From Microbacterium natoriense (GTDB taxonomy: Bacteria; Actinomycetota; Actinomycetes; Actinomycetales; Microbacteriaceae), in assembly GCF_030816295.1 (NCBI RefSeq), contig NZ_JAUSXV010000001.1:1054001-1118000 (forward strand): a DNA stretch of 64,000 nucleotides. The letters run 5' to 3'. Below, one piece after another: positions 1 through 64,000 of this stretch (its first letter is position 1; each line of letters opens with the position of its first letter). The translations under genes and the position numbers were made by a program. The notes under the pieces were generated by a model, which was not told where the DNA came from, did no database searches, and saw nothing but the letters and a program-made list of their open reading frames with translations.

Positions 1-218
1 TCGCGGGCACGGCGTCCTCTCTGCTCGGCATGGTGCGGTACGGGTTCGGCGGCATCGCCGCGCCTCTCGTCGGGGTCGCGGGGGCGACCAGCATCCTCCC
101 CCTCGGCATCGTCACGGTCACGTCCCTCGCGCTCGCCGCCCTCGCCTTCGTCTTCCTCGTCCGGCCGGCTCGCGTCCCGCAGCCGATCGCCACGGGGACC
201 ATCACCACCATCCATTGA
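1..218 (+). CDS. MFS multidrug efflux transporter, Bcr/CflA-like, C-terminal fragment
   Basis: This is the 3' end of a gene that begins before the window; the reading frame enters at base 3 and stops with TGA at 216-218. The visible 71 residues start AGTASSLLGMVRYGFGGIAA, followed by two hydrophobic helices and a short hydrophilic tail. The AGTAS-LLG motif is typical of the penultimate helices of Bcr/CflA drug-resistance MFS pumps, which export drugs by proton antiport in the cytoplasmic membrane. The next gene starts 11 bp after the stop on the same strand, so the two may be cotranscribed. Only the last sixth of the protein is visible, so the subfamily is a reasoned guess; a generic MFS exporter is the alternative. 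Confidence 0.7.
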   Translation, partial: AGTASSLLGMVRYGFGGIAAPLVGVAGATSILPLGIVTVTSLALAALAFVFLVRPARVPQPIATGTITTIH

Positions 219-229
219 AAGGAACCCTC

Positions 230-1255
230 ATGCGCGGAGTAGTCATGCACGCCCCCGGCGACGTGCGCACCGAAGAACTCGACATGCCTGTGATCGTCGA
301 ACCCACAGACGCGATCATCCGCGTCACCGCCACCTGCATCTGCGGATCGGATCTGTGGCCGTACCGCGGCATCGAGCAGCTGAACGGCCCGCAGCGCATG
401 GGGCACGAGTACATCGGCGTGGTCGAGTCGGTCGGCGACGCGGTCGTTCTCGTGAAGCCCGGCGACCACGTCGTCGGATCGTTCGTCGCCTCCGACAACA
501 CCTGCGAGATCTGCCGCGCCGGCTACCAGTCGCGCTGCGTGCACCAGGTGATGATGGGCGCGGTCGGCACACAGGCGCAGTACGCCCGCATCCCGCTCGC
601 CGACGGCACCCTGGTCGTCACCCCGGGCGAACCTCCCGCAGACCTCGTGCCCTCGCTGCTCGCGGCGTCCGACGTGCTCGGCACCGGCTGGTTCGCCGCG
701 GTCGCCGCAGAGGCCGGCCCTGGGAAGACCGTGGCCGTGGTCGGCGATGGCGCGGTCGGACTGCTGGGTGCGCTCGCCGCAGCCCAGCTCGGCGCAGAGC
801 GCATCATCGTGATGTCGCGTCACGCCGACCGACAGGCGCTCGCACGCCGCTTCGGTGCGACCGACATCGTCGAGGAACGCGGAGACGCGGGCGTCGCGAA
901 GATCAAGGAGCTCACAGACGGGCTCGGCGCCCACTCGACGATCGAGGCCGTCGGAACTCAGGAGTCGATGGACCAGGCGATCCGCGCCACTCGCGCCGGC
1001 GGACACGTCGGCTTCGTCGGCGTCTCGCACGACGTCTCGATCGACGGGCTCGAGCTGTTCTTCTCGAGCGTGCACCTGCACGGCGGCCCCGCCCCCGTGC
1101 GGCGTTTCCTGCCCGAGCTCATCCGCCTGATCTGGGATCGCGAGATCGACCCGGGCGCGGTCTTCGATCTGACGCTGCCGATCGACGAGGCCGCCGAGGG
1201 CTACCGCGCGATGGACGAGCGCCGCGCCACGAAGGTGCTGCTCACGACCGATTGA
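230..1255 (+). CDS. Zinc-dependent alcohol dehydrogenase family protein (MDR superfamily)
   Basis: This 341-residue protein of the medium-chain dehydrogenase/reductase family would oxidise an unknown alcohol or reduce an aldehyde with NAD(P). Visible features are the catalytic zinc ligand Cys38 in CICGSDLWPYRG, His59-Glu60 in MGHEYIG, and a Rossmann glycine motif (VVGDGAVGLLG, about residue 165). The structural-zinc lobe reads DNTCEICRAGYQSRC, so the first of the usual four cysteines is Asp, a variation I believe is common in this subfamily. I chose ATG 230 because GAAAGG lies just upstream at 217-222; an in-frame TTG at 215 is less likely. The gene follows the MFS fragment by 11 bp and may share its transcript. 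The substrate cannot be read from the sequence. Confidence 0.88.
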   Translation: MRGVVMHAPGDVRTEELDMPVIVEPTDAIIRVTATCICGSDLWPYRGIEQLNGPQRMGHEYIGVVESVGDAVVLVKPGDHVVGSFVASDNTCEICRAGYQSRCVHQVMMGAVGTQAQYARIPLADGTLVVTPGEPPADLVPSLLAASDVLGTGWFAAVAAEAGPGKTVAVVGDGAVGLLGALAAAQLGAERIIVMSRHADRQALARRFGATDIVEERGDAGVAKIKELTDGLGAHSTIEAVGTQESMDQAIRATRAGGHVGFVGVSHDVSIDGLELFFSSVHLHGGPAPVRRFLPELIRLIWDREIDPGAVFDLTLPIDEAAEGYRAMDERRATKVLLTTD

Positions 1256-1263
1256 CTCACGAC

Positions 1264-1314
1264 GCCCCACCTCAGCGTCCGCGCCCCATCTGGGTGACGG
1301 CGCCCAGGTGGGGC
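1264..1314 (+). terminator. Possible terminator after the alcohol dehydrogenase
   Basis: GCCCCACCT (1264-1272) and AGGTGGGGC (1306-1314) form a perfect 9-bp inverted repeat 9 bp after the stop codon, between convergent genes. The loop is long (33 nt), with further GC-rich pairing inside, and no T-run follows, as is usual in actinobacteria. Confidence 0.45.
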
Positions 1315-1374
1315 CTCGGCGGGGTGGGGAACGGGGAGTCGGCGGCTCGGAGAAGGAGCGGTCGGATGCCGACG

Positions 1375-1920
1375 CTATCGCCGTGCGACTCCCGCGCGGT
1401 TCAGCGCCGACCCGATGCCGAGCCCGACGGCCGTCCAGGCCACGGGACCGAGCACGGAGATCACGAGGTAGGCGATCTGCTCCCACGCGGGCCTGACCGA
1501 CAGATCGACCGCGAAGTACACCACGACGGCGACGATCACACCGATCAGGGCGGCCGAGACGAAGAACCGCCAGGCGCCCCACGCGCGGTAGCGGGTGAGG
1601 GCGGCAACGCCCTCCTGGATCGCGCCGAACAGCAGCGCGGTGCCGAGGAAGCGCATGGTCCACGCGGGGTTGAACGCGCTCGCGATGAGCGCTGCGATCA
1701 CATGAGTGATCAGGGCGACGAGCGGGCGGCGCAGCACCTCCTGCGCGATGATGCCGGGCAGCACGTGCGACCCGAGGACCAGGCCGTAGAGGAAGGCCGG
1801 CCCCGCGATCACCGGAACCGTGACCCAGCCGGCGATGCCTCCCAGCATCCCTGTCGCCACGCCGATCGCGGCGCACACGAGGAGCACGCGGGTCGAGAGC
1901 GCGGAGGAGGGGGATGACAC
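1375..1920 (-). CDS. ECF transporter S component, YkoE/thiamine-precursor-like
   Basis: A 181-residue integral membrane protein with about five or six hydrophobic helices and short basic loops. The pattern (glycine-rich first helix, FLYGLVLGSHVLPGIIAQE, then ALLFGAIQEGVAALTRYR) resembles substrate-binding S components of energy-coupling-factor transporters, in particular the YkoE hydroxymethylpyrimidine/thiamine type. Such proteins need EcfA/EcfA'/EcfT subunits, none of which is encoded nearby, so it would use a shared module from elsewhere. The start is GTG at 1918-1920, six bases after a TAGGCT -10 box, which suggests a leaderless transcript. The gene is divergent from the protease gene and convergent with the alcohol dehydrogenase. 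Family assignment is moderately sure; the ligand is inferred from family resemblance only. Confidence 0.65.
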   Translation of the reverse strand: MSSPSSALSTRVLLVCAAIGVATGMLGGIAGWVTVPVIAGPAFLYGLVLGSHVLPGIIAQEVLRRPLVALITHVIAALIASAFNPAWTMRFLGTALLFGAIQEGVAALTRYRAWGAWRFFVSAALIGVIVAVVVYFAVDLSVRPAWEQIAYLVISVLGPVAWTAVGLGIGSALNRAGVARR

Positions 1921-1926
1921 GCCTCC

Positions 1927-1932
1927 AGCCTA
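1927..1932 (-). promoter_or_regulatory. -10 box TAGGCT, leaderless ECF gene
   Basis: On the minus strand TAGGCT is followed by exactly six bases and then the GTG start. The spacing puts the transcript start at or next to the start codon. Confidence 0.5.
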
Positions 1933-1954
1933 CTGTCGACCATCGGATGCAGAG

Positions 1955-1972
1955 CCTGGCCGATCGGCCAGG
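1955..1972. promoter_or_regulatory. 18-bp perfect palindrome CCTGGCCGATCGGCCAGG
   Basis: A perfect palindrome with no spacer in the divergent intergenic region, 35 bp upstream of the ECF start and about 40 bp upstream of the putative protease -10 box. It could be an operator for a dimeric regulator acting on one or both genes. No regulator is identifiable. Confidence 0.4.
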
Positions 1973-2010
1973 AAGCGCCTATGGATCTGGTGTGAGTCCA
2001 GGGGCGAGGC

Positions 2011-2016
2011 TACGTT
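2011..2016 (+). promoter_or_regulatory. Putative -10 box TACGTT of the protease gene
   Basis: TACGTT fits the actinobacterial TANNNT consensus. It lies 5 bp before an in-frame ATG at 2022 and 50 bp before the preferred ATG at 2067. No convincing -35 is visible. Confidence 0.35.
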
Positions 2017-2066
2017 GAGCGATGGTGCGGCAACCCAGTCGCATCGTGATCATCTGGGAGCAGCAC

Positions 2067-5000
2067 ATGGGTCGAACCCCCCTCCGGATGGCAGCAGCCA
2101 CCACCCTGGCAACGCTGTTCATCGCGTCGACGGCCACCGCAGGCTACGCAGGCGTGGAGGAGGTGACACATCCCACTCCCGTCGAGGGCACCCCCGGGCA
2201 CTACATCGTCGTGATGAAGTCCGACCCCCTCGCCAGTTACACCGGCGACGTGAAGGGTCTCCAGGCGACGAAGCCCGCCGAAGGCGAACAGCTCGAGACC
2301 GACTCGGCCGAGTCGCAGCGCTACGTGCAGCACCTCGAGACCGAGCAGCAGAGTCTGGCTCAGCAGATCGGCGTGACTCCCGACACCAGCTACCAGGTCG
2401 TCCTCAACGGCTTCAGCGCCCAGCTGACCGGTGAGCAGGTCGACAAGCTGCGCGCGTCGAAGGACGTGTACGACGTGTATCCCGATGAGATCCGCCACCC
2501 CGACGCGCAGACCTCGACGTCGTTCCTCGGGCTCGGCGACGACAAGAAGGGCCGCGGCGGCATCTGGCAGGCGACCGGCGGCGTCGACCGGGCAGGCGAA
2601 GGCATCGTGGTCGGCGTGATCGACACGGGCATCGCGCCCGAGCATCCCTCCTTCGCGGGCAAGAAGCTCAAGAAGCAGAAGAAGCAGCAGAACCGTCACA
2701 AGGGTGCGGAGCCCTACACCGACGGTACGTACATCTACTTCGACAAGTCCGACGGCGGTCAGTTCAAGTCGCTCATGGTCGAAGGCCAGGAGTGGGACAA
2801 GAGCGACTACTCGTCGAAGATCATCGGCGCGCAGTACTTCTACACGGGCGCCGAGGCCGACGGCTTCGACTTCCAGTACGACTTCCTGTCGCCGCGCGAC
2901 GGCGCAGGCCACGGCTCGCACACCGCGAGCACGGCTGCCGGGAATTTCGGCGTGAAGGCGTCGATCGAGAACGTCGACTTCGGCAAGATCTCGGGCGTCG
3001 CGCCCGGGGCGAAGATCTCGGCGTACAAGGCCTGCTACGAGGGCCCCGACCCCGCGGTGACCACCGATGACATCTGCGCGCTCAGCGACCTCGTCGCGGC
3101 GATCGACCAGGCCGTCGCCGACGGCGTCGACGTGATCAACTACTCGATCGGCGGAGGCGCGGCCAAGACCGTGCTCGCACCGGAGGACATCGCGTTCTTC
3201 AACGCCGCAGCCGCCGGAGTCTTCGTGTCGGCTAGCGCCGGCAACGACGGCCCCGACGCCTCGACCGCCGACCACGCGTCGCCCTGGTACACGACCGTCG
3301 CGGCATCCACGATCCCCACGTGGGAAGGAACCGTCACGTTCGACGGGTTCGCCCAGGCGGGCGCCTCGGTGAGCGTGCCCTTCGGCAGCGAGGTGACCGG
3401 TCCGTCGATCTACGCGGGAGACGCGGCCGCCTCCGGCGCCGCGAACGCTCAGCAGTGCCTGCCGGGGACTTTGGATCCTGCGAAGGTGACCGGACATGTC
3501 GTGGTCTGCGATCGTGGCAACAACGCGCGCGCCGAGAAGTCACAGGTCGTAAAGGATGCCGGAGGCACGGGCATGATCCTCGTGAACGTGCCCGGTGGCG
3601 CCGACTCGCTCGACAACGACTTCCACGCCGTGCCGACCGTGCACCTCGCCTCCGCCCACCGCGCTGCGGTGCTTGCCTACGTGCAGGGCGGCGTCGACCG
3701 CCCCGTCACGCTGATCGGCGAGAACACCACCGGAGTCACGACTCCGGTTCCGCAGATCGCCGGATTCTCGAGCCGTGGACCGATGCTGGCCGACGGCAGC
3801 GACATCATGAAGCCCGATGTCGCGGCACCCGGTGTCGCGATCCTCGCGGCGACGAACAACGCCGCCGACGAGGCGCCGACCTTCGGCATCCTCTCGGGCA
3901 CCTCGATGGCCGCTCCTCACGTCGCGGGCCTCGCCGCCCTGTACCTCGGCGAGCGTCCGAATGCGACGCCGGCCGAGATCAAGTCGGCCATGATGACCAC
4001 CGCCTACGACACCGTGAACGCCGACGGCTCGAAGAACACGAACCCCTTCGAACAGGGTGCGGGTCAGGTCGATCCGAAGCGATACTTCTCGCCGGGTCTG
4101 CTGTATCTGAACGGCGTCAAGGACTGGACGGCGTACCTCGAAGGCAAGGGGCTGGCCGACTTCCCCGGAGACCCGATCGACGGCAGCGATCTCAACATCG
4201 CCTCGTTCTCGATCGGCTCGCTCGCCAGCGCGCAGACGGTCACCCGCACGGTCACCTCGACCGAGAAGGGCACGTTCACGGCATCCGTCGACCTCCCGGG
4301 CATCGACGTCACGGTCGAGCCCTCGACGCTGAAGTTCGATCGTGCGGGGCAGACCGCCAGCTTCGCGGTGACGTTCGACAACGCCAGCGCTCCGGTCGAG
4401 CAGTGGGCGACCGGCTCCCTCACCTGGTCGAGTGCGAAGAACTCGGTGCGCTCGCCGATCGCGGTGTTCCCGGTGACGGCGGATGCTCCGGCAGAGGCGT
4501 CGGGCACAGGCGTCGACGGAACCACGGCGGTCGAGATCACCCCCGGTCTGAGCGGAGACCTCGCGCTCGACCTGTCGGGCCTCACCCCGTTCGAGTTGCT
4601 CGCCGACCCGGATGGCCGGGTTCAGGGCCACTCGGGCGACGAGGCCTCGGGTGACGAGAACAAGGACGTGTCGTGGATCGTCGACGTGCCCGCCGGCACG
4701 ACGCTGTCGCGCTTCGATCTCGACTCGTCCGACGACACGGGCAGCGACCTCGACCTCTCGGTCTACCACGTGGTGAGCCCTGACGATCTGCGCTACTACA
4801 CCAAGTGGCAGTCGGCGACAGGATCGGCCGACGAGCAGGTCACGCTCACCGCTCCGGAGGCGGGGACCTACCTGGTCGTCGCGAACGTGTACTCGACCTC
4901 GGCGCCGATGACGTGGGACATGACCTACGCCAATGTGCAGCCGGGCGGCGAGGGCGCGTTCACGGCGAACCCGAACCCGATCGCCGCGGTGCGCGGCGAG

Positions 5001-5114
5001 AAGACGAGCTACGAGCTCAGCTGGACCGGTCTGACCTCCGGCGCCCGCTACCTCGGACTCGTGCGGTACGCCGATTCGGCCGTGTCGACCATCGTGACGG
5101 TCGACGCGCGCTAG
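2067..5114 (+). CDS. Secreted S8 family serine peptidase (subtilisin-like, PA domain)
   Basis: A 1015-residue secreted protease that should cleave extracellular proteins. In order: a signal peptide (MGRTPLRMAAATTLATLFIA..., cleavage near residue 28), an inhibitor I9 propeptide (starts HYIVVMKSDPL), then the S8 domain with Asp186 (VVGVIDTGIA), His282 (GAGHGSHTAS) and Ser613 (SGTSMAAPHVAGLA). A protease-associated (PA) domain is inserted between His and Ser (about residues 420-550). After the catalytic domain come an Fn3-like domain and a pre-peptidase C-terminal type beta domain. No sortase motif or membrane anchor is visible, so it is probably released. I chose ATG 2067 for its GGGAG at 2056-2060 and the compact signal peptide; ATG 2022 would add 15 residues and could be read leaderlessly from TACGTT. 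Confidence 0.95.
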   Translation: MGRTPLRMAAATTLATLFIASTATAGYAGVEEVTHPTPVEGTPGHYIVVMKSDPLASYTGDVKGLQATKPAEGEQLETDSAESQRYVQHLETEQQSLAQQIGVTPDTSYQVVLNGFSAQLTGEQVDKLRASKDVYDVYPDEIRHPDAQTSTSFLGLGDDKKGRGGIWQATGGVDRAGEGIVVGVIDTGIAPEHPSFAGKKLKKQKKQQNRHKGAEPYTDGTYIYFDKSDGGQFKSLMVEGQEWDKSDYSSKIIGAQYFYTGAEADGFDFQYDFLSPRDGAGHGSHTASTAAGNFGVKASIENVDFGKISGVAPGAKISAYKACYEGPDPAVTTDDICALSDLVAAIDQAVADGVDVINYSIGGGAAKTVLAPEDIAFFNAAAAGVFVSASAGNDGPDASTADHASPWYTTVAASTIPTWEGTVTFDGFAQAGASVSVPFGSEVTGPSIYAGDAAASGAANAQQCLPGTLDPAKVTGHVVVCDRGNNARAEKSQVVKDAGGTGMILVNVPGGADSLDNDFHAVPTVHLASAHRAAVLAYVQGGVDRPVTLIGENTTGVTTPVPQIAGFSSRGPMLADGSDIMKPDVAAPGVAILAATNNAADEAPTFGILSGTSMAAPHVAGLAALYLGERPNATPAEIKSAMMTTAYDTVNADGSKNTNPFEQGAGQVDPKRYFSPGLLYLNGVKDWTAYLEGKGLADFPGDPIDGSDLNIASFSIGSLASAQTVTRTVTSTEKGTFTASVDLPGIDVTVEPSTLKFDRAGQTASFAVTFDNASAPVEQWATGSLTWSSAKNSVRSPIAVFPVTADAPAEASGTGVDGTTAVEITPGLSGDLALDLSGLTPFELLADPDGRVQGHSGDEASGDENKDVSWIVDVPAGTTLSRFDLDSSDDTGSDLDLSVYHVVSPDDLRYYTKWQSATGSADEQVTLTAPEAGTYLVVANVYSTSAPMTWDMTYANVQPGGEGAFTANPNPIAAVRGEKTSYELSWTGLTSGARYLGLVRYADSAVSTIVTVDAR

Positions 5115-5124
5115 CGCTCAGCGA

Positions 5125-5160
5125 TCGACGCCCCGTGCTCTTCGGAGTGCGGGGCGTCGA
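5125..5160. terminator. Bidirectional terminator hairpin
   Basis: TCGACGCCCCG (5125-5135) and CGGGGCGTCGA (5150-5160) form a perfect 11-bp stem with a 14-nt loop. It sits between the convergent protease and pirin genes and can serve both. Confidence 0.75.
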
Positions 5161-5174
5161 GCTGTGCGGATCCG

Positions 5175-6113
5175 TCAGATCTTCCGTCCCCGGGGCATCA
5201 GCCGCACATCGGGAAGCGGAGGCGCGGGGATGCGCACGTCGTGGCCGTCGACGACGCCGAAGCGATCGGTCGGCGCCCCGGCGGACTCGGCCTCCCACTC
5301 GGCCCTCGCCTGAGCGATCTCGTCGTGGCTGCGGCCGGCGAAGTTCCACCACATCACGATCTCGTCCTCGAAGGGCTCTCCGCCGAGCAGGAACAGCAGC
5401 GCGCCGCCACCGCTCGACACCTCGACATGATCACGGGAGTCGCCGAGATACAGCAGATCGTTCAGAGCGAGCGGATGCTGAGCCACGGCGACGTCGCCCT
5501 CGACGAGCATCACGGCGTGCTCCCACCCGGAGTCGAGCGGCAGCCGCACCGTCGCACCCGCCGGCACGACGATCTCGGCGCCGACGATCGGGGTGTGCAC
5601 GGTGGCGGGGGAGCGCACGCCGGCGAAGTCCCCCAGCACGACCGTGGCCGCAGCATCCGCTCCCTGCACAGCGGGAAGAGCGATCCGCGGCAGATCGATG
5701 TGGCGCTCGAAACCGGGAGAGCCGTGCCGGGCCGAGTCCGGCAGCACCACCCAGAGCTGCAGAGCGTCGAGCGGGATCGGGTCGTCGCCGATCGAGTACT
5801 CGGAGTGCGAGATGCCGTCGCCTGCGGTCATGAGGTTCAACTGTCCGCGGCGCAGATCCGCGTCGCTGCCGATCGAATCGCGGTGGCGGATCTCTCCGAC
5901 CAGAGGCCATGTCACCGTCTGCAGTCCGATGTGCGGGTGCGGCTCGACGCGCATGCGCGTGTCGGCAGGGCCGAACCTGTCGAGGAAGCACCAGGCGCCG
6001 ATCGTCGGAAGGTTGCGGTGCGGCAGCGCGCGCAGCACGTTCATGCCGCGCACTCCGCCGAGCGGCACCTCGCGCGGCTCGAGGACTATGCGTCGTTCAC
6101 CGACAGGTGTCAT
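5175..6113 (-). CDS. Pirin family protein
   Basis: A 312-residue bicupin of the pirin family. Visible signatures are RFGPADTRMRVEPHPHIGLQ, HRDSIG and GDGISHSEYS in the N-terminal cupin, which carry the metal-binding His and Glu residues, and a pirin C-terminal cupin with FLLGGEPFEDEIVMWWNFAG. Some bacterial pirins oxidise quercetin and others modulate metabolic enzymes; nothing here decides which. Starts at ATG 6113 with GGGAGA five bases upstream. It is convergent with the protease and divergent from the small lipoprotein gene. The motif set makes the family call secure, the activity unknown. Confidence 0.93.
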   Translation of the reverse strand: MTPVGERRIVLEPREVPLGGVRGMNVLRALPHRNLPTIGAWCFLDRFGPADTRMRVEPHPHIGLQTVTWPLVGEIRHRDSIGSDADLRRGQLNLMTAGDGISHSEYSIGDDPIPLDALQLWVVLPDSARHGSPGFERHIDLPRIALPAVQGADAAATVVLGDFAGVRSPATVHTPIVGAEIVVPAGATVRLPLDSGWEHAVMLVEGDVAVAQHPLALNDLLYLGDSRDHVEVSSGGGALLFLLGGEPFEDEIVMWWNFAGRSHDEIAQARAEWEAESAGAPTDRFGVVDGHDVRIPAPPLPDVRLMPRGRKI

Positions 6114-6183
6114 CGGGTCTCCCTCTTCTGGGTGTTTCGTACTGCGGGGCGCCGGTGGGCGACGGGCGCGAACTGCCGCTGGC

Positions 6184-6189
6184 TAGACT
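6184..6189 (+). promoter_or_regulatory. -10 box TAGACT of the lipoprotein gene
   Basis: TAGACT is followed by seven bases and the ATG at 6197, implying a leaderless or almost leaderless transcript. The same octamer TAGACTCG occurs at the promoters of the three giant genes downstream. Confidence 0.5.
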
Positions 6190-6196
6190 CGACGCC

Positions 6197-6577
6197 ATGC
6201 GCGCCGCCACCTCATCGTCCCTCTTGGTCGTCCTCGGTGCTTCACTCATTCTGAGCGGCTGCGCCTCCGGCGGCAACGCGGGGTTCTGCGGGCCGCTCCA
6301 TGACGACAGCGAGATGGCGGCCGTCGTGTTCACTCCGATGATCCCCGAGATGAACAACGGGGACGAGGCTGAGGAGCGGCTCGAACTCGCCGAGAAGCTC
6401 GAGCCGACCGCCGAGCTGGCGGACGATCTCGAGACCTGGCGCACCTATCTCGAGGCCGTGGTCGACACCATAGACGACGACCCGGCAGCGGCGCTCGCCG
6501 CCTACAACGATGATGCCGCAGTGGCGAAGGCCGGCACGGCGCTCTCCGACTACTACGGCGACGTCTGCCTGATGTAG
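6197..6577 (+). CDS. Small putative lipoprotein of unknown function
   Basis: A 126-residue protein with a lipoprotein signal peptide: MRAATSSSLLVVLGASLILS followed by the lipobox LSGC (Cys22), so it is probably lipid-anchored on the outer face of the membrane. The mature part is acidic and mostly helical (repeated E/D-L heptad-like stretches). It carries two further cysteines, one near the mature N-terminus (FCGPL) and one three residues from the end (DVCLM), that could form a disulfide. I do not recognise the family. No Shine-Dalgarno is seen, and the TAGACT box seven bases upstream supports this start and leaderless expression. The stop is one base from the end of the convergent acetyltransferase gene. 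Confidence 0.75.
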   Translation: MRAATSSSLLVVLGASLILSGCASGGNAGFCGPLHDDSEMAAVVFTPMIPEMNNGDEAEERLELAEKLEPTAELADDLETWRTYLEAVVDTIDDDPAAALAAYNDDAAVAKAGTALSDYYGDVCLM

Positions 6578-6578
6578 C

Positions 6579-6884
6579 TCAGTCGGATCCGGGGGCCTTC
6601 GGCCAGCGGATCTCCGCTCCGGGGATCTCGTGCGTCTCGAGGTACTTGGCGATGTAGGGGCAGAGGGGCACGATCGCATCGCCGGATGACGCGGCGTCGG
6701 TCAGCGCAGCCTTCGCGAGGACACCGGCCAGCCCCCGGCCCTGGAAGGCGGGGTCGATCTCGGTGTGCGTGAAGCGGATCGCTCCGGGGCGCAGGTCGAA
6801 CTCGGCGAATCCGGCGAGCACGTCGCCGACCGTGATCTCGTAGCGGGAGGCGTCGTCGTTGCGGGTGACGGTGGTGTCTGTCAT
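6579..6884 (-). CDS. GNAT family N-acetyltransferase, small YjdJ-like type
   Basis: A 101-residue single-domain protein of the short N-acetyltransferase group. The acetyl-CoA loop reads DPAFQGRGLAGVLAKAAL (about residues 44-61), preceded by FTHTEIDPAF and followed by VPLCPYIAKYLETHE, the usual pattern of the Acetyltransf_CG/YjdJ proteins. The acceptor is unknown for most of this group. The ATG at 6884 has no Shine-Dalgarno but is six bases after TAGGTT, so a leaderless transcript is likely. It is divergent from recQ with only about 70 bp between the two -10 boxes, and convergent with the lipoprotein gene. Confidence 0.85.
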   Translation of the reverse strand: MTDTTVTRNDDASRYEITVGDVLAGFAEFDLRPGAIRFTHTEIDPAFQGRGLAGVLAKAALTDAASSGDAIVPLCPYIAKYLETHEIPGAEIRWPKAPGSD

Positions 6885-6890
6885 GCGACC

Positions 6891-6896
6891 AACCTA
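6891..6896 (-). promoter_or_regulatory. -10 box TAGGTT, leaderless GNAT gene
   Basis: On the minus strand TAGGTT precedes the ATG by six bases. Confidence 0.45.
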
Positions 6897-6965
6897 CGCC
6901 CCGTGCAGACCGTGGGCGCGGGCGGATGCTGTGGAGAACGCGGGCCTGGTGTCGGCGCGGGTCGT

Positions 6966-6971
6966 TACGCT
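6966..6971 (+). promoter_or_regulatory. -10 box TACGCT of recQ
   Basis: TACGCT precedes the recQ ATG by six bases; those six bases are GGAGGG, so the box sits too close for a normal leader unless transcription starts at the ATG. Confidence 0.4.
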
Positions 6972-6977
6972 GGAGGG

Positions 6978-9011
<2,034 letters not shown>

Positions 9012-9021
9012 GCGCCCGCGT

Positions 9022-10257
9022 TCAGCGCTCTGCGGCCCACTCGGGGTCCACGGCGATCGCTGTGACGTGGAGGTCCTTCCGCGGGAAGTCGATGCCGTCG
9101 ACCTCGATCTCGATCCTGCGCTCGCCCGTTCCCACGTCGGCGCTGAAGATCGCGAGTCCCAGGAGCTTGTCGTAAGACTCGCCGCGACTGGGGTTGATGA
9201 AGTCCGTGTCGTCGGCGACCCCGAACACGCGACCACCGGCCTCCACGAGCACTCCTTCGTCGGTGCGGACGACGGGCCAGTAGTCGCCGATGAAACCGCT
9301 CAGGTCCGCTGCGGCCTCAGCCTCGACGGTGTCGGTCTTGGAGACGAGCGGAACCGACCACAGAGTCGACTGTGCAGTCCAGTACAGCCGCCCTTCCCAG
9401 ACGAAGGGAGCGCCGTACGTCCAGGCGCTCACGGCCTCCGGATAACGGATCTCGACCGAGCTCGACGCGCCGGTCGCACGATCCCACACGCGCAGCGTCT
9501 GATGCGAGGTGCTCTCGTCGGAGACGATCTCGTCGAGGCCGTATAGACGATCCTGTTCGCACACCAGGGCCTGCACGCCGTCGAAGACTCCGAGACCGTC
9601 GAAGTCGGTCGTCTCGGCTGTCACCGTGCGCACGCCGGTCTCGCCCACGAGGACGAGCTCCTCGCCGCAGGCCGCGAGCGCCGTGCTGGTGTAGCCGGCG
9701 TCGACCGCCGTCAACTCGTCGGCTGCAGCATCAACGAACGCCAGCTGCTGGCCTTCGGCTGAGCCGGTGTAGACGGCGAATCCGTCGCCGAGGGCGAACC
9801 GGCCCCGCTCTGAGGGCGCCTCGCCTGCAGCGGGCAGGGGCAGGCGGGTGAGTCCGTCGTCACGCAGAAGGTACTCGTCCGTCGGTCCGCCGGTGCTCAG
9901 ACCTGCCTCCGACCAGGCGAGCCCTGACTCTTCGAATCCGCGTTCGTCGAGTTGGACGGAGCGGGTCTCGCCGGCTTCGTTCACGAGTACCAGGTACGAC
10001 ACCTCGTCAGCATCGAGGCGCAGCGCGACGACGGCGTCTTCGATCCCGAAATCCTCCGAGATCGGCGGTGCGTTGACGTTCCTCATCAGTGCCGGGATGC
10101 CGAAGAAGACCGCCCAGATCCCGAACGCGACCAGGGCGATGATGCCCCAGTTCCGCAGGAGCCCGGGTTTTGAGACTTTCTTCCCGCCCTCGGGGGCGGC
10201 CCGCTTGGCAGACGCCGTCTTCGCAGGCGTCGTCGATCTGCCCCCCGCTGAGCTCAT
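9022..10257 (-). CDS. Membrane-anchored protein of unknown function, probable extracytoplasmic beta-propeller
   Basis: A 411-residue protein with a basic, Ala/Lys-rich cytoplasmic N-terminus (about 35 residues), one transmembrane segment (WGIIALVAFGIWAVFFGIPAL) and a large extracytoplasmic part. That part is a series of short beta-like repeats with scattered W, G and D residues (for example ILLVDG-like and LVLVGETGV stretches), consistent with a beta-propeller but without a repeat I can name. Only two cysteines are seen (AACGEELVL and LVCEQDRL). GAGGAT about six bases upstream supports ATG 10257. It lies 34 bp downstream of the TetR gene on the same strand, so it may be in the TetR transcript. 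Family not recognised. Confidence 0.75.
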   Translation of the reverse strand: MSSAGGRSTTPAKTASAKRAAPEGGKKVSKPGLLRNWGIIALVAFGIWAVFFGIPALMRNVNAPPISEDFGIEDAVVALRLDADEVSYLVLVNEAGETRSVQLDERGFEESGLAWSEAGLSTGGPTDEYLLRDDGLTRLPLPAAGEAPSERGRFALGDGFAVYTGSAEGQQLAFVDAAADELTAVDAGYTSTALAACGEELVLVGETGVRTVTAETTDFDGLGVFDGVQALVCEQDRLYGLDEIVSDESTSHQTLRVWDRATGASSSVEIRYPEAVSAWTYGAPFVWEGRLYWTAQSTLWSVPLVSKTDTVEAEAAADLSGFIGDYWPVVRTDEGVLVEAGGRVFGVADDTDFINPSRGESYDKLLGLAIFSADVGTGERRIEIEVDGIDFPRKDLHVTAIAVDPEWAAER

Positions 10258-10291
10258 GCCTCGATCCTCTCAGAACCTCAGTGCGCGCTGA

Positions 10292-11557
10292 TCACCGCCG
10301 AGGCAGCACGTCCTCGAGGTGCGCACGAAGCTGAGCTGCGACGTCGACGGCGTTCCGATCGTAGAGCCACTGGTACTGCAGGCCGTCCCACAGCGCGATG
10401 AGCCAGACCGCCTCGCGCTCCGGGTCGCGGTGTGCGGGGAGATCGCCGTCGAGCTGCGCGAGCCGGAACACCTCGGTGAAGTACTCCATGCTGCGGGCGA
10501 AGCGGTTCTGGAAGTAGGCGTGCGCCGGGTGCGAAGCCGGCACGGCCTCGCATGACAGCACGGCGTACACCTCGATCAGGCCCGGTTCGTCGACCGCGTT
10601 GTGCACCGCCCCCGATGGCATCCCGCGCAGCAGGTCAGCAGCCCGACGGGCGTCGGCCGTCTCACCCTGCACGCGGATCGCCTTGTCACGCTCTGTGAGC
10701 ACGGCTCCCAGCAGCGCCTCCTTCGTCGGGTAGTGGTGAAGCAGCGTCGACTTCGAGACCCCGACCGCCTGAGCGATGTCACGAAGGCTCGTGTCGCCGT
10801 AGCCCCGACGGGCGAACAGCTGCATGGCGTCGGCGAGGATCTGCGAGCGACGCCGCCGACCAGCGGCGTAACCCGATTCGTCGTCGTGGTCGTCCGGTCC
10901 GCCGATGACGAGCTCGGGCAACGGACCGGCGCTCTCCGCAGACGTCTCCTGCTCGCCGGGATCCCGCCAGCCGACGGGCGTGGCCCACAGGGACTCGCGC
11001 TCTTCGAGCATGTCGACGACGTCGACGCGATCGGGGAGGTACTGGGCCATGAGCTGCAGGCCGTCCCACCCCGCGATCGCTCGAGTGGTCTCCGCCTCGA
11101 CGTCGCGATCGGGGGCGATGACACCGTGGTCGACCGCGTCCTGCAGCGCATCGATCGTGAGAGCGCGCATGTCGGCGTATCGTTCGCGCATGCGCTCGTG
11201 GCTCGGGTGGCCGGGAGCGGATGCTTCGCCGGTGAGCGCCGCGAACAGCTCGAGATAGCCCGGGGTGGTGGCGTTGCGCGCCGCGAGCTCAGAGAACATG
11301 AGCGCGCCGGGTTCAGCCGCTGCGACGACCACGGTGAAGACGTCGGCGTTGTCCTGCTCGAACTGCGCCACGACCTCGGCCAGCAGGTCGTCTTTCGACG
11401 CGAAATGTCCGAGGAGCCCCGGGTGGCTGACGGATGCCGCCGCCGCGATGTCGCGCAGCGACGTGGCGCGGTAGCCCTGGGAGACGAACAGCTCGTGTGC
11501 GGCGTCGAGGATGCGCTGCCGTGTGGCAGCGGCGCGAGCGCTCCGGGTGCTGGTCAT
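10292..11557 (-). CDS. Tandem TetR/AcrR-type transcriptional regulator (two TetR units in one chain)
   Basis: A 421-residue fusion of two TetR-family repressors. Unit 1 has the HTH at about residues 10-55 (RQRILDAAHELFVSQGYRAT, then SVSHPGLLGHFASKDDLL). Unit 2 has a second HTH beginning near residue 220 (RRSQILADAMQLFARRGYGD, then GVSKSTLLHHYPTKEALL). Each HTH is followed by its own helical ligand-binding domain with a GLQ-Q-L ending. One chain could therefore act as a pseudo-dimer. ATG 11557 is preferred over 11611 because GGAG lies nine bases upstream. The gene is divergent from the MFS/GH3 operon, which it probably controls through two 15-bp boxes in the gap; a sugar or glycoside may be the inducer (inference). 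Confidence 0.92.
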   Translation of the reverse strand: MTSTRSARAAATRQRILDAAHELFVSQGYRATSLRDIAAAASVSHPGLLGHFASKDDLLAEVVAQFEQDNADVFTVVVAAAEPGALMFSELAARNATTPGYLELFAALTGEASAPGHPSHERMRERYADMRALTIDALQDAVDHGVIAPDRDVEAETTRAIAGWDGLQLMAQYLPDRVDVVDMLEERESLWATPVGWRDPGEQETSAESAGPLPELVIGGPDDHDDESGYAAGRRRRSQILADAMQLFARRGYGDTSLRDIAQAVGVSKSTLLHHYPTKEALLGAVLTERDKAIRVQGETADARRAADLLRGMPSGAVHNAVDEPGLIEVYAVLSCEAVPASHPAHAYFQNRFARSMEYFTEVFRLAQLDGDLPAHRDPEREAVWLIALWDGLQYQWLYDRNAVDVAAQLRAHLEDVLPRR

Positions 11558-11589
11558 CGCATCCTCCAAGGTCACTCTATCCTCGCGCA

Positions 11590-11626
11590 TTACCAATCGG
11601 TCGACATTCACTTACCAAACGGTCGA
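11590..11626. promoter_or_regulatory. Two direct operator boxes TTACCAAWCGGTCGA, 22-bp pitch
   Basis: TTACCAATCGGTCGA (11590-11604) and TTACCAAACGGTCGA (11612-11626) differ at one base and start exactly 22 bp apart, two helical turns. Each has an ACC-N4-GGT core as in many TetR operators. They lie between the tandem TetR gene and the MFS gene and overlap the likely -35 regions of both, so they are the best candidates for TetR autoregulation and operon repression. Confidence 0.7.
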
Positions 11627-11640
11627 ATTTGAGGTATCGT
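11612..11640 (+). promoter_or_regulatory. Putative promoter of the MFS/GH3 operon
   Basis: TTACCA (11612-11617) and TATCGT (11635-11640) are separated by 17 bp. The -35 lies inside the second operator box, so repressor binding would block polymerase. Confidence 0.45.
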
Positions 11641-11695
11641 CGATTGCGCGCCGCGTCGTGGACGACCGGCGGAACCTTGCCCGAAAGGATCTCCC

Positions 11696-12994
11696 ATGAC
11701 AGAGCTGTCATCGGCGGCGAGCGCCGCCGCTGCCGGAACGACCGGTTTCAAGCTCCCCGGAACCACGCCGGAGAAGACCCCGCGCGGATACACGCCCGGC
11801 CTCGCCGCCGTGAACTTCGGCGTCTACCTCGCACTGCTCACGCCGGTCATGGTCTCGATGGCCTTCAAGGTGCAGCACCTCGACCCCGTGAACACCGAGG
11901 GCAGCCTCGGGCTCGTGATGGGTGTCGGCGCGGCGTTCGCGCTCATCGCCAATCCTCTTGTCGGGCGGCTCTCCGACCGCACCACTTCGCGCTGGGGCAT
12001 GCGTCGTCCCTGGATCCTCGGCGGAGCGATCGTGGGCCTCGGCGGCTTCGCGCTGATCGGCGCGGCATCCTCGGTCTGGGTCGTGCTGCTCGCCTGGTGC
12101 CTCGTGCAGACATCGATGAACGCCGTGCTGGCCGCGGCCAACGCGACCCTTCCCGACCAGGTGCCCGTGTCGAGCCGTGGCAAGGTCTCGGGCCTCGTCG
12201 GCATCACCACGCCCATCGGCATCCTCGCCGGCAGCTTCATCGTGAACTTCCTCCCCGGCGACTTCGAGCGCTTCGTCGTGCCCGGCGTGATCAGCCTCAT
12301 CCTCGCGGTCGTCTTCGTGGCGATTCTCAAAGACCGTGTGCTCACCGAGAAGCCGGCCGAGAAGTTCACGATCGGCATGTTCTTCGGCTCGTTCGTCTTC
12401 AACCCGCGCAAGCATCCCGATTTCGGCTGGACCTGGCTCACCAAGTTCCTGGTGATGTTCGGCTACGCCGGCATCGCGACCTTCCTCCCGCTCTACCTCG
12501 TCACGAAGTTCGGCCTCGACGAGCAGGGCGCCGTCGGCGTCATCCTCGCCGCCAACCTCGCGTCGATGGCCGCCATGGCCGTCTCCTCGCCGCTCGGCGG
12601 GTTCCTCTCCGACAAGGTCGGCAAGCGGCGTCCGTTCGTCGCGATCGCGGGCGTCATCATGGTGGTCGGCCTCGTCATCCTCGCGGTCGCGCCGAGCATC
12701 GCCGTCGTCATCATCGGGCAGGCGATCATCGGCCTCGGGGCCGGGTCGTTCCTCTCCGTCGACCTGGCGCTCGCCACCGAGGTGCTGCCCAACGCGGATG
12801 ACGTCGCGAAAGACCTCGGCGTGCTGAACATCGCCAACGCTCTGCCTCAGTCGATCGCTCCGGCGATCGCGCCAGGAGTCATCGCCCTGGGTGCGGCCAC
12901 GCCGCTCGGCGGCTACCCGACCTGGTACCTGTTCGGCGCGCTCGTCGCGCTCGCCGGCGCCGTTCTCGTCTACCGCATCAAGGGAGTCAAGTGA
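11696..12994 (+). CDS. MFS transporter, probable sugar/glycoside importer
   Basis: A 432-residue, 12-helix major facilitator with a hydrophilic N-terminus of about 40 residues. The loop between helices 2 and 3 reads GRLSDRTTSRWGMRRPW, the motif characteristic of sucrose/disaccharide-type MFS carriers, and a second copy GFLSDKVGKRRPF lies between helices 8 and 9. GAAAGGA is six bases before the ATG. The stop overlaps the start of the GH3 gene (GTGA), so the two are translationally coupled: import followed by intracellular hydrolysis. Regulation is likely by the divergent tandem TetR protein. The substrate is inferred from the GH3 partner. Confidence 0.9.
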   Translation: MTELSSAASAAAAGTTGFKLPGTTPEKTPRGYTPGLAAVNFGVYLALLTPVMVSMAFKVQHLDPVNTEGSLGLVMGVGAAFALIANPLVGRLSDRTTSRWGMRRPWILGGAIVGLGGFALIGAASSVWVVLLAWCLVQTSMNAVLAAANATLPDQVPVSSRGKVSGLVGITTPIGILAGSFIVNFLPGDFERFVVPGVISLILAVVFVAILKDRVLTEKPAEKFTIGMFFGSFVFNPRKHPDFGWTWLTKFLVMFGYAGIATFLPLYLVTKFGLDEQGAVGVILAANLASMAAMAVSSPLGGFLSDKVGKRRPFVAIAGVIMVVGLVILAVAPSIAVVIIGQAIIGLGAGSFLSVDLALATEVLPNADDVAKDLGVLNIANALPQSIAPAIAPGVIALGAATPLGGYPTWYLFGALVALAGAVLVYRIKGVK

Positions 12995-14757
12995 CCATGA
13001 CCGAACAGAGTGGACGTCCCTGGCTCGATGCCGGGCTGCCGATCGAGGAGCGGGTCGGGCTGCTGCTCGCCGAGATGACTCTGGAGGAGAAGGCGGGTCT
13101 CTTCTTCCAGACGATGATCGTGATGGGCGAGGGTGGCGAGCTCTCCGAGGGCGATGCGAACTTCGGTATCCCCTCGAACCGCGAGTACGTCGTCGGCCGG
13201 CACATGAACCACTTCAACCTGCTCGGCGTCGCGCCGAAGGCGAGCGACATCGCCGCCTGGCACAACAGGCTGCAGGAGCTCGCGGCATCCACCCGCCTCG
13301 GCATCCCGGTGTCGATCTCGACAGATCCGCGTCATTCATTCAGCGACAACCCTGGCGCCACGATGTTCGCCGGCCCGTTCTCGCAGTGGCCCGAGCCTCT
13401 CGGCCTCGCCGCCACGCGCGACGCCGAGCTGGTTCAGCGCTTCGGCGACATCGCCCGTCAGGAGTACACGGCGGTCGGCATCCGCGTCGCGCTGCACCCG
13501 CAGGTCGACCTCGCGACCGAGTCGCGCTGGGCGCGCCAGCTGCAGACCTTCGGAGAGGATGCCGCGCTCGCCGGCCGGCTGGGAGCCGCCTACGTTCGCG
13601 GGTTCCAGGGTGCGTCGTTCGGACCGGGCTCGGTCTCGACCATGACCAAGCACTTCCCCGGAGGCGGCCCGCAGAAGGACGGCGAGGACCCGCATTTCGA
13701 CTACGGACGCGAGCAGGTGTATCCCGGAGACAACTTCGAGCACCATCTCACGCCCTTCGAGGACATCTTCGCCGCGGGCGGACGGCAGATCATGCCCTAT
13801 TACGGCATGCCGGTCGGTACGCAGTACGAAGAGGTCGGCTTCGGATTCAACAAGGGTGTGCTCACCGGCCTGCTCCGTGAGCGCTTCGGCTTCGACGGCA
13901 TCGTGTGCACCGACTGGGGGCTGGTGACCGACCAGCCGATCATGGGCGCCGACTTCTCGGCCCGCGCGTGGGGCGTCGAGCACCTGACCCCCGCCGAGCG
14001 GATGGTGAAGATCCTCGACGCCGGGGCCGACCAGTTCGGCGGCGAGAGCGAGACTGGTCTGCTGATCGACCTGGTGCGCTCGGGCGAGGTCTCCGAAGAG
14101 CGCCTCGACGTCTCGGCACGCCGTCTGCTGCGTGAGAAGTTCGAGCTCGGCCTCTTCGAGGATCCGTACGTCGATGTGTCCGCGGCGGACGCGATCGTGG
14201 GGTCGGCGGAGTTCCGTGCGGCCGGCGAGCAGGCGCAGCGCGCGTCGATCGCGGTGCTCTCGAACGATGGCGTGCTCCCGCTGCGCCGCGGGCTGAAGCT
14301 GTACGTCGAAGGGATCTCCCCGGAGGTCGCCGCACGGTTCGGAGAGGTGGTCGGGTCTCCTCAGGAAGCGGATGCGGCGGTTCTGCGCATCCAGGCTCCG
14401 TACGAGCAGCGCGCCACGATGTTCGAGAACTTCTTCCATGCCGGTTCCCTCGACTTCCCCGAGGAGGTCGTCGCCCATGTCGCGGAGATCGCGGCATCCG
14501 TCCCGACGGTCGTGGACGTGTTCCTCGATCGGCCGGCGATCCTCGGTCCGATCGTCGACGCCGCGAACGCGGTCGTCGCGAACTGGGGAGCGAACTCGGA
14601 GGCGCTGCTCGACGTGCTGACGGGTGCAGTGACGGCGACCGGAAAACTGCCGTTCGACGTGCCGAGCTCTATGGCCGCAGTCGAGGCGTCGCGGCCGGAC
14701 GTGCCCTTCGACACGGCCGACCCGCTGTTCCGATTCGGACACGGTCTGTCGCTGTAA
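12991..14757 (+). CDS. Glycoside hydrolase family 3 protein (beta-glucosidase-like)
   Basis: A 588-residue GH3 enzyme without signal peptide, so probably cytosolic, hydrolysing a glycoside imported by the adjacent MFS carrier. The N-terminal barrel shows ISTDPRHSFSDNPGA, MTKHFPGGGPQKDGEDPHFD and the nucleophile region FDGIVCTDWGLVTD (Asp308, counting from GTG 12991). A shortened GH3 C-terminal domain follows (residues about 400-588, ending PLFRFGHGLSL). The Fn3-like third domain of many GH3 enzymes is absent. GTG 12991 overlaps the previous stop by four bases; ATG 12997 is an alternative start with GGGAG ten bases upstream. A strong terminator closes the operon. Exact substrate unknown. Confidence 0.92.
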   Translation: MTMTEQSGRPWLDAGLPIEERVGLLLAEMTLEEKAGLFFQTMIVMGEGGELSEGDANFGIPSNREYVVGRHMNHFNLLGVAPKASDIAAWHNRLQELAASTRLGIPVSISTDPRHSFSDNPGATMFAGPFSQWPEPLGLAATRDAELVQRFGDIARQEYTAVGIRVALHPQVDLATESRWARQLQTFGEDAALAGRLGAAYVRGFQGASFGPGSVSTMTKHFPGGGPQKDGEDPHFDYGREQVYPGDNFEHHLTPFEDIFAAGGRQIMPYYGMPVGTQYEEVGFGFNKGVLTGLLRERFGFDGIVCTDWGLVTDQPIMGADFSARAWGVEHLTPAERMVKILDAGADQFGGESETGLLIDLVRSGEVSEERLDVSARRLLREKFELGLFEDPYVDVSAADAIVGSAEFRAAGEQAQRASIAVLSNDGVLPLRRGLKLYVEGISPEVAARFGEVVGSPQEADAAVLRIQAPYEQRATMFENFFHAGSLDFPEEVVAHVAEIAASVPTVVDVFLDRPAILGPIVDAANAVVANWGANSEALLDVLTGAVTATGKLPFDVPSSMAAVEASRPDVPFDTADPLFRFGHGLSL

Positions 14758-14772
14758 GCATCCCCCGTTCCT

Positions 14773-14808
14773 CGAAACGCCCCCGCAGCCGTCTGCGGGG
14801 GCGTTTCG
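14773..14808 (+). terminator. Strong hairpin terminator of the MFS/GH3 operon
   Basis: A perfect 16-bp stem, CGAAACGCCCCCGCAG with its complement, and a 4-nt loop (CCGT), 15 bp after the stop. The stem ends in GTTTCG but no long T-run follows. Confidence 0.9.
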
Positions 14809-15009
14809 ACGTTGGCGGCGCGGGGCTGGCGGCCCGAGGGCGAGGCGATTGTCACGATTCGCTCGCGGTGTGACGGAAGTCTGTGCATTTGCTGGACATA
14901 CCCTAGGGATACCGAGATACTGGCATGGCATGCGCTCTGCCGACTTGTCGTCGGCGCCTGGGGAGGGCCGCGTGACGCGAACACAGTCCGCATCACACGG
15001 GAGAGGCAA

Positions 15010-18000
15010 ATGAGAATATTTGAGGGGAAGTCTCTGCGGCAACGCAGAGCAATCGGTGGGAGCATCGCCGCGGCAACCGCGGGCGCTGTGATTCTCACCA
15101 GCGCGTTGGTGCCCATGGGCGCCACAGCCGCACCGACAGATGACTCCGAGGCACTCGGCCAGGTCATCCGCACCGAGCTGCTCGGCGGAGGCATCCTCGA
15201 TGTCTCACAGGCGATCAGCGGCAACCCGAGCGACCTGGGCCCGAACGTCACGCCGCTCAACGTCACCCTGCTCGAGGGCTTGACCGTCGACCTCGGCGGT
15301 GGCCTGCAGCTTCCGCTGATCTCGGGACCCGGCGGCGCCGGTCTTCTCGACCTCGGCGAGCTCGGAGCCCTCAACTCGTTCGCAGGCTCGCCCACGGCGA
15401 ACACCTCGACGGCGAGTGCGGGAGCGATCACCTCGGACGGCGCGATCGCCACCGACATCAACAACCCCGGCGCCTACGGCAACGCGAAGGTCAACCTGAC
15501 CGATGTGCTCGAGCAGCTCGGTGTCGCGGGAATCACTGACCAGGTGGTCGACAACCTCGGCCTCGAGCTGGGCGCCATCGCGTCGACCGCGACGGCGACC
15601 GGTGCTGCCGGAACGGTCGACTTCGCGTCGGAGTACACGGTCGCGGACCTCGAGCTGAACGTCTCCAGCCCGCTCGTGGGCACAGTGGCCACTTCTCTCG
15701 GCGGAGTGCTCAACGGCGTCGGAGACACGCTGAACACGGCAGTGGGGGCTGGGGGAGTCCTCGACACCGTCGTCGGCGCAGTCGACCTCGACTTGGGCGT
15801 TCCAGCCGTTCTGCAGGTGCAGATCGGCGGCGGCACGATCGCGATCGACGGACTCGACGCCGCGATCACCGCTGCGACGAACACCCTGATCGCGGAGCCG
15901 CTCGCTGACCCGAACGGCATCGTGTCGATCGATCTCGCGAACGGTCTCATCTCAGTCGATCTCGCGAAGATCGTGAACGGGCCGGCGGCGACAGACCTCA
16001 ACGGTCTGGCCCCGAACACGCTCGTCCTCGACGACACGACGATCACGGCGATCACCTCGGCCGTCTCCGCGGCTCTGGGCACGTTGACGACCAAGGTCAC
16101 GACCGTCGTCACCGACTTGATCAACAACCTGAGCGTTCACATCACGCTCGGAGCGCACGTGACCGCTCTCCTGCTCAACGCCGACGTCGACATCACCGTC
16201 GACGCGAAGCTCGGCCAGCTCACGGGTGCCATTCCCGGCGCCCCGGTCGTGGCAGTCGTCGGCGACCTGGCGGGCATTCCGCTCGGCGGCGTGCTCAGCC
16301 TCGTCACCACCCCGGTGATCAACCTGCTCACGTCCACGCTCGCGCCGGTCATCAACACGCTGGTCACCACCGTGACCACGGGTCTCGCTCCGGCAATCGA
16401 CGGCATCATCAACCCGGTTGTGACCGCGCTGAGCCCGCTGTTCGACGCGCTGAACGAGGTCGTGGAGATCACGATCAACGAGCAGCCGACGCCGGGCATC
16501 CTCGGCGCCGAGTCGTTCACGGTGAACGCGATCAGCCTCGAGCTCCTCCCGGGCCTGGGCGCGCTGAACCTCGACCTCGCGTCCTCCACGGTGCGTGCGG
16601 CTGAGCTCGCCGTCGCCGCGGTCGACGCGGCGGCTCAGGTCCAGGCAGGCACGAGCCTTCCGGTCACCGGTTCCGGCTGGCCCGCGAACACTCAGGTGTC
16701 GTTGCAGCTGACCGCTCCTGGTGGCGGTGCCAACGTCGGCGGTCCGGTGCTCGTTCAGACCGACGCGAACGGCGCCTTCACCACGACGTACCCGGTGCCC
16801 CCGGGAACGCCCGCAGCCACCGGCTACACGGTGACGGCGACAGCCGGTACGGTCACCGCGACCGACACGACTGAGGTCACAGCCGGTGGCGGCGGAGACG
16901 TCAACACCAACGCGGCGGCCTCGGCATCCGCATCGGCTGACGCCACCGCTGACGGCGACCCGTCCGCACAGGCGGCGGCTGAGGCTGCGGCCTTCTCCGA
17001 CGCGACCGCGATCGCCTCTGCTGCGGCCACGGCCGACGCTGAGGCGGCAGCCGAGGCTGCGGCCACGGTGACCGCTTCTTCGGAGGCCTCGACCACGGCT
17101 GACGCCGATGTCAACGCTTCGGCAGCTGTCGCTGCTCAGGCTGCGGCACAGGCTGACGCGTCGGATGACGTGAACGCTGCGGCTTCGACCGCTGCGGAGG
17201 CGAACTCCTCGGTCGCATCCGACTCGGCAGCAACCGCTGATTCATCGACGGAGGCCTCGAGCGAGGCATCGGCGAACACCAATGCGACGGCTTCGGCCAC
17301 CGCATCGGCGAACGCCGACGCATCGACCGCGGCAGTCGCCGAGGCCGCTGCTCAGGCGGCTGCTTACGCTGAAGCCGAATCGGACGCCTCCGCGGCAGCC
17401 GACATCGACGCGAGCGCAGCGGCGGAGACCGCGGCAACAGCGACCTCGTCGACTGCGGCCACCGCCGACGCCACTTCGGCGGCCAACGCCGGTGCGGCCA
17501 TCGCCGCTCAGGCTGCGGCTCTCGCCGACGCCACGTCCAACACGGAGGCCGACACCTCGGCGACGTCCGATGCGAGCACGTCCGCTGCGGCGAACGCCTC
17601 TGCCGCGGCGATCGCCACAGCGTCGACCACGGCGTCGGCTGACGCGGTGGCCGAGGCCACCTCGACGGCTACCGCTGCGGCTGACCCGGACGCGACGGCA
17701 ACGGCAACGGCATCGGCTGAGGTGAACACCAACGCCTCGGCGTCGGCGGCAGCTTCGGCTCAGGCGGATGATGACAGCAACGCTTCGGCGGAGGTTGCGG
17801 CTCAGGTCGCTGCCCTCGCAGACGCGACGAGCGTCGCTACGGCGGCTGCGGACGCCTCGGCGAACATCGCAGCCGAGGCGGCCGCGACGGACGACGCATC
17901 GACCGATGCATCGACCACGGCCACGTCCGAGGCGAATGCTGCAGCTGCGGCATCCGCTCAGGCGGCGGCGCAGACGGACGCGACGTCCACGAGCGCGGCT

Positions 18001-18564
18001 GACACGTCGGCATCGGCTGACGCCGACCCGAACGCGGCAGCTTCGATCGCGGCCAACGCCACGTCGTCGAACACCGCCTCGGCCACTGCTGCGGCTGACG
18101 CCACGGCAACGGCCACGGCGAGCGCCACCACGTCGGCTACCGCGTCCGCCTCGGCGAACGCGAACCCGACGGGCAAGCTCGGCATCACGGTGAAGGTTCC
18201 GGTCCTGGAGCGCGGCCAGCAGCAGACCACTGTCGGCACGGGCTTCAAGCCGGGCGAGGTCGTCACCGGTGTGATGACCTCCGACCCGCTGGCACTGGGC
18301 ACCCAGGTCGCCAACGCGCAGGGAACCGTCACCTTCACGTGGGCGATCCCGGCCGGCACCGACCTGGGCACGCACACCGTCACCCTGACCGGCGCAGAGT
18401 CGGGCAGTGTCGCGGGTACGTTCCAGGTCGTGGCCAAGGGCCTCGCCGCAACGGGTGGCACCGCGCCGAACGGCTGGATCGTCCTCGGAGCACTGCTCCT
18501 GATGTTCGGTCTCGGCACGGCGCTGGTCGCACGCTCCAAGCGTGAGACCGTCACCGCAGAGTAA
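15010..18564 (+). CDS. Choice-of-anchor G surface protein with large Ala-rich region and LAATGG sorting signal
   Basis: A 1184-residue exported surface protein. It has a long signal peptide (residues 1-40, IGGSIAAATAGAVILTSALV), an N-terminal region of about 580 residues typical of choice-of-anchor G proteins (SEALGQVIRTELLGGGILDV...), an Ig-like domain (about 545-625), and about 425 residues composed almost only of Ala, Ser, Thr, Asp, Asn and Glu. A second, similar Ig-like domain comes next, then LAATGG, a hydrophobic helix and the basic tail RSKRETVTAE. LAATG matches the LAXTG motif used by class E sortases, so covalent attachment to the wall is likely. ATG 15010 is chosen because GAGAGG precedes it and a good signal peptide follows. 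Function unknown; adhesion or a wall spacer is inferred. Confidence 0.85.
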   Translation: MRIFEGKSLRQRRAIGGSIAAATAGAVILTSALVPMGATAAPTDDSEALGQVIRTELLGGGILDVSQAISGNPSDLGPNVTPLNVTLLEGLTVDLGGGLQLPLISGPGGAGLLDLGELGALNSFAGSPTANTSTASAGAITSDGAIATDINNPGAYGNAKVNLTDVLEQLGVAGITDQVVDNLGLELGAIASTATATGAAGTVDFASEYTVADLELNVSSPLVGTVATSLGGVLNGVGDTLNTAVGAGGVLDTVVGAVDLDLGVPAVLQVQIGGGTIAIDGLDAAITAATNTLIAEPLADPNGIVSIDLANGLISVDLAKIVNGPAATDLNGLAPNTLVLDDTTITAITSAVSAALGTLTTKVTTVVTDLINNLSVHITLGAHVTALLLNADVDITVDAKLGQLTGAIPGAPVVAVVGDLAGIPLGGVLSLVTTPVINLLTSTLAPVINTLVTTVTTGLAPAIDGIINPVVTALSPLFDALNEVVEITINEQPTPGILGAESFTVNAISLELLPGLGALNLDLASSTVRAAELAVAAVDAAAQVQAGTSLPVTGSGWPANTQVSLQLTAPGGGANVGGPVLVQTDANGAFTTTYPVPPGTPAATGYTVTATAGTVTATDTTEVTAGGGGDVNTNAAASASASADATADGDPSAQAAAEAAAFSDATAIASAAATADAEAAAEAAATVTASSEASTTADADVNASAAVAAQAAAQADASDDVNAAASTAAEANSSVASDSAATADSSTEASSEASANTNATASATASANADASTAAVAEAAAQAAAYAEAESDASAAADIDASAAAETAATATSSTAATADATSAANAGAAIAAQAAALADATSNTEADTSATSDASTSAAANASAAAIATASTTASADAVAEATSTATAAADPDATATATASAEVNTNASASAAASAQADDDSNASAEVAAQVAALADATSVATAAADASANIAAEAAATDDASTDASTTATSEANAAAAASAQAAAQTDATSTSAADTSASADADPNAAASIAANATSSNTASATAAADATATATASATTSATASASANANPTGKLGITVKVPVLERGQQQTTVGTGFKPGEVVTGVMTSDPLALGTQVANAQGTVTFTWAIPAGTDLGTHTVTLTGAESGSVAGTFQVVAKGLAATGGTAPNGWIVLGALLLMFGLGTALVARSKRETVTAE
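16898..18170 (+). repeat. Low-complexity Ala/Ser/Thr/Asp coding repeat
   Basis: About 1.27 kb coding for imperfect short repeats such as AAEAAA, ASADA, AAQAAAQA and DASTDAS, with no fixed unit length. It lies within the Ala-rich part of the surface protein, stays in frame and probably forms long helix or an extended stalk. Confidence 0.8.
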
Positions 18565-18580
18565 GTGAGACGCTGACAGA

Positions 18581-18613
18581 GGTCGGGGTCGCCCGTTCAG
18601 GGCGGCCCCGGCC
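18581..18613 (+). terminator. Hairpin terminator after the Ala-rich surface protein
   Basis: GGTCGGGGTCGCCC pairs with GGGCGGCCCCGGCC over 14 bp (two G-U pairs) with a 5-nt loop, 16 bp after the stop. The next gene starts 25 bp later, so either some read-through occurs or that gene has its own promoter here. Confidence 0.75.
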
Positions 18614-18638
18614 TTCAGTGATGAGAAGGACCTTTTCG

Positions 18639-19442
18639 ATGAGCACGAACACTGAACCGGTGCAGAGCGACGCGACCGTCGCCTCCCGACCGCGGCCGAC
18701 CTGGTGGGTGAAGCTCATCGCCTTCGCCGCGTGCCTATTGACGCTCTGGCATGTCGGGGCGTCGTTCCTGTGGATCGCGCCGTACTCGGCGCTGCGTGAG
18801 ATCCCCACCCAGAACGTGCTCGCGAGCTACATGCTGCCCATGTTCGGCCAGTCCTGGAGCGTCTTCGCCCCAGAGCCGATCAACGGCGACTACCACTTCA
18901 ACGTCCGCGCCCTCATCGAGAAGGACGGCGAGGAGACCGAGACCGGCTGGGTCAGCGCGACCGACGTCGAACTCTCGATGATCCGCTACAACCTGTTCCC
19001 CCCTCGCGCCGGCATCCAGTCCAGCGAGGTCGCGAGCAACCAGATGAACGCCTACAACGACCTCAGCGGCGAACAGCAGGCCGTTGCCGCGCTCGACTTC
19101 GACGAGGATGACTGGGAGGACTGGATGGTCCGCTCCTTCGACAAGCTCGAGGGCGACGACAACCCCGACACGACCGAGTACATGGCGGCGGAGCATCTGG
19201 CCACCGCGTACGCCACCCAGGTCGCCTACGCGATCTGGGGAGCGGATGCCGTCGTCAAGGTGCAGTACCGCGTGAGCCGGCAGAACGTGGTCCCGTTCGC
19301 CCAGCGCAACAATCCCAATGCGCAGCGCCCCGACCCCACTTTCGCGACGACAGGCTGGCGCCTGCCGATCGAAGAGAAGGGGCAGAGCCGCGAGGACTTC
19401 GCCGACGTCTTCCGCGCCCAGTTCGAGAGGACCCAGCAGTGA
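18639..19442 (+). CDS. DUF5819 family membrane protein (SdpA-like topology)
   Basis: A 267-residue protein with one N-terminal transmembrane segment (WVKLIAFAACLLTLWHVGASFLW is within it) and an extracytoplasmic domain. The domain begins LREIPTQNVLASYMLPMFGQ and contains SWSVFAPEPINGDYHFNVRA, the usual DUF5819 signature. The family has no firm function. It is translationally coupled to the HTTM gene (GTGA overlap), as DUF5819 and HTTM genes often are; the pair resembles SdpA and SdpB of Bacillus in size and topology (inference). ATG 18639 has AGAAGGA eight bases upstream. A terminator lies between it and the surface protein gene. Confidence 0.85.
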   Translation: MSTNTEPVQSDATVASRPRPTWWVKLIAFAACLLTLWHVGASFLWIAPYSALREIPTQNVLASYMLPMFGQSWSVFAPEPINGDYHFNVRALIEKDGEETETGWVSATDVELSMIRYNLFPPRAGIQSSEVASNQMNAYNDLSGEQQAVAALDFDEDDWEDWMVRSFDKLEGDDNPDTTEYMAAEHLATAYATQVAYAIWGADAVVKVQYRVSRQNVVPFAQRNNPNAQRPDPTFATTGWRLPIEEKGQSREDFADVFRAQFERTQQ

Positions 19443-20608
19443 CCGTCGCGCCCGACACCAAGAAGAAGGCGGATGCTGCGCCCACGAAGTCTGCGTCGAA
19501 GGCATCCGCTCCGCAGAAGAAGAATGCACCGGAGCCCGAGACTCCGCAGGCGTCGCTGCCCGCGCGTCTGCTGACCTTCGCCGCCTCGATGATCGCCGGC
19601 TTCTGGAACATGGTGCTGTCGGCGGTCGACCGCATCTCGGCATTCGTGTTCGATTGGCTGTTCGGCGGCAAGAAGGCGCTGTACGGCCTCGCCGTGACCC
19701 GCATACTGTTCGGCGTCACCGCGCTCGGGCTGCTGGCGTCGAACTTCGGCACGCGGCTCTACACGTTCGGTGCGGGTTCCGCCTGGAACGGCGAGATGGT
19801 CGAGCCGGTCAGCGATTTCCCGAAGATCTGGGTGTTCAGCGCGTTCCACGCCGCGATGGGCAACGACGCCGTCTACACCGCGCTGTACGTGCTGCTGGCC
19901 GTGCTCGCCGTGCTGTTCGTGCTCGGCTGGCGTTTCCGCATCGTGCTTCCGATCTTCTTCTGCATGTGGGTGGGCTTCATCGAGGCCAACGACATGGTCG
20001 GCGATCAGGGCGACAACATGTTCCGCATCGCGCTGCTCCTGCTGTTCTTCGCAGACCCCGCCGCTCGCTGGTCGCTCGACGCCCGTCGTCGTGCGAAGAG
20101 CGGGGAGTGGTTCGCTCCAGGCAGCCAGCCGGCTCTGCTCGGCACCGTGTTCCACAACCTCGCACTGGTCGCGCTCACCGCGCAGGTCTGCTTCGTCTAC
20201 GCGTCCGGCGCGCTGTTCAAGGCCGGCGGCGCTCCGTGGGAGCAGGGATACGCGGTCTACAACCCGCTGCACACCATGCGGTTCGGCACCTGGCCGGTGC
20301 TCAGCGACCTCGTCACGACCTGGGGACCCATGGTCGTGCTCTTCAGCTGGGGATCGATCCTGCTGCAGGTGGCGTTCCCGCTCGCGCTGCTCACGCGGCC
20401 GACCCGGCTCATCGCACTCGTCGGCATCCTGTCCTTCCACGTCGGCATCGCGGTGCTGATGGGCCTGCCCTGGTTCTCGCTCACGATGATCGCGATCGAC
20501 TCGATCTTCATCCGCGACCGCACCTGGCAGCGTCTGAGCGTGGGGGTCGTGAAGCGCTGGAACGAGGCGAAGACCGCACCGCCACCCCGCGCGTCCTCGC
20601 TCGCGTAG
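19439..20608 (+). CDS. HTTM domain membrane protein (vitamin K gamma-carboxylase-like, SdpB-like)
   Basis: A 389-residue protein with a Lys/Ala/Pro-rich cytoplasmic N-terminus (about 45 residues) and about eight transmembrane helices forming an HTTM domain. Visible signatures are ALYGLAVTRILFGVTALGLL, WVGFIEANDMVGDQGDNMFR and a later LTRPTRLIALVGILSFHVGI. HTTM domains are found in vitamin-K-dependent gamma-glutamyl carboxylase and in SdpB, which helps mature the SDP peptide toxin. The GTG start overlaps the DUF5819 stop, so the two proteins probably form a complex. No obvious small secreted peptide gene lies next to them, so the substrate is unknown. Confidence 0.88.
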   Translation: MTVAPDTKKKADAAPTKSASKASAPQKKNAPEPETPQASLPARLLTFAASMIAGFWNMVLSAVDRISAFVFDWLFGGKKALYGLAVTRILFGVTALGLLASNFGTRLYTFGAGSAWNGEMVEPVSDFPKIWVFSAFHAAMGNDAVYTALYVLLAVLAVLFVLGWRFRIVLPIFFCMWVGFIEANDMVGDQGDNMFRIALLLLFFADPAARWSLDARRRAKSGEWFAPGSQPALLGTVFHNLALVALTAQVCFVYASGALFKAGGAPWEQGYAVYNPLHTMRFGTWPVLSDLVTTWGPMVVLFSWGSILLQVAFPLALLTRPTRLIALVGILSFHVGIAVLMGLPWFSLTMIAIDSIFIRDRTWQRLSVGVVKRWNEAKTAPPPRASSLA

Positions 20609-20841
20609 ACCGGCAGCCGCTCGTGGGTGGTCAGATGTGCAACTCCGGCGGCGGATTCAGATGCAGATTTGACCACGCACCGGCGGCGCGATGCGACTGT
20701 GGCCCCGCAGGAGCTCCGCGGCGCGCATCGTCGCTCGCTGAGGGAGCCGGGGGACGCGCGGCCGCGACTGTGCGGTGGTGACAACGAGACCCGGCGACGT
20801 CGCGGCATCCGCTTGTGTGAACCCCACACGCGAGTTCGTTT

Positions 20842-20870
20842 GATGTTGTCGCAGACCTACCATTGACGTA
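20842..20870 (+). promoter_or_regulatory. Possible promoter of the acyl-CoA oxidase gene
   Basis: TTCGTT, a 17-bp spacer and TACCAT occur just before the acyl-CoA oxidase leader. The rest of the 288-bp gap from 20609 shows no gene, tRNA or strong hairpin; a GTGGTCA...TGACCAC inverted repeat near 20627-20678 has a long loop and is doubtful. Confidence 0.3.
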
Positions 20871-20896
20871 TCCCTGAGTCCTTTGAGAGGAACGCC

Positions 20897-22936
20897 ATGG
20901 TCGACGTCGCCACCGTGTCCGAAGTGAAGAATCCGCAGCTCGATGTGGAGCAGATCAACGAGCTCCTGATGGGCACCTGGGCGCAGACCCGCCGTCAGGC
21001 CCGAGAGATGATCAAGGACCCGGCGTTCTGGCGCAAGGACGACCTCGGCAAGGACGAGCACCGCGAGCGCGTGCTCAGCCAGCTGCATCTGCTCGTCGAG
21101 AACAAGGCCGTGCATCGCGCGTTTCCGAAGCGCCTCGGCGGCGAGGAGAACAACGGCGGCAACATCGCCGGGTTCGAAGAGCTCGTGGTCGCCGACCCCA
21201 GTCTGCAGATCAAGTCGGGCGTGCAGTGGGGCCTGTTCGGCTCGGCAGTGTTGCAGCTCGGCACCGCCGAGCATCACGACAAGTGGCTTCCGGGCATCAT
21301 GAGCCTCGAGATCCCTGGCGCCTTCGCGATGACCGAGATCGGCCACGGCTCCGATGTCGCCTCGGTGGGCACCACCGCGACCTACGATCCCGCGACCGAG
21401 GAGTTCGTGATCCACACGCCGTTCCGCGCGGCGACCAAGGAGTATCTCGGCAACGCCGCCCTGCACGGCATCGCCGCAACGGTCTTCGCTCAACTGATCA
21501 CGAACGGGGTCAATCACGGCGTGCACTGCTTCTACGTGCCGCTGCGCGGTGACGACGGCTCCGACCTCCCCGGCATCGGCCGTGAGGACGACGGGCTCAA
21601 GGGCGGCCTGAACGGCATCGACAACGGCCGGCTCAGCTTCGACCACGTGCGCATCCCCCGCACGAACCTGCTGAACCGCTACGGTGACGTCGCCGCCGAC
21701 GGCACCTATTCGAGCGCGATCGACAGCCCTGGCCGCCGATTCTTCACGATGCTCGGCACCCTCGTGCAGGGTCGCGTGTCGCTCGACGGCGCCGCCTCGT
21801 GGGCCTCGGCCCTCGGTCTGAAGATCGCAATCACGTACGCCACCGAGCGCCGCCAGTTCGGCGGCGCCGATGGCCAGGAGGTCGTTCTCCTCGACTACGG
21901 CAAGCACCAGCGCCGTCTGCTGCCGCGGCTCGCGACGACCTACGCGCAGATCTTCGCGCACGACGAGTTCCTGCAGAAGTTCGACGGCGTCTTCTCGGGT
22001 CGCACCGACACCCCGGACGATCGCGAAGACCTCGAGACTCTGGCCGCTGCTCTCAAGCCGCTGTCGACGTGGCATGCGCTCGACACGCTGCAGGAGGCCC
22101 GGGAGGCCTGCGGCGGCGCCGGGTTCATGTTCGAGAACCGTCTGGTGGGCCTGCGCGCAGATCTCGACATCTACGTCACCTTCGAAGGCGACAACAACGT
22201 GCTGCTGCAGCTGGTCGGCAAGCGTCTGCTCACTGACTACGCCGCGCAGTTCAAGGGAAAGGATGCTGCCGCACTCGCCAAGTTCGCGGTCGGTCAGACC
22301 GCGGGCAAGGTCTTCCACGGCGCCGGCCTCCGGCAGCTCGGCCAGGCCGTCGCCGACCTCGGCTCGACCGCCCGCTCTGTCGAGAACGGACTTCGCGAGG
22401 AACAGCAGCACGAGCTCCTCACCGGCCGCGTGCAGCAGATGATCGCGGACATCGCGGGACGGCTGCGTGCCGCCGGCAAGGACAAGGAGCTCGGCGCGCG
22501 CCTGTTCAACGAGAATCAGGCAGAGCTCATCGAAGCCGCGCGCGCCCACGGCGAGCTGCTGCAGTGGGAGGCGTTCACCGACGGCGTGAATCGTGCGACG
22601 GATGCCGACACCAAGAAGGTTCTGACCTGGCTGCGCGATCTGTTCGGTCTGCAGCTGGTCGAGAAGCACCTGGCCTGGTACCTCATCAACGGGCGACTGT
22701 CGACGCAGCGCGCCGCAGCCGTGTCGAGCTACATCGACCGCCTGTGCGCGCGCCTGCGCCCGTACGCTCTCGATCTCGTCGACGCGTTCGGATACGAGCA
22801 GGAGCACCTGCGCGCCCCGATCGCGAGCGGTGCGGAGAAGATCAGGCAGGACGAGGCCCGGGCGTACTACGCCGAGCTCGCAGCATCCGGCAACGCCCCC
22901 GTGCAGGAGAAGGCGCTCAAGGCCAAGAAGCGCTGA
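20897..22936 (+). CDS. Acyl-CoA oxidase/dehydrogenase (peroxisomal ACOX type)
   Basis: A 679-residue flavoenzyme for the first step of fatty acid beta-oxidation, making the trans-2-enoyl-CoA. Order of domains: N-terminal helical domain, central beta domain (AFAMTEIGHGSDVASVGTTA at about 151-170 contacts FAD and substrate), helical domain with EACGGAGFMFENR, and the catalytic-base region YVTFEGDNNVLLQL. An extra C-terminal ACOX domain (about 500-679) and the length mark it as the ACOX type rather than the roughly 380-residue acyl-CoA dehydrogenases. Oxygen or ETF as electron acceptor cannot be told from sequence. GAGAGGAAC precedes ATG 20897. It stands alone, convergent with the next gene. Confidence 0.92.
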   Translation: MVDVATVSEVKNPQLDVEQINELLMGTWAQTRRQAREMIKDPAFWRKDDLGKDEHRERVLSQLHLLVENKAVHRAFPKRLGGEENNGGNIAGFEELVVADPSLQIKSGVQWGLFGSAVLQLGTAEHHDKWLPGIMSLEIPGAFAMTEIGHGSDVASVGTTATYDPATEEFVIHTPFRAATKEYLGNAALHGIAATVFAQLITNGVNHGVHCFYVPLRGDDGSDLPGIGREDDGLKGGLNGIDNGRLSFDHVRIPRTNLLNRYGDVAADGTYSSAIDSPGRRFFTMLGTLVQGRVSLDGAASWASALGLKIAITYATERRQFGGADGQEVVLLDYGKHQRRLLPRLATTYAQIFAHDEFLQKFDGVFSGRTDTPDDREDLETLAAALKPLSTWHALDTLQEAREACGGAGFMFENRLVGLRADLDIYVTFEGDNNVLLQLVGKRLLTDYAAQFKGKDAAALAKFAVGQTAGKVFHGAGLRQLGQAVADLGSTARSVENGLREEQQHELLTGRVQQMIADIAGRLRAAGKDKELGARLFNENQAELIEAARAHGELLQWEAFTDGVNRATDADTKKVLTWLRDLFGLQLVEKHLAWYLINGRLSTQRAAAVSSYIDRLCARLRPYALDLVDAFGYEQEHLRAPIASGAEKIRQDEARAYYAELAASGNAPVQEKALKAKKR

Positions 22937-22954
22937 CGCTGCTCACTCGATGAC

Positions 22955-23003
22955 GTGGCGCCTGCCATCGGATTCCTGCGCGGATTCAGACGACGGGCGC
23001 CAC
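22955..23003. terminator. Weak inverted repeat between convergent genes
   Basis: GTGGCGCC (22955-22962) and GGCGCCAC (22996-23003) can pair across a 33-nt loop between the acyl-CoA oxidase stop and the convergent membrane protein stop. It may be a terminator. Confidence 0.35.
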
Positions 23004-23042
23004 CTCAGTCATCCCCGAGCAGGCAGTGGGGCTGACCGGTGG

Positions 23043-24023
23043 TTACGGCTGCGCGTGGGGCTGACCGGGATATGCCGGCGGCTGCGCGGGCGGATAGGTC
23101 TGCGCCGGCTGAGCTGCTGGGTAGGGCTGAGCCGGCGGGTAGGGGTAGGGCTGCGCATACGGGCCGATCGGTGCACCTCCGACTCTGGCCCGGCGTCGGG
23201 CCCGCAGCAGCACGACCGTGAACAGCACGTAGCTCAGCGCGGCAGCGACGCCGGCGCCCGTCAGCAGCAGCGGAAGGAGCGCGCGGCTCAGATCCATGGA
23301 CGTGCGGAAGATCAGATCGTAGAACCCGCTCACCGGCGTCAGCGACATCGGCGTGATGATCAGCAGCACGAGTGCCGGCAGGAGCAGGGCGAACGGCGAC
23401 CATCGGGTGGTCATGATGCCCGCGACGATCAGGATGACGCCGGCGAGGACCGAGGCGGCCGCGTCGATCGCGAAGTCGAACCGGAACTGCTGGAGGGCGA
23501 CGAGCGTGCCCCTGGCGAGTCCCAAGGTGAGCAACCAGGCGCCGGCGATGAGCAGAACAGGTGCGACGAAGAGCCCGACGACGCTCAGAGCGGTGTTCGG
23601 CCGTGCGGGGTACCTCTTCGAGAGCAGCAGCACGAGCCCCATGGCCCCGAAGGCGGGGAACAGGGCGAGCGGGATGCCGTACATCATGCCGTCGACCCAC
23701 TCCATCGGCAGCGGGCTCTGATACATGTCCAGGAGCAGGACGGGGAACAACGCGAGCACGATCGGCACCACGGAGAGGACGCCGACTGCGAGCAGCCCGG
23801 CGGAGCTCCAGAACCCGGTCGCGACGACGGCGAGCAGAAGCAGGATGCCGAGCGCCTGCAGCAGGACGGGACCTGCGAACTCGGCGGCGTCGACGCCCCC
23901 GTATGCGCCGAAGGCGTACTGCCAGGTCCTCCCGCCGGCGTTGAGCACGCCGACGCCGACGGGTGCGACGATGACGGAGAACACCGCGGTGATGATCCGC
24001 GCGGGCACGGTCGATGGACGCAT
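23043..24023 (-). CDS. Polytopic membrane protein of unknown function with Pro/Tyr/Gln-rich tail
   Basis: A 326-residue protein with about eight transmembrane helices (for example [38 protein letters not shown] and the paired helices around residues 190-215) and a C-terminal cytoplasmic tail of about 45 residues made of [24 protein letters not shown] repeats. I do not recognise the family; such PYQA tails are common on small actinobacterial membrane proteins. ATG 24023 is chosen because GGAGGG lies seven bases upstream; an upstream extension of 43 residues is basic and lacks a ribosome site. It is convergent with the acyl-CoA oxidase gene and divergent from the alcohol dehydrogenase. Confidence 0.8.
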
Positions 24024-24042
24024 GGGACTTCCCTCCAGAGTC

Positions 24043-24057
24043 GTACCGCCACGGTAC
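24043..24057. promoter_or_regulatory. Short inverted repeat GTACCG-CCA-CGGTAC
   Basis: A perfect 6-bp inverted repeat with 3-bp centre in the divergent gap between the membrane protein and the alcohol dehydrogenase. Possible operator; the short arms make chance occurrence plausible. Confidence 0.25.
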
Positions 24058-24138
24058 CGCCCGCCCGGCTGCGGCGGAAGGCGACCGAGCGGGCGCGGAA
24101 CAGGAAGAATGGAGAGCATCACACCGAAAGAGGACCCG

Positions 24139-25182
24139 ATGACCCGCGTCACCGCCTACGCCGCACCCCGCGAAGCAGCCCCGCTCGAGAAGACCCTCAT
24201 CGAACGCCGCGAGCTGGGCCCGAACGACATCCTGATCGACGTCGCCTTCGCAGGCATCTGCCACTCCGACATCCACACCGTGCGGGGCGACTGGGGCCCG
24301 CAGCGCTACCCGCTCGCTCCCGGACATGAGATCGCCGGCACGGTGGCCGCGATCGGCGATGCCGTCACAGCGCACGCCGTCGGAGACCGGGTCGGCGTCG
24401 GCTGCCTGGTGAACTCGTGCGGGGAGTGCCGCAGCTGCCTGCGCGGCCAGGAGCAGTTCTGCCTCGAGGGCGCCGTCTTCACCTACGGCAGCGTCGACCG
24501 CGACGGCACCGTGACGCAGGGCGGCTACTCGCAGCAGGTGGTCGTGACCGAGCGCTTCGCGGTGCGCATCCCCGATGCACTCCCGCTGGACAAGGCCGCG
24601 CCTCTGCTCTGCGCCGGCATCACCACGTACTCGCCGCTGCGCAACTGGAACGTCGGGCCCGGCACCCGCGTCGCGGTCGTCGGAATGGGCGGTCTGGGCC
24701 ACATGGGCGTGCAGATCGCACACGCTCTCGGCGCCGAGGTCACCGTGCTCTCGCAGACGCTGAGCAAGAAGGACGACGGCATCCGTCTCGGCGCCGATCA
24801 CTACTTCGCCACGAGCGACCCCGCCACGTTCAAGCAGCTGCGCGGATCGTTCGACGTCATCCTCAACACGGTGAGCGCCGTGGTCGACCTCCGCTCGTAC
24901 CTCGGCCTGCTCGATGTGGGCGGCGCGATGGTCTGCGTCGGCGCCCCCGGCGAACCGCTCGAGGTCGGCGTGATGTCTTTGATCGGCGGCAACCGGATCC
25001 TCGCCGGTTCCAACATCGGCGGCATCGCGCAGACCCAGGAGATGCTCGACTTCTGCGCAGAGCACGGCATCGCCGCCGAGATCGAGGTGATCCCGGCATC
25101 CGAGATCAACGCCGCCTACGAGCGGGTCCTCGCCTCCGACGTGCGCTACCGGTTCGTGATCGACGCGGCGACCTTCGCATGA
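24139..25182 (+). CDS. NAD(P)-dependent zinc alcohol dehydrogenase (YahK/CAD-like)
   Basis: A 347-residue medium-chain dehydrogenase that should reduce aldehydes or oxidise primary alcohols with NADP(H). Zinc ligands are all present: catalytic Cys41 (GICHSDIH) and His63-Glu64 (PGHEIAG), structural Cys94, Cys97, Cys100 and Cys108 ([15 protein letters not shown]). The Rossmann motif is [17 protein letters not shown], as in the YahK/cinnamyl-alcohol dehydrogenase branch. GAAAGAGG lies about eight bases upstream of ATG 24139. The stop overlaps the start of the tag gene by four bases (ATGA), so they are cotranscribed. The physiological substrate is not known. Confidence 0.93.
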
Positions 25183-25748
25183 CGTCGCTCCGTACCGGGC
25201 CCGACGCACGAGACAGATGCGCCTGGGTCGGCGACGACGCGGAGTACCGGCGCTACCACGATGAGGAGTGGGGAACCCCGTTGCACGGCAACAGGGCGCT
25301 GTTCGAGAAGATGGCGCTCGAGGGCTTCCAGGCGGGGCTCAGCTGGATCACGATCCTGCGCAAGCGCCCGCGGTTCCGAGAGGTGTTCGCGGGCTTCGAC
25401 CCCGAGATCGTCGCGGAGTTCGGCGAGAGCGACGTCGAGCGCCTGATGGCGGATGCCGGCATCATCCGCAACCGCGCCAAGATCGGGGCCACGATCGGCA
25501 ATGCGCGCATCGTGCGCGAGATGGCCGAGGGTGAGCTCGACGAGCTGATGTGGTCGTTCGCGCCGTCCGCATCCGGCATCCGCCCTCGCGGCATGGCCGA
25601 CGTGCCGGCCGTCACGCCGGAGTCGACCGCGATGAGCAAGGAGTTGCGCCGACGGGGGTTCCGATTCGTCGGCGCGACCACGATGTACGCGCTCATGCAG
25701 TCGGCAGGCATGGTCGACGACCACATCGAGGGATGCTGGCGAGCCTGA
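25179..25748 (+). CDS. tag: DNA-3-methyladenine glycosylase I
   Basis: A 189-residue base-excision repair enzyme that removes 3-methyladenine from alkylated DNA. The start [37 protein letters not shown], and the end DDHIEGCW are diagnostic for Tag. The four zinc ligands are in place: Cys14, His27, His182 and Cys186. Length matches the family. It is translationally coupled to the preceding alcohol dehydrogenase through an ATGA overlap, an arrangement with no obvious functional logic. It is followed by the promoter of the kinase operon. Confidence 0.95.
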
Positions 25749-25776
25749 GCGCCGAAAGGCGACCCCTGACCACAGA

Positions 25777-25782
25777 TATAAT
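25777..25782 (+). promoter_or_regulatory. -10 box TATAAT of the kinase (PFNA-like) operon
   Basis: A consensus TATAAT in an otherwise GC-rich gap, 69 bp before the kinase GTG. It is followed directly by CCCC-GTT-GGGG, which could form a small hairpin at the 5' end of the transcript. No good -35 is seen. Confidence 0.6.
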
Positions 25783-25851
25783 CCCCGTTGGGGGAACTGC
25801 GCTATCGGGTCGATGCGCCTCTCGCCGTGAACGAACTCGAGGGGAATCGCA

Positions 25852-26979
25852 GTGGCCAAGCGCACCATGTCGGCACCACCGGTGCTCGCCGGGTACAGCT
25901 ATGTGCGCCCGCTGGGCTCCGGCGGCTTCGCCGACGTCTTCCTGTACGAGCAGGACCTGCCTCGACGCGTAGCCGCGGTCAAGGTGCTGCTGGCGGATGC
26001 CGTCAACCCCGAGGTGCTGCGCAACTTCAACGTCGAGGCCGACATCTCGGCCCGGCTCAGCGCGCATCCGGCGATCGTGACGATCTACCAGGCCTCGATC
26101 TCGTCCGACGGTCGGCCGTACATCGCCATGGAGTACTGCCCCGACAACATGGGCACCCGGTACAAGAAGGGCCCGCTGCCCGTCGCCGAGGTGCTCGACG
26201 CAGGCGTGCGCATCGCGGGCGCCCTCGAGACCGTGCACCGCGCCGGACTCCTGCACCGCGACATCAAGCCGTCGAACGTCCTGATGAGCTCGCTGGGCTC
26301 GCCCGTGCTCGCGGACTTCGGCATCGCCGCCGCGGTCGTCGACGAAGGCGACCCCGAGATCATCGCCATGTCGGTTCCGTGGAGCGCACCTGAAGTGCTG
26401 CAGGAGCGGATCTCCGGCTCGGTGGCCAGCGAGGTGTGGAGCCTCGCCGCCACGTTGTACACGCTGTTCGCGGGTCGCACGCCCTTCGAGAGCGACGACC
26501 GCTCCGCGAACTCGCGCGCACAGCTCACCAAGCGCATCGTCAAAGCGCACTACACCCCGGTGCCGGTTCCCGGTTTCCCGCGCGCGATCGACGACGTGCT
26601 CTCGACGGCCATGCAGCGCGACCCGTCTCGCCGTTTCTCGTCCATGGCCGAGTTCGCCGAGCGGCTGCGCTGGGCGCAGTACGACCTGGGCACCGCCCCC
26701 ACGGCCTTCGAAGCGGCCTCTGCCGAGTGGGCCGCCGCCGCGCCGGTCAACTTCTCCGATGCCGCACCCCGCGGCCCGGTCGTGACCACCGTCGACGAAG
26801 GCGGGCGCCGAGCGGTGCGCGCCGCCCGTCAAGACCGCGGGCCACGTGAACGCGACGAGCTGCCGGCGCCGTCCAGGCAGCGCTCGCCGCTCGCCGCGGG
26901 CCTCATCGGCGCCGGAGTCGGCATGGCGGTGCTCGCCGTCGTGGGGGTCGCCGTGCTCATGATGACGGGGGTGATCTGA
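25852..26979 (+). CDS. Serine/threonine protein kinase, membrane-anchored, no sensor domain
   Basis: A 375-residue Hanks-type kinase. The glycine loop is LGSGGFADV (residues 21-29), catalytic Lys44 (AAVKVL), HRDIKPSN with Asp137, DFG with Asp155, and SAPEVL closing the activation loop. After the kinase domain (about 15-280) comes a disordered linker and one C-terminal transmembrane helix (about 347-372), with almost nothing outside. There are no PASTA or other sensor domains, so the signal probably comes from a partner. GTG 25852 has GAGGGGA about seven bases upstream. It is the first gene of an operon and overlaps the giant gene start (TGATG). In the Bifidobacterium PFNA cluster the kinase Pkb2 occupies this place. 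Likely targets are the FHA protein and the repeat protein at the operon end (inference). Confidence 0.94.
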   Translation: MAKRTMSAPPVLAGYSYVRPLGSGGFADVFLYEQDLPRRVAAVKVLLADAVNPEVLRNFNVEADISARLSAHPAIVTIYQASISSDGRPYIAMEYCPDNMGTRYKKGPLPVAEVLDAGVRIAGALETVHRAGLLHRDIKPSNVLMSSLGSPVLADFGIAAAVVDEGDPEIIAMSVPWSAPEVLQERISGSVASEVWSLAATLYTLFAGRTPFESDDRSANSRAQLTKRIVKAHYTPVPVPGFPRAIDDVLSTAMQRDPSRRFSSMAEFAERLRWAQYDLGTAPTAFEAASAEWAAAAPVNFSDAAPRGPVVTTVDEGGRRAVRAARQDRGPRERDELPAPSRQRSPLAAGLIGAGVGMAVLAVVGVAVLMMTGVI

Positions 26980-29900
26980 TGCCGATCGGCGATCGTGCAG
27001 CCACCGAGACGCGGCCCCGTTCACGCAGCCGCGTCATCGCGGCCGTCGCCGGACTCGCGTCGCTCGCGGCCGTCGTCACGTTCGCGGTCACCGCCCAGGG
27101 ATACCAGGCGCAGGAGGTTCCGCGCCTGGAGTCGTCGGTATGGGTCATGCGCGACTCCGGTCAGTACGCACGCGTGAACACCGATCTCGCCGAGATCGAC
27201 ACGGTGCGCGACGTCGACTCCCCCGAGCACGTGTGGCAGAGCGGGGCGGATGCCGTGCTCTTCAGCCAGGGCTCCCGCCACCGCTGGGACCTCGATCCCG
27301 CCGATCCGCAGGACCTCCTCTCCGACTCTGGCGAGGAGGGCGCACCGCTCGCCTCGCAGCCCACTCCCGTCGGCACCCGTGAGATCGTCTCGGCCGGCTC
27401 CTACGTCGCTTATCGCACCGACACGGGCCAGGTCTCGGTGACGACTCTCGAGGCGAAGGCCGCCACCGCCCTCGTCGACCCGTTCGCCGAGGTCGAGGTG
27501 AAGAAGGGCGAAGAGAAGCCCACCTACACGGCCGACGCGATCGGGCTCTCGCCCGACGGCATCCTGGCGCTGTACTCGTCCGAGGAGTCGGCCGTCCGCC
27601 GCTTCGACGTCACCGAGCATCGTTTCATCGGCGACGGCGACAAGATCTCCTCCGCACCCAAGAGCACCGCAGGCCTCGCCATGACCGTGGTCGGCGATAC
27701 CTGGGCCCTTCTGCAGCTCGACAAGAGCAGGCTCTGGCTCTCCGGCCGCGGCGATCCCGTCAGCGTCGACCTCGGCGAGGGCGCGCTGCTGCAGAGCGGC
27801 GCCTCGTCCGGCGACGAGATCCTGATCGCCGATGCCGACGGGCTCGTCTCCGTTCCGCTGTCGGGCGGCAAGGCGACGCGCATCGCCGAGGCGAACGGCG
27901 TTCCCGCAGCTCCCGTCGTGATGAACGGGCACGCCTTCGCCGCCTGGATCGACACCGGCTCGGGAACCCTGTGGGCCGACGGCGACACAGTCCCGCTGAC
28001 GGTGCCGGACGCCGCACTCGAGTCCTCAGCCATTCGGCCGGTGCTGCAGACCAACGGCGACCGCACCGTGCTCGTCGAAGCGGGAACCGGCCTGATCTGG
28101 ACCGCGCCCGAGGGTCGTCTCATCCCGCTCGAGCAGTGGGCCATCGAGGACGAGACCGAACAGCAGGAGGGCACGGTCGTCGTCGAGGACGTCGCCGAGG
28201 AGCTCCCGCCAGTGGCGGTCGACGACTCCTTCGGAGTGCGCAGCGGCCAGCAGGTGATCCTGCCCGTGCTGTTCAACGACCACGACCCGAACAAGAAGGA
28301 CGTGCTCACGATCGACCCGGCGTCGGTCGGGGCGTTGGCGGATGCCGGCTTCGGCGACCTGTCGCTCGTCGGCAACGGGCAGTCGCTCGTCGTGAACGTG
28401 CGTGCGGCGTCAGGGCAGACGAGCTTCACCTACACGGTGACCGACGGAGCGGCGGTCTCCGAGCCGGCGACCGTGACCCTCACCGTGGTGAGCCCCGACG
28501 TGAACTCCGCCCCGGTGTGGTGCGGAGTCGAAGCGTGCCAGCAGGAGTGGCCAGCGCCTCAGCTGCTTCCCGGTGGCAGCACGATCGTCTCGGCGCTCGC
28601 GGGCTGGGTCGATCCCGAGGGCGACCCGTTCGTCCTCAGCGACGCCTACGAGACCGACTCCGCGGCACCCGTGATGGTCGTGCCGATGGCTGACGGGCGC
28701 GTGGCGATCCGCCACACCGATCCGAACGCCTCCGACGCCGCGATCGCGATCACGATCATCGTGCAGGACTCGCACGGCGCCACAGCCGAGAAGACCATCG
28801 AAGTGCGCGTCACCGGCAGCCCGACGATGGTGGCGGCTCCCGTCGCCCTCACCGTGCGCATCGATGAGCCCCAGTCGATCGACATCGCCGACCACCTCTC
28901 CGGCGGATCCGGCACGTACCGTCTGCTCGACGCCGTGCAGACCGCTGCGGCCGCCGAGGGACTCGAGGTGTCGCCGAACACCGCTGCGGGCACGGTCGAC
29001 GTCACGGTCGCCGTACCGGGCCAGTACATCGTCACCTACACCGCGCAGGACGTCACGACGCAGGCCGAGAAGTCGGCGGTGATCCGCATCACGGCGGTGG
29101 ACGGCTCGTCGGCTCTGGCCATGGCGCCGCTCACGGCGTTCGTGCGCGAGGGCGAGGACACCACGGTCGACGTGCTGCGAGCCGTGCAGAACACCAGCGG
29201 ACGCGTGCTGATCATCTCGGAGGCGTCGAGCTCGACCTCGCGCCTCAACGTCGGCATCGTCGGCAACGAGAGCATCCGCGTGAGCGGCACGACCGAGAAC
29301 GGCGAGTCGGGAGTGATCGGCACGGCCGGTGTCACGGTCGCCGACGGCGCAGGCGCCGCGGTGAAGGGCACAGTGACGGTCTTCCTCGCGCCGCCGTCAT
29401 CCGTCACACGTCCGATCATCTTCCCCGATGCGATCACCGTGCGGGCCGGCTCCCTCGCGCGCATCGACGTCGCTGCGAACGACGTCGCCCCGCGCGGCGA
29501 GGCGCTCATCGTGCAACCCGAGGTCATCGGTTCGGGGCAGCCCGACGAGCTGGTCTTCGCCGACGGCAACAGCCTGCGCTATCTCGCCCCGAGCACGCCT
29601 GGCACCTATCGCCTCACCTACGCCGTCTCGCTCGAGCGCAATCCCTCGCTCTCCGACAACGGAACGGTCACCGTGACTGTCGTTCCGCCCGGGACCAACC
29701 GCGCACCCACGCCCACCGGTCTCACCGGTCGCGTGCTCAGCGGGCAGACCGTCACGCTCACGGTGCCGACGACCGGGATGGATGCAGACGGCGACAGCGT
29801 CGTGCTGTCGGACGTCGCCCAGCCGGGCAAGGGACAGGGAACCGCCACCGTCACCGCCGCCGGCGACGCGATCGTGTACCGCGCGCCCGCTGCGGGCGTC

Positions 29901-32900
29901 GAGGGCGGCCAGGTGGCGTTCAACTACACGGTTCGCGACCCCGGGGGCGAAGAGGGCACGGGGCAGGTGCGCATCGGCGTGCTCGACGGCAAGGTCGACG
30001 ACGCGGCTCCCGTGACCTACAGCGACTACGTGCGGGTGCAGGCCGGTTCGTCGACGCCCGTCATCCTCGACCCGCGTGCCAACGACCTCGACCCGGCCCA
30101 GGGCGACCTCGAGCTGATCGAGCTCGTGCCGAACGCGCCGCAGGTCGAAGGCAACCCCGACTTCGAGCGGCTGAAGGCGCTCATCGACGACAGCACCTCG
30201 CTCGACGACGGCAGGGTCGTGCTGCGGGCGGGTGAGACCGAAGGCACGAACTCGTACATCTACACCGTGCGCTCGACCCGCACGCAGAGCACCTCGCAGG
30301 GCCTCGTCGTGGTCACGGTCACCGAAGACGCCGTGACCGACCAGCCCACCGTCGCCGACACCGTTCTCACCGCACGCACCAGGGGAGAGCTGGGCGACGG
30401 TGGTCTCGATGTCGTCACCGACCGGGTGCAGTGGACCTCGGGCGACACCGGGTCGCTCCGGCTCAGCCTGTGGGGCGAGCAGCCGGGCTTCACCGTGAAC
30501 GGCAGTCGTATCGTCGGTGAAGCGCCCGCGGAGGGTGCTCTGATCCCGTTCCAGCTGACTGGCACGGCCGAAGGCGGTCGAGAGGTGGTCGCCTACGGCT
30601 TCCTCCGCATCCCGCCGTTCGACGATCTGCGCGTGCAGCTGAAGCCGGGGGTCACACCCGTCGTGGTCGACGAGGAGAAGTCCAAGGCGTTCGACGTGAT
30701 CGACTACCTCGACCTCCCCTCGTCCGACCGGGTCGAGCTCGCGACCGGGGAGTTCACCGTGCAGCGCGCCGCCGCAGGCTGCACCGCGGAGGGAAAGCTG
30801 TCGGTCGAGTACTCGGCGGGCGCCGACGCGCCCTGGTCCGACACCTGTCTCGTGCAGGTGCGGCTGCAGGGCCAGCAGCGCTGGTCGTACGTCGAGGTGC
30901 CGATCGGCATCCGCCCCGCCGCCCCGCAGGTCGTGCTCACCTCGATCTCGCACACCGTGGCGCCGGGTGAGACCGAGACCGTCGACCTGTACTCGACCAT
31001 GACCTCCTGGGAGGGCGGTCGCGAAGGCGACCCGAAATCCCTCGACTTCGGCGTCGTCTACACCGGCTCCTCCTTCACGGTCACGCAGAACGGCTCGTCG
31101 GTGTCGATCCTCGCGAACGCCGATGCGAAGCCGGGCACGCGTGAAGACGTGGATGTGACCCTGACCGCCTTCGGCGGAGCCTCTGCATCCCTGCGCGTCG
31201 TCGTCGGGATCGCACCGCCCGACGCTCCCCGCGGCGCGACGCTGACGCGTCAGTGCGTCGTGACGAGCGCGAACTGCTCGATCGAGGTCGTCGGCGTGGC
31301 CGGCGAGTACGACCCGTTCCAGGGCAAGCCGGGGGCCGGCCTCACTCTGGTCTCGCTGGGCGAGGGCTCGCGCTGCGACGTCGCGACCGCCTCCGCATCG
31401 GGAGAGCGCGCGATCTCGGTGAGCTGGCCCGGTGGCGGCAAGGCGCCCGGCGGTCAGTGCATCTTCCCGTTCGTCGTCGCGGATGCGCAGGATCGCACAG
31501 GCACCGGGTCGCTCACGCTCGATCTGCAGGGTTATCCGCAGGCGCCCGCCAGCGTGACGACGGTCGGCTACACGCGGACCACGGTCGTTCTGGAAGTGCC
31601 GCTCGGTGAAGCCGCGAACGCGCACCCCGCCGTCACCTCGGTGACGATCATGCAGGACGGCGCCCCTGCGAACGCCTCGTGCTCGGCGTCCGGCGCCGTG
31701 TACCAGTGCACCGTGAGCGGACTCGTCACCGGTGCACCGCACAGCTTCACCGCGGTCGCCGTGAACTCCGTGGGGGCCTCGGCGCCGACCTCGGCGCACA
31801 CGAGCTGGGCATACGCGCCCCCCGAGGTGACGAACGTCACCGCGACTCCCGTCTATCGCCCCGGCGTCACCGACACCACGCGGGGCGTCGCGGCCCTGTC
31901 GATCACGTCGTCGAACGACGCGGCGTCGTTCCGCGTGCAGGAGACCGGCGAGATCATCCAGCGTCAGGGGCCGACGACCACGGCAGACATCGTGCTGAGC
32001 CCCGGCGGCCAGTCGGTCACGATCGTGCCGATCAGCCAGTTCCAGCCGCCCGCGGGCAACATCGGCAACGAGGGCGGCGCCTTCCCCGTCTCCGTGCAGG
32101 TCGCTGGCGCTCCCTACTTCGACCCGCGGTCGCCGAGCGCGCAACCCGTGTCGAACACGTCGGTCAACGTCTCGGGGATCGCCGCACAGAGCAACGGCAG
32201 CACGCAGCCGCTCACCGTGAAGTACGTCGCCTGGCGTTCGGGCAACGTGAGCTGTACGGTCGACGGCAACGGCGGTTTGATCGTCTCCGGAGGCATCGCC
32301 TCTGACTCCCCGTCGATCGGCAATCTCGAGCAGTACAAGCGCTACAACGTCAAAGCCTGCGTGTCGAACGGCTTCGGCGTCGGCGAGTCGAACACGACCA
32401 CCGTGTTCACCTTCACTTCGGTCAGCGGCCCCGGCGGCAACACCACGTACTCCGTGGCGACCTCTCCGCAGCAGAACGGCAGCACGTACACCTACGGGCT
32501 GGCCTCGGCGCCACTCGCCGACGGTCGAGGCGGAATTCACGCCGTGGTACCTGCTGTACGGCACCTGGCGCACCGATTTCACCCTCTCGTCGGACTCGGC
32601 ACCGGGGCAGATCAGCGTCAAGGCGTGCAACAACTCCGAACCCGACAAATGCTCGGGGACGGCGCCGATCACGGCGGCCACCGCCCCCACCACCGTGAAG
32701 GTGACATTCGACGCCTGCCTGCCGCTGGTGGACCAGCAGAGCGCGGTGAACGTCTCGGCGGCCGCGAGCGGCTCGTACAGCTTCTCAAGGACCGCCGTTC
32801 CCGACACGATCGGCGTCTACGACGTGAAGATCGACTTCACCGGCGCCTACAACACCCTGTCGACCATCACACATCGGATGAACCTGTGCTGAGCGCGCAG

Positions 32901-32933
32901 CATCCGATCCGAAAGGAAGCCCGGATCTCATGA
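26979..32933 (+). CDS. Giant Ig-like/fibronectin type III surface protein (PFNA-type), frameshifted near the 3' end
   Basis: An N-terminally anchored (VIAAVAGLASLAAVVTFAV) giant extracellular protein, about 1980 residues. Residues about 40-400 look like a divergent beta-propeller; then come about eight tandem bacterial Ig/cadherin-like modules, many with acidic ND-D/DADGDS loops, then Fn3-like domains. The open frame runs to TGA 32931-32933, but from about 32515 its translation turns into Arg/His-rich nonsense. Frame +1 gives a sensible protein (TPWYLLYGTWRTDF... to NLC) ending at TGA 32890-32892, just before the MoxR ribosome site. A one-base insertion in GACGGTCGAG is the simplest cause; sequencing error or real mutation cannot be separated. 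ATG 26979 overlaps the kinase stop. Role inferred: surface adhesin or assembly substrate. Confidence 0.88.
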   Translation: MPIGDRAATETRPRSRSRVIAAVAGLASLAAVVTFAVTAQGYQAQEVPRLESSVWVMRDSGQYARVNTDLAEIDTVRDVDSPEHVWQSGADAVLFSQGSRHRWDLDPADPQDLLSDSGEEGAPLASQPTPVGTREIVSAGSYVAYRTDTGQVSVTTLEAKAATALVDPFAEVEVKKGEEKPTYTADAIGLSPDGILALYSSEESAVRRFDVTEHRFIGDGDKISSAPKSTAGLAMTVVGDTWALLQLDKSRLWLSGRGDPVSVDLGEGALLQSGASSGDEILIADADGLVSVPLSGGKATRIAEANGVPAAPVVMNGHAFAAWIDTGSGTLWADGDTVPLTVPDAALESSAIRPVLQTNGDRTVLVEAGTGLIWTAPEGRLIPLEQWAIEDETEQQEGTVVVEDVAEELPPVAVDDSFGVRSGQQVILPVLFNDHDPNKKDVLTIDPASVGALADAGFGDLSLVGNGQSLVVNVRAASGQTSFTYTVTDGAAVSEPATVTLTVVSPDVNSAPVWCGVEACQQEWPAPQLLPGGSTIVSALAGWVDPEGDPFVLSDAYETDSAAPVMVVPMADGRVAIRHTDPNASDAAIAITIIVQDSHGATAEKTIEVRVTGSPTMVAAPVALTVRIDEPQSIDIADHLSGGSGTYRLLDAVQTAAAAEGLEVSPNTAAGTVDVTVAVPGQYIVTYTAQDVTTQAEKSAVIRITAVDGSSALAMAPLTAFVREGEDTTVDVLRAVQNTSGRVLIISEASSSTSRLNVGIVGNESIRVSGTTENGESGVIGTAGVTVADGAGAAVKGTVTVFLAPPSSVTRPIIFPDAITVRAGSLARIDVAANDVAPRGEALIVQPEVIGSGQPDELVFADGNSLRYLAPSTPGTYRLTYAVSLERNPSLSDNGTVTVTVVPPGTNRAPTPTGLTGRVLSGQTVTLTVPTTGMDADGDSVVLSDVAQPGKGQGTATVTAAGDAIVYRAPAAGVEGGQVAFNYTVRDPGGEEGTGQVRIGVLDGKVDDAAPVTYSDYVRVQAGSSTPVILDPRANDLDPAQGDLELIELVPNAPQVEGNPDFERLKALIDDSTSLDDGRVVLRAGETEGTNSYIYTVRSTRTQSTSQGLVVVTVTEDAVTDQPTVADTVLTARTRGELGDGGLDVVTDRVQWTSGDTGSLRLSLWGEQPGFTVNGSRIVGEAPAEGALIPFQLTGTAEGGREVVAYGFLRIPPFDDLRVQLKPGVTPVVVDEEKSKAFDVIDYLDLPSSDRVELATGEFTVQRAAAGCTAEGKLSVEYSAGADAPWSDTCLVQVRLQGQQRWSYVEVPIGIRPAAPQVVLTSISHTVAPGETETVDLYSTMTSWEGGREGDPKSLDFGVVYTGSSFTVTQNGSSVSILANADAKPGTREDVDVTLTAFGGASASLRVVVGIAPPDAPRGATLTRQCVVTSANCSIEVVGVAGEYDPFQGKPGAGLTLVSLGEGSRCDVATASASGERAISVSWPGGGKAPGGQCIFPFVVADAQDRTGTGSLTLDLQGYPQAPASVTTVGYTRTTVVLEVPLGEAANAHPAVTSVTIMQDGAPANASCSASGAVYQCTVSGLVTGAPHSFTAVAVNSVGASAPTSAHTSWAYAPPEVTNVTATPVYRPGVTDTTRGVAALSITSSNDAASFRVQETGEIIQRQGPTTTADIVLSPGGQSVTIVPISQFQPPAGNIGNEGGAFPVSVQVAGAPYFDPRSPSAQPVSNTSVNVSGIAAQSNGSTQPLTVKYVAWRSGNVSCTVDGNGGLIVSGGIASDSPSIGNLEQYKRYNVKACVSNGFGVGESNTTTVFTFTSVSGPGGNTTYSVATSPQQNGSTYTYGLASAPLADGRGGIHAVVPAVRHLAHRFHPLVGLGTGADQRQGVQQLRTRQMLGDGADHGGHRPHHREGDIRRLPAAGGPAERGERLGGRERLVQLLKDRRSRHDRRLRREDRLHRRLQHPVDHHTSDEPVLSAQHPIRKEARIS

Positions 32934-33895
32934 CCATCGCGAAAGAGCAGGCGGCCTGGTTCGCCGAGACGTTCTCGATCCTCGCCGGCAACGTCGAGCA
33001 GGCCATCCTCGGCAAGCGCCACGTCGTCGAGCTGGTGCTCGCCGCGGCCGTGACCGGCGGCCACGTGCTGCTCGAGGACTTCCCCGGCACCGGCAAGACC
33101 GCGCTCGCGCGGTCGATCGGGCAGACGATCGACGGCGTCAGCTCGCGCATCCAGTTCACGCCCGACCTGCTTCCCGGAGACGTCACCGGCATCACGGTGT
33201 ACGACCAGAAGCAGGGCACCTTCGAGTTCCACGCGGGGCCGATCTTCGCCAACATCGTGCTCGCCGACGAGATCAACCGCGCATCGCCGAAGACGCAGTC
33301 GGCGCTGCTTGAGGTCATGGAAGAGGGCACGGTCACGGTCGACGGCGTCTCGCGCCCCGTCGGATCGCCGTTCCTCGTGATGGCCACCCAGAACCCGATC
33401 GAGCAGGGCGGCACCTACCGCCTGCCAGAGGCGCAGCTCGACCGCTTCATGATCAAGACCTCGATCGGCTACCCCGACGACGCCGCGACCATGCGCATCC
33501 TGCAGGGGGCGGCGACCGTGAAGCCGCCGCTCAAGGGCATCGCCGGCACCGACACGATCCTCACGATGGCCGAGATGGCCCGTGAGGTGTACGTGAACCC
33601 GCTGATCTCCGACTACATCATGCGCATCGTCGACGCCACCCGTCGCGCCTCCGAGGTGCGCCTGGGCGTGAGCGTGCGCGGAGCCTTGGCGCTCTCGCGT
33701 CTCGTGATGACCTGGGCCGCGAAATCGGGTCGCACCTTCGTGACGCCCGACGACGTGCGCGACCTCGCGGTCACAGCCCTCGCGCACCGCCTCGTCCTCG
33801 AGCCGGAGGCCGAGTTCGACGGCGTCACGGCCGTGGCCGTCGTGGGGCAGATCCTGCTCGACGTCGAACCGCCCCGTGAGAACGGGACTGCGTGA
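32930..33895 (+). CDS. MoxR family AAA+ ATPase
   Basis: A 321-residue AAA+ ATPase of the MoxR group, proposed chaperones for assembling or activating partner proteins. Walker A is EDFPGTGKT (residues 50-57), Walker B is IVLADEIN (Asp113-Glu114) followed by [16 protein letters not shown], and sensor 1 is MATQNPIEQ. The C-terminal lid domain is complete. GAAAGGA lies 13 bases upstream of the ATG. It overlaps the DUF58 start by four bases (GTGA), the usual MoxR-DUF58 pairing; it probably acts on DUF58 and the giant surface protein. A paralogue is at 62.7 kb. Confidence 0.95.
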   Translation: MTIAKEQAAWFAETFSILAGNVEQAILGKRHVVELVLAAAVTGGHVLLEDFPGTGKTALARSIGQTIDGVSSRIQFTPDLLPGDVTGITVYDQKQGTFEFHAGPIFANIVLADEINRASPKTQSALLEVMEEGTVTVDGVSRPVGSPFLVMATQNPIEQGGTYRLPEAQLDRFMIKTSIGYPDDAATMRILQGAATVKPPLKGIAGTDTILTMAEMAREVYVNPLISDYIMRIVDATRRASEVRLGVSVRGALALSRLVMTWAAKSGRTFVTPDDVRDLAVTALAHRLVLEPEAEFDGVTAVAVVGQILLDVEPPRENGTA

Positions 33896-35262
33896 GCTAC
33901 AGCACCGAATCGCGTATCACGCGCACCGCCGCCGGGACGAGCACCTCGACCCGGACGTCGACGGTGACGCGATACGACCGCACGCGCCGCGGACCGGTCC
34001 GCGGCGCGGTGTTCGGCACGCGCAGGATGCTGCGCCGCACCGGACGGATGCTTCGTCGCGTGTACGCCTGGATCGGCGAGACCGTCACCGCCGCAGGCGT
34101 CCTGGTCTCTGCGGCCCTGGTGCTGGGCCTGGTCTGTGGTCTGCTGTTCGGCTGGGTCGAGGCGTGGGCGGTGGCGGCGATCGCCTTCGTGCTGCTCGTG
34201 GTCTGCATCCCGTTCATCCTCGGTGAGCACGACTACCGCATCGAACTCGCACTCGGCCGCGACCGCGTGGTCGCCGGCACCGACATCGGGGCGGTGCTCG
34301 ACGTACGCAACAACGGCTCGCGCCTCGCGCTGCCGGGCGTCGTCGACGTGCCGGTGGGCGAGGGGCTGGTCGAGGCGCACGTCCCGCTGCTGCGACCCGA
34401 AGGGCACCACCGCGAGGAGCTCACGATCGCGGCGCATCGCCGCGGCATCATCGACGTGGGCCCCATGACCATCACGCGCGGCGACCCCATCGGCATCCTC
34501 CGCCGCGAGTTGAGCTGGCCCGAGGTGCAGCGCATCCACGTGCATCCGGTGACTGTTCGCATCCCCAGCACGAGTGCGGGGCTCATCCGCGATCTCGAAG
34601 GAACCCCGAGCTCGGTGCTCGTCGACGCCGACCTCTCGTTCCACGCCGTGCGGGAGTACGTGGTGGGTGACTCGCAGCGCCACGTGCACTGGAAGTCGAC
34701 CGCCAAGACCGGCAAGCTCATGGTGCGGCAGTACGAGGAGTCGCGCCATGCGCGGATCGCGATCATCCTCGATCTCGCCGCGTCGTCGTACGACAGTGAT
34801 GACGAGTTCGAGACGACCGTGAGCGCCGCGGCGTCTCTCGCCCTGCAGGGCGTCACCGAGGGTCGCGACGTGTTGTTCGTCGTGAGCAACGAGATCCCCG
34901 AGCACGCACGAGCCGAGGTGCTGTCGATCAGCACGCTGCCGACCGTGACCCCGAAGGCGCTCTTGGATGCGACGAGCGGCGTCGACGCCGCCGACAACGT
35001 GATGCGCCTCGAATCCGTGACGAAGCTCACAGTCCAGTCCTACCCCGACCTGTCGATCGCGTTCCTGATGACGGGTTCGCTCATGCCTCTGGATCGCCTG
35101 AGGATGGCGGCGATCTCGCTGCCGGCCGCCGTGGAGGCGGTCGCCGTGCGCTCCGAGCTCGGCCAGGAGCCGACCCTGCGCAGCGCGCGGGAGCTCGTGG
35201 TGATGACGCTCGGCGCTCTCGGAGACCTGCCGCAGATGCTCGCTCGCGGAGTCCTGAAATGA
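33892..35262 (+). CDS. DUF58 domain-containing membrane protein
   Basis: A 456-residue protein with a basic Thr/Arg-rich cytoplasmic N-terminus (about 60 residues), two close transmembrane helices (about 66-110) and a large domain containing the DUF58 core VREYVVGDSQRHVHWKSTAK followed by TGKLMVRQYEE. The C-terminal part is likely a vWA-like fold. DUF58 proteins are the standing partners of MoxR ATPases. Start GTG 33892 overlaps the MoxR stop and the stop overlaps the transglutaminase start, both by four bases, so all three are made in coupled translation. Exact role unknown. Confidence 0.92.
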   Translation: MSYSTESRITRTAAGTSTSTRTSTVTRYDRTRRGPVRGAVFGTRRMLRRTGRMLRRVYAWIGETVTAAGVLVSAALVLGLVCGLLFGWVEAWAVAAIAFVLLVVCIPFILGEHDYRIELALGRDRVVAGTDIGAVLDVRNNGSRLALPGVVDVPVGEGLVEAHVPLLRPEGHHREELTIAAHRRGIIDVGPMTITRGDPIGILRRELSWPEVQRIHVHPVTVRIPSTSAGLIRDLEGTPSSVLVDADLSFHAVREYVVGDSQRHVHWKSTAKTGKLMVRQYEESRHARIAIILDLAASSYDSDDEFETTVSAAASLALQGVTEGRDVLFVVSNEIPEHARAEVLSISTLPTVTPKALLDATSGVDAADNVMRLESVTKLTVQSYPDLSIAFLMTGSLMPLDRLRMAAISLPAAVEAVAVRSELGQEPTLRSARELVVMTLGALGDLPQMLARGVLK

Positions 35263-37793
35263 GCGGCACGGCGGCTCGACGCGAGCAGGATTCCCTGTTC
35301 AGCGTGCTGAACCTGTGGGGCCTCGGCTACGTCTTCGCCGGCGTCGTGCTCGCGACGCTCGCGGCCTGGCCCGTGTACGACGCGCCGCGCGCGATCGTCG
35401 TCGGCATCGTGGGAGGGCTCGTCGGCATCGCCGCGGCCGTCGTCGCCCGGGTGCTGCGCTGGGGCACGCTGCTCGCCGCGCTGCTCGCCGCGGTCGCCTA
35501 TGTCGTCGTCGCCGTGCCGCTCGCCATCCCCTCCGCGCTGTCGTCGCCGGGCGCGTTCTTCGGCGGGCTGCGCGACGCCGTACTGGGCATCGTGCTGGGC
35601 TGGAAGCAGATCCTGACGCTGAATCCGCCGCTGGGCGAGTATCAGGCGGTGCTCATCCCGTTCCTCGTCGTCGTGCTGTTCGGCGCCTTCATCGCGAGCC
35701 TTCTCGTGCTCGGCCGCAGTAGCCGGCGCTCCACGTTCGCCGTGATCGTGGTGTCGGCCATGAGCGTGTTCGGCATCGCGTTCGGCGCCACCGGCACCAG
35801 CGCCCCTGTCGTGCTGCTCGGGTTCACGCTTCCGTCTCCGCGCGAGTGGGTCATCGGCGTCGCGGTCTTCGTCATCGCCCTGGTCTTCCTGGTCGGGGCG
35901 TCCCGCCTCCGGCGCGCGCGGGCGCTGCGCGCCGTCGCCGCGCACAACATCACGCGGCGGGCGGCTCCGGTATGGCTCAGCATCCGCCGCCATCTGCTGT
36001 CGGGTGCGCTCATCGTCGTCGCGCTGGTGGCCGGTCTCGCGATCGCCCCTGCGGCAGCGGGCTGGCACGATCGCTCGGTGCTGCGCGACGAGGTCGAGCC
36101 GATGATCGTGGTGCAGCAGCAGTCGAGTCCTCTCAGCGAGTACCGGTCGTGGTTCACGGCCGAGCGCGCCGACGAGACGGTCGTGAAGATCGACGGCGAC
36201 CCCGGTGCCATCGAGCGCATCAGGATCGCGACCCTCGACGCCTACGACGGCCAGGACTTCCACATCGCCGCAGACGACCGATTCACCCGACTGCCGCGTG
36301 CCGCGGCCCCCGGCGATGGCCGGGTGCAGCTCGGCATCACGGTGGGCGACGCGTACAGCGGGATCTGGGTGCCGACCCCATCGGGGCTCGCGCAGGCGCC
36401 CACGTTCTCGGGTTCGCGTGCCGACGAACTGGCCGACGGCTTCCACGTGGATGCCGACGGAGACACCGCGATCACGATCGCCGAGACCTCAGGCACGGGA
36501 GCAGGTCTCGTGCCGGGCGACCGCTACAGCGTGCTCGTCGACGCCCCGGGTAAGCCCGCTTCGCTGACCGACGTGCAGGGAGGGGAGTCGCTGCTCGACG
36601 CCGATGATCATCCCGCCCTCGCGGAGTGGGCGGACATGCAGGAGCTTCCGCGCACCGGAGCCGGTTTCCTGGAGCTGATCGAGAGGCTGCGGGCCCGCGG
36701 CTATCTCTCGCACGCACTGCTCGACGACGAGGCGGCGGCGACGTGGATCGCCGCACTGAAGGCGTCGGAGGGCTACTCGTTCGCCCCCAGCTACGCCGGA
36801 CACTCCACGGCGCGGATCGAGGAGCTCTTCACATCGTTGGTCGAACAGCAGCGCAGGGCCGGCGCCGATGCGACGCCCGAGATGCTCGTGGCGGCCGTCG
36901 GCGACGACGAGCAGTTCGCCACCGCGGCCGCCCTGCTCGCGCAGCTGTGGGGTCTCGAATCGCGCGTCGTCCTCGGCGCACGCCTCCCCGCGGCTGACGA
37001 GGTGCCGGGTGTGCCCGCCTGCGACACCGAGTGCACAGGGGCGAACATGACCGCCTGGGTCGAGGTACGCGCGTCAGGCGGAGAATGGGCCGCGGTCGAC
37101 GTCACGCCGCAGTACTCGCAGCTTCCGAGTCTGATCACGGAGGGCGAGCAGCTGCCCGAGCACCCGACGGTGCCCGAGCAGCCGCATTCGGAGGCTCTCG
37201 ACCCGCCGCAGGCGCAGAGCGACTCGCATGACGGAGAGGTGCCGCCCGAGCCGGTCGCCTCCGACGCGCTCGCGGTCGTGCTGTTCATCGCGCGCATCGT
37301 CGGCCTCAGCCTGCTCGCGCTCGCTCTGCTGCTGCTTCCGCTGATCGTGGTGCTCGTGGTCAAGGCTCTGCGCAGCAAAGCTCGTCGCACCGCGGCGGAC
37401 CCGGAAGTGCGTCTGGTGGGAGCGTGGGAAGAGCTCACCGACGTGTATCTCGACCACGAGATCCCGATCTCGACCGAGGGCACCAGGGTGCAGAGCGCCC
37501 GCACCGTCGAGCGTCCCGCCGCAGAGCGTCTCGCACGAGCCGTCGACCAGGCCGTCTTCGCCGCGCATCCGCCCGGTGAGGACGACGCCGATCACGCCTG
37601 GAGCGTCGTCGACGAGGAACGCGAGGCGCTGCGCGCCGAGCAGAGCCGATGGGCCGCTCTGCGGTCACGGCTGCGCCTGAGGTCGTTCGTAGCCAGGATC
37701 GCGCCGACACGGAGGATCGCGTTCGGGAGCCGCCACCTGGCACTCGGTACGCTCGCATTGGCCGGTCCCCGCCGGCAGGAGGAGGACGCATGA
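35259..37793 (+). CDS. Transglutaminase-like membrane protein lacking catalytic Cys and His
   Basis: An 844-residue protein with about seven N-terminal transmembrane helices (residues 15-270), an extracytoplasmic domain with a transglutaminase-like fold (about 480-625), and one more helix (about 670-700) before a cytoplasmic tail. This is the TgpA-like layout of MoxR/DUF58 operons. The catalytic Cys site (G-x-C-x-x-F-A in active enzymes) reads GDDEQFA, with Asp550 in its place. The HAWVEV motif reads TAWVEV, with Thr598. Only Asp614 (VDVTPQ) is kept. It is therefore probably an inactive, binding-only version. Two cysteines (CDTEC, just before Thr598) may form a disulfide. ATG 35259 overlaps the DUF58 stop (ATGA). 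Confidence 0.88.
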   Translation: MSGTAARREQDSLFSVLNLWGLGYVFAGVVLATLAAWPVYDAPRAIVVGIVGGLVGIAAAVVARVLRWGTLLAALLAAVAYVVVAVPLAIPSALSSPGAFFGGLRDAVLGIVLGWKQILTLNPPLGEYQAVLIPFLVVVLFGAFIASLLVLGRSSRRSTFAVIVVSAMSVFGIAFGATGTSAPVVLLGFTLPSPREWVIGVAVFVIALVFLVGASRLRRARALRAVAAHNITRRAAPVWLSIRRHLLSGALIVVALVAGLAIAPAAAGWHDRSVLRDEVEPMIVVQQQSSPLSEYRSWFTAERADETVVKIDGDPGAIERIRIATLDAYDGQDFHIAADDRFTRLPRAAAPGDGRVQLGITVGDAYSGIWVPTPSGLAQAPTFSGSRADELADGFHVDADGDTAITIAETSGTGAGLVPGDRYSVLVDAPGKPASLTDVQGGESLLDADDHPALAEWADMQELPRTGAGFLELIERLRARGYLSHALLDDEAAATWIAALKASEGYSFAPSYAGHSTARIEELFTSLVEQQRRAGADATPEMLVAAVGDDEQFATAAALLAQLWGLESRVVLGARLPAADEVPGVPACDTECTGANMTAWVEVRASGGEWAAVDVTPQYSQLPSLITEGEQLPEHPTVPEQPHSEALDPPQAQSDSHDGEVPPEPVASDALAVVLFIARIVGLSLLALALLLLPLIVVLVVKALRSKARRTAADPEVRLVGAWEELTDVYLDHEIPISTEGTRVQSARTVERPAAERLARAVDQAVFAAHPPGEDDADHAWSVVDEEREALRAEQSRWAALRSRLRLRSFVARIAPTRRIAFGSRHLALGTLALAGPRRQEEDA

Positions 37794-39877
37794 TCGCGGT
37801 CGCAGACCCCAGGTTCCTGGCAGAGGTCACTGCCCCCGACCTCGTCGCGGCATCGGCCGTCGTCACGGGCGTGACCGCACTCATCGGGCTCGGCGTGTAC
37901 GTCTGGTACGCGTTCGCCCTGTCGAAGCTCTTCCCGAAGCTCGAGCAGGACGCCTGGAAGGGTTGGGTTCCCGTTCTCAACGAGGCGACGATCCTGCAGA
38001 TCGGCGGTCGGCCCGCCTGGAACGTCGTGTTCTACTTCATTCCGATCGTTCAGCTGTACGGTCTGTACCTCAAGGTTCTCGCGACCCACGACATCAACAA
38101 GCGGTTCGGCCGCGGTGCGGGATTCACCGTGCTCGCGGTGCTGCTGCCGCCGGTGTGGGCGACGCTGCTCGCGTGGGGCGCCCCGCCGTATCCCGAGGGC
38201 GACCGGCTCGCGGGCCTGCACGGTCCTCGTCGGGTGGGAACGGATGCTGCGCGCGCCGCCGGCGCGCCCTCAGGCCAGGGCTTCCTCGCCGCGCCGATCC
38301 CGCATGCGGGCGCCGCTCCTGGTCCCGCATCCTTCGCACCCGCTCCGGGCTCTTTCGCACCGGCGCAGCCCGCGGCGCCGGGCGCATTCGCCCCGCAGGG
38401 CTTCGTTCCGCAGCCACCGGCACCGGGATCCGGTCCGGCGGCCTACGTCGATCCGAGGTATTCGGATGCCGCTGCGCCTGATGTGACCATCCCGGCGCTG
38501 AACCGCACGAGCGCCTCGACGGTCGATGCGGCCACCGGGCTTCCGTCTCCCGCCTTCGAGCAGCCGGCTCCCCCGCAGCCGGCGCCTCTGCCCATTTCAC
38601 AGGGCCTGATCGACTCCGTGCCCGGCGTCGCCCCCCACGTGCCGTCCGCAACGGTCGAAGCCGAGCCGCAGAAGCCCGTCGTGCCGGTGGAGCCTGCTGC
38701 TCCGGCGGCGCCGGTGGAGCCTGTGCAGCCCGTCGAGCCCAGCGTGCAGTATCAGCCGGTGGAACCGTCTCAGCCGGCCCCGCCTCCTGCGCCGGTTCAG
38801 CCCGCCGAGCCGACGCCGCCCGTCTCGCCCGTGCAGCCGGTCGCTCCGCATGATCCGTACTTCCCGGTTCCTGCTGAGCCTGCTCCTGCTGAGCCTGCTC
38901 CTGCTGAGCCGACCTGGCCGGCCTCGCCCGCGGCTCCGGCCCACCCGGCTCCCGCCGATCCGGCTCCGGCCCAGCCCGCCTGGCCTGCCCCGTTCGAGAC
39001 TCCGGCGCCGCCCGCAGAGTCCGTCGCACCCGCTCAGCCGGTCGCGTCCGCCCAGCCGATCGCGCCGGCACAGCCGGTCGCACCCGCTGAGCCGGCTGGC
39101 GTCGCTCAGCCTGCCGATCCCGGCGCGACGCCGCCTCCCCCCGCGGCGCCGCAACAGGAGCCGCTGGTATCCGCACCCATTCCGCCCGAATCACCGGCGG
39201 CCCCCGACGCGTCAGCTCCCTCGGCCGCTCTCGGGCCGGTCCCCTCCGCAGCCGAGGCGCCTGCTCCGCCCGCATACGACGGCGGCGCCGCCAGCGACGA
39301 GCCGCCGGTGGCGCCGGAGCCCGCCGCTGAGGGCGCTCCCGAAGCCCCGGCATCCGATCCCTTCGCCGAGCCGCAGCGTCTTCGCGGCTCGGGCCTGGGA
39401 ACCCGCGCCGACCGTGCGGCGTCGATCAAGCCCGTCCCGGTGGTGCTGCCGGTTCCCGAGCCCCAGGTTCCCGTCGCCGCGGCGGCGCCCGAACCCGCGA
39501 CCGCTGATGACGACATCGAGGCGACGGTCGTCGTGCATCGCAGCCGCGGTCCTCGTCGGGTGCTCGTTCTCGACGACGGGCGCACCTTCGCCCTCTCGGC
39601 GACGAGCATCGTGATCGGCCGCAACCCCGAGGGCGATCCGGGCGAGCAGCGTCTGTCGATCCCCGACAAGACGCGCACTCTGTCGAAGACTCACGCGCGT
39701 CTCGTCGTGCAGGGCGAAGAGTGGCGTCTCACCGACCTGCACTCGACCAACGGCGTCGTGGTCGTCGCCGATGACGGCGCCGAGACCCTGCTCGACGCCG
39801 GTGAGAGCGTGACCGGAGCCGGGCGGTTCGTGCTCGGTGAAGTCGGCATGCACGTCGCGGTGGAGTCCGGTTCGTGA
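37790..39877 (+). CDS. FHA domain protein with N-terminal membrane domain and long Pro/Ala/Glu-rich linker
   Basis: A 695-residue phosphopeptide-binding protein. Residues about 18-140 form a DUF5684-like membrane domain (LSKLFPKLEQDAWKGWVPVL, then further helices). About 430 residues of Pro/Ala/Val/Gln/Glu-rich linker follow, with units such as EPAPAEPAPAEP and QPVAPAEP. The C-terminal FHA domain (about 590-690) keeps the phosphothreonine-binding residues: IGRNPEG, LSKTHARL and LHSTNG. The domain should read threonines phosphorylated by the operon's kinase, for example those in the repeat protein two genes downstream (inference). ATG 37790 overlaps the previous stop. The same position in PFNA clusters is held by an FHA gene. 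Confidence 0.92.
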   Translation: MIAVADPRFLAEVTAPDLVAASAVVTGVTALIGLGVYVWYAFALSKLFPKLEQDAWKGWVPVLNEATILQIGGRPAWNVVFYFIPIVQLYGLYLKVLATHDINKRFGRGAGFTVLAVLLPPVWATLLAWGAPPYPEGDRLAGLHGPRRVGTDAARAAGAPSGQGFLAAPIPHAGAAPGPASFAPAPGSFAPAQPAAPGAFAPQGFVPQPPAPGSGPAAYVDPRYSDAAAPDVTIPALNRTSASTVDAATGLPSPAFEQPAPPQPAPLPISQGLIDSVPGVAPHVPSATVEAEPQKPVVPVEPAAPAAPVEPVQPVEPSVQYQPVEPSQPAPPPAPVQPAEPTPPVSPVQPVAPHDPYFPVPAEPAPAEPAPAEPTWPASPAAPAHPAPADPAPAQPAWPAPFETPAPPAESVAPAQPVASAQPIAPAQPVAPAEPAGVAQPADPGATPPPPAAPQQEPLVSAPIPPESPAAPDASAPSAALGPVPSAAEAPAPPAYDGGAASDEPPVAPEPAAEGAPEAPASDPFAEPQRLRGSGLGTRADRAASIKPVPVVLPVPEPQVPVAAAAPEPATADDDIEATVVVHRSRGPRRVLVLDDGRTFALSATSIVIGRNPEGDPGEQRLSIPDKTRTLSKTHARLVVQGEEWRLTDLHSTNGVVVVADDGAETLLDAGESVTGAGRFVLGEVGMHVAVESGS

Positions 39878-40707
39878 CACTCGCATCCGTCGTCCTCAAC
39901 GTCGCAGCGCTCAGCGATCTCGGCTTGAAGCGCGCCGTCAACGAGGACTCGGTGTTCGCAGAGTCGCCCGTCTTCCTCGTCGCCGATGGCATGGGCGGGC
40001 ACGCGGCAGGAGACAAGGCCAGCCAGGCCGTGGTCGCCGCATTCGCGCCGCTGGCAGGCACGCGGGTGTCGACGGCCGAGATCGGCGCCGCACTCGCCCG
40101 CGCGAACGAGGCGGTGTCGACGATCTCGGCCCAGCATTCGCGCGGCGCCGGAAGCACGGTCGCGGCCGTCGCCCTCGTCGAGTACGAGGAGGTGCCGCAC
40201 TGGCTGGTGTTCAACGTCGGCGATTCGCGTGTCTATCGTCATCACGGCAACGAGCTCGAGCAGCTCACGATCGACCATTCGCTGGGTCAGGAGCTCGTCG
40301 ACGCGGGCGAGCTGCGTGCTGAGGATCTCGCGACCTTTCCGCAGCGCAATGTCATCACACGGGCGATCGGCGCCGACGACAACATGGCCGACAGCTGGCT
40401 GGTGCCGGTCGTGAACGGCGAGCGGCTGCTGATCTGCTCCGACGGGCTGAGCGGCGAGGTCAGCGACGAGGGCATCAGGGCGACTCTGACCATGTGCGGA
40501 CGTCCCGAGACCGCGGCTGCCGCTCTCGTGCGCCGGGCCAAGCAGGCGGGTGGGCGCGACAACATCTCGGTCGTCGTGGTCGACGTCGTCTCGGGCGGAA
40601 TAGCGGGCGGTCTGCAGGACTCCACCGACAGCCGCCAGTCCTCCTCGGCGGTGCACACGTCGACCATGCTCGAAGGCACCACGGTCCCCGTGAGGAGGCG
40701 CGGCTGA
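39874..40707 (+). CDS. PP2C-family serine/threonine phosphatase
   Basis: A 277-residue metal-dependent phosphatase that would reverse the operon kinase. The metal-binding motifs are all present: NEDSVF with Asp, VADGMGGHAAGD, NVGDSRVYR, CSDGLSGEV and GGRDNISVVVVD. A short C-terminal extension (about 35 residues, Ser/Thr-rich, ending VPVRRRG) has no membrane helix, so it is cytosolic. GTG 39874 overlaps the FHA stop by four bases. It equals PrpC/Stp-type phosphatases of other actinobacterial kinase loci, and the phosphatase gene of the PFNA cluster. Confidence 0.95.
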   Translation: MTLASVVLNVAALSDLGLKRAVNEDSVFAESPVFLVADGMGGHAAGDKASQAVVAAFAPLAGTRVSTAEIGAALARANEAVSTISAQHSRGAGSTVAAVALVEYEEVPHWLVFNVGDSRVYRHHGNELEQLTIDHSLGQELVDAGELRAEDLATFPQRNVITRAIGADDNMADSWLVPVVNGERLLICSDGLSGEVSDEGIRATLTMCGRPETAAAALVRRAKQAGGRDNISVVVVDVVSGGIAGGLQDSTDSRQSSSAVHTSTMLEGTTVPVRRRG

Positions 40708-41528
40708 TGGACTCCGACGACGACATCCCCGAGGCGACGGTGAGACTCACCCGCCGGGTGCGTCGGCGCAGCCAGGCGGGCGAGGGGCCGATCCCAGCGG
40801 ATGCCGGCACCGAGGCCGTCGCAGGGGACGGCGCCGACGAGGATTCGCCGATGGTCGAGGACCGCACCGTCGTGATGGGTCGACGCCGGCGTGCCGTGGA
40901 TGCGGAGTCCGATGACGACGTCGACGAGGATTCGCCGATGGTCGAGGACCGCACGGTGGTGATGGGTCGACGCCGGCGTGCCGTGGATTCCGAGTCCGAT
41001 GACGACGTCGACGAGGATTCGCCCCTGGTCGAGGATCACACCGTCGTGATGGGTCGTCGGCGTCGCGGCGGCGCAGACGATTCCGAGTCCGACGACGACC
41101 TCGATGAACACACGCACATGATCGACGATCGCACCGTCGCGGTGGAGCGGCGGCGTCGACCAGATCTGACGGCTGACGAGGTTTCCGTCGAGGACCGCAC
41201 GGTCGCGGTCGAGAGGCGCCGACGGACGGATGCTCCACCGGAGCGCGCAAAGGACGACGAAGAGCTCTACGACACCGTGAGCCGTCCTCCGGCTGCCGAA
41301 GTGGAGAAGCCCCCGGCCATCTACAAGCCTCGTGCAGCGCCGCGCACACCGCACCGTCCTCCTGCGTCTCCTGGAGACATCGCTCCGACCCGCGTGATCG
41401 ACGCCGACAGGGTCTCGGTGGCGAAGGCCGCACGCCGGCGCAGCCTGTATGCCGTCGCTGCCGTGTCGGGGGCCTGCGTCGTGTCGGCCGTCGGCCTGGT
41501 GCTCCTCGGATTCAGCGTCCTCCTCTGA
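40707..41528 (+). CDS. Tail-anchored protein with repeated EDRTVVMGRRRR motifs, candidate kinase substrate
   Basis: A 273-residue protein of no family I know. It has a strongly charged cytoplasmic part and one C-terminal transmembrane helix (SLYAVAAVSGACVVSAVGLV). The N-terminal 180 residues hold five units with the core (E/D)D(R/H)TV(V/A)-x2-RRRR: three of the form VEDRTVVMGRRRR (one has DHTVV) and two ending TVAVERRRR. An earlier EATVRLTRRVRRR is a sixth, looser copy. Acidic residues before Thr and hydrophobic residues after it are common in actinobacterial kinase sites and in FHA ligands. Its place as last gene after FHA and phosphatase supports a phospho-docking role (inference). ATG 40707 overlaps the phosphatase stop by one base. 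Confidence 0.8.
   Translation: MDSDDDIPEATVRLTRRVRRRSQAGEGPIPADAGTEAVAGDGADEDSPMVEDRTVVMGRRRRAVDAESDDDVDEDSPMVEDRTVVMGRRRRAVDSESDDDVDEDSPLVEDHTVVMGRRRRGGADDSESDDDLDEHTHMIDDRTVAVERRRRPDLTADEVSVEDRTVAVERRRRTDAPPERAKDDEELYDTVSRPPAAEVEKPPAIYKPRAAPRTPHRPPASPGDIAPTRVIDADRVSVAKAARRRSLYAVAAVSGACVVSAVGLVLLGFSVLL
40836..41102 (+). repeat. Three tandem 87-93 bp coding repeats
   Basis: Units start at 40836, 40923 and 41010; the first two are 87 bp (29 codons) and nearly identical, the third is 93 bp. Two more diverged half-units follow to about 41230. Each codes for DEDSP-x-VED-x-TVVMGRRRR plus an acidic ESDDD spacer. Confidence 0.85.
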
Positions 41529-41565
41529 TCGCGCTTCCCCCGAATCGTGCTTCCTCTGAATCGCG

Positions 41566-41579
41566 CTCGGCGCGCCGAG
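41566..41579. other. 14-bp perfect palindrome CTCGGCGCGCCGAG
   Basis: Lies in the 103-bp gap between the convergent repeat-protein gene and the DUF222/HNH gene. It has no loop, so it is a weak terminator candidate at best; it may be chance in such GC-rich DNA. Confidence 0.3.
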
Positions 41580-41631
41580 GGAGGGTGCCCCCCGCGCCAT
41601 AGCGTGAACGCTGAACCCGGTGCGTGATCGG

Positions 41632-43065
41632 TCAGACGAACATCACTCGCCGGGGCGGCGGGTCGACGTACGCGCGACCGAGAGGGCTGGTCCACTGCAC
41701 TTCTCCGCCGGGGAGCTGCCGCGCTGTCCATCGGTGCCGCTCATCGAGGTCGGGGTGTTTCAGAGTGTGATGGCCGACGCAGAACGCCGAGAGGTTGTCG
41801 AGCCGGGTTCTGCCGCCGAGAGCATGGTCGTGATTGTGGTCGATCTGGCAGCGGTGCACCGGCATCCGGCATCCGGGGAATCGGCAATGCGGGTCGCGGG
41901 CACGCAGGAACCGTTTCATCGCGGCGGTCGGTGTGTACGCGTCGGTCTCGACGAGCATCCCGGTCGGGGAGAGGAACAGTCGCGACCAGGTGTCGGCGTG
42001 CCCGGCGAAGTCGCGGGCGGCGTCGGGCTGCAGGGGCCCGTGCCCGTCGAGCTCCGCGGGGCGGTCGTCGTGGTCGGCGAGGGTCGTCGCAGACAGGGTG
42101 ACCTGCACCCGCCCGCGAATGTTCTCGATCGCCGTGCCGGTCACGGTGGTCGGGGCGGCGCCGAGGAGGAGGTCGGTGGCGAGATCGGCGCGCACCGCGT
42201 CGATTCCGCGGTCATCGATCCGAGGATGCTCCCAGTCGGGTGACGCGTCGTCGGTGAGGGGGTCAACGAGCGGGTCGGTGGTGAACGTGTCGGACTCGCC
42301 GAAGATGGCCATGTCGTCCCAGCCAGGGTCGGCGGCGTCGAGGTTCTCTGGGCGCACAGGGTCGTCACCGCGGTCGAGGACGTCGAGGTCGAGCACCGGG
42401 TCGGAGTCGTCAAGGGTGCTCATCAGATGCTGAGCGACCTGAGTCAGTCGGTCGAGGATCGCGACTGCGAGGTGCTCGGGCAGCACGAGCTGCAGCAGCG
42501 CGAGACCGTCGCCCACGCTCGTCATCGTCACGGTCCGCTCGCTCTGCGCGCGCCGATGCCGCTCGGTGACGCCGACGCCGGCAAGGGCGGCTGCGATCTG
42601 ACGCACCTGTGCCTTCGTTCGCGCCGGGGTCGCGGTTTCGGCGACGAGGAGAGCGGCCGCCTCGTACATGTGATGCAGGCCCGCATCCGCTCGCCCGTCG
42701 TCGATCGCGTCGCGCACAGCGAACCCGGCCGAGATGATCTCGTGCACGTGCGCCGCCGTCACCTGTCCGCGCGTGAAGGATGCCACGACCTCGGGGTAGT
42801 CCCGCTGAAGGAAGAACGCGTCGACGAACGCCCGCTCGACTGTGCCCTGCGCGATGCGGCCGGAGGCGGAGTACTCCGCGATCATCGACCGGTGCATCGC
42901 GTCACGGTGGAACCCGTCACCCTGCACGTCCGCGTCGTACACCCGCAACCGGGCGGCAAGAAGATCGGACGCCCGCGCCTCCAAGACCGCGATCTGGCGG
43001 CGCGCCTCGAGCCAGTCGTCGAGCAGCGTCTGCCGCAACGCGAACTCGTCATCCAGGGAGGTCAT
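41632..43065 (-). CDS. DUF222 domain protein with HNH nuclease motif
   Basis: A 477-residue protein of the DUF222/HNH group that is repeated many times in actinobacterial genomes, often in mycobacteria as 13E12 repeat proteins. DUF222 covers most of the chain. The C-terminal HNH motif is CRFPGCRMPVHRCQIDHN, then HDHALGGRTRLDNL and CVGHHTLKH, with the zinc cysteines and catalytic His present. DNA cleavage is possible but unproven for this family. ATG 43065 has no well-spaced Shine-Dalgarno; TAAACT six bases upstream suggests leaderless expression. It separates the two giant-protein clusters and is transcribed against both. Confidence 0.92.
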   Translation of the reverse strand: MTSLDDEFALRQTLLDDWLEARRQIAVLEARASDLLAARLRVYDADVQGDGFHRDAMHRSMIAEYSASGRIAQGTVERAFVDAFFLQRDYPEVVASFTRGQVTAAHVHEIISAGFAVRDAIDDGRADAGLHHMYEAAALLVAETATPARTKAQVRQIAAALAGVGVTERHRRAQSERTVTMTSVGDGLALLQLVLPEHLAVAILDRLTQVAQHLMSTLDDSDPVLDLDVLDRGDDPVRPENLDAADPGWDDMAIFGESDTFTTDPLVDPLTDDASPDWEHPRIDDRGIDAVRADLATDLLLGAAPTTVTGTAIENIRGRVQVTLSATTLADHDDRPAELDGHGPLQPDAARDFAGHADTWSRLFLSPTGMLVETDAYTPTAAMKRFLRARDPHCRFPGCRMPVHRCQIDHNHDHALGGRTRLDNLSAFCVGHHTLKHPDLDERHRWTARQLPGGEVQWTSPLGRAYVDPPPRRVMFV

Positions 43066-43071
43066 GCCTCA

Positions 43072-43077
43072 AGTTTA
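43072..43077 (-). promoter_or_regulatory. -10 box TAAACT, leaderless DUF222/HNH gene
   Basis: On the minus strand TAAACT is followed by six bases and the ATG. It lies in a short AT-rich patch (43072-43100) that stands out in this region. Confidence 0.5.
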
Positions 43078-43258
43078 GAACATAAGTACGAATAAAGGAA
43101 GGGGGCAGTCGCCTGTGTCCCCTCATCCATCAGCAGTTCGGACCGGAGCTCGAGCGCCTCTGCGGCTGCCTTCCCACGCGACGGAATCGCGCGCCCTCGA
43201 TCGTGCGAGGATGGGAGCGTCGGGACTCAGGGGGAGCCCGACTGGCCGGGGGAGAGTC

Positions 43259-44014
43259 ATGTCCGACGCGCAGTATCCGCAGCAGCCGAGATCGGCATCC
43301 GCCTACGAGCCGACGGCTCCTCCCGCGGTGCCACCGGGGCAGAGCCTGCCGCTCGCTCCTCTGAACCCCGGCCACTCCGCCGGCCCCGCACCTCTGCATC
43401 CGGCACCCGCACCGGGCTACCCGACGGCGCAGGGCGGCTACCCCGCGCCGAGCTACCCCAACGCGCAGGGCGGCTACCCGGCGCCGGGTTACCCGAGCGC
43501 ACAGGGCGGATACCCCGCCCAGGGCTACCCGACGCCGCAGGGCTACCCGATGGCGCAAGGCGGATACCCGATCTCGCCCGGCTATCCCGCATACGGCTAC
43601 GTCGTGCCCAGCGGTCGAAAGTTCTGGGGCCTGCAGTTCCTCGTCTTCGTGCCCTACGTCGGCGCCCTCGTGACGGTGATCGTCTCGCTCGTGCAACGCT
43701 CGAGCGCGCGTCGATCACCCCTCCCGATCGTCCGCGAGAACGCGCGCTGGGCGGCGAACTGGGCCCTCAGCTTCCTGCTGTACGTGATCGTCTCGTATGC
43801 GCTGATCGTGATCGTCGGCATCGCGACGTCGATCTCTTCATATGAGGAGTCGTACGGCGCCTATCGGAGTGCGCCGTCGGGCTGGATCGGCATCCCGGTG
43901 CTCCTTCTGCTCGGCATCGGGGTCTACTGCCTGGTCACCATGATCCGCGGGTGCGTGGTCTCCGACCGTGCTGTGCACCGCCCGGTGCTCGCGCTCCCGT
44001 TCCTCCGCGACTGA
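43259..44014 (+). CDS. DUF4870-like membrane protein with GGYPAPGYPSAQ repeats
   Basis: A 251-residue protein: about 110 residues of Pro/Gly/Tyr/Gln-rich cytoplasmic N-terminus, then three or four transmembrane helices. The first helix is FWGLQFLVFVPYVGALVTVI; the loop RENARWAANWALSF resembles the DUF4870 signature. N-terminal PGY repeats are common on such actinobacterial proteins. ATG 43259 has GGGGGAGAG upstream. Its stop is six bases before the palindrome upstream of the first tandem giant gene. Function unknown. Confidence 0.82.
   Translation: MSDAQYPQQPRSASAYEPTAPPAVPPGQSLPLAPLNPGHSAGPAPLHPAPAPGYPTAQGGYPAPSYPNAQGGYPAPGYPSAQGGYPAQGYPTPQGYPMAQGGYPISPGYPAYGYVVPSGRKFWGLQFLVFVPYVGALVTVIVSLVQRSSARRSPLPIVRENARWAANWALSFLLYVIVSYALIVIVGIATSISSYEESYGAYRSAPSGWIGIPVLLLLGIGVYCLVTMIRGCVVSDRAVHRPVLALPFLRD
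43409..43590 (+). repeat. 36-bp tandem coding repeats (APGYPSAQGGYP)
   Basis: Three nearly regular 36-bp units start at 43409, 43445 and 43481, followed by shortened ones. They code for APGYPTAQGGYP-like peptides in the DUF4870-like protein. Confidence 0.75.
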
Positions 44015-44020
44015 GGGCGG

Positions 44021-44040
44021 GATGGGCAGGTCTGCCCATC
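44021..44040. promoter_or_regulatory. Palindrome GATGGGCAG-GT-CTGCCCATC upstream of giant gene 1 of the tandem
   Basis: A perfect 9-bp inverted repeat with a 2-bp centre. The core TGGGCAG-NN-CTGCCCA recurs before both following giant genes, each time about 31 bp (centre to box) upstream of TAGACT. Operator is the favoured reading; a terminator for the preceding gene is the alternative. Confidence 0.65.
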
Positions 44041-44061
44041 GTCGGTTCAGTCCGCGACAAC

Positions 44062-44067
44062 TAGACT
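44062..44067 (+). promoter_or_regulatory. -10 box TAGACT of tandem giant gene 1
   Basis: TAGACTCG, identical to that of the other two tandem genes, 64 bases before the ATG. No recognisable -35, so an activator or alternative sigma factor is possible. Confidence 0.55.
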
Positions 44068-44131
44068 CGCCGGGTGCGTCGTCGGCTCGGAGCCGGCGCG
44101 GCGAGCAACAACCCCGGGGGAGTATCACCAG

Positions 44132-47100
44132 ATGAAGGTCTTTTCGCGAATGCGCGCGCGGCCGAAGACGCTGGCGTCGGCGGCGGGCGTCGTCGCAGGC
44201 GTCGTCGCGATCACCACGTTGGCCTTCTCCTACCAGGGCAATCCCACCACCAAGGTCGACCTGAACGACGGCGGCGTGTGGATCACCAAGACCTCGAGCC
44301 TGCTCGTCGGGCATTTCAACTACGAGTCCGCACTTCTCGACGGCGGGCTGCGCAACGGCACCGACAGCTTCGACATCCTTCAGGATGCCGCGAACGTCGT
44401 CGTCGTCGACACCGACGCCGCCACCGCGACGGTCGTCGACCCCGCGCACGTCACACTGGCGGATTCGACCGCGATCCCCGGCTCGGCGAAGGTCGCGCTC
44501 GGGAATCAGACCGCTGCCGTCCTGGACCGCAAATCCGGCGATCTGTGGGTCGTGCCGATCAAGGGGCTCTCGTCGTTCGAGATCAAGGCCGCCGATCCCA
44601 CTGCTGAACTCGGCGCGGACGCCGACGTCACGGTGGCGAAGGACGGCACCGTGTTCGGGCTCTCCTCGGCGCGCGGCGAGGTCGTCACGGTTCCCGTCGA
44701 CAACGAAGGCGAGGGGCTGGAGCCCTCCACGTCCTCCATCGGAGAGATCGACGATTCCGAGACGGCGTCGATCACCGCGGTCGGCAGCACTCCCGTGGTG
44801 CTGGATTCCGCGGCGGGGGTCGTCCTCGCCCCCGGCGGCATCCGCACCGAGATCCCCGACGCCGATGGCGCGGTGCTGCAGCAGCCGTCGGCGCAGACGG
44901 GCTCGGTGTCCGTGGCCACGGCATCCTCGCTTCTGAGCATCCCGCTCGACGGCCGCGAGCCGACGACGACGGATGTCGGCGGCACGGGGGCGCCGGCGGC
45001 GCCGGTGTGGCTCCGCGGCTGCGCCTACGGCGCCTGGGCCGGATCGGCGACCTTCGTGCGGGAGTGCGAGGGCGACACGAACGACGTGAACCAGCAGATC
45101 CCGGATGCCGAGGGCTCGAAGCGCCTGGTCTTCCGTGTGAACCGGGACGTGATCGTGCTGAACGACACCGTCGGCGGAGCGGCATGGCTGCCCAACCAGA
45201 GTCTGCAGCGGGTCGACAACTGGGACGACATCGTCCCTCCTGAGGGCGAGTCGGAGAACCAGGAGGACACCACCGAGGAGACGGTGGAGACCACACTCCC
45301 CGAGCGCAGTGAGCAGAACACGGTCCCCGTCGCTGAGGACGACGACTTCGGCGTCCGTCCTGGACGCACGACGATGCTCCCGGTGCTCGACAACGACACC
45401 GACGCCGACGGCGACGTGCTCGTCGCCGCGCTCGCGCAGAGCCAGCCCGCGCTCGGCGACGTGCAGCCCGTGAACAACGGCGGCGCCCTGCAGATCGCGG
45501 TCGACGAAGACACCACGGGCGGCGGATCGTTCGAGTACGACATCGACGACGGGCGAGGAGGCAAAGCGTCGGCGACGGTGCAGCTCTCGGTGCACGGGTG
45601 GGATGTCAACGGCGCGCCCGGGCAGCAGCGCACGACCGCGCTCGCCGTCGAAGAAGGGGGCGCCGTCTCGTACAACGTGCTGCCCGACTGGCTCGACCCC
45701 GACGGCGACGACATGTATCTGCAGGACGTGATCGCCGCCCCGGGAGACGAGGTCGACTTCACGACCGACGGCCAGGTCACCTATCGCGCGGTCGCCAGCC
45801 TGCAGGGGCGCAAGGATATCCAGATCGTGGTGTCCGACGGACTCGGCGAGACCACCACGGGCACGCTGCGGCTCGACGTCCGACCGGCGGGGTCCACGCT
45901 CCCGAAGACGAACGCCGATCACGTCGTGACCCGCGTCGGTGAGACCATCGCCGTCGCGCCCCTTGTCAACGACACGAGCTCAGGGCGAGAGCCGCTGCGT
46001 CTCGTCAGGGTCGACGAGGTGGCGGGAGCGACCATCGTTTCCGACTTCCAGAACGATTCCTTCACGTTCCGCTCGGATGCCGCAGGCGTCTACTACGCCC
46101 AGTACCTCGTCAGCGCGGGTCCCAACGCGGTGCCGGGTCTGGTCAGAGTCGATGTGATGCCGCCCTCCGAGACCGCGCTGCCGCCGATCGCGGTGCGCGA
46201 CGTCGCGCTGCTGCCGTCGGGCGGCGAGGTCCTCGTCGGCGTGCTCGGCAACGACACGGAGCCCTCGGGCGGCATCCTCGTGGTCCAGTCGGTCACGGTG
46301 CCGCCGCACAGCGGCATCTCGGTCTCCGTGCTGAATCACGAGACTCTGCGCATCGGCGACCAGGGTGCCCTCGATGAGCAGGTGCGCATCAGCTACCGCA
46401 TCTCCAACGGCACGCAGACCGCCGAGGGAGACGTGATCGTGATCCCGATCCCTCGGCCGGCGCAGCTGATGCCGCCCGTCGCCAACGACGATGAGGTCGT
46501 GGTCCGCGCCGGCGACGTGGTCACGATTCCGGTGCTCGACAACGACACGCATCCCAACGGCGATGTGCTCCACGTCGATCCCGAACTGGTCGAGCCGCTG
46601 GTCGATCCGAAGGACGGCGAAGCCTTCGTCTCGCAGGACTTCGTGCGGTTCCGTGCGTCCGACACACCCGGAACCGTCTACGTGACCTATCAGGCGGTGG
46701 ACTCGGCGGGCCAGAAGGATGCCGGATACATCACGATCCAGGTCCGCGCGATCGACGAGGAGGCGAACTCCGCCCCGAAGCCGAGGGACCTCACCGTGCG
46801 CGCGCTCAGCGGGTCGACCGTGCGCATCGCGGTTCCGCTCGACGGCATCGACGCGGACGGTGACTCCGTGGAGCTCATCGGTCAGGAGAGCGCACCGGGG
46901 AAGGGCCAGGTCGCCGAGGTGGGCAGCAACTACCTCGTGTACGAGGCCTTCGAGGATGCGACCGGAGTCGATTCGTTCACCTATCGCGTGCGCGATCGCC
47001 TCGGCAAGGAAGGCGTGGCGACGATCAGGGTCGGCATCGCGCCGGGAGACGCGGCGAACCAGGCGCCCTACGCGGTCAAGGACACGGTGGTCGTGCGGCC

Positions 47101-50100
47101 GGGCCGGACGATCGCCGTTCCCGTGCTCGCGAACGACTCCGACCCCGAAGGCGATGCGATCTCGCTGGTCAAGAAGGGGCTGGAGATCGCTCCCGATGCC
47201 GGTGTCGAGGCCAGCGTGTCGGGCGACCGTGTCGTGGTGAAGGCGCCGAACACGTCGATGGACACGTCGATCCAGTACACGATCCGCGATGCCAGGGGAG
47301 CCACGGCGACGGCCGTGCTGCAGATCACCGTCGACGAGGACGTGCCGCTGAAGGTGCCGACGGCGCGCGACGATCGCGTGGTCGCGGCCGACGCGAAGGA
47401 GAGCCTGCGCGTCGACGTCGATGTGCTCAAGAACGACGAGGACCCGGACGGCACCGTCGACGCGCTCGATCTGTCGGTCGAATCCGGCGGCGTCGTGCAG
47501 GACGACCGCTCCATCAGGGTGACCGTCGGCGCGGAGCGTCAGCTCATCCGCTACACGATCACCGATCAGGACGACCAGGCGGCTTCCGCCTTCCTCTTCG
47601 TCCCGGCGCTGAGCGAACTGCGCCCGACGCCGACGTCCACGAAGCCGGTCGTGGTCAAGAGCGGCGAGACGATCGAGCTTCCGCTGTCGAAGTACGTCAC
47701 GGTCGCCGGCGGTGGCGACGTCGTGATCACCGAGGCGGCGAAGGTGAGCGCGGTGAACGCCGACGGAGCGCCGCTCATCAAGGACCAGTCGACCCTCGTC
47801 TACACGTCGAAGCCGGGGTACTTCGGCAAGGACGCGCTGACATTCGAGGTCACCGACGGCACCGGTCCGGACGATCCCGAGGGTCGGAAGGCGACCATCA
47901 CGATCCCCATCACGGTGCTGCCGCCGGAGAACCAGCAGCCGGTGTTCGTGAACGGCCAGGTCGAGGTGGCCCCCGGAGAGCCGGCCACGACTCTGGATCT
48001 CGCCGCCCTCACGACCGACCCCGATCCCGAGGACGCGGACAACATCAGCTTCACCGTCAGCGGTCAGCCGAGCGGCGGCGTGAAGGCGCGCATCGACGGC
48101 ACGAAGCTGCTCGTCGAAGCCGATTCGAGCACGCCCAAGGGGACGAGCGCGACCGTGCAGCTGCGCATCGACGACGGAACGACCGAGCCTGTCGAGGGCT
48201 CGGTGGCGGTGCTGGTCGCCGCGTCCACCAGATCGCTGCCGACGGCGAACACCGACACCGTCCCCGAAGCCGATCAGGGCAAGTCCATCACGGTGCCCGT
48301 GCTCGACAACGACGTGAATCCGTTCCCCGAGACACCGCTGAAGGTCGTCTCCGCCGTGTCCGAGACGGGATCGGGCGCGGTGTCGTTCACCGCGAGCGAG
48401 GTGAAGATCACACCCGATGCCAGCTTCGTCGGGACCATGGTGGTGCGCTACCGCATCCAGGATGCGACGAAGGATGCCGACCGCGAGGTCGACGGTCGCA
48501 TCGTCGTGACGGTGCAGGGTGTGCCGGAGGCGCCCGGCACCCCGACGGTGTCGAGCGTGCAGGACCGCACCGTGGTGCTCTCCTGGTCGCCGCCGGCGAA
48601 CAACGGCGCCGAGATCACCTCGTACACCGTGACCTCCGTCGCGGGCAACTACACGAAGAAGTGCACCTCGACGACGTGCACGCTCGACGGGCTCACGAAC
48701 AACGTCGAGTACGTGTTCCAGGTCGTGGCGACCAACCGCGTCGGCGATGGCAAGCCCTCGGCGACCTCGGCTGTGGCCCGCCCCGATGCGCGCCCCGACA
48801 CCCCGCAGCCGCCCAAGCTCGTGTTCGGCGACAAGAGCCTCAAGGTCTCCTGGGTGACGCCGACCACGCCTGGTTCGCCGGTGGAGTCGTACACGCTCGA
48901 AATCTCGCCGGCCCCGCCATCGGGAATCGCTCAGAAGACCGGCGTGACCGGCAACTCGCTCACCTGGGACGGACTGGAGAACGGCGCGAACTACCAGGTT
49001 CGCGTGCAGGCCGTCAACCGAGCGCCTGAGCCGTCCAGCTGGAGCGGGTGGTCGGCCGCAGAGATCCCGGCCGGAGTTCCGGGCACAGTGGCCGCGCCCG
49101 CGGCGCACAGCGCGCCGTCGGTCGGCAACCAGGCGCAGATGACCGTGACCTGGGGCGCCGCGCCTCAGAACGGCGACGCGATCGCGGAGTACCAGCTCAT
49201 CGTGATGCGCGGCGGAAGCGTCGTGAACCGCGTCACCGGCATCCCCGGAACCCAGCTCAGCCAGACCGTGACCGTGGCGACGTCGACGGCCGACTACACA
49301 TACGCCGTGCTCGCCCGCAACAAAGCCGGCTGGAGCGCGCAGAGTCCCGCGTCGGCACCGCAGCGCGCGTTCGGCAGCCCGGGTGCGCCGACCATCACCG
49401 GGGCGCAGGAGCACGACGGCTACGTCACCGTGACATACAGCGTCGCAGACACCAACGGGGCGAACGCGGCAAGCGGAGAAGTGCGTTACGAATACTCCCT
49501 CAACGGCGCCGCGTGGAGCCGCAGTTGGGACGGGACGCGCATCAATGCGGCCAACGGCGCCAGTTACACGGTCCGGGTCAGGGCCTACTCGGTCGTGAAC
49601 GGACAGGAATCGCAACCGGGGGCGTCGTCCGCGTCCTCGGCCCCGCTTCGGCCGTACGGGCCGGTGCGGAACCCGGGTGTCTCGGCCGCGAACCAGGGCA
49701 CGTCGGTCAAGGTCGCCTGGTCCCCGCCGAACCCGAACGGCCGAAACATCGTGCAGGTGCTGGTCAGCCTCGACAACGGCGGCTGGCAGGACCTCGGTCT
49801 GAGCGGCAGCCGCAACCTCGGCAACGGGTACAGCGAGACGCACAGCATCCAGGTCAAGGCCAAGGACGAGGCCGGCCAGTGGTCGAACGTGGTGTCCGCA
49901 TCGGCGGTGACCGACTCGAAGCCGGTACCCGAGGCGTGGGTCACCAGAGGTGAAGCGAAGACGAACGGCTGCACCAGCGTGAACGGCGGACCCTGCTACA
50001 ACCTCAAGCTGAACACCAAGAACTTCGCGGGCGGCTCGTACCGCGTCGAGTGCACCGCCGACGGGAAGGTCTTCTCGACCAACGCGGGGTTCCCCGTCGA

Positions 50101-50212
50101 CATCCCCTCGAACGGATCGGTGATCATCGACTGCTGGAACGGCTACGTCACCCGGAAGGGCGTGAACATCATCGGCGGCAACCCGTCGAGCGCGCAGGAG
50201 GGCAACTTCTAG
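44132..50212 (+). CDS. Giant Ig-like/Fn3 surface protein, tandem copy 1 (intact)
   Basis: A 2026-residue extracellular protein anchored by an N-terminal helix (residues about 14-33, ending [20 protein letters not shown]). Residues about 40-400 look like a beta-propeller. Eleven Ig/cadherin-like modules follow (about 410-1460), with acidic loops such as VLDNDTDADGD and [10 protein letters not shown] that may bind calcium. About five Fn3 domains come next (about 1465-1930; signatures TVVLSWSPPANNGAEI and WDGLENGANYQVRVQAVN). The last 90 residues form a four-cysteine end domain. GGGGGAG is 13 bases before ATG 44132. It is the only undamaged copy besides copy 3. Likely adhesin or envelope scaffold, possibly assembled with MoxR/DUF58 (inference). 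Confidence 0.93.
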   Translation: MKVFSRMRARPKTLASAAGVVAGVVAITTLAFSYQGNPTTKVDLNDGGVWITKTSSLLVGHFNYESALLDGGLRNGTDSFDILQDAANVVVVDTDAATATVVDPAHVTLADSTAIPGSAKVALGNQTAAVLDRKSGDLWVVPIKGLSSFEIKAADPTAELGADADVTVAKDGTVFGLSSARGEVVTVPVDNEGEGLEPSTSSIGEIDDSETASITAVGSTPVVLDSAAGVVLAPGGIRTEIPDADGAVLQQPSAQTGSVSVATASSLLSIPLDGREPTTTDVGGTGAPAAPVWLRGCAYGAWAGSATFVRECEGDTNDVNQQIPDAEGSKRLVFRVNRDVIVLNDTVGGAAWLPNQSLQRVDNWDDIVPPEGESENQEDTTEETVETTLPERSEQNTVPVAEDDDFGVRPGRTTMLPVLDNDTDADGDVLVAALAQSQPALGDVQPVNNGGALQIAVDEDTTGGGSFEYDIDDGRGGKASATVQLSVHGWDVNGAPGQQRTTALAVEEGGAVSYNVLPDWLDPDGDDMYLQDVIAAPGDEVDFTTDGQVTYRAVASLQGRKDIQIVVSDGLGETTTGTLRLDVRPAGSTLPKTNADHVVTRVGETIAVAPLVNDTSSGREPLRLVRVDEVAGATIVSDFQNDSFTFRSDAAGVYYAQYLVSAGPNAVPGLVRVDVMPPSETALPPIAVRDVALLPSGGEVLVGVLGNDTEPSGGILVVQSVTVPPHSGISVSVLNHETLRIGDQGALDEQVRISYRISNGTQTAEGDVIVIPIPRPAQLMPPVANDDEVVVRAGDVVTIPVLDNDTHPNGDVLHVDPELVEPLVDPKDGEAFVSQDFVRFRASDTPGTVYVTYQAVDSAGQKDAGYITIQVRAIDEEANSAPKPRDLTVRALSGSTVRIAVPLDGIDADGDSVELIGQESAPGKGQVAEVGSNYLVYEAFEDATGVDSFTYRVRDRLGKEGVATIRVGIAPGDAANQAPYAVKDTVVVRPGRTIAVPVLANDSDPEGDAISLVKKGLEIAPDAGVEASVSGDRVVVKAPNTSMDTSIQYTIRDARGATATAVLQITVDEDVPLKVPTARDDRVVAADAKESLRVDVDVLKNDEDPDGTVDALDLSVESGGVVQDDRSIRVTVGAERQLIRYTITDQDDQAASAFLFVPALSELRPTPTSTKPVVVKSGETIELPLSKYVTVAGGGDVVITEAAKVSAVNADGAPLIKDQSTLVYTSKPGYFGKDALTFEVTDGTGPDDPEGRKATITIPITVLPPENQQPVFVNGQVEVAPGEPATTLDLAALTTDPDPEDADNISFTVSGQPSGGVKARIDGTKLLVEADSSTPKGTSATVQLRIDDGTTEPVEGSVAVLVAASTRSLPTANTDTVPEADQGKSITVPVLDNDVNPFPETPLKVVSAVSETGSGAVSFTASEVKITPDASFVGTMVVRYRIQDATKDADREVDGRIVVTVQGVPEAPGTPTVSSVQDRTVVLSWSPPANNGAEITSYTVTSVAGNYTKKCTSTTCTLDGLTNNVEYVFQVVATNRVGDGKPSATSAVARPDARPDTPQPPKLVFGDKSLKVSWVTPTTPGSPVESYTLEISPAPPSGIAQKTGVTGNSLTWDGLENGANYQVRVQAVNRAPEPSSWSGWSAAEIPAGVPGTVAAPAAHSAPSVGNQAQMTVTWGAAPQNGDAIAEYQLIVMRGGSVVNRVTGIPGTQLSQTVTVATSTADYTYAVLARNKAGWSAQSPASAPQRAFGSPGAPTITGAQEHDGYVTVTYSVADTNGANAASGEVRYEYSLNGAAWSRSWDGTRINAANGASYTVRVRAYSVVNGQESQPGASSASSAPLRPYGPVRNPGVSAANQGTSVKVAWSPPNPNGRNIVQVLVSLDNGGWQDLGLSGSRNLGNGYSETHSIQVKAKDEAGQWSNVVSASAVTDSKPVPEAWVTRGEAKTNGCTSVNGGPCYNLKLNTKNFAGGSYRVECTADGKVFSTNAGFPVDIPSNGSVIIDCWNGYVTRKGVNIIGGNPSSAQEGNF

Positions 50213-50226
50213 ACGCCGTCACGAGC

Positions 50227-50260
50227 ATGCACCCATGGGCAGAACTGCCCATGGGTGCAT
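50227..50260. promoter_or_regulatory. 34-bp perfect palindrome upstream of tandem giant gene 2
   Basis: ATGCACCCATGGGCAG and its exact complement around AA: 16-bp arms. It contains the same TGGGCAG-NN-CTGCCCA core as the other two copies. It starts 14 bases after the stop of copy 1, so it could double as a terminator. Confidence 0.7.
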
Positions 50261-50273
50261 GACCGCCGACGGC

Positions 50274-50279
50274 TAGACT
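50274..50279 (+). promoter_or_regulatory. -10 box TAGACT of tandem giant gene 2
   Basis: TAGACTCG, 71 bases before ATG 50351 and 30.5 bp from the palindrome centre. Confidence 0.55.
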
Positions 50280-50350
50280 CGGCACGGGCGTGGAGTGCCT
50301 CAGCGCGCACGCGCGGGCACCCGAGAACGTGGCCCTGGGGGGAACCGGGT

Positions 50351-53164
50351 ATGAGGGTGCTGTCGTGGATGCGCGCGCGTCCGAAGGTGCTGGCGTCGAC
50401 GGCCGGAGTCGCCATCGCGGCCGTCGCCATCACCACGATGGCGATCACGTACCAGGGCAACCCCACCACCAAGGTCGATCTGAACGACGGCGGCGTCTGG
50501 ATCACGAAGACCTCGAGCGTGCTCGTGGGGCACTTCAATCACGAGTCGACCCTGCTCGACGGAGGTCTTCGGACCACCGGCGAGAACTACGACATCCTGC
50601 AGGACAAGAGCAACATCCTGCTCGTCGACCGCGGCTCGTCCTCGGTCACGGCAATCGACGCCGCACGTGTCGCGCTCGGTGACAACAGCCGCATCCCTGC
50701 GTCGGCGAAGGTCGCGCTCGGCGACAAGACGGCCGCGATCCTCGATCAGAAGTCGGGAAAGCTCTGGGTCGTGCCCGTGAAGGGCATCGCGGCCTTCGAG
50801 ATCGAATCCGCGAAACCCGCCGCTGACCTCGGCGCCGGGGCCGATGCGACCGTCGCCTCCGACGGCACCGTGTTCGGCCTGTCCGCGGAGCGTGGCGAGG
50901 TCGTCACCATCCCGGTCGACCGCGAGGGCCAGGAGCTCGCGTCCTCGACGGCCTCCCTCGGCGACATCGACGACTCCGTCGCCCCGAAGATCACGGCCGT
51001 CGGGCGAGTGCCCGTCGTCCTCGACGCGGCAGCAGGAGTGGTCACCACCCCCGGCGGGTTCCGGACGAAGATCGCGGATGCTGCGGACGCGGTGCTGCAG
51101 CGGGCGTCCGCAGCATCCGGCGAGGTCGTGCTGGCCACCGCCGACGCACTGGTGAGCGTGCCGCTCGACGGCAGCGAGCCGACCACGACCAAAGCAGGGG
51201 GCGCCGGCATCCCCGCCGAACCTGTCTCATTGCGCGGCTGCACGTACGGCGCCTGGGCGGGGTCCGCCCGTTTCGTGCGCGAATGCGCCGGATCCGAGGA
51301 CGACGTCTCCGCCCGGATCAGCGGAGCCGAGGCATCGACCTCGCTCACCTTCCGCGTCAACCGCGACGTCATCGTGCTGAACGACGCGGTGGGAGGCGAA
51401 GCGTGGCTCGCGAACGAGAGCCTGCAGCAGGTCGACAACTGGAACGACATCACTCCGCCCGAGGGTGAGACCGAGAACGAAGAGGACTCCACCCAGGAGA
51501 CGGTGGAGACGACGCTCCCCGATCGCAAGGCGGAGAACACCCCTCCGGACGCGGGAGACGACGCCTTCGGCGTGCGCCCAGGGGCGACCGCGCTGCTGCC
51601 GGTCCTCGACAACGACAACGACCCGGACGGCGACGTTCTGGTCGCCGAGCTGATCGAGCAGCAGCCCTCCATCGGAACCGTGCAGTCGATCCAGAACGGC
51701 GGCTCGCTGCAGATCGCCGTCGACGCCAAGGCGTCGGGCACGGCGTCGTTCACATACGAGGTGAACGATGGCCGCGGCGGCAAGGACACGGCCGTGGTCA
51801 CCCTCGCGGTGCACGACGGCGATGTGAACGCGGCGCCGACGGCCAAACGCAAGACCAGCCTGACGGTCGAGAGCGGCGGCACGATCTCCTACAACATCCT
51901 CCCCGACTACATCGACCCCGACGGCGACGACATCTATCTCCAGAACGTCGAGCCGGCGCCGGGCGACGAGGTCGACTTCACCACCGACGGTCAGATCACC
52001 TACAAGGCGACGGCGAGCCTGCAGGGACGCAAGGACGTTCAGGTCACGATCGCGGACGCGCTGGGGGAGGTCTACACGGGTTCGATCTCGCTCGATGTGC
52101 GTCCGCAGGGGTCGACCGCGCCGAAGACGAACGCCGACCACGTCGTGACCCGCGTCGGCGAGCAGGTCACGGTCTCCCCGCTGGCCAACGACACCAGCTC
52201 CGGTCGCGAGCGCCTGCGGCTCGGGCGTGCCGACGAAGTCGCCGGCGCCACGGTTCTGCCCGACTTCACGAACGACACCTTCACCTTCGAGTCCGACGTC
52301 CCGAACACGTACTACGTTCAGTACCTCGCCACGGCCGGACCCGAGAACGGCGAGGGACTGGTCCGCGTCGACGTGCTCGACGCGGCCGCGAGCGAGCTGC
52401 CGCCCGTCGCCGTGCGCGACGTCGCCCTGCTCCCCACCGGCGGAGACGTCCTCGTCGGCGTGCTGGCCAACGACATCGATCCCTCGGGCGGCGTCCTGGT
52501 CATCCAGTCCGTGTCGATCGAAGACCGCACCGGCGTCTCGGTTTCCGTGCTCAATCACGAGACGCTGCGGATCACCGATCAGGGTGCGCTCAAGGATCAG
52601 GTCCGCATCAGCTACACGATCTCGAACGGCACCGGTTCGGCCGACGGCGAGGTCGTCGTGATCCCGATCCCCGCCCCCGACAAGATCCTCCAGCCCGTCG
52701 CGAATCCCGACATCGTGTACGTGCGCGCCGACGACGTCGTGACCATCCCGGTGCTCGACAACGACACGCATCCGAGCGGCGATGCCCTGCACGTCGCGCC
52801 CGAGCTGATCGAGCCCTTCGTCGACCCCGTCGACGGCGAGGCGTTCGTGTCGCAGGACACGGTGCGGTTCAAGGCCGGCTCCGAGGCGAAGACGGTGTAT
52901 CTCACGTACGAGGCCGTCGACTCCCGCCAGCAGAAGGCCGCGGGCTACGTGACCGTGCAGATCCTGCCGGTCGACGCCGAGACGAACGCTGCACCCAGCC
53001 CGAAGGACATCACCCGCGCGAGCGCTGAGCGGCACCGAGATCGACATCGCGGTGCCGCTCGACGGCATCGACGCCGACGGCGACTCCGTCGAGCTTCTGA
53101 ACATCTCATCGAGCCCGACGAAGGGGCGCATCACCGCCACCGGCGCCAACTACTTCACCTATGA
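50351..53164 (+). CDS. Giant Ig-like/Fn3 protein, tandem copy 2, 5' part (broken by frameshift)
   Basis: The open frame codes for 937 residues, of which about the first 888 match the other tandem copies: N-terminal helix with [20 protein letters not shown], propeller-like region, and the first five Ig/cadherin-like modules. From about 53013 the translation (TRASAERHRDRHRG) no longer matches; the homologous sequence continues in the next frame as RALSGTEIDIAVPLDG. One extra C in ATCACCCGCGCG explains the break. As it stands the product is a truncated anchored propeller and half of the Ig array, lacking the Fn3 and end domains. GGGGGGA lies upstream of ATG 50351. Sequencing error cannot be excluded. 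Confidence 0.85.
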   Translation: MRVLSWMRARPKVLASTAGVAIAAVAITTMAITYQGNPTTKVDLNDGGVWITKTSSVLVGHFNHESTLLDGGLRTTGENYDILQDKSNILLVDRGSSSVTAIDAARVALGDNSRIPASAKVALGDKTAAILDQKSGKLWVVPVKGIAAFEIESAKPAADLGAGADATVASDGTVFGLSAERGEVVTIPVDREGQELASSTASLGDIDDSVAPKITAVGRVPVVLDAAAGVVTTPGGFRTKIADAADAVLQRASAASGEVVLATADALVSVPLDGSEPTTTKAGGAGIPAEPVSLRGCTYGAWAGSARFVRECAGSEDDVSARISGAEASTSLTFRVNRDVIVLNDAVGGEAWLANESLQQVDNWNDITPPEGETENEEDSTQETVETTLPDRKAENTPPDAGDDAFGVRPGATALLPVLDNDNDPDGDVLVAELIEQQPSIGTVQSIQNGGSLQIAVDAKASGTASFTYEVNDGRGGKDTAVVTLAVHDGDVNAAPTAKRKTSLTVESGGTISYNILPDYIDPDGDDIYLQNVEPAPGDEVDFTTDGQITYKATASLQGRKDVQVTIADALGEVYTGSISLDVRPQGSTAPKTNADHVVTRVGEQVTVSPLANDTSSGRERLRLGRADEVAGATVLPDFTNDTFTFESDVPNTYYVQYLATAGPENGEGLVRVDVLDAAASELPPVAVRDVALLPTGGDVLVGVLANDIDPSGGVLVIQSVSIEDRTGVSVSVLNHETLRITDQGALKDQVRISYTISNGTGSADGEVVVIPIPAPDKILQPVANPDIVYVRADDVVTIPVLDNDTHPSGDALHVAPELIEPFVDPVDGEAFVSQDTVRFKAGSEAKTVYLTYEAVDSRQQKAAGYVTVQILPVDAETNAAPSPKDITRASAERHRDRHRGAARRHRRRRRLRRASEHLIEPDEGAHHRHRRQLLHL

Positions 53165-56100
53165 GGCGCTCGACGGGTCGACCGGGGTCGACACCTTCAC
53201 CTATCTGGTGCGTGACCATCTCGGCAAGGAGAGCACCGCGACGATCCGGGTCGGCATCGCGCCACCGGAGGACGTCAATCAGGAGCCGTATGCGGTGAAG
53301 GATGCGGTGGTGGTGCGTCCTGGGCGTGAGATCGCGGTGCCGGTGATGGCGAACGACTCCGATCCCGAGGGCGACAAGATCACTCTGGTCGATGAAGAGA
53401 ACGATGGACTCGAAATCCCCGAGATCGACGGGCTGTCGGCGCGGGTGTCGGGGGACCGGGTTCTCGTGGATGCGCCCGATCGTGCGTTGGAGACGTCTTT
53501 GCAGTACACGATCCGCGACGCGCGGGGTGCGACGGCGTCGGCGGTGCTGCAGATCACGGTCGACGAGGACGTGCCCTTGCTGGCGCCCGTCGCGCGCGAC
53601 GACCGCGTCCGTCCTGAGGACCTCACGGGCACAGGGCTGACCGCCGACATCGACATCCTGAAGAACGACGAGGACCCGGACGGCACGACCGAGGGTCTCG
53701 CCCTCGACCTCGGCACGGGCGCGAGGGAGCTCGACGACGGCGTGGTGCGCGTCACCGTCACAGACGAGATGCAGCTGATCCGCTACACGCTGACCGACCG
53801 CGACGGCCTGGAGGCCTCGGCGTTCATCTTCGTCCCCGCGGTCTCCGGTCTGCGGCCGACCCTGAAAGACGGCACGAAGCCCGTGCAGGTCGTCAGCGGC
53901 GAGACCAAGTCGCTGCCGCTGTCGGAGTACGTGACGATCGCCGGCGGAGGCACCGCCCGCATCACCGAGCATGCGAAGGTCAGCGCCATTCACGCGAACG
54001 GCGCCGACCTCGTGCAGGACGAGACGACGCTGGTCTACACGTCGGCGGCCGGGTTCTTCGGCCAGGACGCGGTGACGTTCGAGGTCACCGACGGCACCGG
54101 CCCGGATGATCCCGAGGGGCGCAAGGCGACGCTCACCATCCCGATCGATGTGCTGCCGCCGGAGAACCAGCAGCCCTCGTTCACGGGCGCGCAGATGGAG
54201 GTCGCTCCGGGCGAGGAAGCGATCGGCCTGGACCTCGCCGCGCTCACCGACGACCCCGACCCTGACGACGCGGGCTCGCACACGTTCACGTACGTCAGCG
54301 GGGCAGGCTCCGGGATCAAGGCAGAGGTCGACGGATCGACGCTGCGCGTCTCGGCTTCTTCCGACGTCGAGAAGGGCACCGTCTCCTCGCTCACGCTGAA
54401 GATCACCGACGGCGTCACCGAACCCGTCGAGGGGACCGTGCAGGTGATGGTGACGGCATCCACGCGTCCCCTCCCTGCGGCGAACACCGACACGGTGTCC
54501 GAGGCCGACCAGGGCAAGAGCATCACCGTGCCGGTGCTCGCCAACGACTTCAACCCCTTCCCCGAGACGCCGCTCACGCTCGTGTCCGCGGTGACCGAGT
54601 CGGGCAGCGGCGGCGCGACCGTGAAGGGCGACTCGGTCGTCGTGACTCCGTCAGCGAACTTCGTCGGGACGCTGGTGGTGCGATACCGGATCCAGGATGC
54701 GACGAAGGATGCCGAGCGCGAGGCGAACGGGCAGGTCGTCGTCACCGTGCAGGGCGTCCCCGATGCGCCGGGCACCCCGACCATCACGAGCGTGCAGGAT
54801 CGCACGGTCGTGATCTCCTACGGCGCTCCGTCGAACAACGGGGCCGAGATCACGAGGTACACCGTGAAGTCGGTCAAGGGCGGGTCGTACAGCAAGGAGT
54901 GCACGTCGACGACCTGCACGCTCGACGGGCTCACCAACAACGTCGAATACACGTTCCAGGTGACGGCGACCAACAGGGTCGGCGAGGGCAAGCCCTCCGC
55001 GGCGTCCGAGGTGGCGCGCCCCGATGCCCGACCGGACACTCCGCTTCCGCCGACGCTCGCGTTCGGCGACCGGTCGCTCTCGGTGAGCTGGAAGACCCCG
55101 TCGACGCCGGGATCTCCCGTCGAGAGCTACACGCTCGAGATCTCGCCGGTGCCCCCGTCGGGGATCACCCAGAAGCAGGTGACGGGCAACTCCCTCGTGT
55201 GGGAGGGCCTCGAGAACGGATCGAACTACCAGGTTCGTGTGCAGGCGCACAACAAAGCTCCGGAGCCGTCGGCCTGGAGCACCTGGTCGGCGAAGGAGGT
55301 CCCTGCGGGTCCTCCGCTGAAGCCTGCGGCTCCGACCACCGCCGAGATCCAGGGCGTCGGCACGCAGGCGCAGATGCAGGTCAGCTGGGTGCCGCCGGGG
55401 ATCAACGGCGACAAGCTCGACGCGCTCGAGCTGCAGGTGTGGGAGGGCGGCACCCTGGTGCGCACGATCACGCCCGCCGCAGACGCCAAGACGCAGGCCG
55501 TGACGGTCCCGACCTCGGAGACGCCGTACACGTACCGGATCCGTGCGCACAACAAGGCCGGCTGGGGTGACTACAGCGACGCCTCGGCGCCGCGCCGCGG
55601 CGTGAACCGGCCGGGCAAGCCCACCGGGGTCACCGCGAAGCCGACCGGCGCCGACGGCCAGCTGCAGGTGGCGTACACACCGGGCGCTCGCAACGGCGCC
55701 GCGGCGAGCGAGATCGCCTACCAGTACTCGCTCAACGGCGGCGGCTCGTGGGTGAACCTGCCGGGCAACGGCGTCATCGGCGGCCTCGCCAACGGCACCG
55801 ACTACAACGTGACCGTCCGCGCTCTCGCCACCGTGGCAGGAACCGCCTACCCCGGCGACTCTTCGGACGTGGCGAGAGGCAACCCGTACGGCCCGCTGAA
55901 GCAGCCGCGAGCGACGGCAGCAGGCAACAGCACCAGCGTGACGCTGGGGTGGGACGGCAACGTCTCGGCGAACGGACGTGCGATCACGAAGGTCGAGATC
56001 AGCATCGACGGGGGCGGCTACCAGACGGTCGCCAACAGCGGAGCGCAGACGGTGGGGAATGGCCACAGCCAGACCCACAGCATCCGCGTGAGAGCGACGG

Positions 56101-56471
56101 ATGCAGTCGGCCAGACCGTCGAGAGCGCGACGGCGAGCGCCGCTTCTGATCCGCCGCCCCCGCCCACCGCCTACATCACCTCGGACGGTGACGCCAACGG
56201 CCAGGACAACTGCGGCGACGGCACCTGCGCCTGGTACTACGTGCACATGGACAACTTCGCGGCCAACACCTCGTACTCGGTGCAGTGCGCCGACTACCGT
56301 CCTGCCGACGGCTATTGGGGTTCATGGGGCGGTCCGTACTCCGTGACCACGGACGGCAACGGGCACTACGAGGGCCGGCTCGGCTGCTACCACGGCTCAC
56401 GCGGCTACGGCACCTATCAGGCGTCCGCCGTCATCAACGGCACGGAGTACGAGCGACGAGCATGGAACTGA
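53052..56471 (+). CDS. Giant Ig-like/Fn3 protein, tandem copy 2, 3' part (broken by frameshift)
   Basis: The continuation of copy 2 in the shifted frame, 1139 residues from GTG 53052. Homology already begins about 36 bases earlier (RALSGTEIDIA). No ribosome site precedes it, so separate translation is doubtful; the coordinates mark the open frame rather than a proven gene. It holds the last six Ig/cadherin-like modules, about five Fn3 domains and the four-cysteine end domain (starts DNCGDGTCAWYYVHMDNF). All of this part is intact, with no other stop or shift, so the break is recent, reversible, or an assembly error. The region 53274-53576 is almost identical to the matching part of copy 3. 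Confidence 0.82.
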   Translation: MPLDGIDADGDSVELLNISSSPTKGRITATGANYFTYEALDGSTGVDTFTYLVRDHLGKESTATIRVGIAPPEDVNQEPYAVKDAVVVRPGREIAVPVMANDSDPEGDKITLVDEENDGLEIPEIDGLSARVSGDRVLVDAPDRALETSLQYTIRDARGATASAVLQITVDEDVPLLAPVARDDRVRPEDLTGTGLTADIDILKNDEDPDGTTEGLALDLGTGARELDDGVVRVTVTDEMQLIRYTLTDRDGLEASAFIFVPAVSGLRPTLKDGTKPVQVVSGETKSLPLSEYVTIAGGGTARITEHAKVSAIHANGADLVQDETTLVYTSAAGFFGQDAVTFEVTDGTGPDDPEGRKATLTIPIDVLPPENQQPSFTGAQMEVAPGEEAIGLDLAALTDDPDPDDAGSHTFTYVSGAGSGIKAEVDGSTLRVSASSDVEKGTVSSLTLKITDGVTEPVEGTVQVMVTASTRPLPAANTDTVSEADQGKSITVPVLANDFNPFPETPLTLVSAVTESGSGGATVKGDSVVVTPSANFVGTLVVRYRIQDATKDAEREANGQVVVTVQGVPDAPGTPTITSVQDRTVVISYGAPSNNGAEITRYTVKSVKGGSYSKECTSTTCTLDGLTNNVEYTFQVTATNRVGEGKPSAASEVARPDARPDTPLPPTLAFGDRSLSVSWKTPSTPGSPVESYTLEISPVPPSGITQKQVTGNSLVWEGLENGSNYQVRVQAHNKAPEPSAWSTWSAKEVPAGPPLKPAAPTTAEIQGVGTQAQMQVSWVPPGINGDKLDALELQVWEGGTLVRTITPAADAKTQAVTVPTSETPYTYRIRAHNKAGWGDYSDASAPRRGVNRPGKPTGVTAKPTGADGQLQVAYTPGARNGAAASEIAYQYSLNGGGSWVNLPGNGVIGGLANGTDYNVTVRALATVAGTAYPGDSSDVARGNPYGPLKQPRATAAGNSTSVTLGWDGNVSANGRAITKVEISIDGGGYQTVANSGAQTVGNGHSQTHSIRVRATDAVGQTVESATASAASDPPPPPTAYITSDGDANGQDNCGDGTCAWYYVHMDNFAANTSYSVQCADYRPADGYWGSWGGPYSVTTDGNGHYEGRLGCYHGSRGYGTYQASAVINGTEYERRAWN
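53274..53576 (+). repeat. 303-bp near-identical tract shared with copy 3 (first member)
   Basis: From GTCAATCAGGAGCC to GAGGACGTGCCC this matches 59517-59819 with eight differences counted by eye (about 97 %), while the flanks differ much more. It codes for one Ig/cadherin-like module ([20 protein letters not shown]). Confidence 0.8.
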
Positions 56472-56476
56472 CCGCC

Positions 56477-56504
56477 CGCCCGTGGGCAGCTCTGCCCATG
56501 GGCG
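56477..56504. promoter_or_regulatory. Palindrome with TGGGCAG-CT-CTGCCCA core upstream of tandem giant gene 3
   Basis: 13-bp arms around CT with one G-T mismatch. Same core and the same 31.5-bp centre-to-box distance as copy 1. Starts 6 bases after the stop of copy 2. Confidence 0.65.
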
Positions 56505-56521
56505 CTAGAGGCCTCGGCGGT

Positions 56522-56527
56522 TAGACT
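56522..56527 (+). promoter_or_regulatory. -10 box TAGACT of tandem giant gene 3
   Basis: TAGACTCG, 67 bases before ATG 56595. The following GGGTGCGTCG is also shared with the copy 1 promoter. Confidence 0.55.
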
Positions 56528-56594
56528 CGACGGGTGCGTCGCCGCTCGCGGGGCGCGGAGAGTGCGAGTGACTGACCCAGGGGGGAGTCCGGGG

Positions 56595-59500
56595 ATGAAG
56601 GCGTTGACGTGGATGCGTGCGCGCCCGCGACGGCTCGCGTCCGCCGCAGGCGTCGCCGCCGGTGCGGTCGCCCTCACCACACTCGCGTTCGCGTACCAGG
56701 GCAACCCGACGACCAAGGTCGATCTGAACGACGGCGGCGTCTGGATCACGAAGACGTCGAGTCTGCTCGTCGGGCACTTCAACCACGAGTCGACGCTCCT
56801 CGACGGCGGGCTGCGGACCGCGGCCGAGAACTACGACATCCTCCAGGACGAGACGAACGTCCTCGTGGTCGATGAGGCGGCGTCGACCGTCACCGCGGTC
56901 GACCCCGCCAGAGTCACGCTCGGCGACTCCGCCAAGATCCCGGCATCCGCGAAGGTGGCGCTCGGCGATCGCACCGCAGCCGTCCTCGATCGCGACTCCG
57001 GTGATCTCTGGGTCGTTCCGGTGCGCGGCATCGCCGCCTTCGAACCCGAGACCGCCGAGCCCGTCGCCGAACTGGGCGAGGGCGCCGAGGTCGCGGTCGC
57101 CCAGGACGGCACCGTGTTCGGGCTGTCCGCCTCGCGCGGCGAAATCGTCACGATCCCGGTCGACCGCGAAGGGCAGCCGCTCGACTCCTCTACCGCGTCG
57201 GTCGGCGATCTCGACACCTCGGAGGCCCCGCAGATCACGGTCGTCGGCCGGACTCCCGTCGTCTTCGACGCCGCTGCAGGCGTGCTGACGACGCCCGGCG
57301 GGTTCCGCACGAGCATCGGGGACGCGGCGGATGCCGTGCTCCAGCAGTCGTCTGCGGCGGCATCCGCCGTGCTGGTCGCGACGAGAGACGAGCTCGTCTC
57401 GGTGCCGCTCGACGGCGGTGAGCCGACGACGACGAAGGCCGGCGGCGATGGCGAGCCGGCGGCGCCGGTCTCGCTGCTCGGCTGCGCCTACGCCGCCTGG
57501 GCCGGAAGCGCGCGATTCGTCCGTGACTGCACGGGTGATGCGAGTGACGTCGAGGCGCAGATACCGGGCGCTCGGAACTCGACCGCTCTGACCTTCCGGG
57601 TCAACCGCGATGTGATCGTGCTGAACGACGCGGTCGGCGGAGAAGCGTGGCTCGCCGACGAGAGTCTGTCGCAGGTCGACAACTGGGAGGATCTGGTCCC
57701 GCCGGAAGGCGAATCGGACGACCAGGAGGACACCACGGAGGAGACGGTCCAGACGACGCTCCCCGAGCGCTCGGATCAGAACACCCCGCCGGTCGCCGAA
57801 GACGACTCCTTCGGCGTCCGCCCTGGTGCGTCGACGATGCTGCCGGTGCTCGACAACGACAACGATCCCGATGGCGACGTGCTGGTCGCCGCGCTCGCCG
57901 AGCAGCAGCCGGCGCTCGGCACCGTGCAGCCGATCCAGGACGGCGGATCGCTGCAGATCGCCGTCGATGAGAAGGCGTCGGGGACGGGCAGCTTCACCTA
58001 CGAGGCCGACGACGGACGCGGGGGCAAGGACACCGCGGTCGTCACGCTCTCGGTGCACGGATGGGACGTGAACTCGGCCCCCGGCCCCAAGCGCAAGACG
58101 AGTCTCACAGTCGAGACCGGCGGCACGATCTCGTACAACATCCTCCCCGACTGGATCGACCCCGACGGCGACGACATCTACCTGAAGTCGGTCGTCGCCG
58201 CACCCGGCGACGAGGTCGAGTTCACGACCGACGGGCAGATCAGCTACAAGGCCACGGCGAGCCTGCAGGGTCGCAAGGACGTCGAGGTGACCGTCGCTGA
58301 CGGCTTCGGCGAGGTGGGCACGGCGACGATCACGCTCGATGTGCGAGCCGAGGGCAGCACCGATCCGAAGACGAACGCCGACCACGTCGTGACGAGGGTC
58401 GGCGAGCAGGTGACCGTGTCTCCGCTGAGCAACGACACCAGCTCGGGGGCCGAGCCGCTGCGGCTGGGGCGCGTGGGCGATGCGCCCGGCGCGGCCGTGG
58501 CGCCCGACTTCACGAACCAGCAGTTCAGCTTCACCGCGCAGGCCGCCGGGACCTACTACGTGCAGTATCTGGCGACCGCAGGTCCGAAGAACGCCGAGGG
58601 TCTGGTCAGAGTCGACGTGCTCGACGCGAGCGCCTCCGAACTCCCGCCGATCGCGGTCCGCGATGTCGCGCTGCTGCCCGCAGGCGGCGACGTGCTGGTC
58701 GGCGTGCTGGCCAACGACACCGACCCCGGCGGCGGGATCCTCGTCGTGCAGTCGGTCTCGATCGACCCGAGCAGCGGGGTCTCGGTCTCGGTGCTCGACC
58801 ACGAGACGCTGCGGATCACCGACCAGGGATCGCTCGATGGGCAGATCCGCATCGAGTACACGATCTCGAACGGCTCCGCATCCGCCGACGGCGAAGTGAT
58901 CGTGATCCCGATCCCCGCCCCCGACAGCATCCTGCCGCCGGTCGCCACCCCCGACACCGCCTATGTGCGTGCGGGCGATGTGGTCACGATCCCGGTGCTC
59001 GACAACGACGTGCAGCCGAGCGGCGGTGCCCTGCACGTCGCGCCCGAGCTGATCGAGCCGCTCGTCGACCCCGCCGACGGCGAGGCGTTCGTGTCGCAGG
59101 ACACGGTGCGGTTCAAGGCCGGCTCCGAGGCGAAGACCGTGTACCTCACGTACGAGGCCGTCGACTCCCATCAGCAGAAGGCCGCCGGACTCGTCACGAT
59201 CCAGGTGCTTCCCGTCGACGAGGCCACCAACTCGGCACCGCGCCCGCAGGACCTCGTCTCGAGAGCGCTCGCCGGATCCGAGACCAACATCGCGGTGCCG
59301 CTCGACGGCATCGACGCCGACGGCGACTCCGTCGAGCTTCTCGACATCGCCTCGAGCCCGACCAAGGGCCGCATCACCGCCACCGGGCCGAACTTCTTCA
59401 CCTACGAGGCGTTCCGAGGTTCTTCCGGAGTCGACTCCTTCACCTACCGCGTGCGCGATCATCTCGGCAAGGAGAGCACTGCGAGCATCCGCGTGGGCAT

Positions 59501-62500
59501 CGCTCCGGTGCAGTTGGTCAATCAGGAGCCGTATGCGGTGAAGGATGCGGTGGTGGTGCGTCCTGGGCGTGAGATCGCGGTGCCGGTGATGGCGAACGAC
59601 TCCGATCCAGAGGGCGACAAGATCACTCTGGTCGATGAGGAGAACGGCGGACTCGAAATCCCGGAGATCGACGGGCTGTCGGCGCGGGTGTCGGGGGACC
59701 GGGTTCTCGTGGATGCGCCCGGCCGTGCGTTGGAGACGTCTTTGCAGTACACGATCCGCGATGCGCGGGGTGCGACGGCGTCGGCGGTGCTGCAGATCAC
59801 GGTCGACGAGGACGTGCCCCTGGTGGCGCCGATCGCCCGCGACGACCGCATCCGCTCCGAGGATGTGGCCGAGGGCGGCCTCACGGCCGACATCGACATC
59901 CTGAAGAACGACGAGGACCCCGACGGCACGACCGAGGGGCTCGCGCTCGACCTCGGCTCCGGCGCGACCCTGCTCAAGAACGGCGAGGTGCGCGTCACCG
60001 TCACCGAAGAGCAGCAGCTCATCCGCTACACGCTCACCGACCAGGACGGTCTGGAGGCCTCGGCGTTCATCTTCGTCCCCGCGGTCTCGGGTCTGCGCCC
60101 GGCGCTCGACTCGACCAAGCCGGTCGAAGTGGTCAGCGGCGAGACGATCGAGCTGCCGCTGTCGAAGTATGTCGTCGTGGCGGGTGGCGGGACGACGCGG
60201 ATCACCGAGCACGCCAAGGTGAGCGCAGTGCACGCCGACGGTTCCGACCTGGTGAAGGACGAGACCACGCTCGTCTACACCTCGGCCCCGGACTACTTCG
60301 GTCAGGACGCCCTCACCTTCGAAGTCACGGACGGCACCGGACCCGACGACCCCGACGGCCGGACGTCCACCCTGACGATCCCGATCGACGTGCTGCCGTC
60401 CGAGAACCAGCCGCCGGTGTTCATCAGCGGCGAGGTGCAGGTCGCACCGGGCGAGGAAGCGACGACGCTCGACCTGGAAGCGCTCACGGTCGATCCCGAC
60501 GTCGATGACGAGCACGAGTTCGAATACGTGAGCGGAGCAGGCAAGGGCGTCACGGCGAAGGTCGACGGCGATGAGCTGAAGGTCGAGGCATCGTCTGGCG
60601 CGAAGAAGGGCACCGCGCTGACGCTGACGCTGCGCATCTCCGACGGCGAGACCGAACCCGTCGAGGGAACGATCACCGTCATCGTCGCGGCGTCGACCCG
60701 AGCGCTGCCCGCGGCCAACACCGACACCATCGCCGAGGCCGATCAGGGGCGCGCGGTGAACGTGCCCGTTCTCGCCAACGACTTCAACCCGTTCCCCGAG
60801 ACGCCGCTGAAGATCGTGTCGTACGTCGTCGAGTCGGGCTCTGGCGAGGTCGACAAGAAGGGCGATGAGCTGATCGTCACCCCGGCGAAGGACTTCGTCG
60901 GGACGATGGTCGTGCGCTACCGGATCCAGGATGCGACGAAGGATGCTGATCGCGAGGCCGACGGACAGGTCGTCGTCACCGTGCAGGGCGTGCCCGACGC
61001 GCCGGGTGCACCGACGGTCGTGAGCGTGCAGGACCGCACCGTCGTGGTCTCGTACTCGGCTCCGTCGAACAACGGCGCCGCGATCACGAAGTACACCGTG
61101 AAGGCGGCCGGCGGCGGCGCGTACTCGAAGGACTGCCAGTCGACGACCTGCACGCTCGACGGGCTCACCAACAACGTCGAGTACACGTTCCAGGTGACGG
61201 CGACGAACAGGGTCGGCGAGAGCGAGCCCTCCGCGGTCTCCGCGGTCGCGCGTCCCGATGCGCGACCCGACACCCCGAACCCGCCCGCACTCGTCTTCGG
61301 CGACAAGTCTCTCGCCGTGAGCTGGTCGACGCCGTCGACCCCTGGTTCCCCCGTCGAGCGCTACACGCTCGAGATCTCTCCCGCCCCGCCCTCCGGGATC
61401 GCCCAGAAGGAGGTCACCGGCAACTCGTTGACCTGGGAGGGGCTCGAGAACGGCACGAACTACCAGGTGCGCATCCAGGCGCACAACAAGGCGCCGGAGC
61501 CGTCGAGCTGGAGCGGCTGGTCGGCATCCGAGATCCCCGCCGGTCCTCCGCTCGCCGCCGCTGCGCCGACGACGCAGGAGCTCTCTCCTGTCGGTTCGCA
61601 GGCCCAGATGCAGGTGAACTGGGCGACTCCCGACAACAACGGCGACGCGATCGACAGCTATCAGCTCGAGGTCTACGAGGGGTCGGCGCTCGTGCGCACC
61701 CTGACGCCGGGCGCCGGCGCCACGAGCCAGGCCGTGACGCTGCCCACCAGCGAGACCGAGTACACCTTCCGCATCAGGGGCCACAACAAGGCCGGATGGG
61801 GTGACTACAGCGCCCCGTCGGCTCCGCGCCGCGGAGTGACGGCTCCCGGTGCTCCCACCGGTCTCGTCGCGCAGCCGGGCGACCGGTTCATCGACATCCA
61901 GTACACGCCCGGCGCGCGCAACGGTGCGCGAACCGGCGAGGTCTCGTACCAGTACAGACTGAACGGCGGCGGCTGGCAGGGACTGTCAGGCACCCGCATC
62001 TCGGGCCTCACCAACGGCGCGAGCTACACCGTCGAGGTCAGGGGCGTGGCGTCCGTGAACGGCTCGACCTACTCGGGCGCCCCGTCGAACGCGGCGACCG
62101 CTGTGCCCTTCGGCGTGCCCTTCGCGCCGACGGCGAAGGCGCAGAACCTCGGCACCCAGGTGAAGCTCTCGTGGGACGCCTCCGGATCTGACAACGGCCG
62201 TCCCATCTCGGTCGTGCAGATCAGCGTCGACGACGGCGCCTGGACGAACGTCGGAATGAGCGGCTCGCGCACGGTGGGCGACGGCTACAAGCAGACCCAC
62301 AGCATCAAGGTGCGCGCGCAGGACTCCGAGGGGCAGTGGTCGCCGGTCGCCTCCGATTCGGCACGGACCAACGACCCGCCGGCCGAGGTGCTGAGGACCG
62401 AGAAGGGCGCGTCCGGATCATGGCCCGACTGCGGATCGTCGTCCTGCGCCAGGGTGCGTCTCACGGTCTCGAACTTCGCGAACCCCGGAAGCTATCACCT

Positions 62501-62660
62501 GGCCTGCGACGACGGCGGTCGATGGGGAGGCTCGCAGGCTCAGCACGTGCCCGCCAACGGCAGCGTCGACCTGAACTGCTACTACGGCTATCCCGGCAAC
62601 ACGGTCCGCGTCTACATCAAAGAGCTCGACAGATACGCCACGGCGCTGGTCTGGTACTGA
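56595..62660 (+). CDS. Giant Ig-like/Fn3 surface protein, tandem copy 3 (intact)
   Basis: A 2021-residue paralogue with the same order as copy 1: N-terminal helix, [20 protein letters not shown], propeller-like region, eleven Ig/cadherin-like modules, about five Fn3 domains ([38 protein letters not shown]) and a four-cysteine end domain ([19 protein letters not shown] to the end). It is closest to copy 2, not copy 1. GGGGGAG is 10 bases upstream of ATG 56595; an upstream start at 56562 lacks that support. Only 40 bp separate it from the MoxR gene and no hairpin intervenes, so it is likely cotranscribed with MoxR and DUF58, giving it the role that the giant gene has in the kinase operon. Confidence 0.93.
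59517..59819 (+). repeat. 303-bp near-identical tract shared with copy 2 (second member)
   Basis: The partner of 53274-53576, at an offset of 6243 bp. It uses codons (GTG GTG GTG CGT CCT GGG CGT) unlike the C-ending codons of neighbouring modules. Confidence 0.8.
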
Positions 62661-62700
62661 CGCTCACCGACTCCCACACGAGAACAGGAACACGATCCCC

Positions 62701-63672
62701 ATGACAATGACCCCTGAGCAGGCGACCTGGTTCCAGGGAACCTTCACCCGTCTCGTCGACAACGTCGACAAGGCCGTGCAGGGCAAGCGCGAGGTCGTCG
62801 CGCTCGTGCTCTCCGCGATGCTCGCAGAGGGGCACGTGCTGCTGGAGGACGCTCCCGGCACCGGCAAGACGAGCCTCGCCAAGGCGCTCGCCTCCACCGT
62901 GCAGGGCACCAGCGCCCGCATCCAGTTCACGCCCGACCTGCTGCCGTCCGACGTCACCGGCGTGACCATCTACGACCAGCAGCAGCATCGCTTCGAGTTC
63001 CACAAGGGACCGATCTTCGCGTCGATCGTGCTCGCCGACGAGATCAACCGCGCCTCGCCGAAGACCCAGTCGGCGCTCCTCGAGGTCATGGAGGAGTCAC
63101 GCGTCACGGTCGACGGCGTGACCCACGAGACCGGTCGCCCCTTCCTGGTGATCGCCACCCAGAACCCCATCGAGCAGGCGGGCACGTACAAGCTCCCCGA
63201 GGCGCAGCTCGACCGCTTCCTCATCAAGACCTCGATCGGCTACCCCGATCTGGCGATCACCGAGAGCATCCTCGCCGGAGCATCGGATCGCAACCCCTCC
63301 GCCGGCCTGACCGCCGTGATCACGACCAACGCGGTCGCCGACATGGCCGACCTGGGCGCGACCGTGCACGTCGAGCCCGCTGTGCTGCGCTACGTGGCCG
63401 AGCTCGCCGAGGCGACTCGCAAGGACTCGGGCGTGCGCCTGGGCGTCTCGGTGCGGGGCGCGATCGCGATGGTCCGCCTGGCGAAGGTCTGGGCGGCCAC
63501 GCACGGCCGTCACTTCGTCCTCCCCGACGACATCAAGACGCTCGCGCGCCCGGTGTGGCAGCATCGCCTGCTGCTCGACGCCGAGGCCGAGTTCGCCGGA
63601 ACCACCGGCGAGGTCGTCATCGCCCGCGTGCTCGACTCCGTTCCGGCACCGCAGGCGCGAACGGCGGCATGA
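62701..63672 (+). CDS. MoxR family AAA+ ATPase, second copy
   Basis: A 323-residue paralogue of the MoxR protein at 32.9 kb. Walker A DAPGTGKT, Walker [20 protein letters not shown] and sensor [20 protein letters not shown] are intact; the last segment differs from the first copy mostly in the lid domain. AGGAA lies about 11 bases upstream of ATG 62701. It follows the third giant gene by 40 bp and overlaps the next gene by four bases (ATGA). This is the same giant-MoxR-DUF58 order as in the kinase operon, so it most likely serves the tandem giant proteins. Confidence 0.95.
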
Positions 63673-64000
63673 TGACCACGGAGGCACTCGAGGCGTCGCC
63701 TGCGCCGACCACCCGCGACGCCGGCTGGCGCGACATCGCGGCGGTCATCGGCGCGCGGCTCCTCGCGCGCCTTCGCAGGATCACGGCGGCGATCCGTCCA
63801 CTCGCCTGGGTGCTGATGGCCCTCGCCGTGGGCTTCTGGATCATCGGGCAGATCGGCGGCTGGGCGGAGTTCACGTTCGCGGCCGTGGTGATCGCGATCA
63901 CCGTCGTGCTGTGCGCGCTGTTCCTGATCGGACGCACTGCCTACGACGTGTCGCTCGATCTGGCGCGCACGCGTGTCGTGGTCGGAGAACGCGCGATCGG
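63669..64000 (+). CDS. DUF58 domain membrane protein, N-terminal fragment (runs off window)
   Basis: Only the first 110 residues are inside the window. They comprise a cytoplasmic N-terminus, two close transmembrane helices (LAWVLMALAVGFWIIGQIGG and the AAVVIAITVVLCALFLIG segment) and the start of the domain (TAYDVSLDLARTRVVVGERA). Layout, the match to HDYRIELALGRDRVVAGTDI of the first DUF58 protein, and the ATGA overlap with MoxR identify it. The DUF58 core motif lies beyond the window. ATG 63669 is preferred over 63672 only because of the overlap. Confidence 0.85.
   Translation, partial: MMTTEALEASPAPTTRDAGWRDIAAVIGARLLARLRRITAAIRPLAWVLMALAVGFWIIGQIGGWAEFTFAAVVIAITVVLCALFLIGRTAYDVSLDLARTRVVVGERAI

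Follow-up and report, generated by a model that had tools for sequence, protein, structure and literature searches.

Clusters joining a Ser/Thr kinase, a giant Fn3 protein, a MoxR ATPase, a DUF58 protein and a transglutaminase-like protein (TGM) are known from Bifidobacterium as the PFNA cluster. Excerpts of the literature term the linked genes unique to bifidobacteria (PMC8430577) or state that the operon is found in Bifidobacterium only (PMC10688814). The window analysed here, a 64,000-nucleotide stretch of the Microbacterium natoriense genome, carries an operon with the same core. The question is therefore whether this operon is the bifidobacterial cluster in another host or part of a wider system, and what its eight proteins might do together. 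The reading that we put forward, with confidence a little below even, is that of a separate lineage (type A) of an envelope system, in which a pseudo-transglutaminase surface complex would be remodelled by MoxR and controlled by the kinase, a threonine ladder, an FHA protein and a PP2C-type phosphatase.

An eight-gene operon and its neighbouring cluster

The operon occupies positions 25852-41528 of the forward strand and encodes, in this order, the kinase, a giant propeller/Ig/Fn3 protein, MoxR, DUF58, TGM, the FHA protein, PP2C and a repeat protein (Table 1). The host genome is assembled as a single contig of 4191385 bases. At the six ordinary junctions neighbouring genes overlap by 1, 4, 4, 4, 4 and 1 bases, the exception being the 3' side of the giant gene; what the initial annotation had said about overlaps of one to four bases and about a frameshifted giant is correct by coordinates. 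It is these overlaps that suggest co-transcription of all eight genes as one unit, and the earlier idea of a single signalling-plus-surface machine seems a reasonable reading of them. A simple scan of positions 25500-41800 found neither a sigma-70-like promoter nor a plus-strand terminator. Open reading frames and Pfam assignments agree with a genuine head-to-tail operon, and the synteny comparison that the annotation had called for, in Microbacteriaceae and Bifidobacterium, revealed a conserved core: the order kinase-giant-MoxR-DUF58-TGM is present in Bifidobacterium and in 40/40 loci fetched from 37 of the 120 Microbacteriaceae genomes searched (the upper part of the ranked DUF58 matches, not a random sample), so that a chance arrangement can be dismissed. 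The DUF58 search itself matches 106/120 of these genomes, paralogues included. For two genes the mechanical ORF starts lie further upstream than the starts chosen here, at 37649 instead of 37790 (FHA gene) and at 40494 instead of 40707 (repeat-protein gene).

Table 1. Coordinates of the operon, of features within its genes and of the second cluster, as positions of the window.
Feature	Position	Strand	Remarks
Ser/Thr kinase	25852..26979	+	GTG start with AGGGGA just upstream; Pfam Pkinase 8e-40
Giant surface protein, first frame	26979..32933	+	TM helix, beta-propeller, Big_9/cadherin-like Ig domains, weak Fn3
Giant, last piece in other frame	32524..32892	+	from sequence and separate translation
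MoxR AAA+ ATPase	32930..33895	+	Pfam AAA_3 1.3e-60
DUF58 protein	33892..35262	+	PF01882 2.2e-11; DxSxS-type motif degenerate
TGM, membrane protein with TgpA-like transglutaminase-fold ectodomain	35259..37793	+	Transglut_core 1.2e-7
FHA protein	37790..39877	+	membrane part with DUF5684, then a long linker rich in Pro, one Thr motif and the FHA domain at the C-terminus
Thr motif DIEATVVVHRSR, directly N-terminal of the FHA domain	39512..39547	+	motif search
PP2C-type phosphatase	39874..40707	+	NF033484 1.4e-55 (under curated cut-off), Stp1-type by NCBIfam; PP2C_2 4.6e-10
Repeat protein (Thr-ladder protein)	40707..41528	+	7 Thr motifs by the loose and 3 by the strict rule, with a juxtamembrane stretch and a TM helix at the C-terminus
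Juxtamembrane stretch of the ladder protein, conserved-looking	41310..41441	+	retained in the homologues compared
Second cluster, giant paralogue 1	44132..50212	+	outside the eight-gene operon
Second cluster, giant paralogue 2	50255..56471	+	two frames, 50255-53164 and 53052-56471
Second cluster, giant paralogue 3	56562..62660	+	
Second cluster, MoxR	62701..63672	+	

The enzymes of the operon keep their signatures. Catalytic Lys, HRD Asp and DFG Asp of the kinase are found in 63/63 aligned rows, as in Hanks-type kinases, and the protein spans the membrane once, by a C-terminal TM helix, with hardly any domain on the outside. Walker A (GTGKT) and Walker B (DE) of MoxR are kept in 62/62 rows, in line with an AAA+ ATPase, and the PP2C proteins have the Asp of the DG and DN motifs in 47/47 rows, leaving the metal-site motifs intact. 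A role of DUF58 as metal-dependent VWA adaptor is disfavoured by its degenerate DxSxS-type motif. In the giant, Pfam detects Big_9 and cadherin-like domains and a weak fn3 match below the cut-off; no Pfam family matched the eighth protein.

The reading frame of the giant changes near 32.5 kb. Beyond this point the first frame encodes sequence unlike the remainder, and the other frame supplies a plausible end with a stop at 32890-32892, 37 bases ahead of MoxR. In the 40 fetched family loci the giant is without exception a single open frame of 1932-2379 aa. The break is hence not conserved and represents a lesion or an assembly error, and for the same reason a programmed frameshift was rejected. 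A second cluster with three giant paralogues begins behind the operon; 3' of its MoxR gene follow DUF58, TGM, FHA, PP2C, a second FHA protein and a kinase, mostly past the window end.

Spread and relation to the Bifidobacterium PFNA cluster

Excerpts of the literature describe the PFNA cluster as a set of five core genes behind which some species carry prpC, a hypothetical gene and fha, and they report co-transcription and phosphorylation of MoxR by Pkb2 (PMC8430577). The giant of B. longum GT15 is given as 1,994 aa, and it was proposed that such FN3 domains may derive from eukaryotes (PMC10688814). The B. scaligerum locus L080 displays the published order, namely kinase, giant, MoxR, DUF58, TGM, PP2C, a hypothetical protein with two LRV_2 stretches, and FHA. 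The five core genes (pkb2-fn3-aaa-atp-duf58-tgm) and their order are the same in the window, the giant has about 2000 aa in both, neither TGM has a catalytic triad, and the FHA protein of L080 bears a Thr motif (DWDSTVLSSS) ahead of its FHA domain, as in the window. However, the tails differ, with prpC, the LRV_2 protein (at the position of BLGT_RS02790) and fha in PFNA and with FHA, PP2C and the ladder protein in the window, and the operon does not have the eight-gene PFNA form. The statement of the initial annotation that the first seven genes match PFNA therefore holds for the five core genes in order, but not for the last three, which are FHA, PP2C and an unrelated repeat protein. We also considered that the ladder corresponds to Bifidobacterium gene 7 and rejected this for L080 and L081, in which that gene encodes the LRV_2 protein; no Thr array was seen in the latter, whereas the eighth protein of the window has one.

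That the operon lies outside Bifidobacterium is true, yet it is not exceptional, since the giant is found across the order. A profile of its first 560 residues (A1, match cut-off E 1e-3) matches 154/248 genomes of the order. In 135 of these the E-value lies below 1e-40; the 19 weaker ones may be matches to the Ig domains only. Among the genera with the giant are Cryobacterium, Agromyces, Curtobacterium and Leifsonia. In a sample of the phylum A1 matches 38/246 genomes, mostly through the Ig part alone. Two genomes of other classes (G595 and G522) match over nearly the whole profile and possess the core genes, with the kinase last in G522, and the core genes also occur in loci of families f3, f9, f10 and f18, the kinase again being last in the f3 and f18 loci (L092, L093). 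With giant and core genes spread across the order, we do not find the restriction to Bifidobacterium stated in the papers. Our search of the CC-licensed PMC literature, with subscription papers outside its scope, found no paper putting the whole cluster outside Bifidobacterium; one review, as excerpted, notes that the mycobacterial moxR operon resembles PFNA (PMC12067865).

Two types can be told apart in the 40 family loci. Type A kinases (24 loci) end 0-11 aa past their last hydrophobic segment, which in L056 is not convincing, and type B kinases (16 loci) continue for 87-100 aa beyond it. Taking the best match per locus in stretches of at most 20 kb, type A loci have FHA downstream of TGM in 20/24 and PP2C downstream of TGM in 18/24 cases, and type B loci have PP2C upstream of the kinase in 12/16. 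In a midpoint-rooted tree of DUF58 and TGM with 103 tips (Bifidobacterium thinned; L174, a Cryobacterium, bears a wrong group label), type A (35 tips, including members of f9 and f10) and Bifidobacterium (24 tips) form separate clades, each with support 1.0. Type B groups with named Microbacteriaceae at 0.75 and three kinase-last loci, one of which is the second cluster of the host genome, group at 0.99. The best explanation of these relationships is that the window operon (type A) and the PFNA cluster would be two lineages of an old envelope system of actinobacteria. The gene set is common in soil and water relatives and looks like a general cell-surface control device.

A probable pseudo-transglutaminase

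The initial annotation spoke of a transglutaminase, and as a fold this is borne out. A structure model of the TGM ectodomain (pTM 0.86) finds TgpA (6g4h) as best Foldseek match, E 4.8e-10, in agreement with a TgpA-like fold. A PDB search with the TGM profile likewise recovered TgpA; the same search with a single TGM sequence gave no match. As an enzyme, however, the assignment is contradicted by the loss of the catalytic triad. The site of the expected catalytic Cys reads GD-x-E-Q-F/Y-A, with E and Q invariant across 133 aligned rows, and the Cys position itself is never Cys in these rows (S 52, D 38, A 25, Q 10, G 5, E 3; no two rows are identical in the alignment, but some species are present twice, e.g. 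as L080 and L096). The His position is His in 4/133 rows and the Asp position Asp in 73/133; in the profile alignment the His of TgpA stands opposite a Thr of TGM. None of the 54 Bifidobacterium rows has the Cys, which is replaced by S or G, and none has the His; 47 of them carry Tyr in place of the Asp. As a control, two other transglutaminase-domain proteins of the host genome (L175, L177) keep Cys and His. Judged by its residues, TGM looks like an inactive transglutaminase fold, a pseudo-enzyme, and the absence of the catalytic Cys from every aligned row, Bifidobacterium included, appears to be a new observation.

The fold is common to TGM and TgpA of Pseudomonas aeruginosa, in whose predicted operon PA2875 and PA2874 are MoxR and DUF58 proteins. 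TgpA sits in a predicted four-gene operon (PA2875-PA2872), keeps its Cys-His-Asp triad and is active (PMC3507681), whereas the TGM of the window has neither Cys nor His. Kinase, giant and FHA partners, present in the window, are not mentioned for TgpA in the excerpted source.

The threonine ladder and its possible reader

The eighth protein has a simple plan that recurs near the end of type A operons: repeats of an acidic residue, any residue, Thr, V/I/R and V/I, with Arg further on, then a single C-terminal hydrophobic segment, in proteins of 129-801 aa with 2 to 18 motifs by a loose rule. We find such ladders in 28 loci, namely in 19 of the 24 type A loci among the 40, in the window, in three of five further same-genus loci (L075-L079), in four of four f10 loci and in one f9 locus, which has only two motifs; L074, cut by a contig end, is outside the count. 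The other five type A loci (L041 being cut by a contig end), L078 and L079 of the same genus and, within the stretches examined, all 16 type B loci have no ladder, and no array with a C-terminal TM helix was seen in 80 named loci, of which the Bifidobacterium stretches mostly end before fha. All 28 ladders have the C-terminal hydrophobic segment (19-residue hydropathy 2.02-3.32). Several ladders escaped a motif scan restricted by a coding filter, and an unfiltered scan of 4396 ORFs was used instead. Of the 47 ORFs that it returned, 27 are no ladders (giants, some TGM and others); the 20 that combine dense motifs with a C-terminal hydrophobic segment scoring above 2.0 all lie in ladder position. 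These 20 are the ladders passing the scan, and for the remaining eight (L042, L047, L050, L076, L085, L086, L088, L091) the assignment relied on position and visual inspection. A search with the ladder sequence matched only 3/150 family genomes, the host included, because the protein is of low complexity, and position and motif were relied on instead.

The motif strongly prefers Thr. In the cytoplasmic parts of the 28 ladders the loose motif covers 196/457 Thr against 34/447 Ser (Fisher p 2e-36), and 500 residue shuffles of these parts gave a mean of 58 and a maximum of 80 motifs; the enrichment is partly circular, since most of the 20 scan-passing ladders were found by the motif itself, and the shuffle ignores repeat history, the motifs not being independent events. 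In an alignment of 195 loose motifs, 179 have D or E at position -2, 115 have V at +1 and 146 have R at +5. With a strict rule, the ladders of the 19 loci contain 93 Thr and no Ser motifs (16.65 per 1000 aa, at least one in 19/19) and the FHA proteins 16 Thr and no Ser motifs (2.06 per 1000 aa, in 14/19), and the other six protein families have 0.14-0.34 per 1000 aa. The motif array is nearly restricted to the ladder and the FHA protein. The window itself has three strict motifs in the ladder, two in the FHA protein (one of them in its membrane part) and two in TGM. A set of 19 ladder homologues (P0001-P0019, some from short contigs; the seven with an organism name are all Microbacterium, among them P0017 of M. 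foliorum, and P0001 has 96% identity) has Thr as motif residue in 86/89 units and never Ser, with a differing number of 1 to 7 units per protein. A motif in the PP2C tail (LEGTTVPVRRRG in the window) was considered as a further substrate site and is not general, as only one of the 16 PP2C proteins encoded in the 19 ladder loci has the strict motif, at a place outside the tail.

Directly before the FHA domain the motif is present in 22/27 loci by the second motif-picking rule, the window included; the FHA proteins of L039 and L056 are without it, and the host-genome FHA loci L179-L181, L184 and L185 were left out. Co-variation of ladder and linker motif per locus is weak (p 0.072 with the first rule, 0.018 with the changed rule; relatedness uncorrected, L035 left out as a near-copy of L034). 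A PDB search with the FHA domain returned two matches, both of them weak and to the FHA parts of a GGDEF protein. FHA domains read phosphothreonine, and Thr without Ser is the signature to be expected of sites that they read. From this we infer that phosphothreonines of the eighth protein may form a multivalent ladder for the FHA protein to read. A membrane-anchored acidic-x-Thr-hydrophobic array that shares the motif of its FHA neighbour looks new.

On the outside of the membrane, the giant would be an anchored protein with its propeller at the membrane and an Ig/Fn3 stalk, and the TGM ectodomain would serve as a non-enzymatic binding or structural partner. At the inner face MoxR, with DUF58 as adaptor, may remodel this surface complex. 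The kinase would phosphorylate the Thr of the motif in the FHA linker and in the ladder, the FHA domain would bind ladder phosphothreonines, and phosphorylation would in this way gather the membrane FHA protein on the ladder and set the state of the machine, with PP2C reversing it. The motif adjacent to the FHA domain could act as a competing self-switch, as in GarA/OdhI. In its most specific form, with a ladder of variable copy number gathering FHA multivalently, a pseudo-transglutaminase as outer partner and the host-immunity role of PFNA as a late use, the proposal is speculative and perhaps somewhat doubtful. If correct, it would provide a concrete and cheaply testable substrate for an orphan kinase/phosphatase/FHA set and possibly a natural multivalent phosphothreonine-FHA pair in bacteria.

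The published view of PFNA would make the window operon a horizontally moved copy of a bifidobacterial host-communication operon, with an FN3 protein that meets cytokines and an enzymatically active TGM. The two operons do share their core genes and gene order, and excerpts of the Bifidobacterium papers report cytokine binding by FN3, which may be a later use in gut species. Against it stand the giant in 154/248 genomes of the order across many genera (135 better than 1e-40), the two clades with full support and the Cys missing from 54/54 Bifidobacterium rows, and as an account of the window we regard it as very improbable. Occurrence across the order, environmental genera included, together with the absent Cys undercuts the readings of PFNA as immune communication, of its fn3 domains as eukaryote-derived and of TGM as an enzyme, and offers simple tests of them. 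That the operon is decaying in the host strain, a relic on account of its frame-broken giant, would fit the frame changes, which affect this giant and, in the neighbouring cluster, one giant of three; yet the remaining seven genes have open frames, kinase, MoxR and PP2C retain their catalytic motifs, relatives are intact and the breaks could be assembly errors, which makes decay improbable.

Two further alternatives keep the machine and change the part of the ladder. The charge of its acidic and basic repeats might, without phosphorylation, attach it to lipid, nucleic acid or the FHA protein, in line with the strongly preferred acidic residues on the N-terminal side of the Thr and Arg on its C-terminal side. 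Charge alone, however, explains neither why Thr is kept and Ser excluded (93 to 0; 86/89 units) nor the hydrophobic residues at +1/+2 and the identical motif beside the FHA domain, and we consider this unlikely. No more probable is a ladder that merely buffers the kinase, absorbing phosphorylation and delaying the FHA self-switch without scaffolding: the ladders hold far more strict sites than the FHA proteins do (93 vs 16) and copy number drifts among close relatives, but the C-terminal hydrophobic segment in 28/28 ladders suggests that placement at the membrane matters.

The proposed control by a phosphothreonine ladder has relatives among known switches. In the T6SS threonine phosphorylation pathway a kinase, a PP2C and an FHA protein (PpkA/PppA/Fha) control a membrane machine. 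The same set is present in the window, but Pfam identifies no T6SS gene among the eight. GarA/OdhI with PknG share with the FHA protein of the window a short acidic-Thr-hydrophobic-Arg motif ahead of the FHA domain. In the excerpted source, the GarA/OdhI peptide is given as ETTS and kinase phosphothreonines recruit the FHA substrate (PMC8546545); these proteins are metabolic regulators, however, and no ladder partner is described for them there. Rv1747, for which excerpts report phosphorylation-dependent condensates (PMC11326607), resembles the window set in having phosphothreonine-binding domains and a disordered linker under kinase/phosphatase control. Sites and domains are united on one transporter in Rv1747, whereas in the window the ladder and its putative reader are separate proteins.

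A second cluster downstream of the first

Two genes, one encoding a DUF222 protein and the other a DUF4870 protein, separate the first cluster from a second, related one that lies immediately downstream (locus L094). Its genes are ordered as three tandem giants (large propeller/Ig/Fn3 surface proteins), MoxR, DUF58, the transglutaminase-like protein, FHA, PP2C, a second FHA-domain protein and, last, the kinase, and the two clusters together hold four giants within 47 kb. As sequenced, the second cluster has its middle giant divided over two frames, which parallels the giant of the first cluster, broken near its end; the split may be real or may be an assembly error.

Coordinates of the features in the window
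Feature	Position	Remarks
Subtilase	2022-5114	Domains PA, inhibitor I9 and fn3_6
Juxtamembrane stretch of the ladder protein	41310-41441	Tyr-x-Pro-Arg and Thr-Arg-Val; between repeats and membrane helix
Second cluster	44132-64000	Continues to about 73009
Middle giant of the second cluster	50255-56471	Two frames

Variation in individual proteins

The triad His is present and the triad Cys absent in four transglutaminase-like proteins, namely that of the second cluster and those of loci L089, L092 and L093, a state that is perhaps an intermediate step in triad loss. All 16 type B kinases (L057, L059-L073) have, after the last hydrophobic segment, an outside part of 87-100 residues. The juxtamembrane stretch of the ladder protein is conserved among close homologues, and several other loci contain a sequence that, judged by eye, resembles it.
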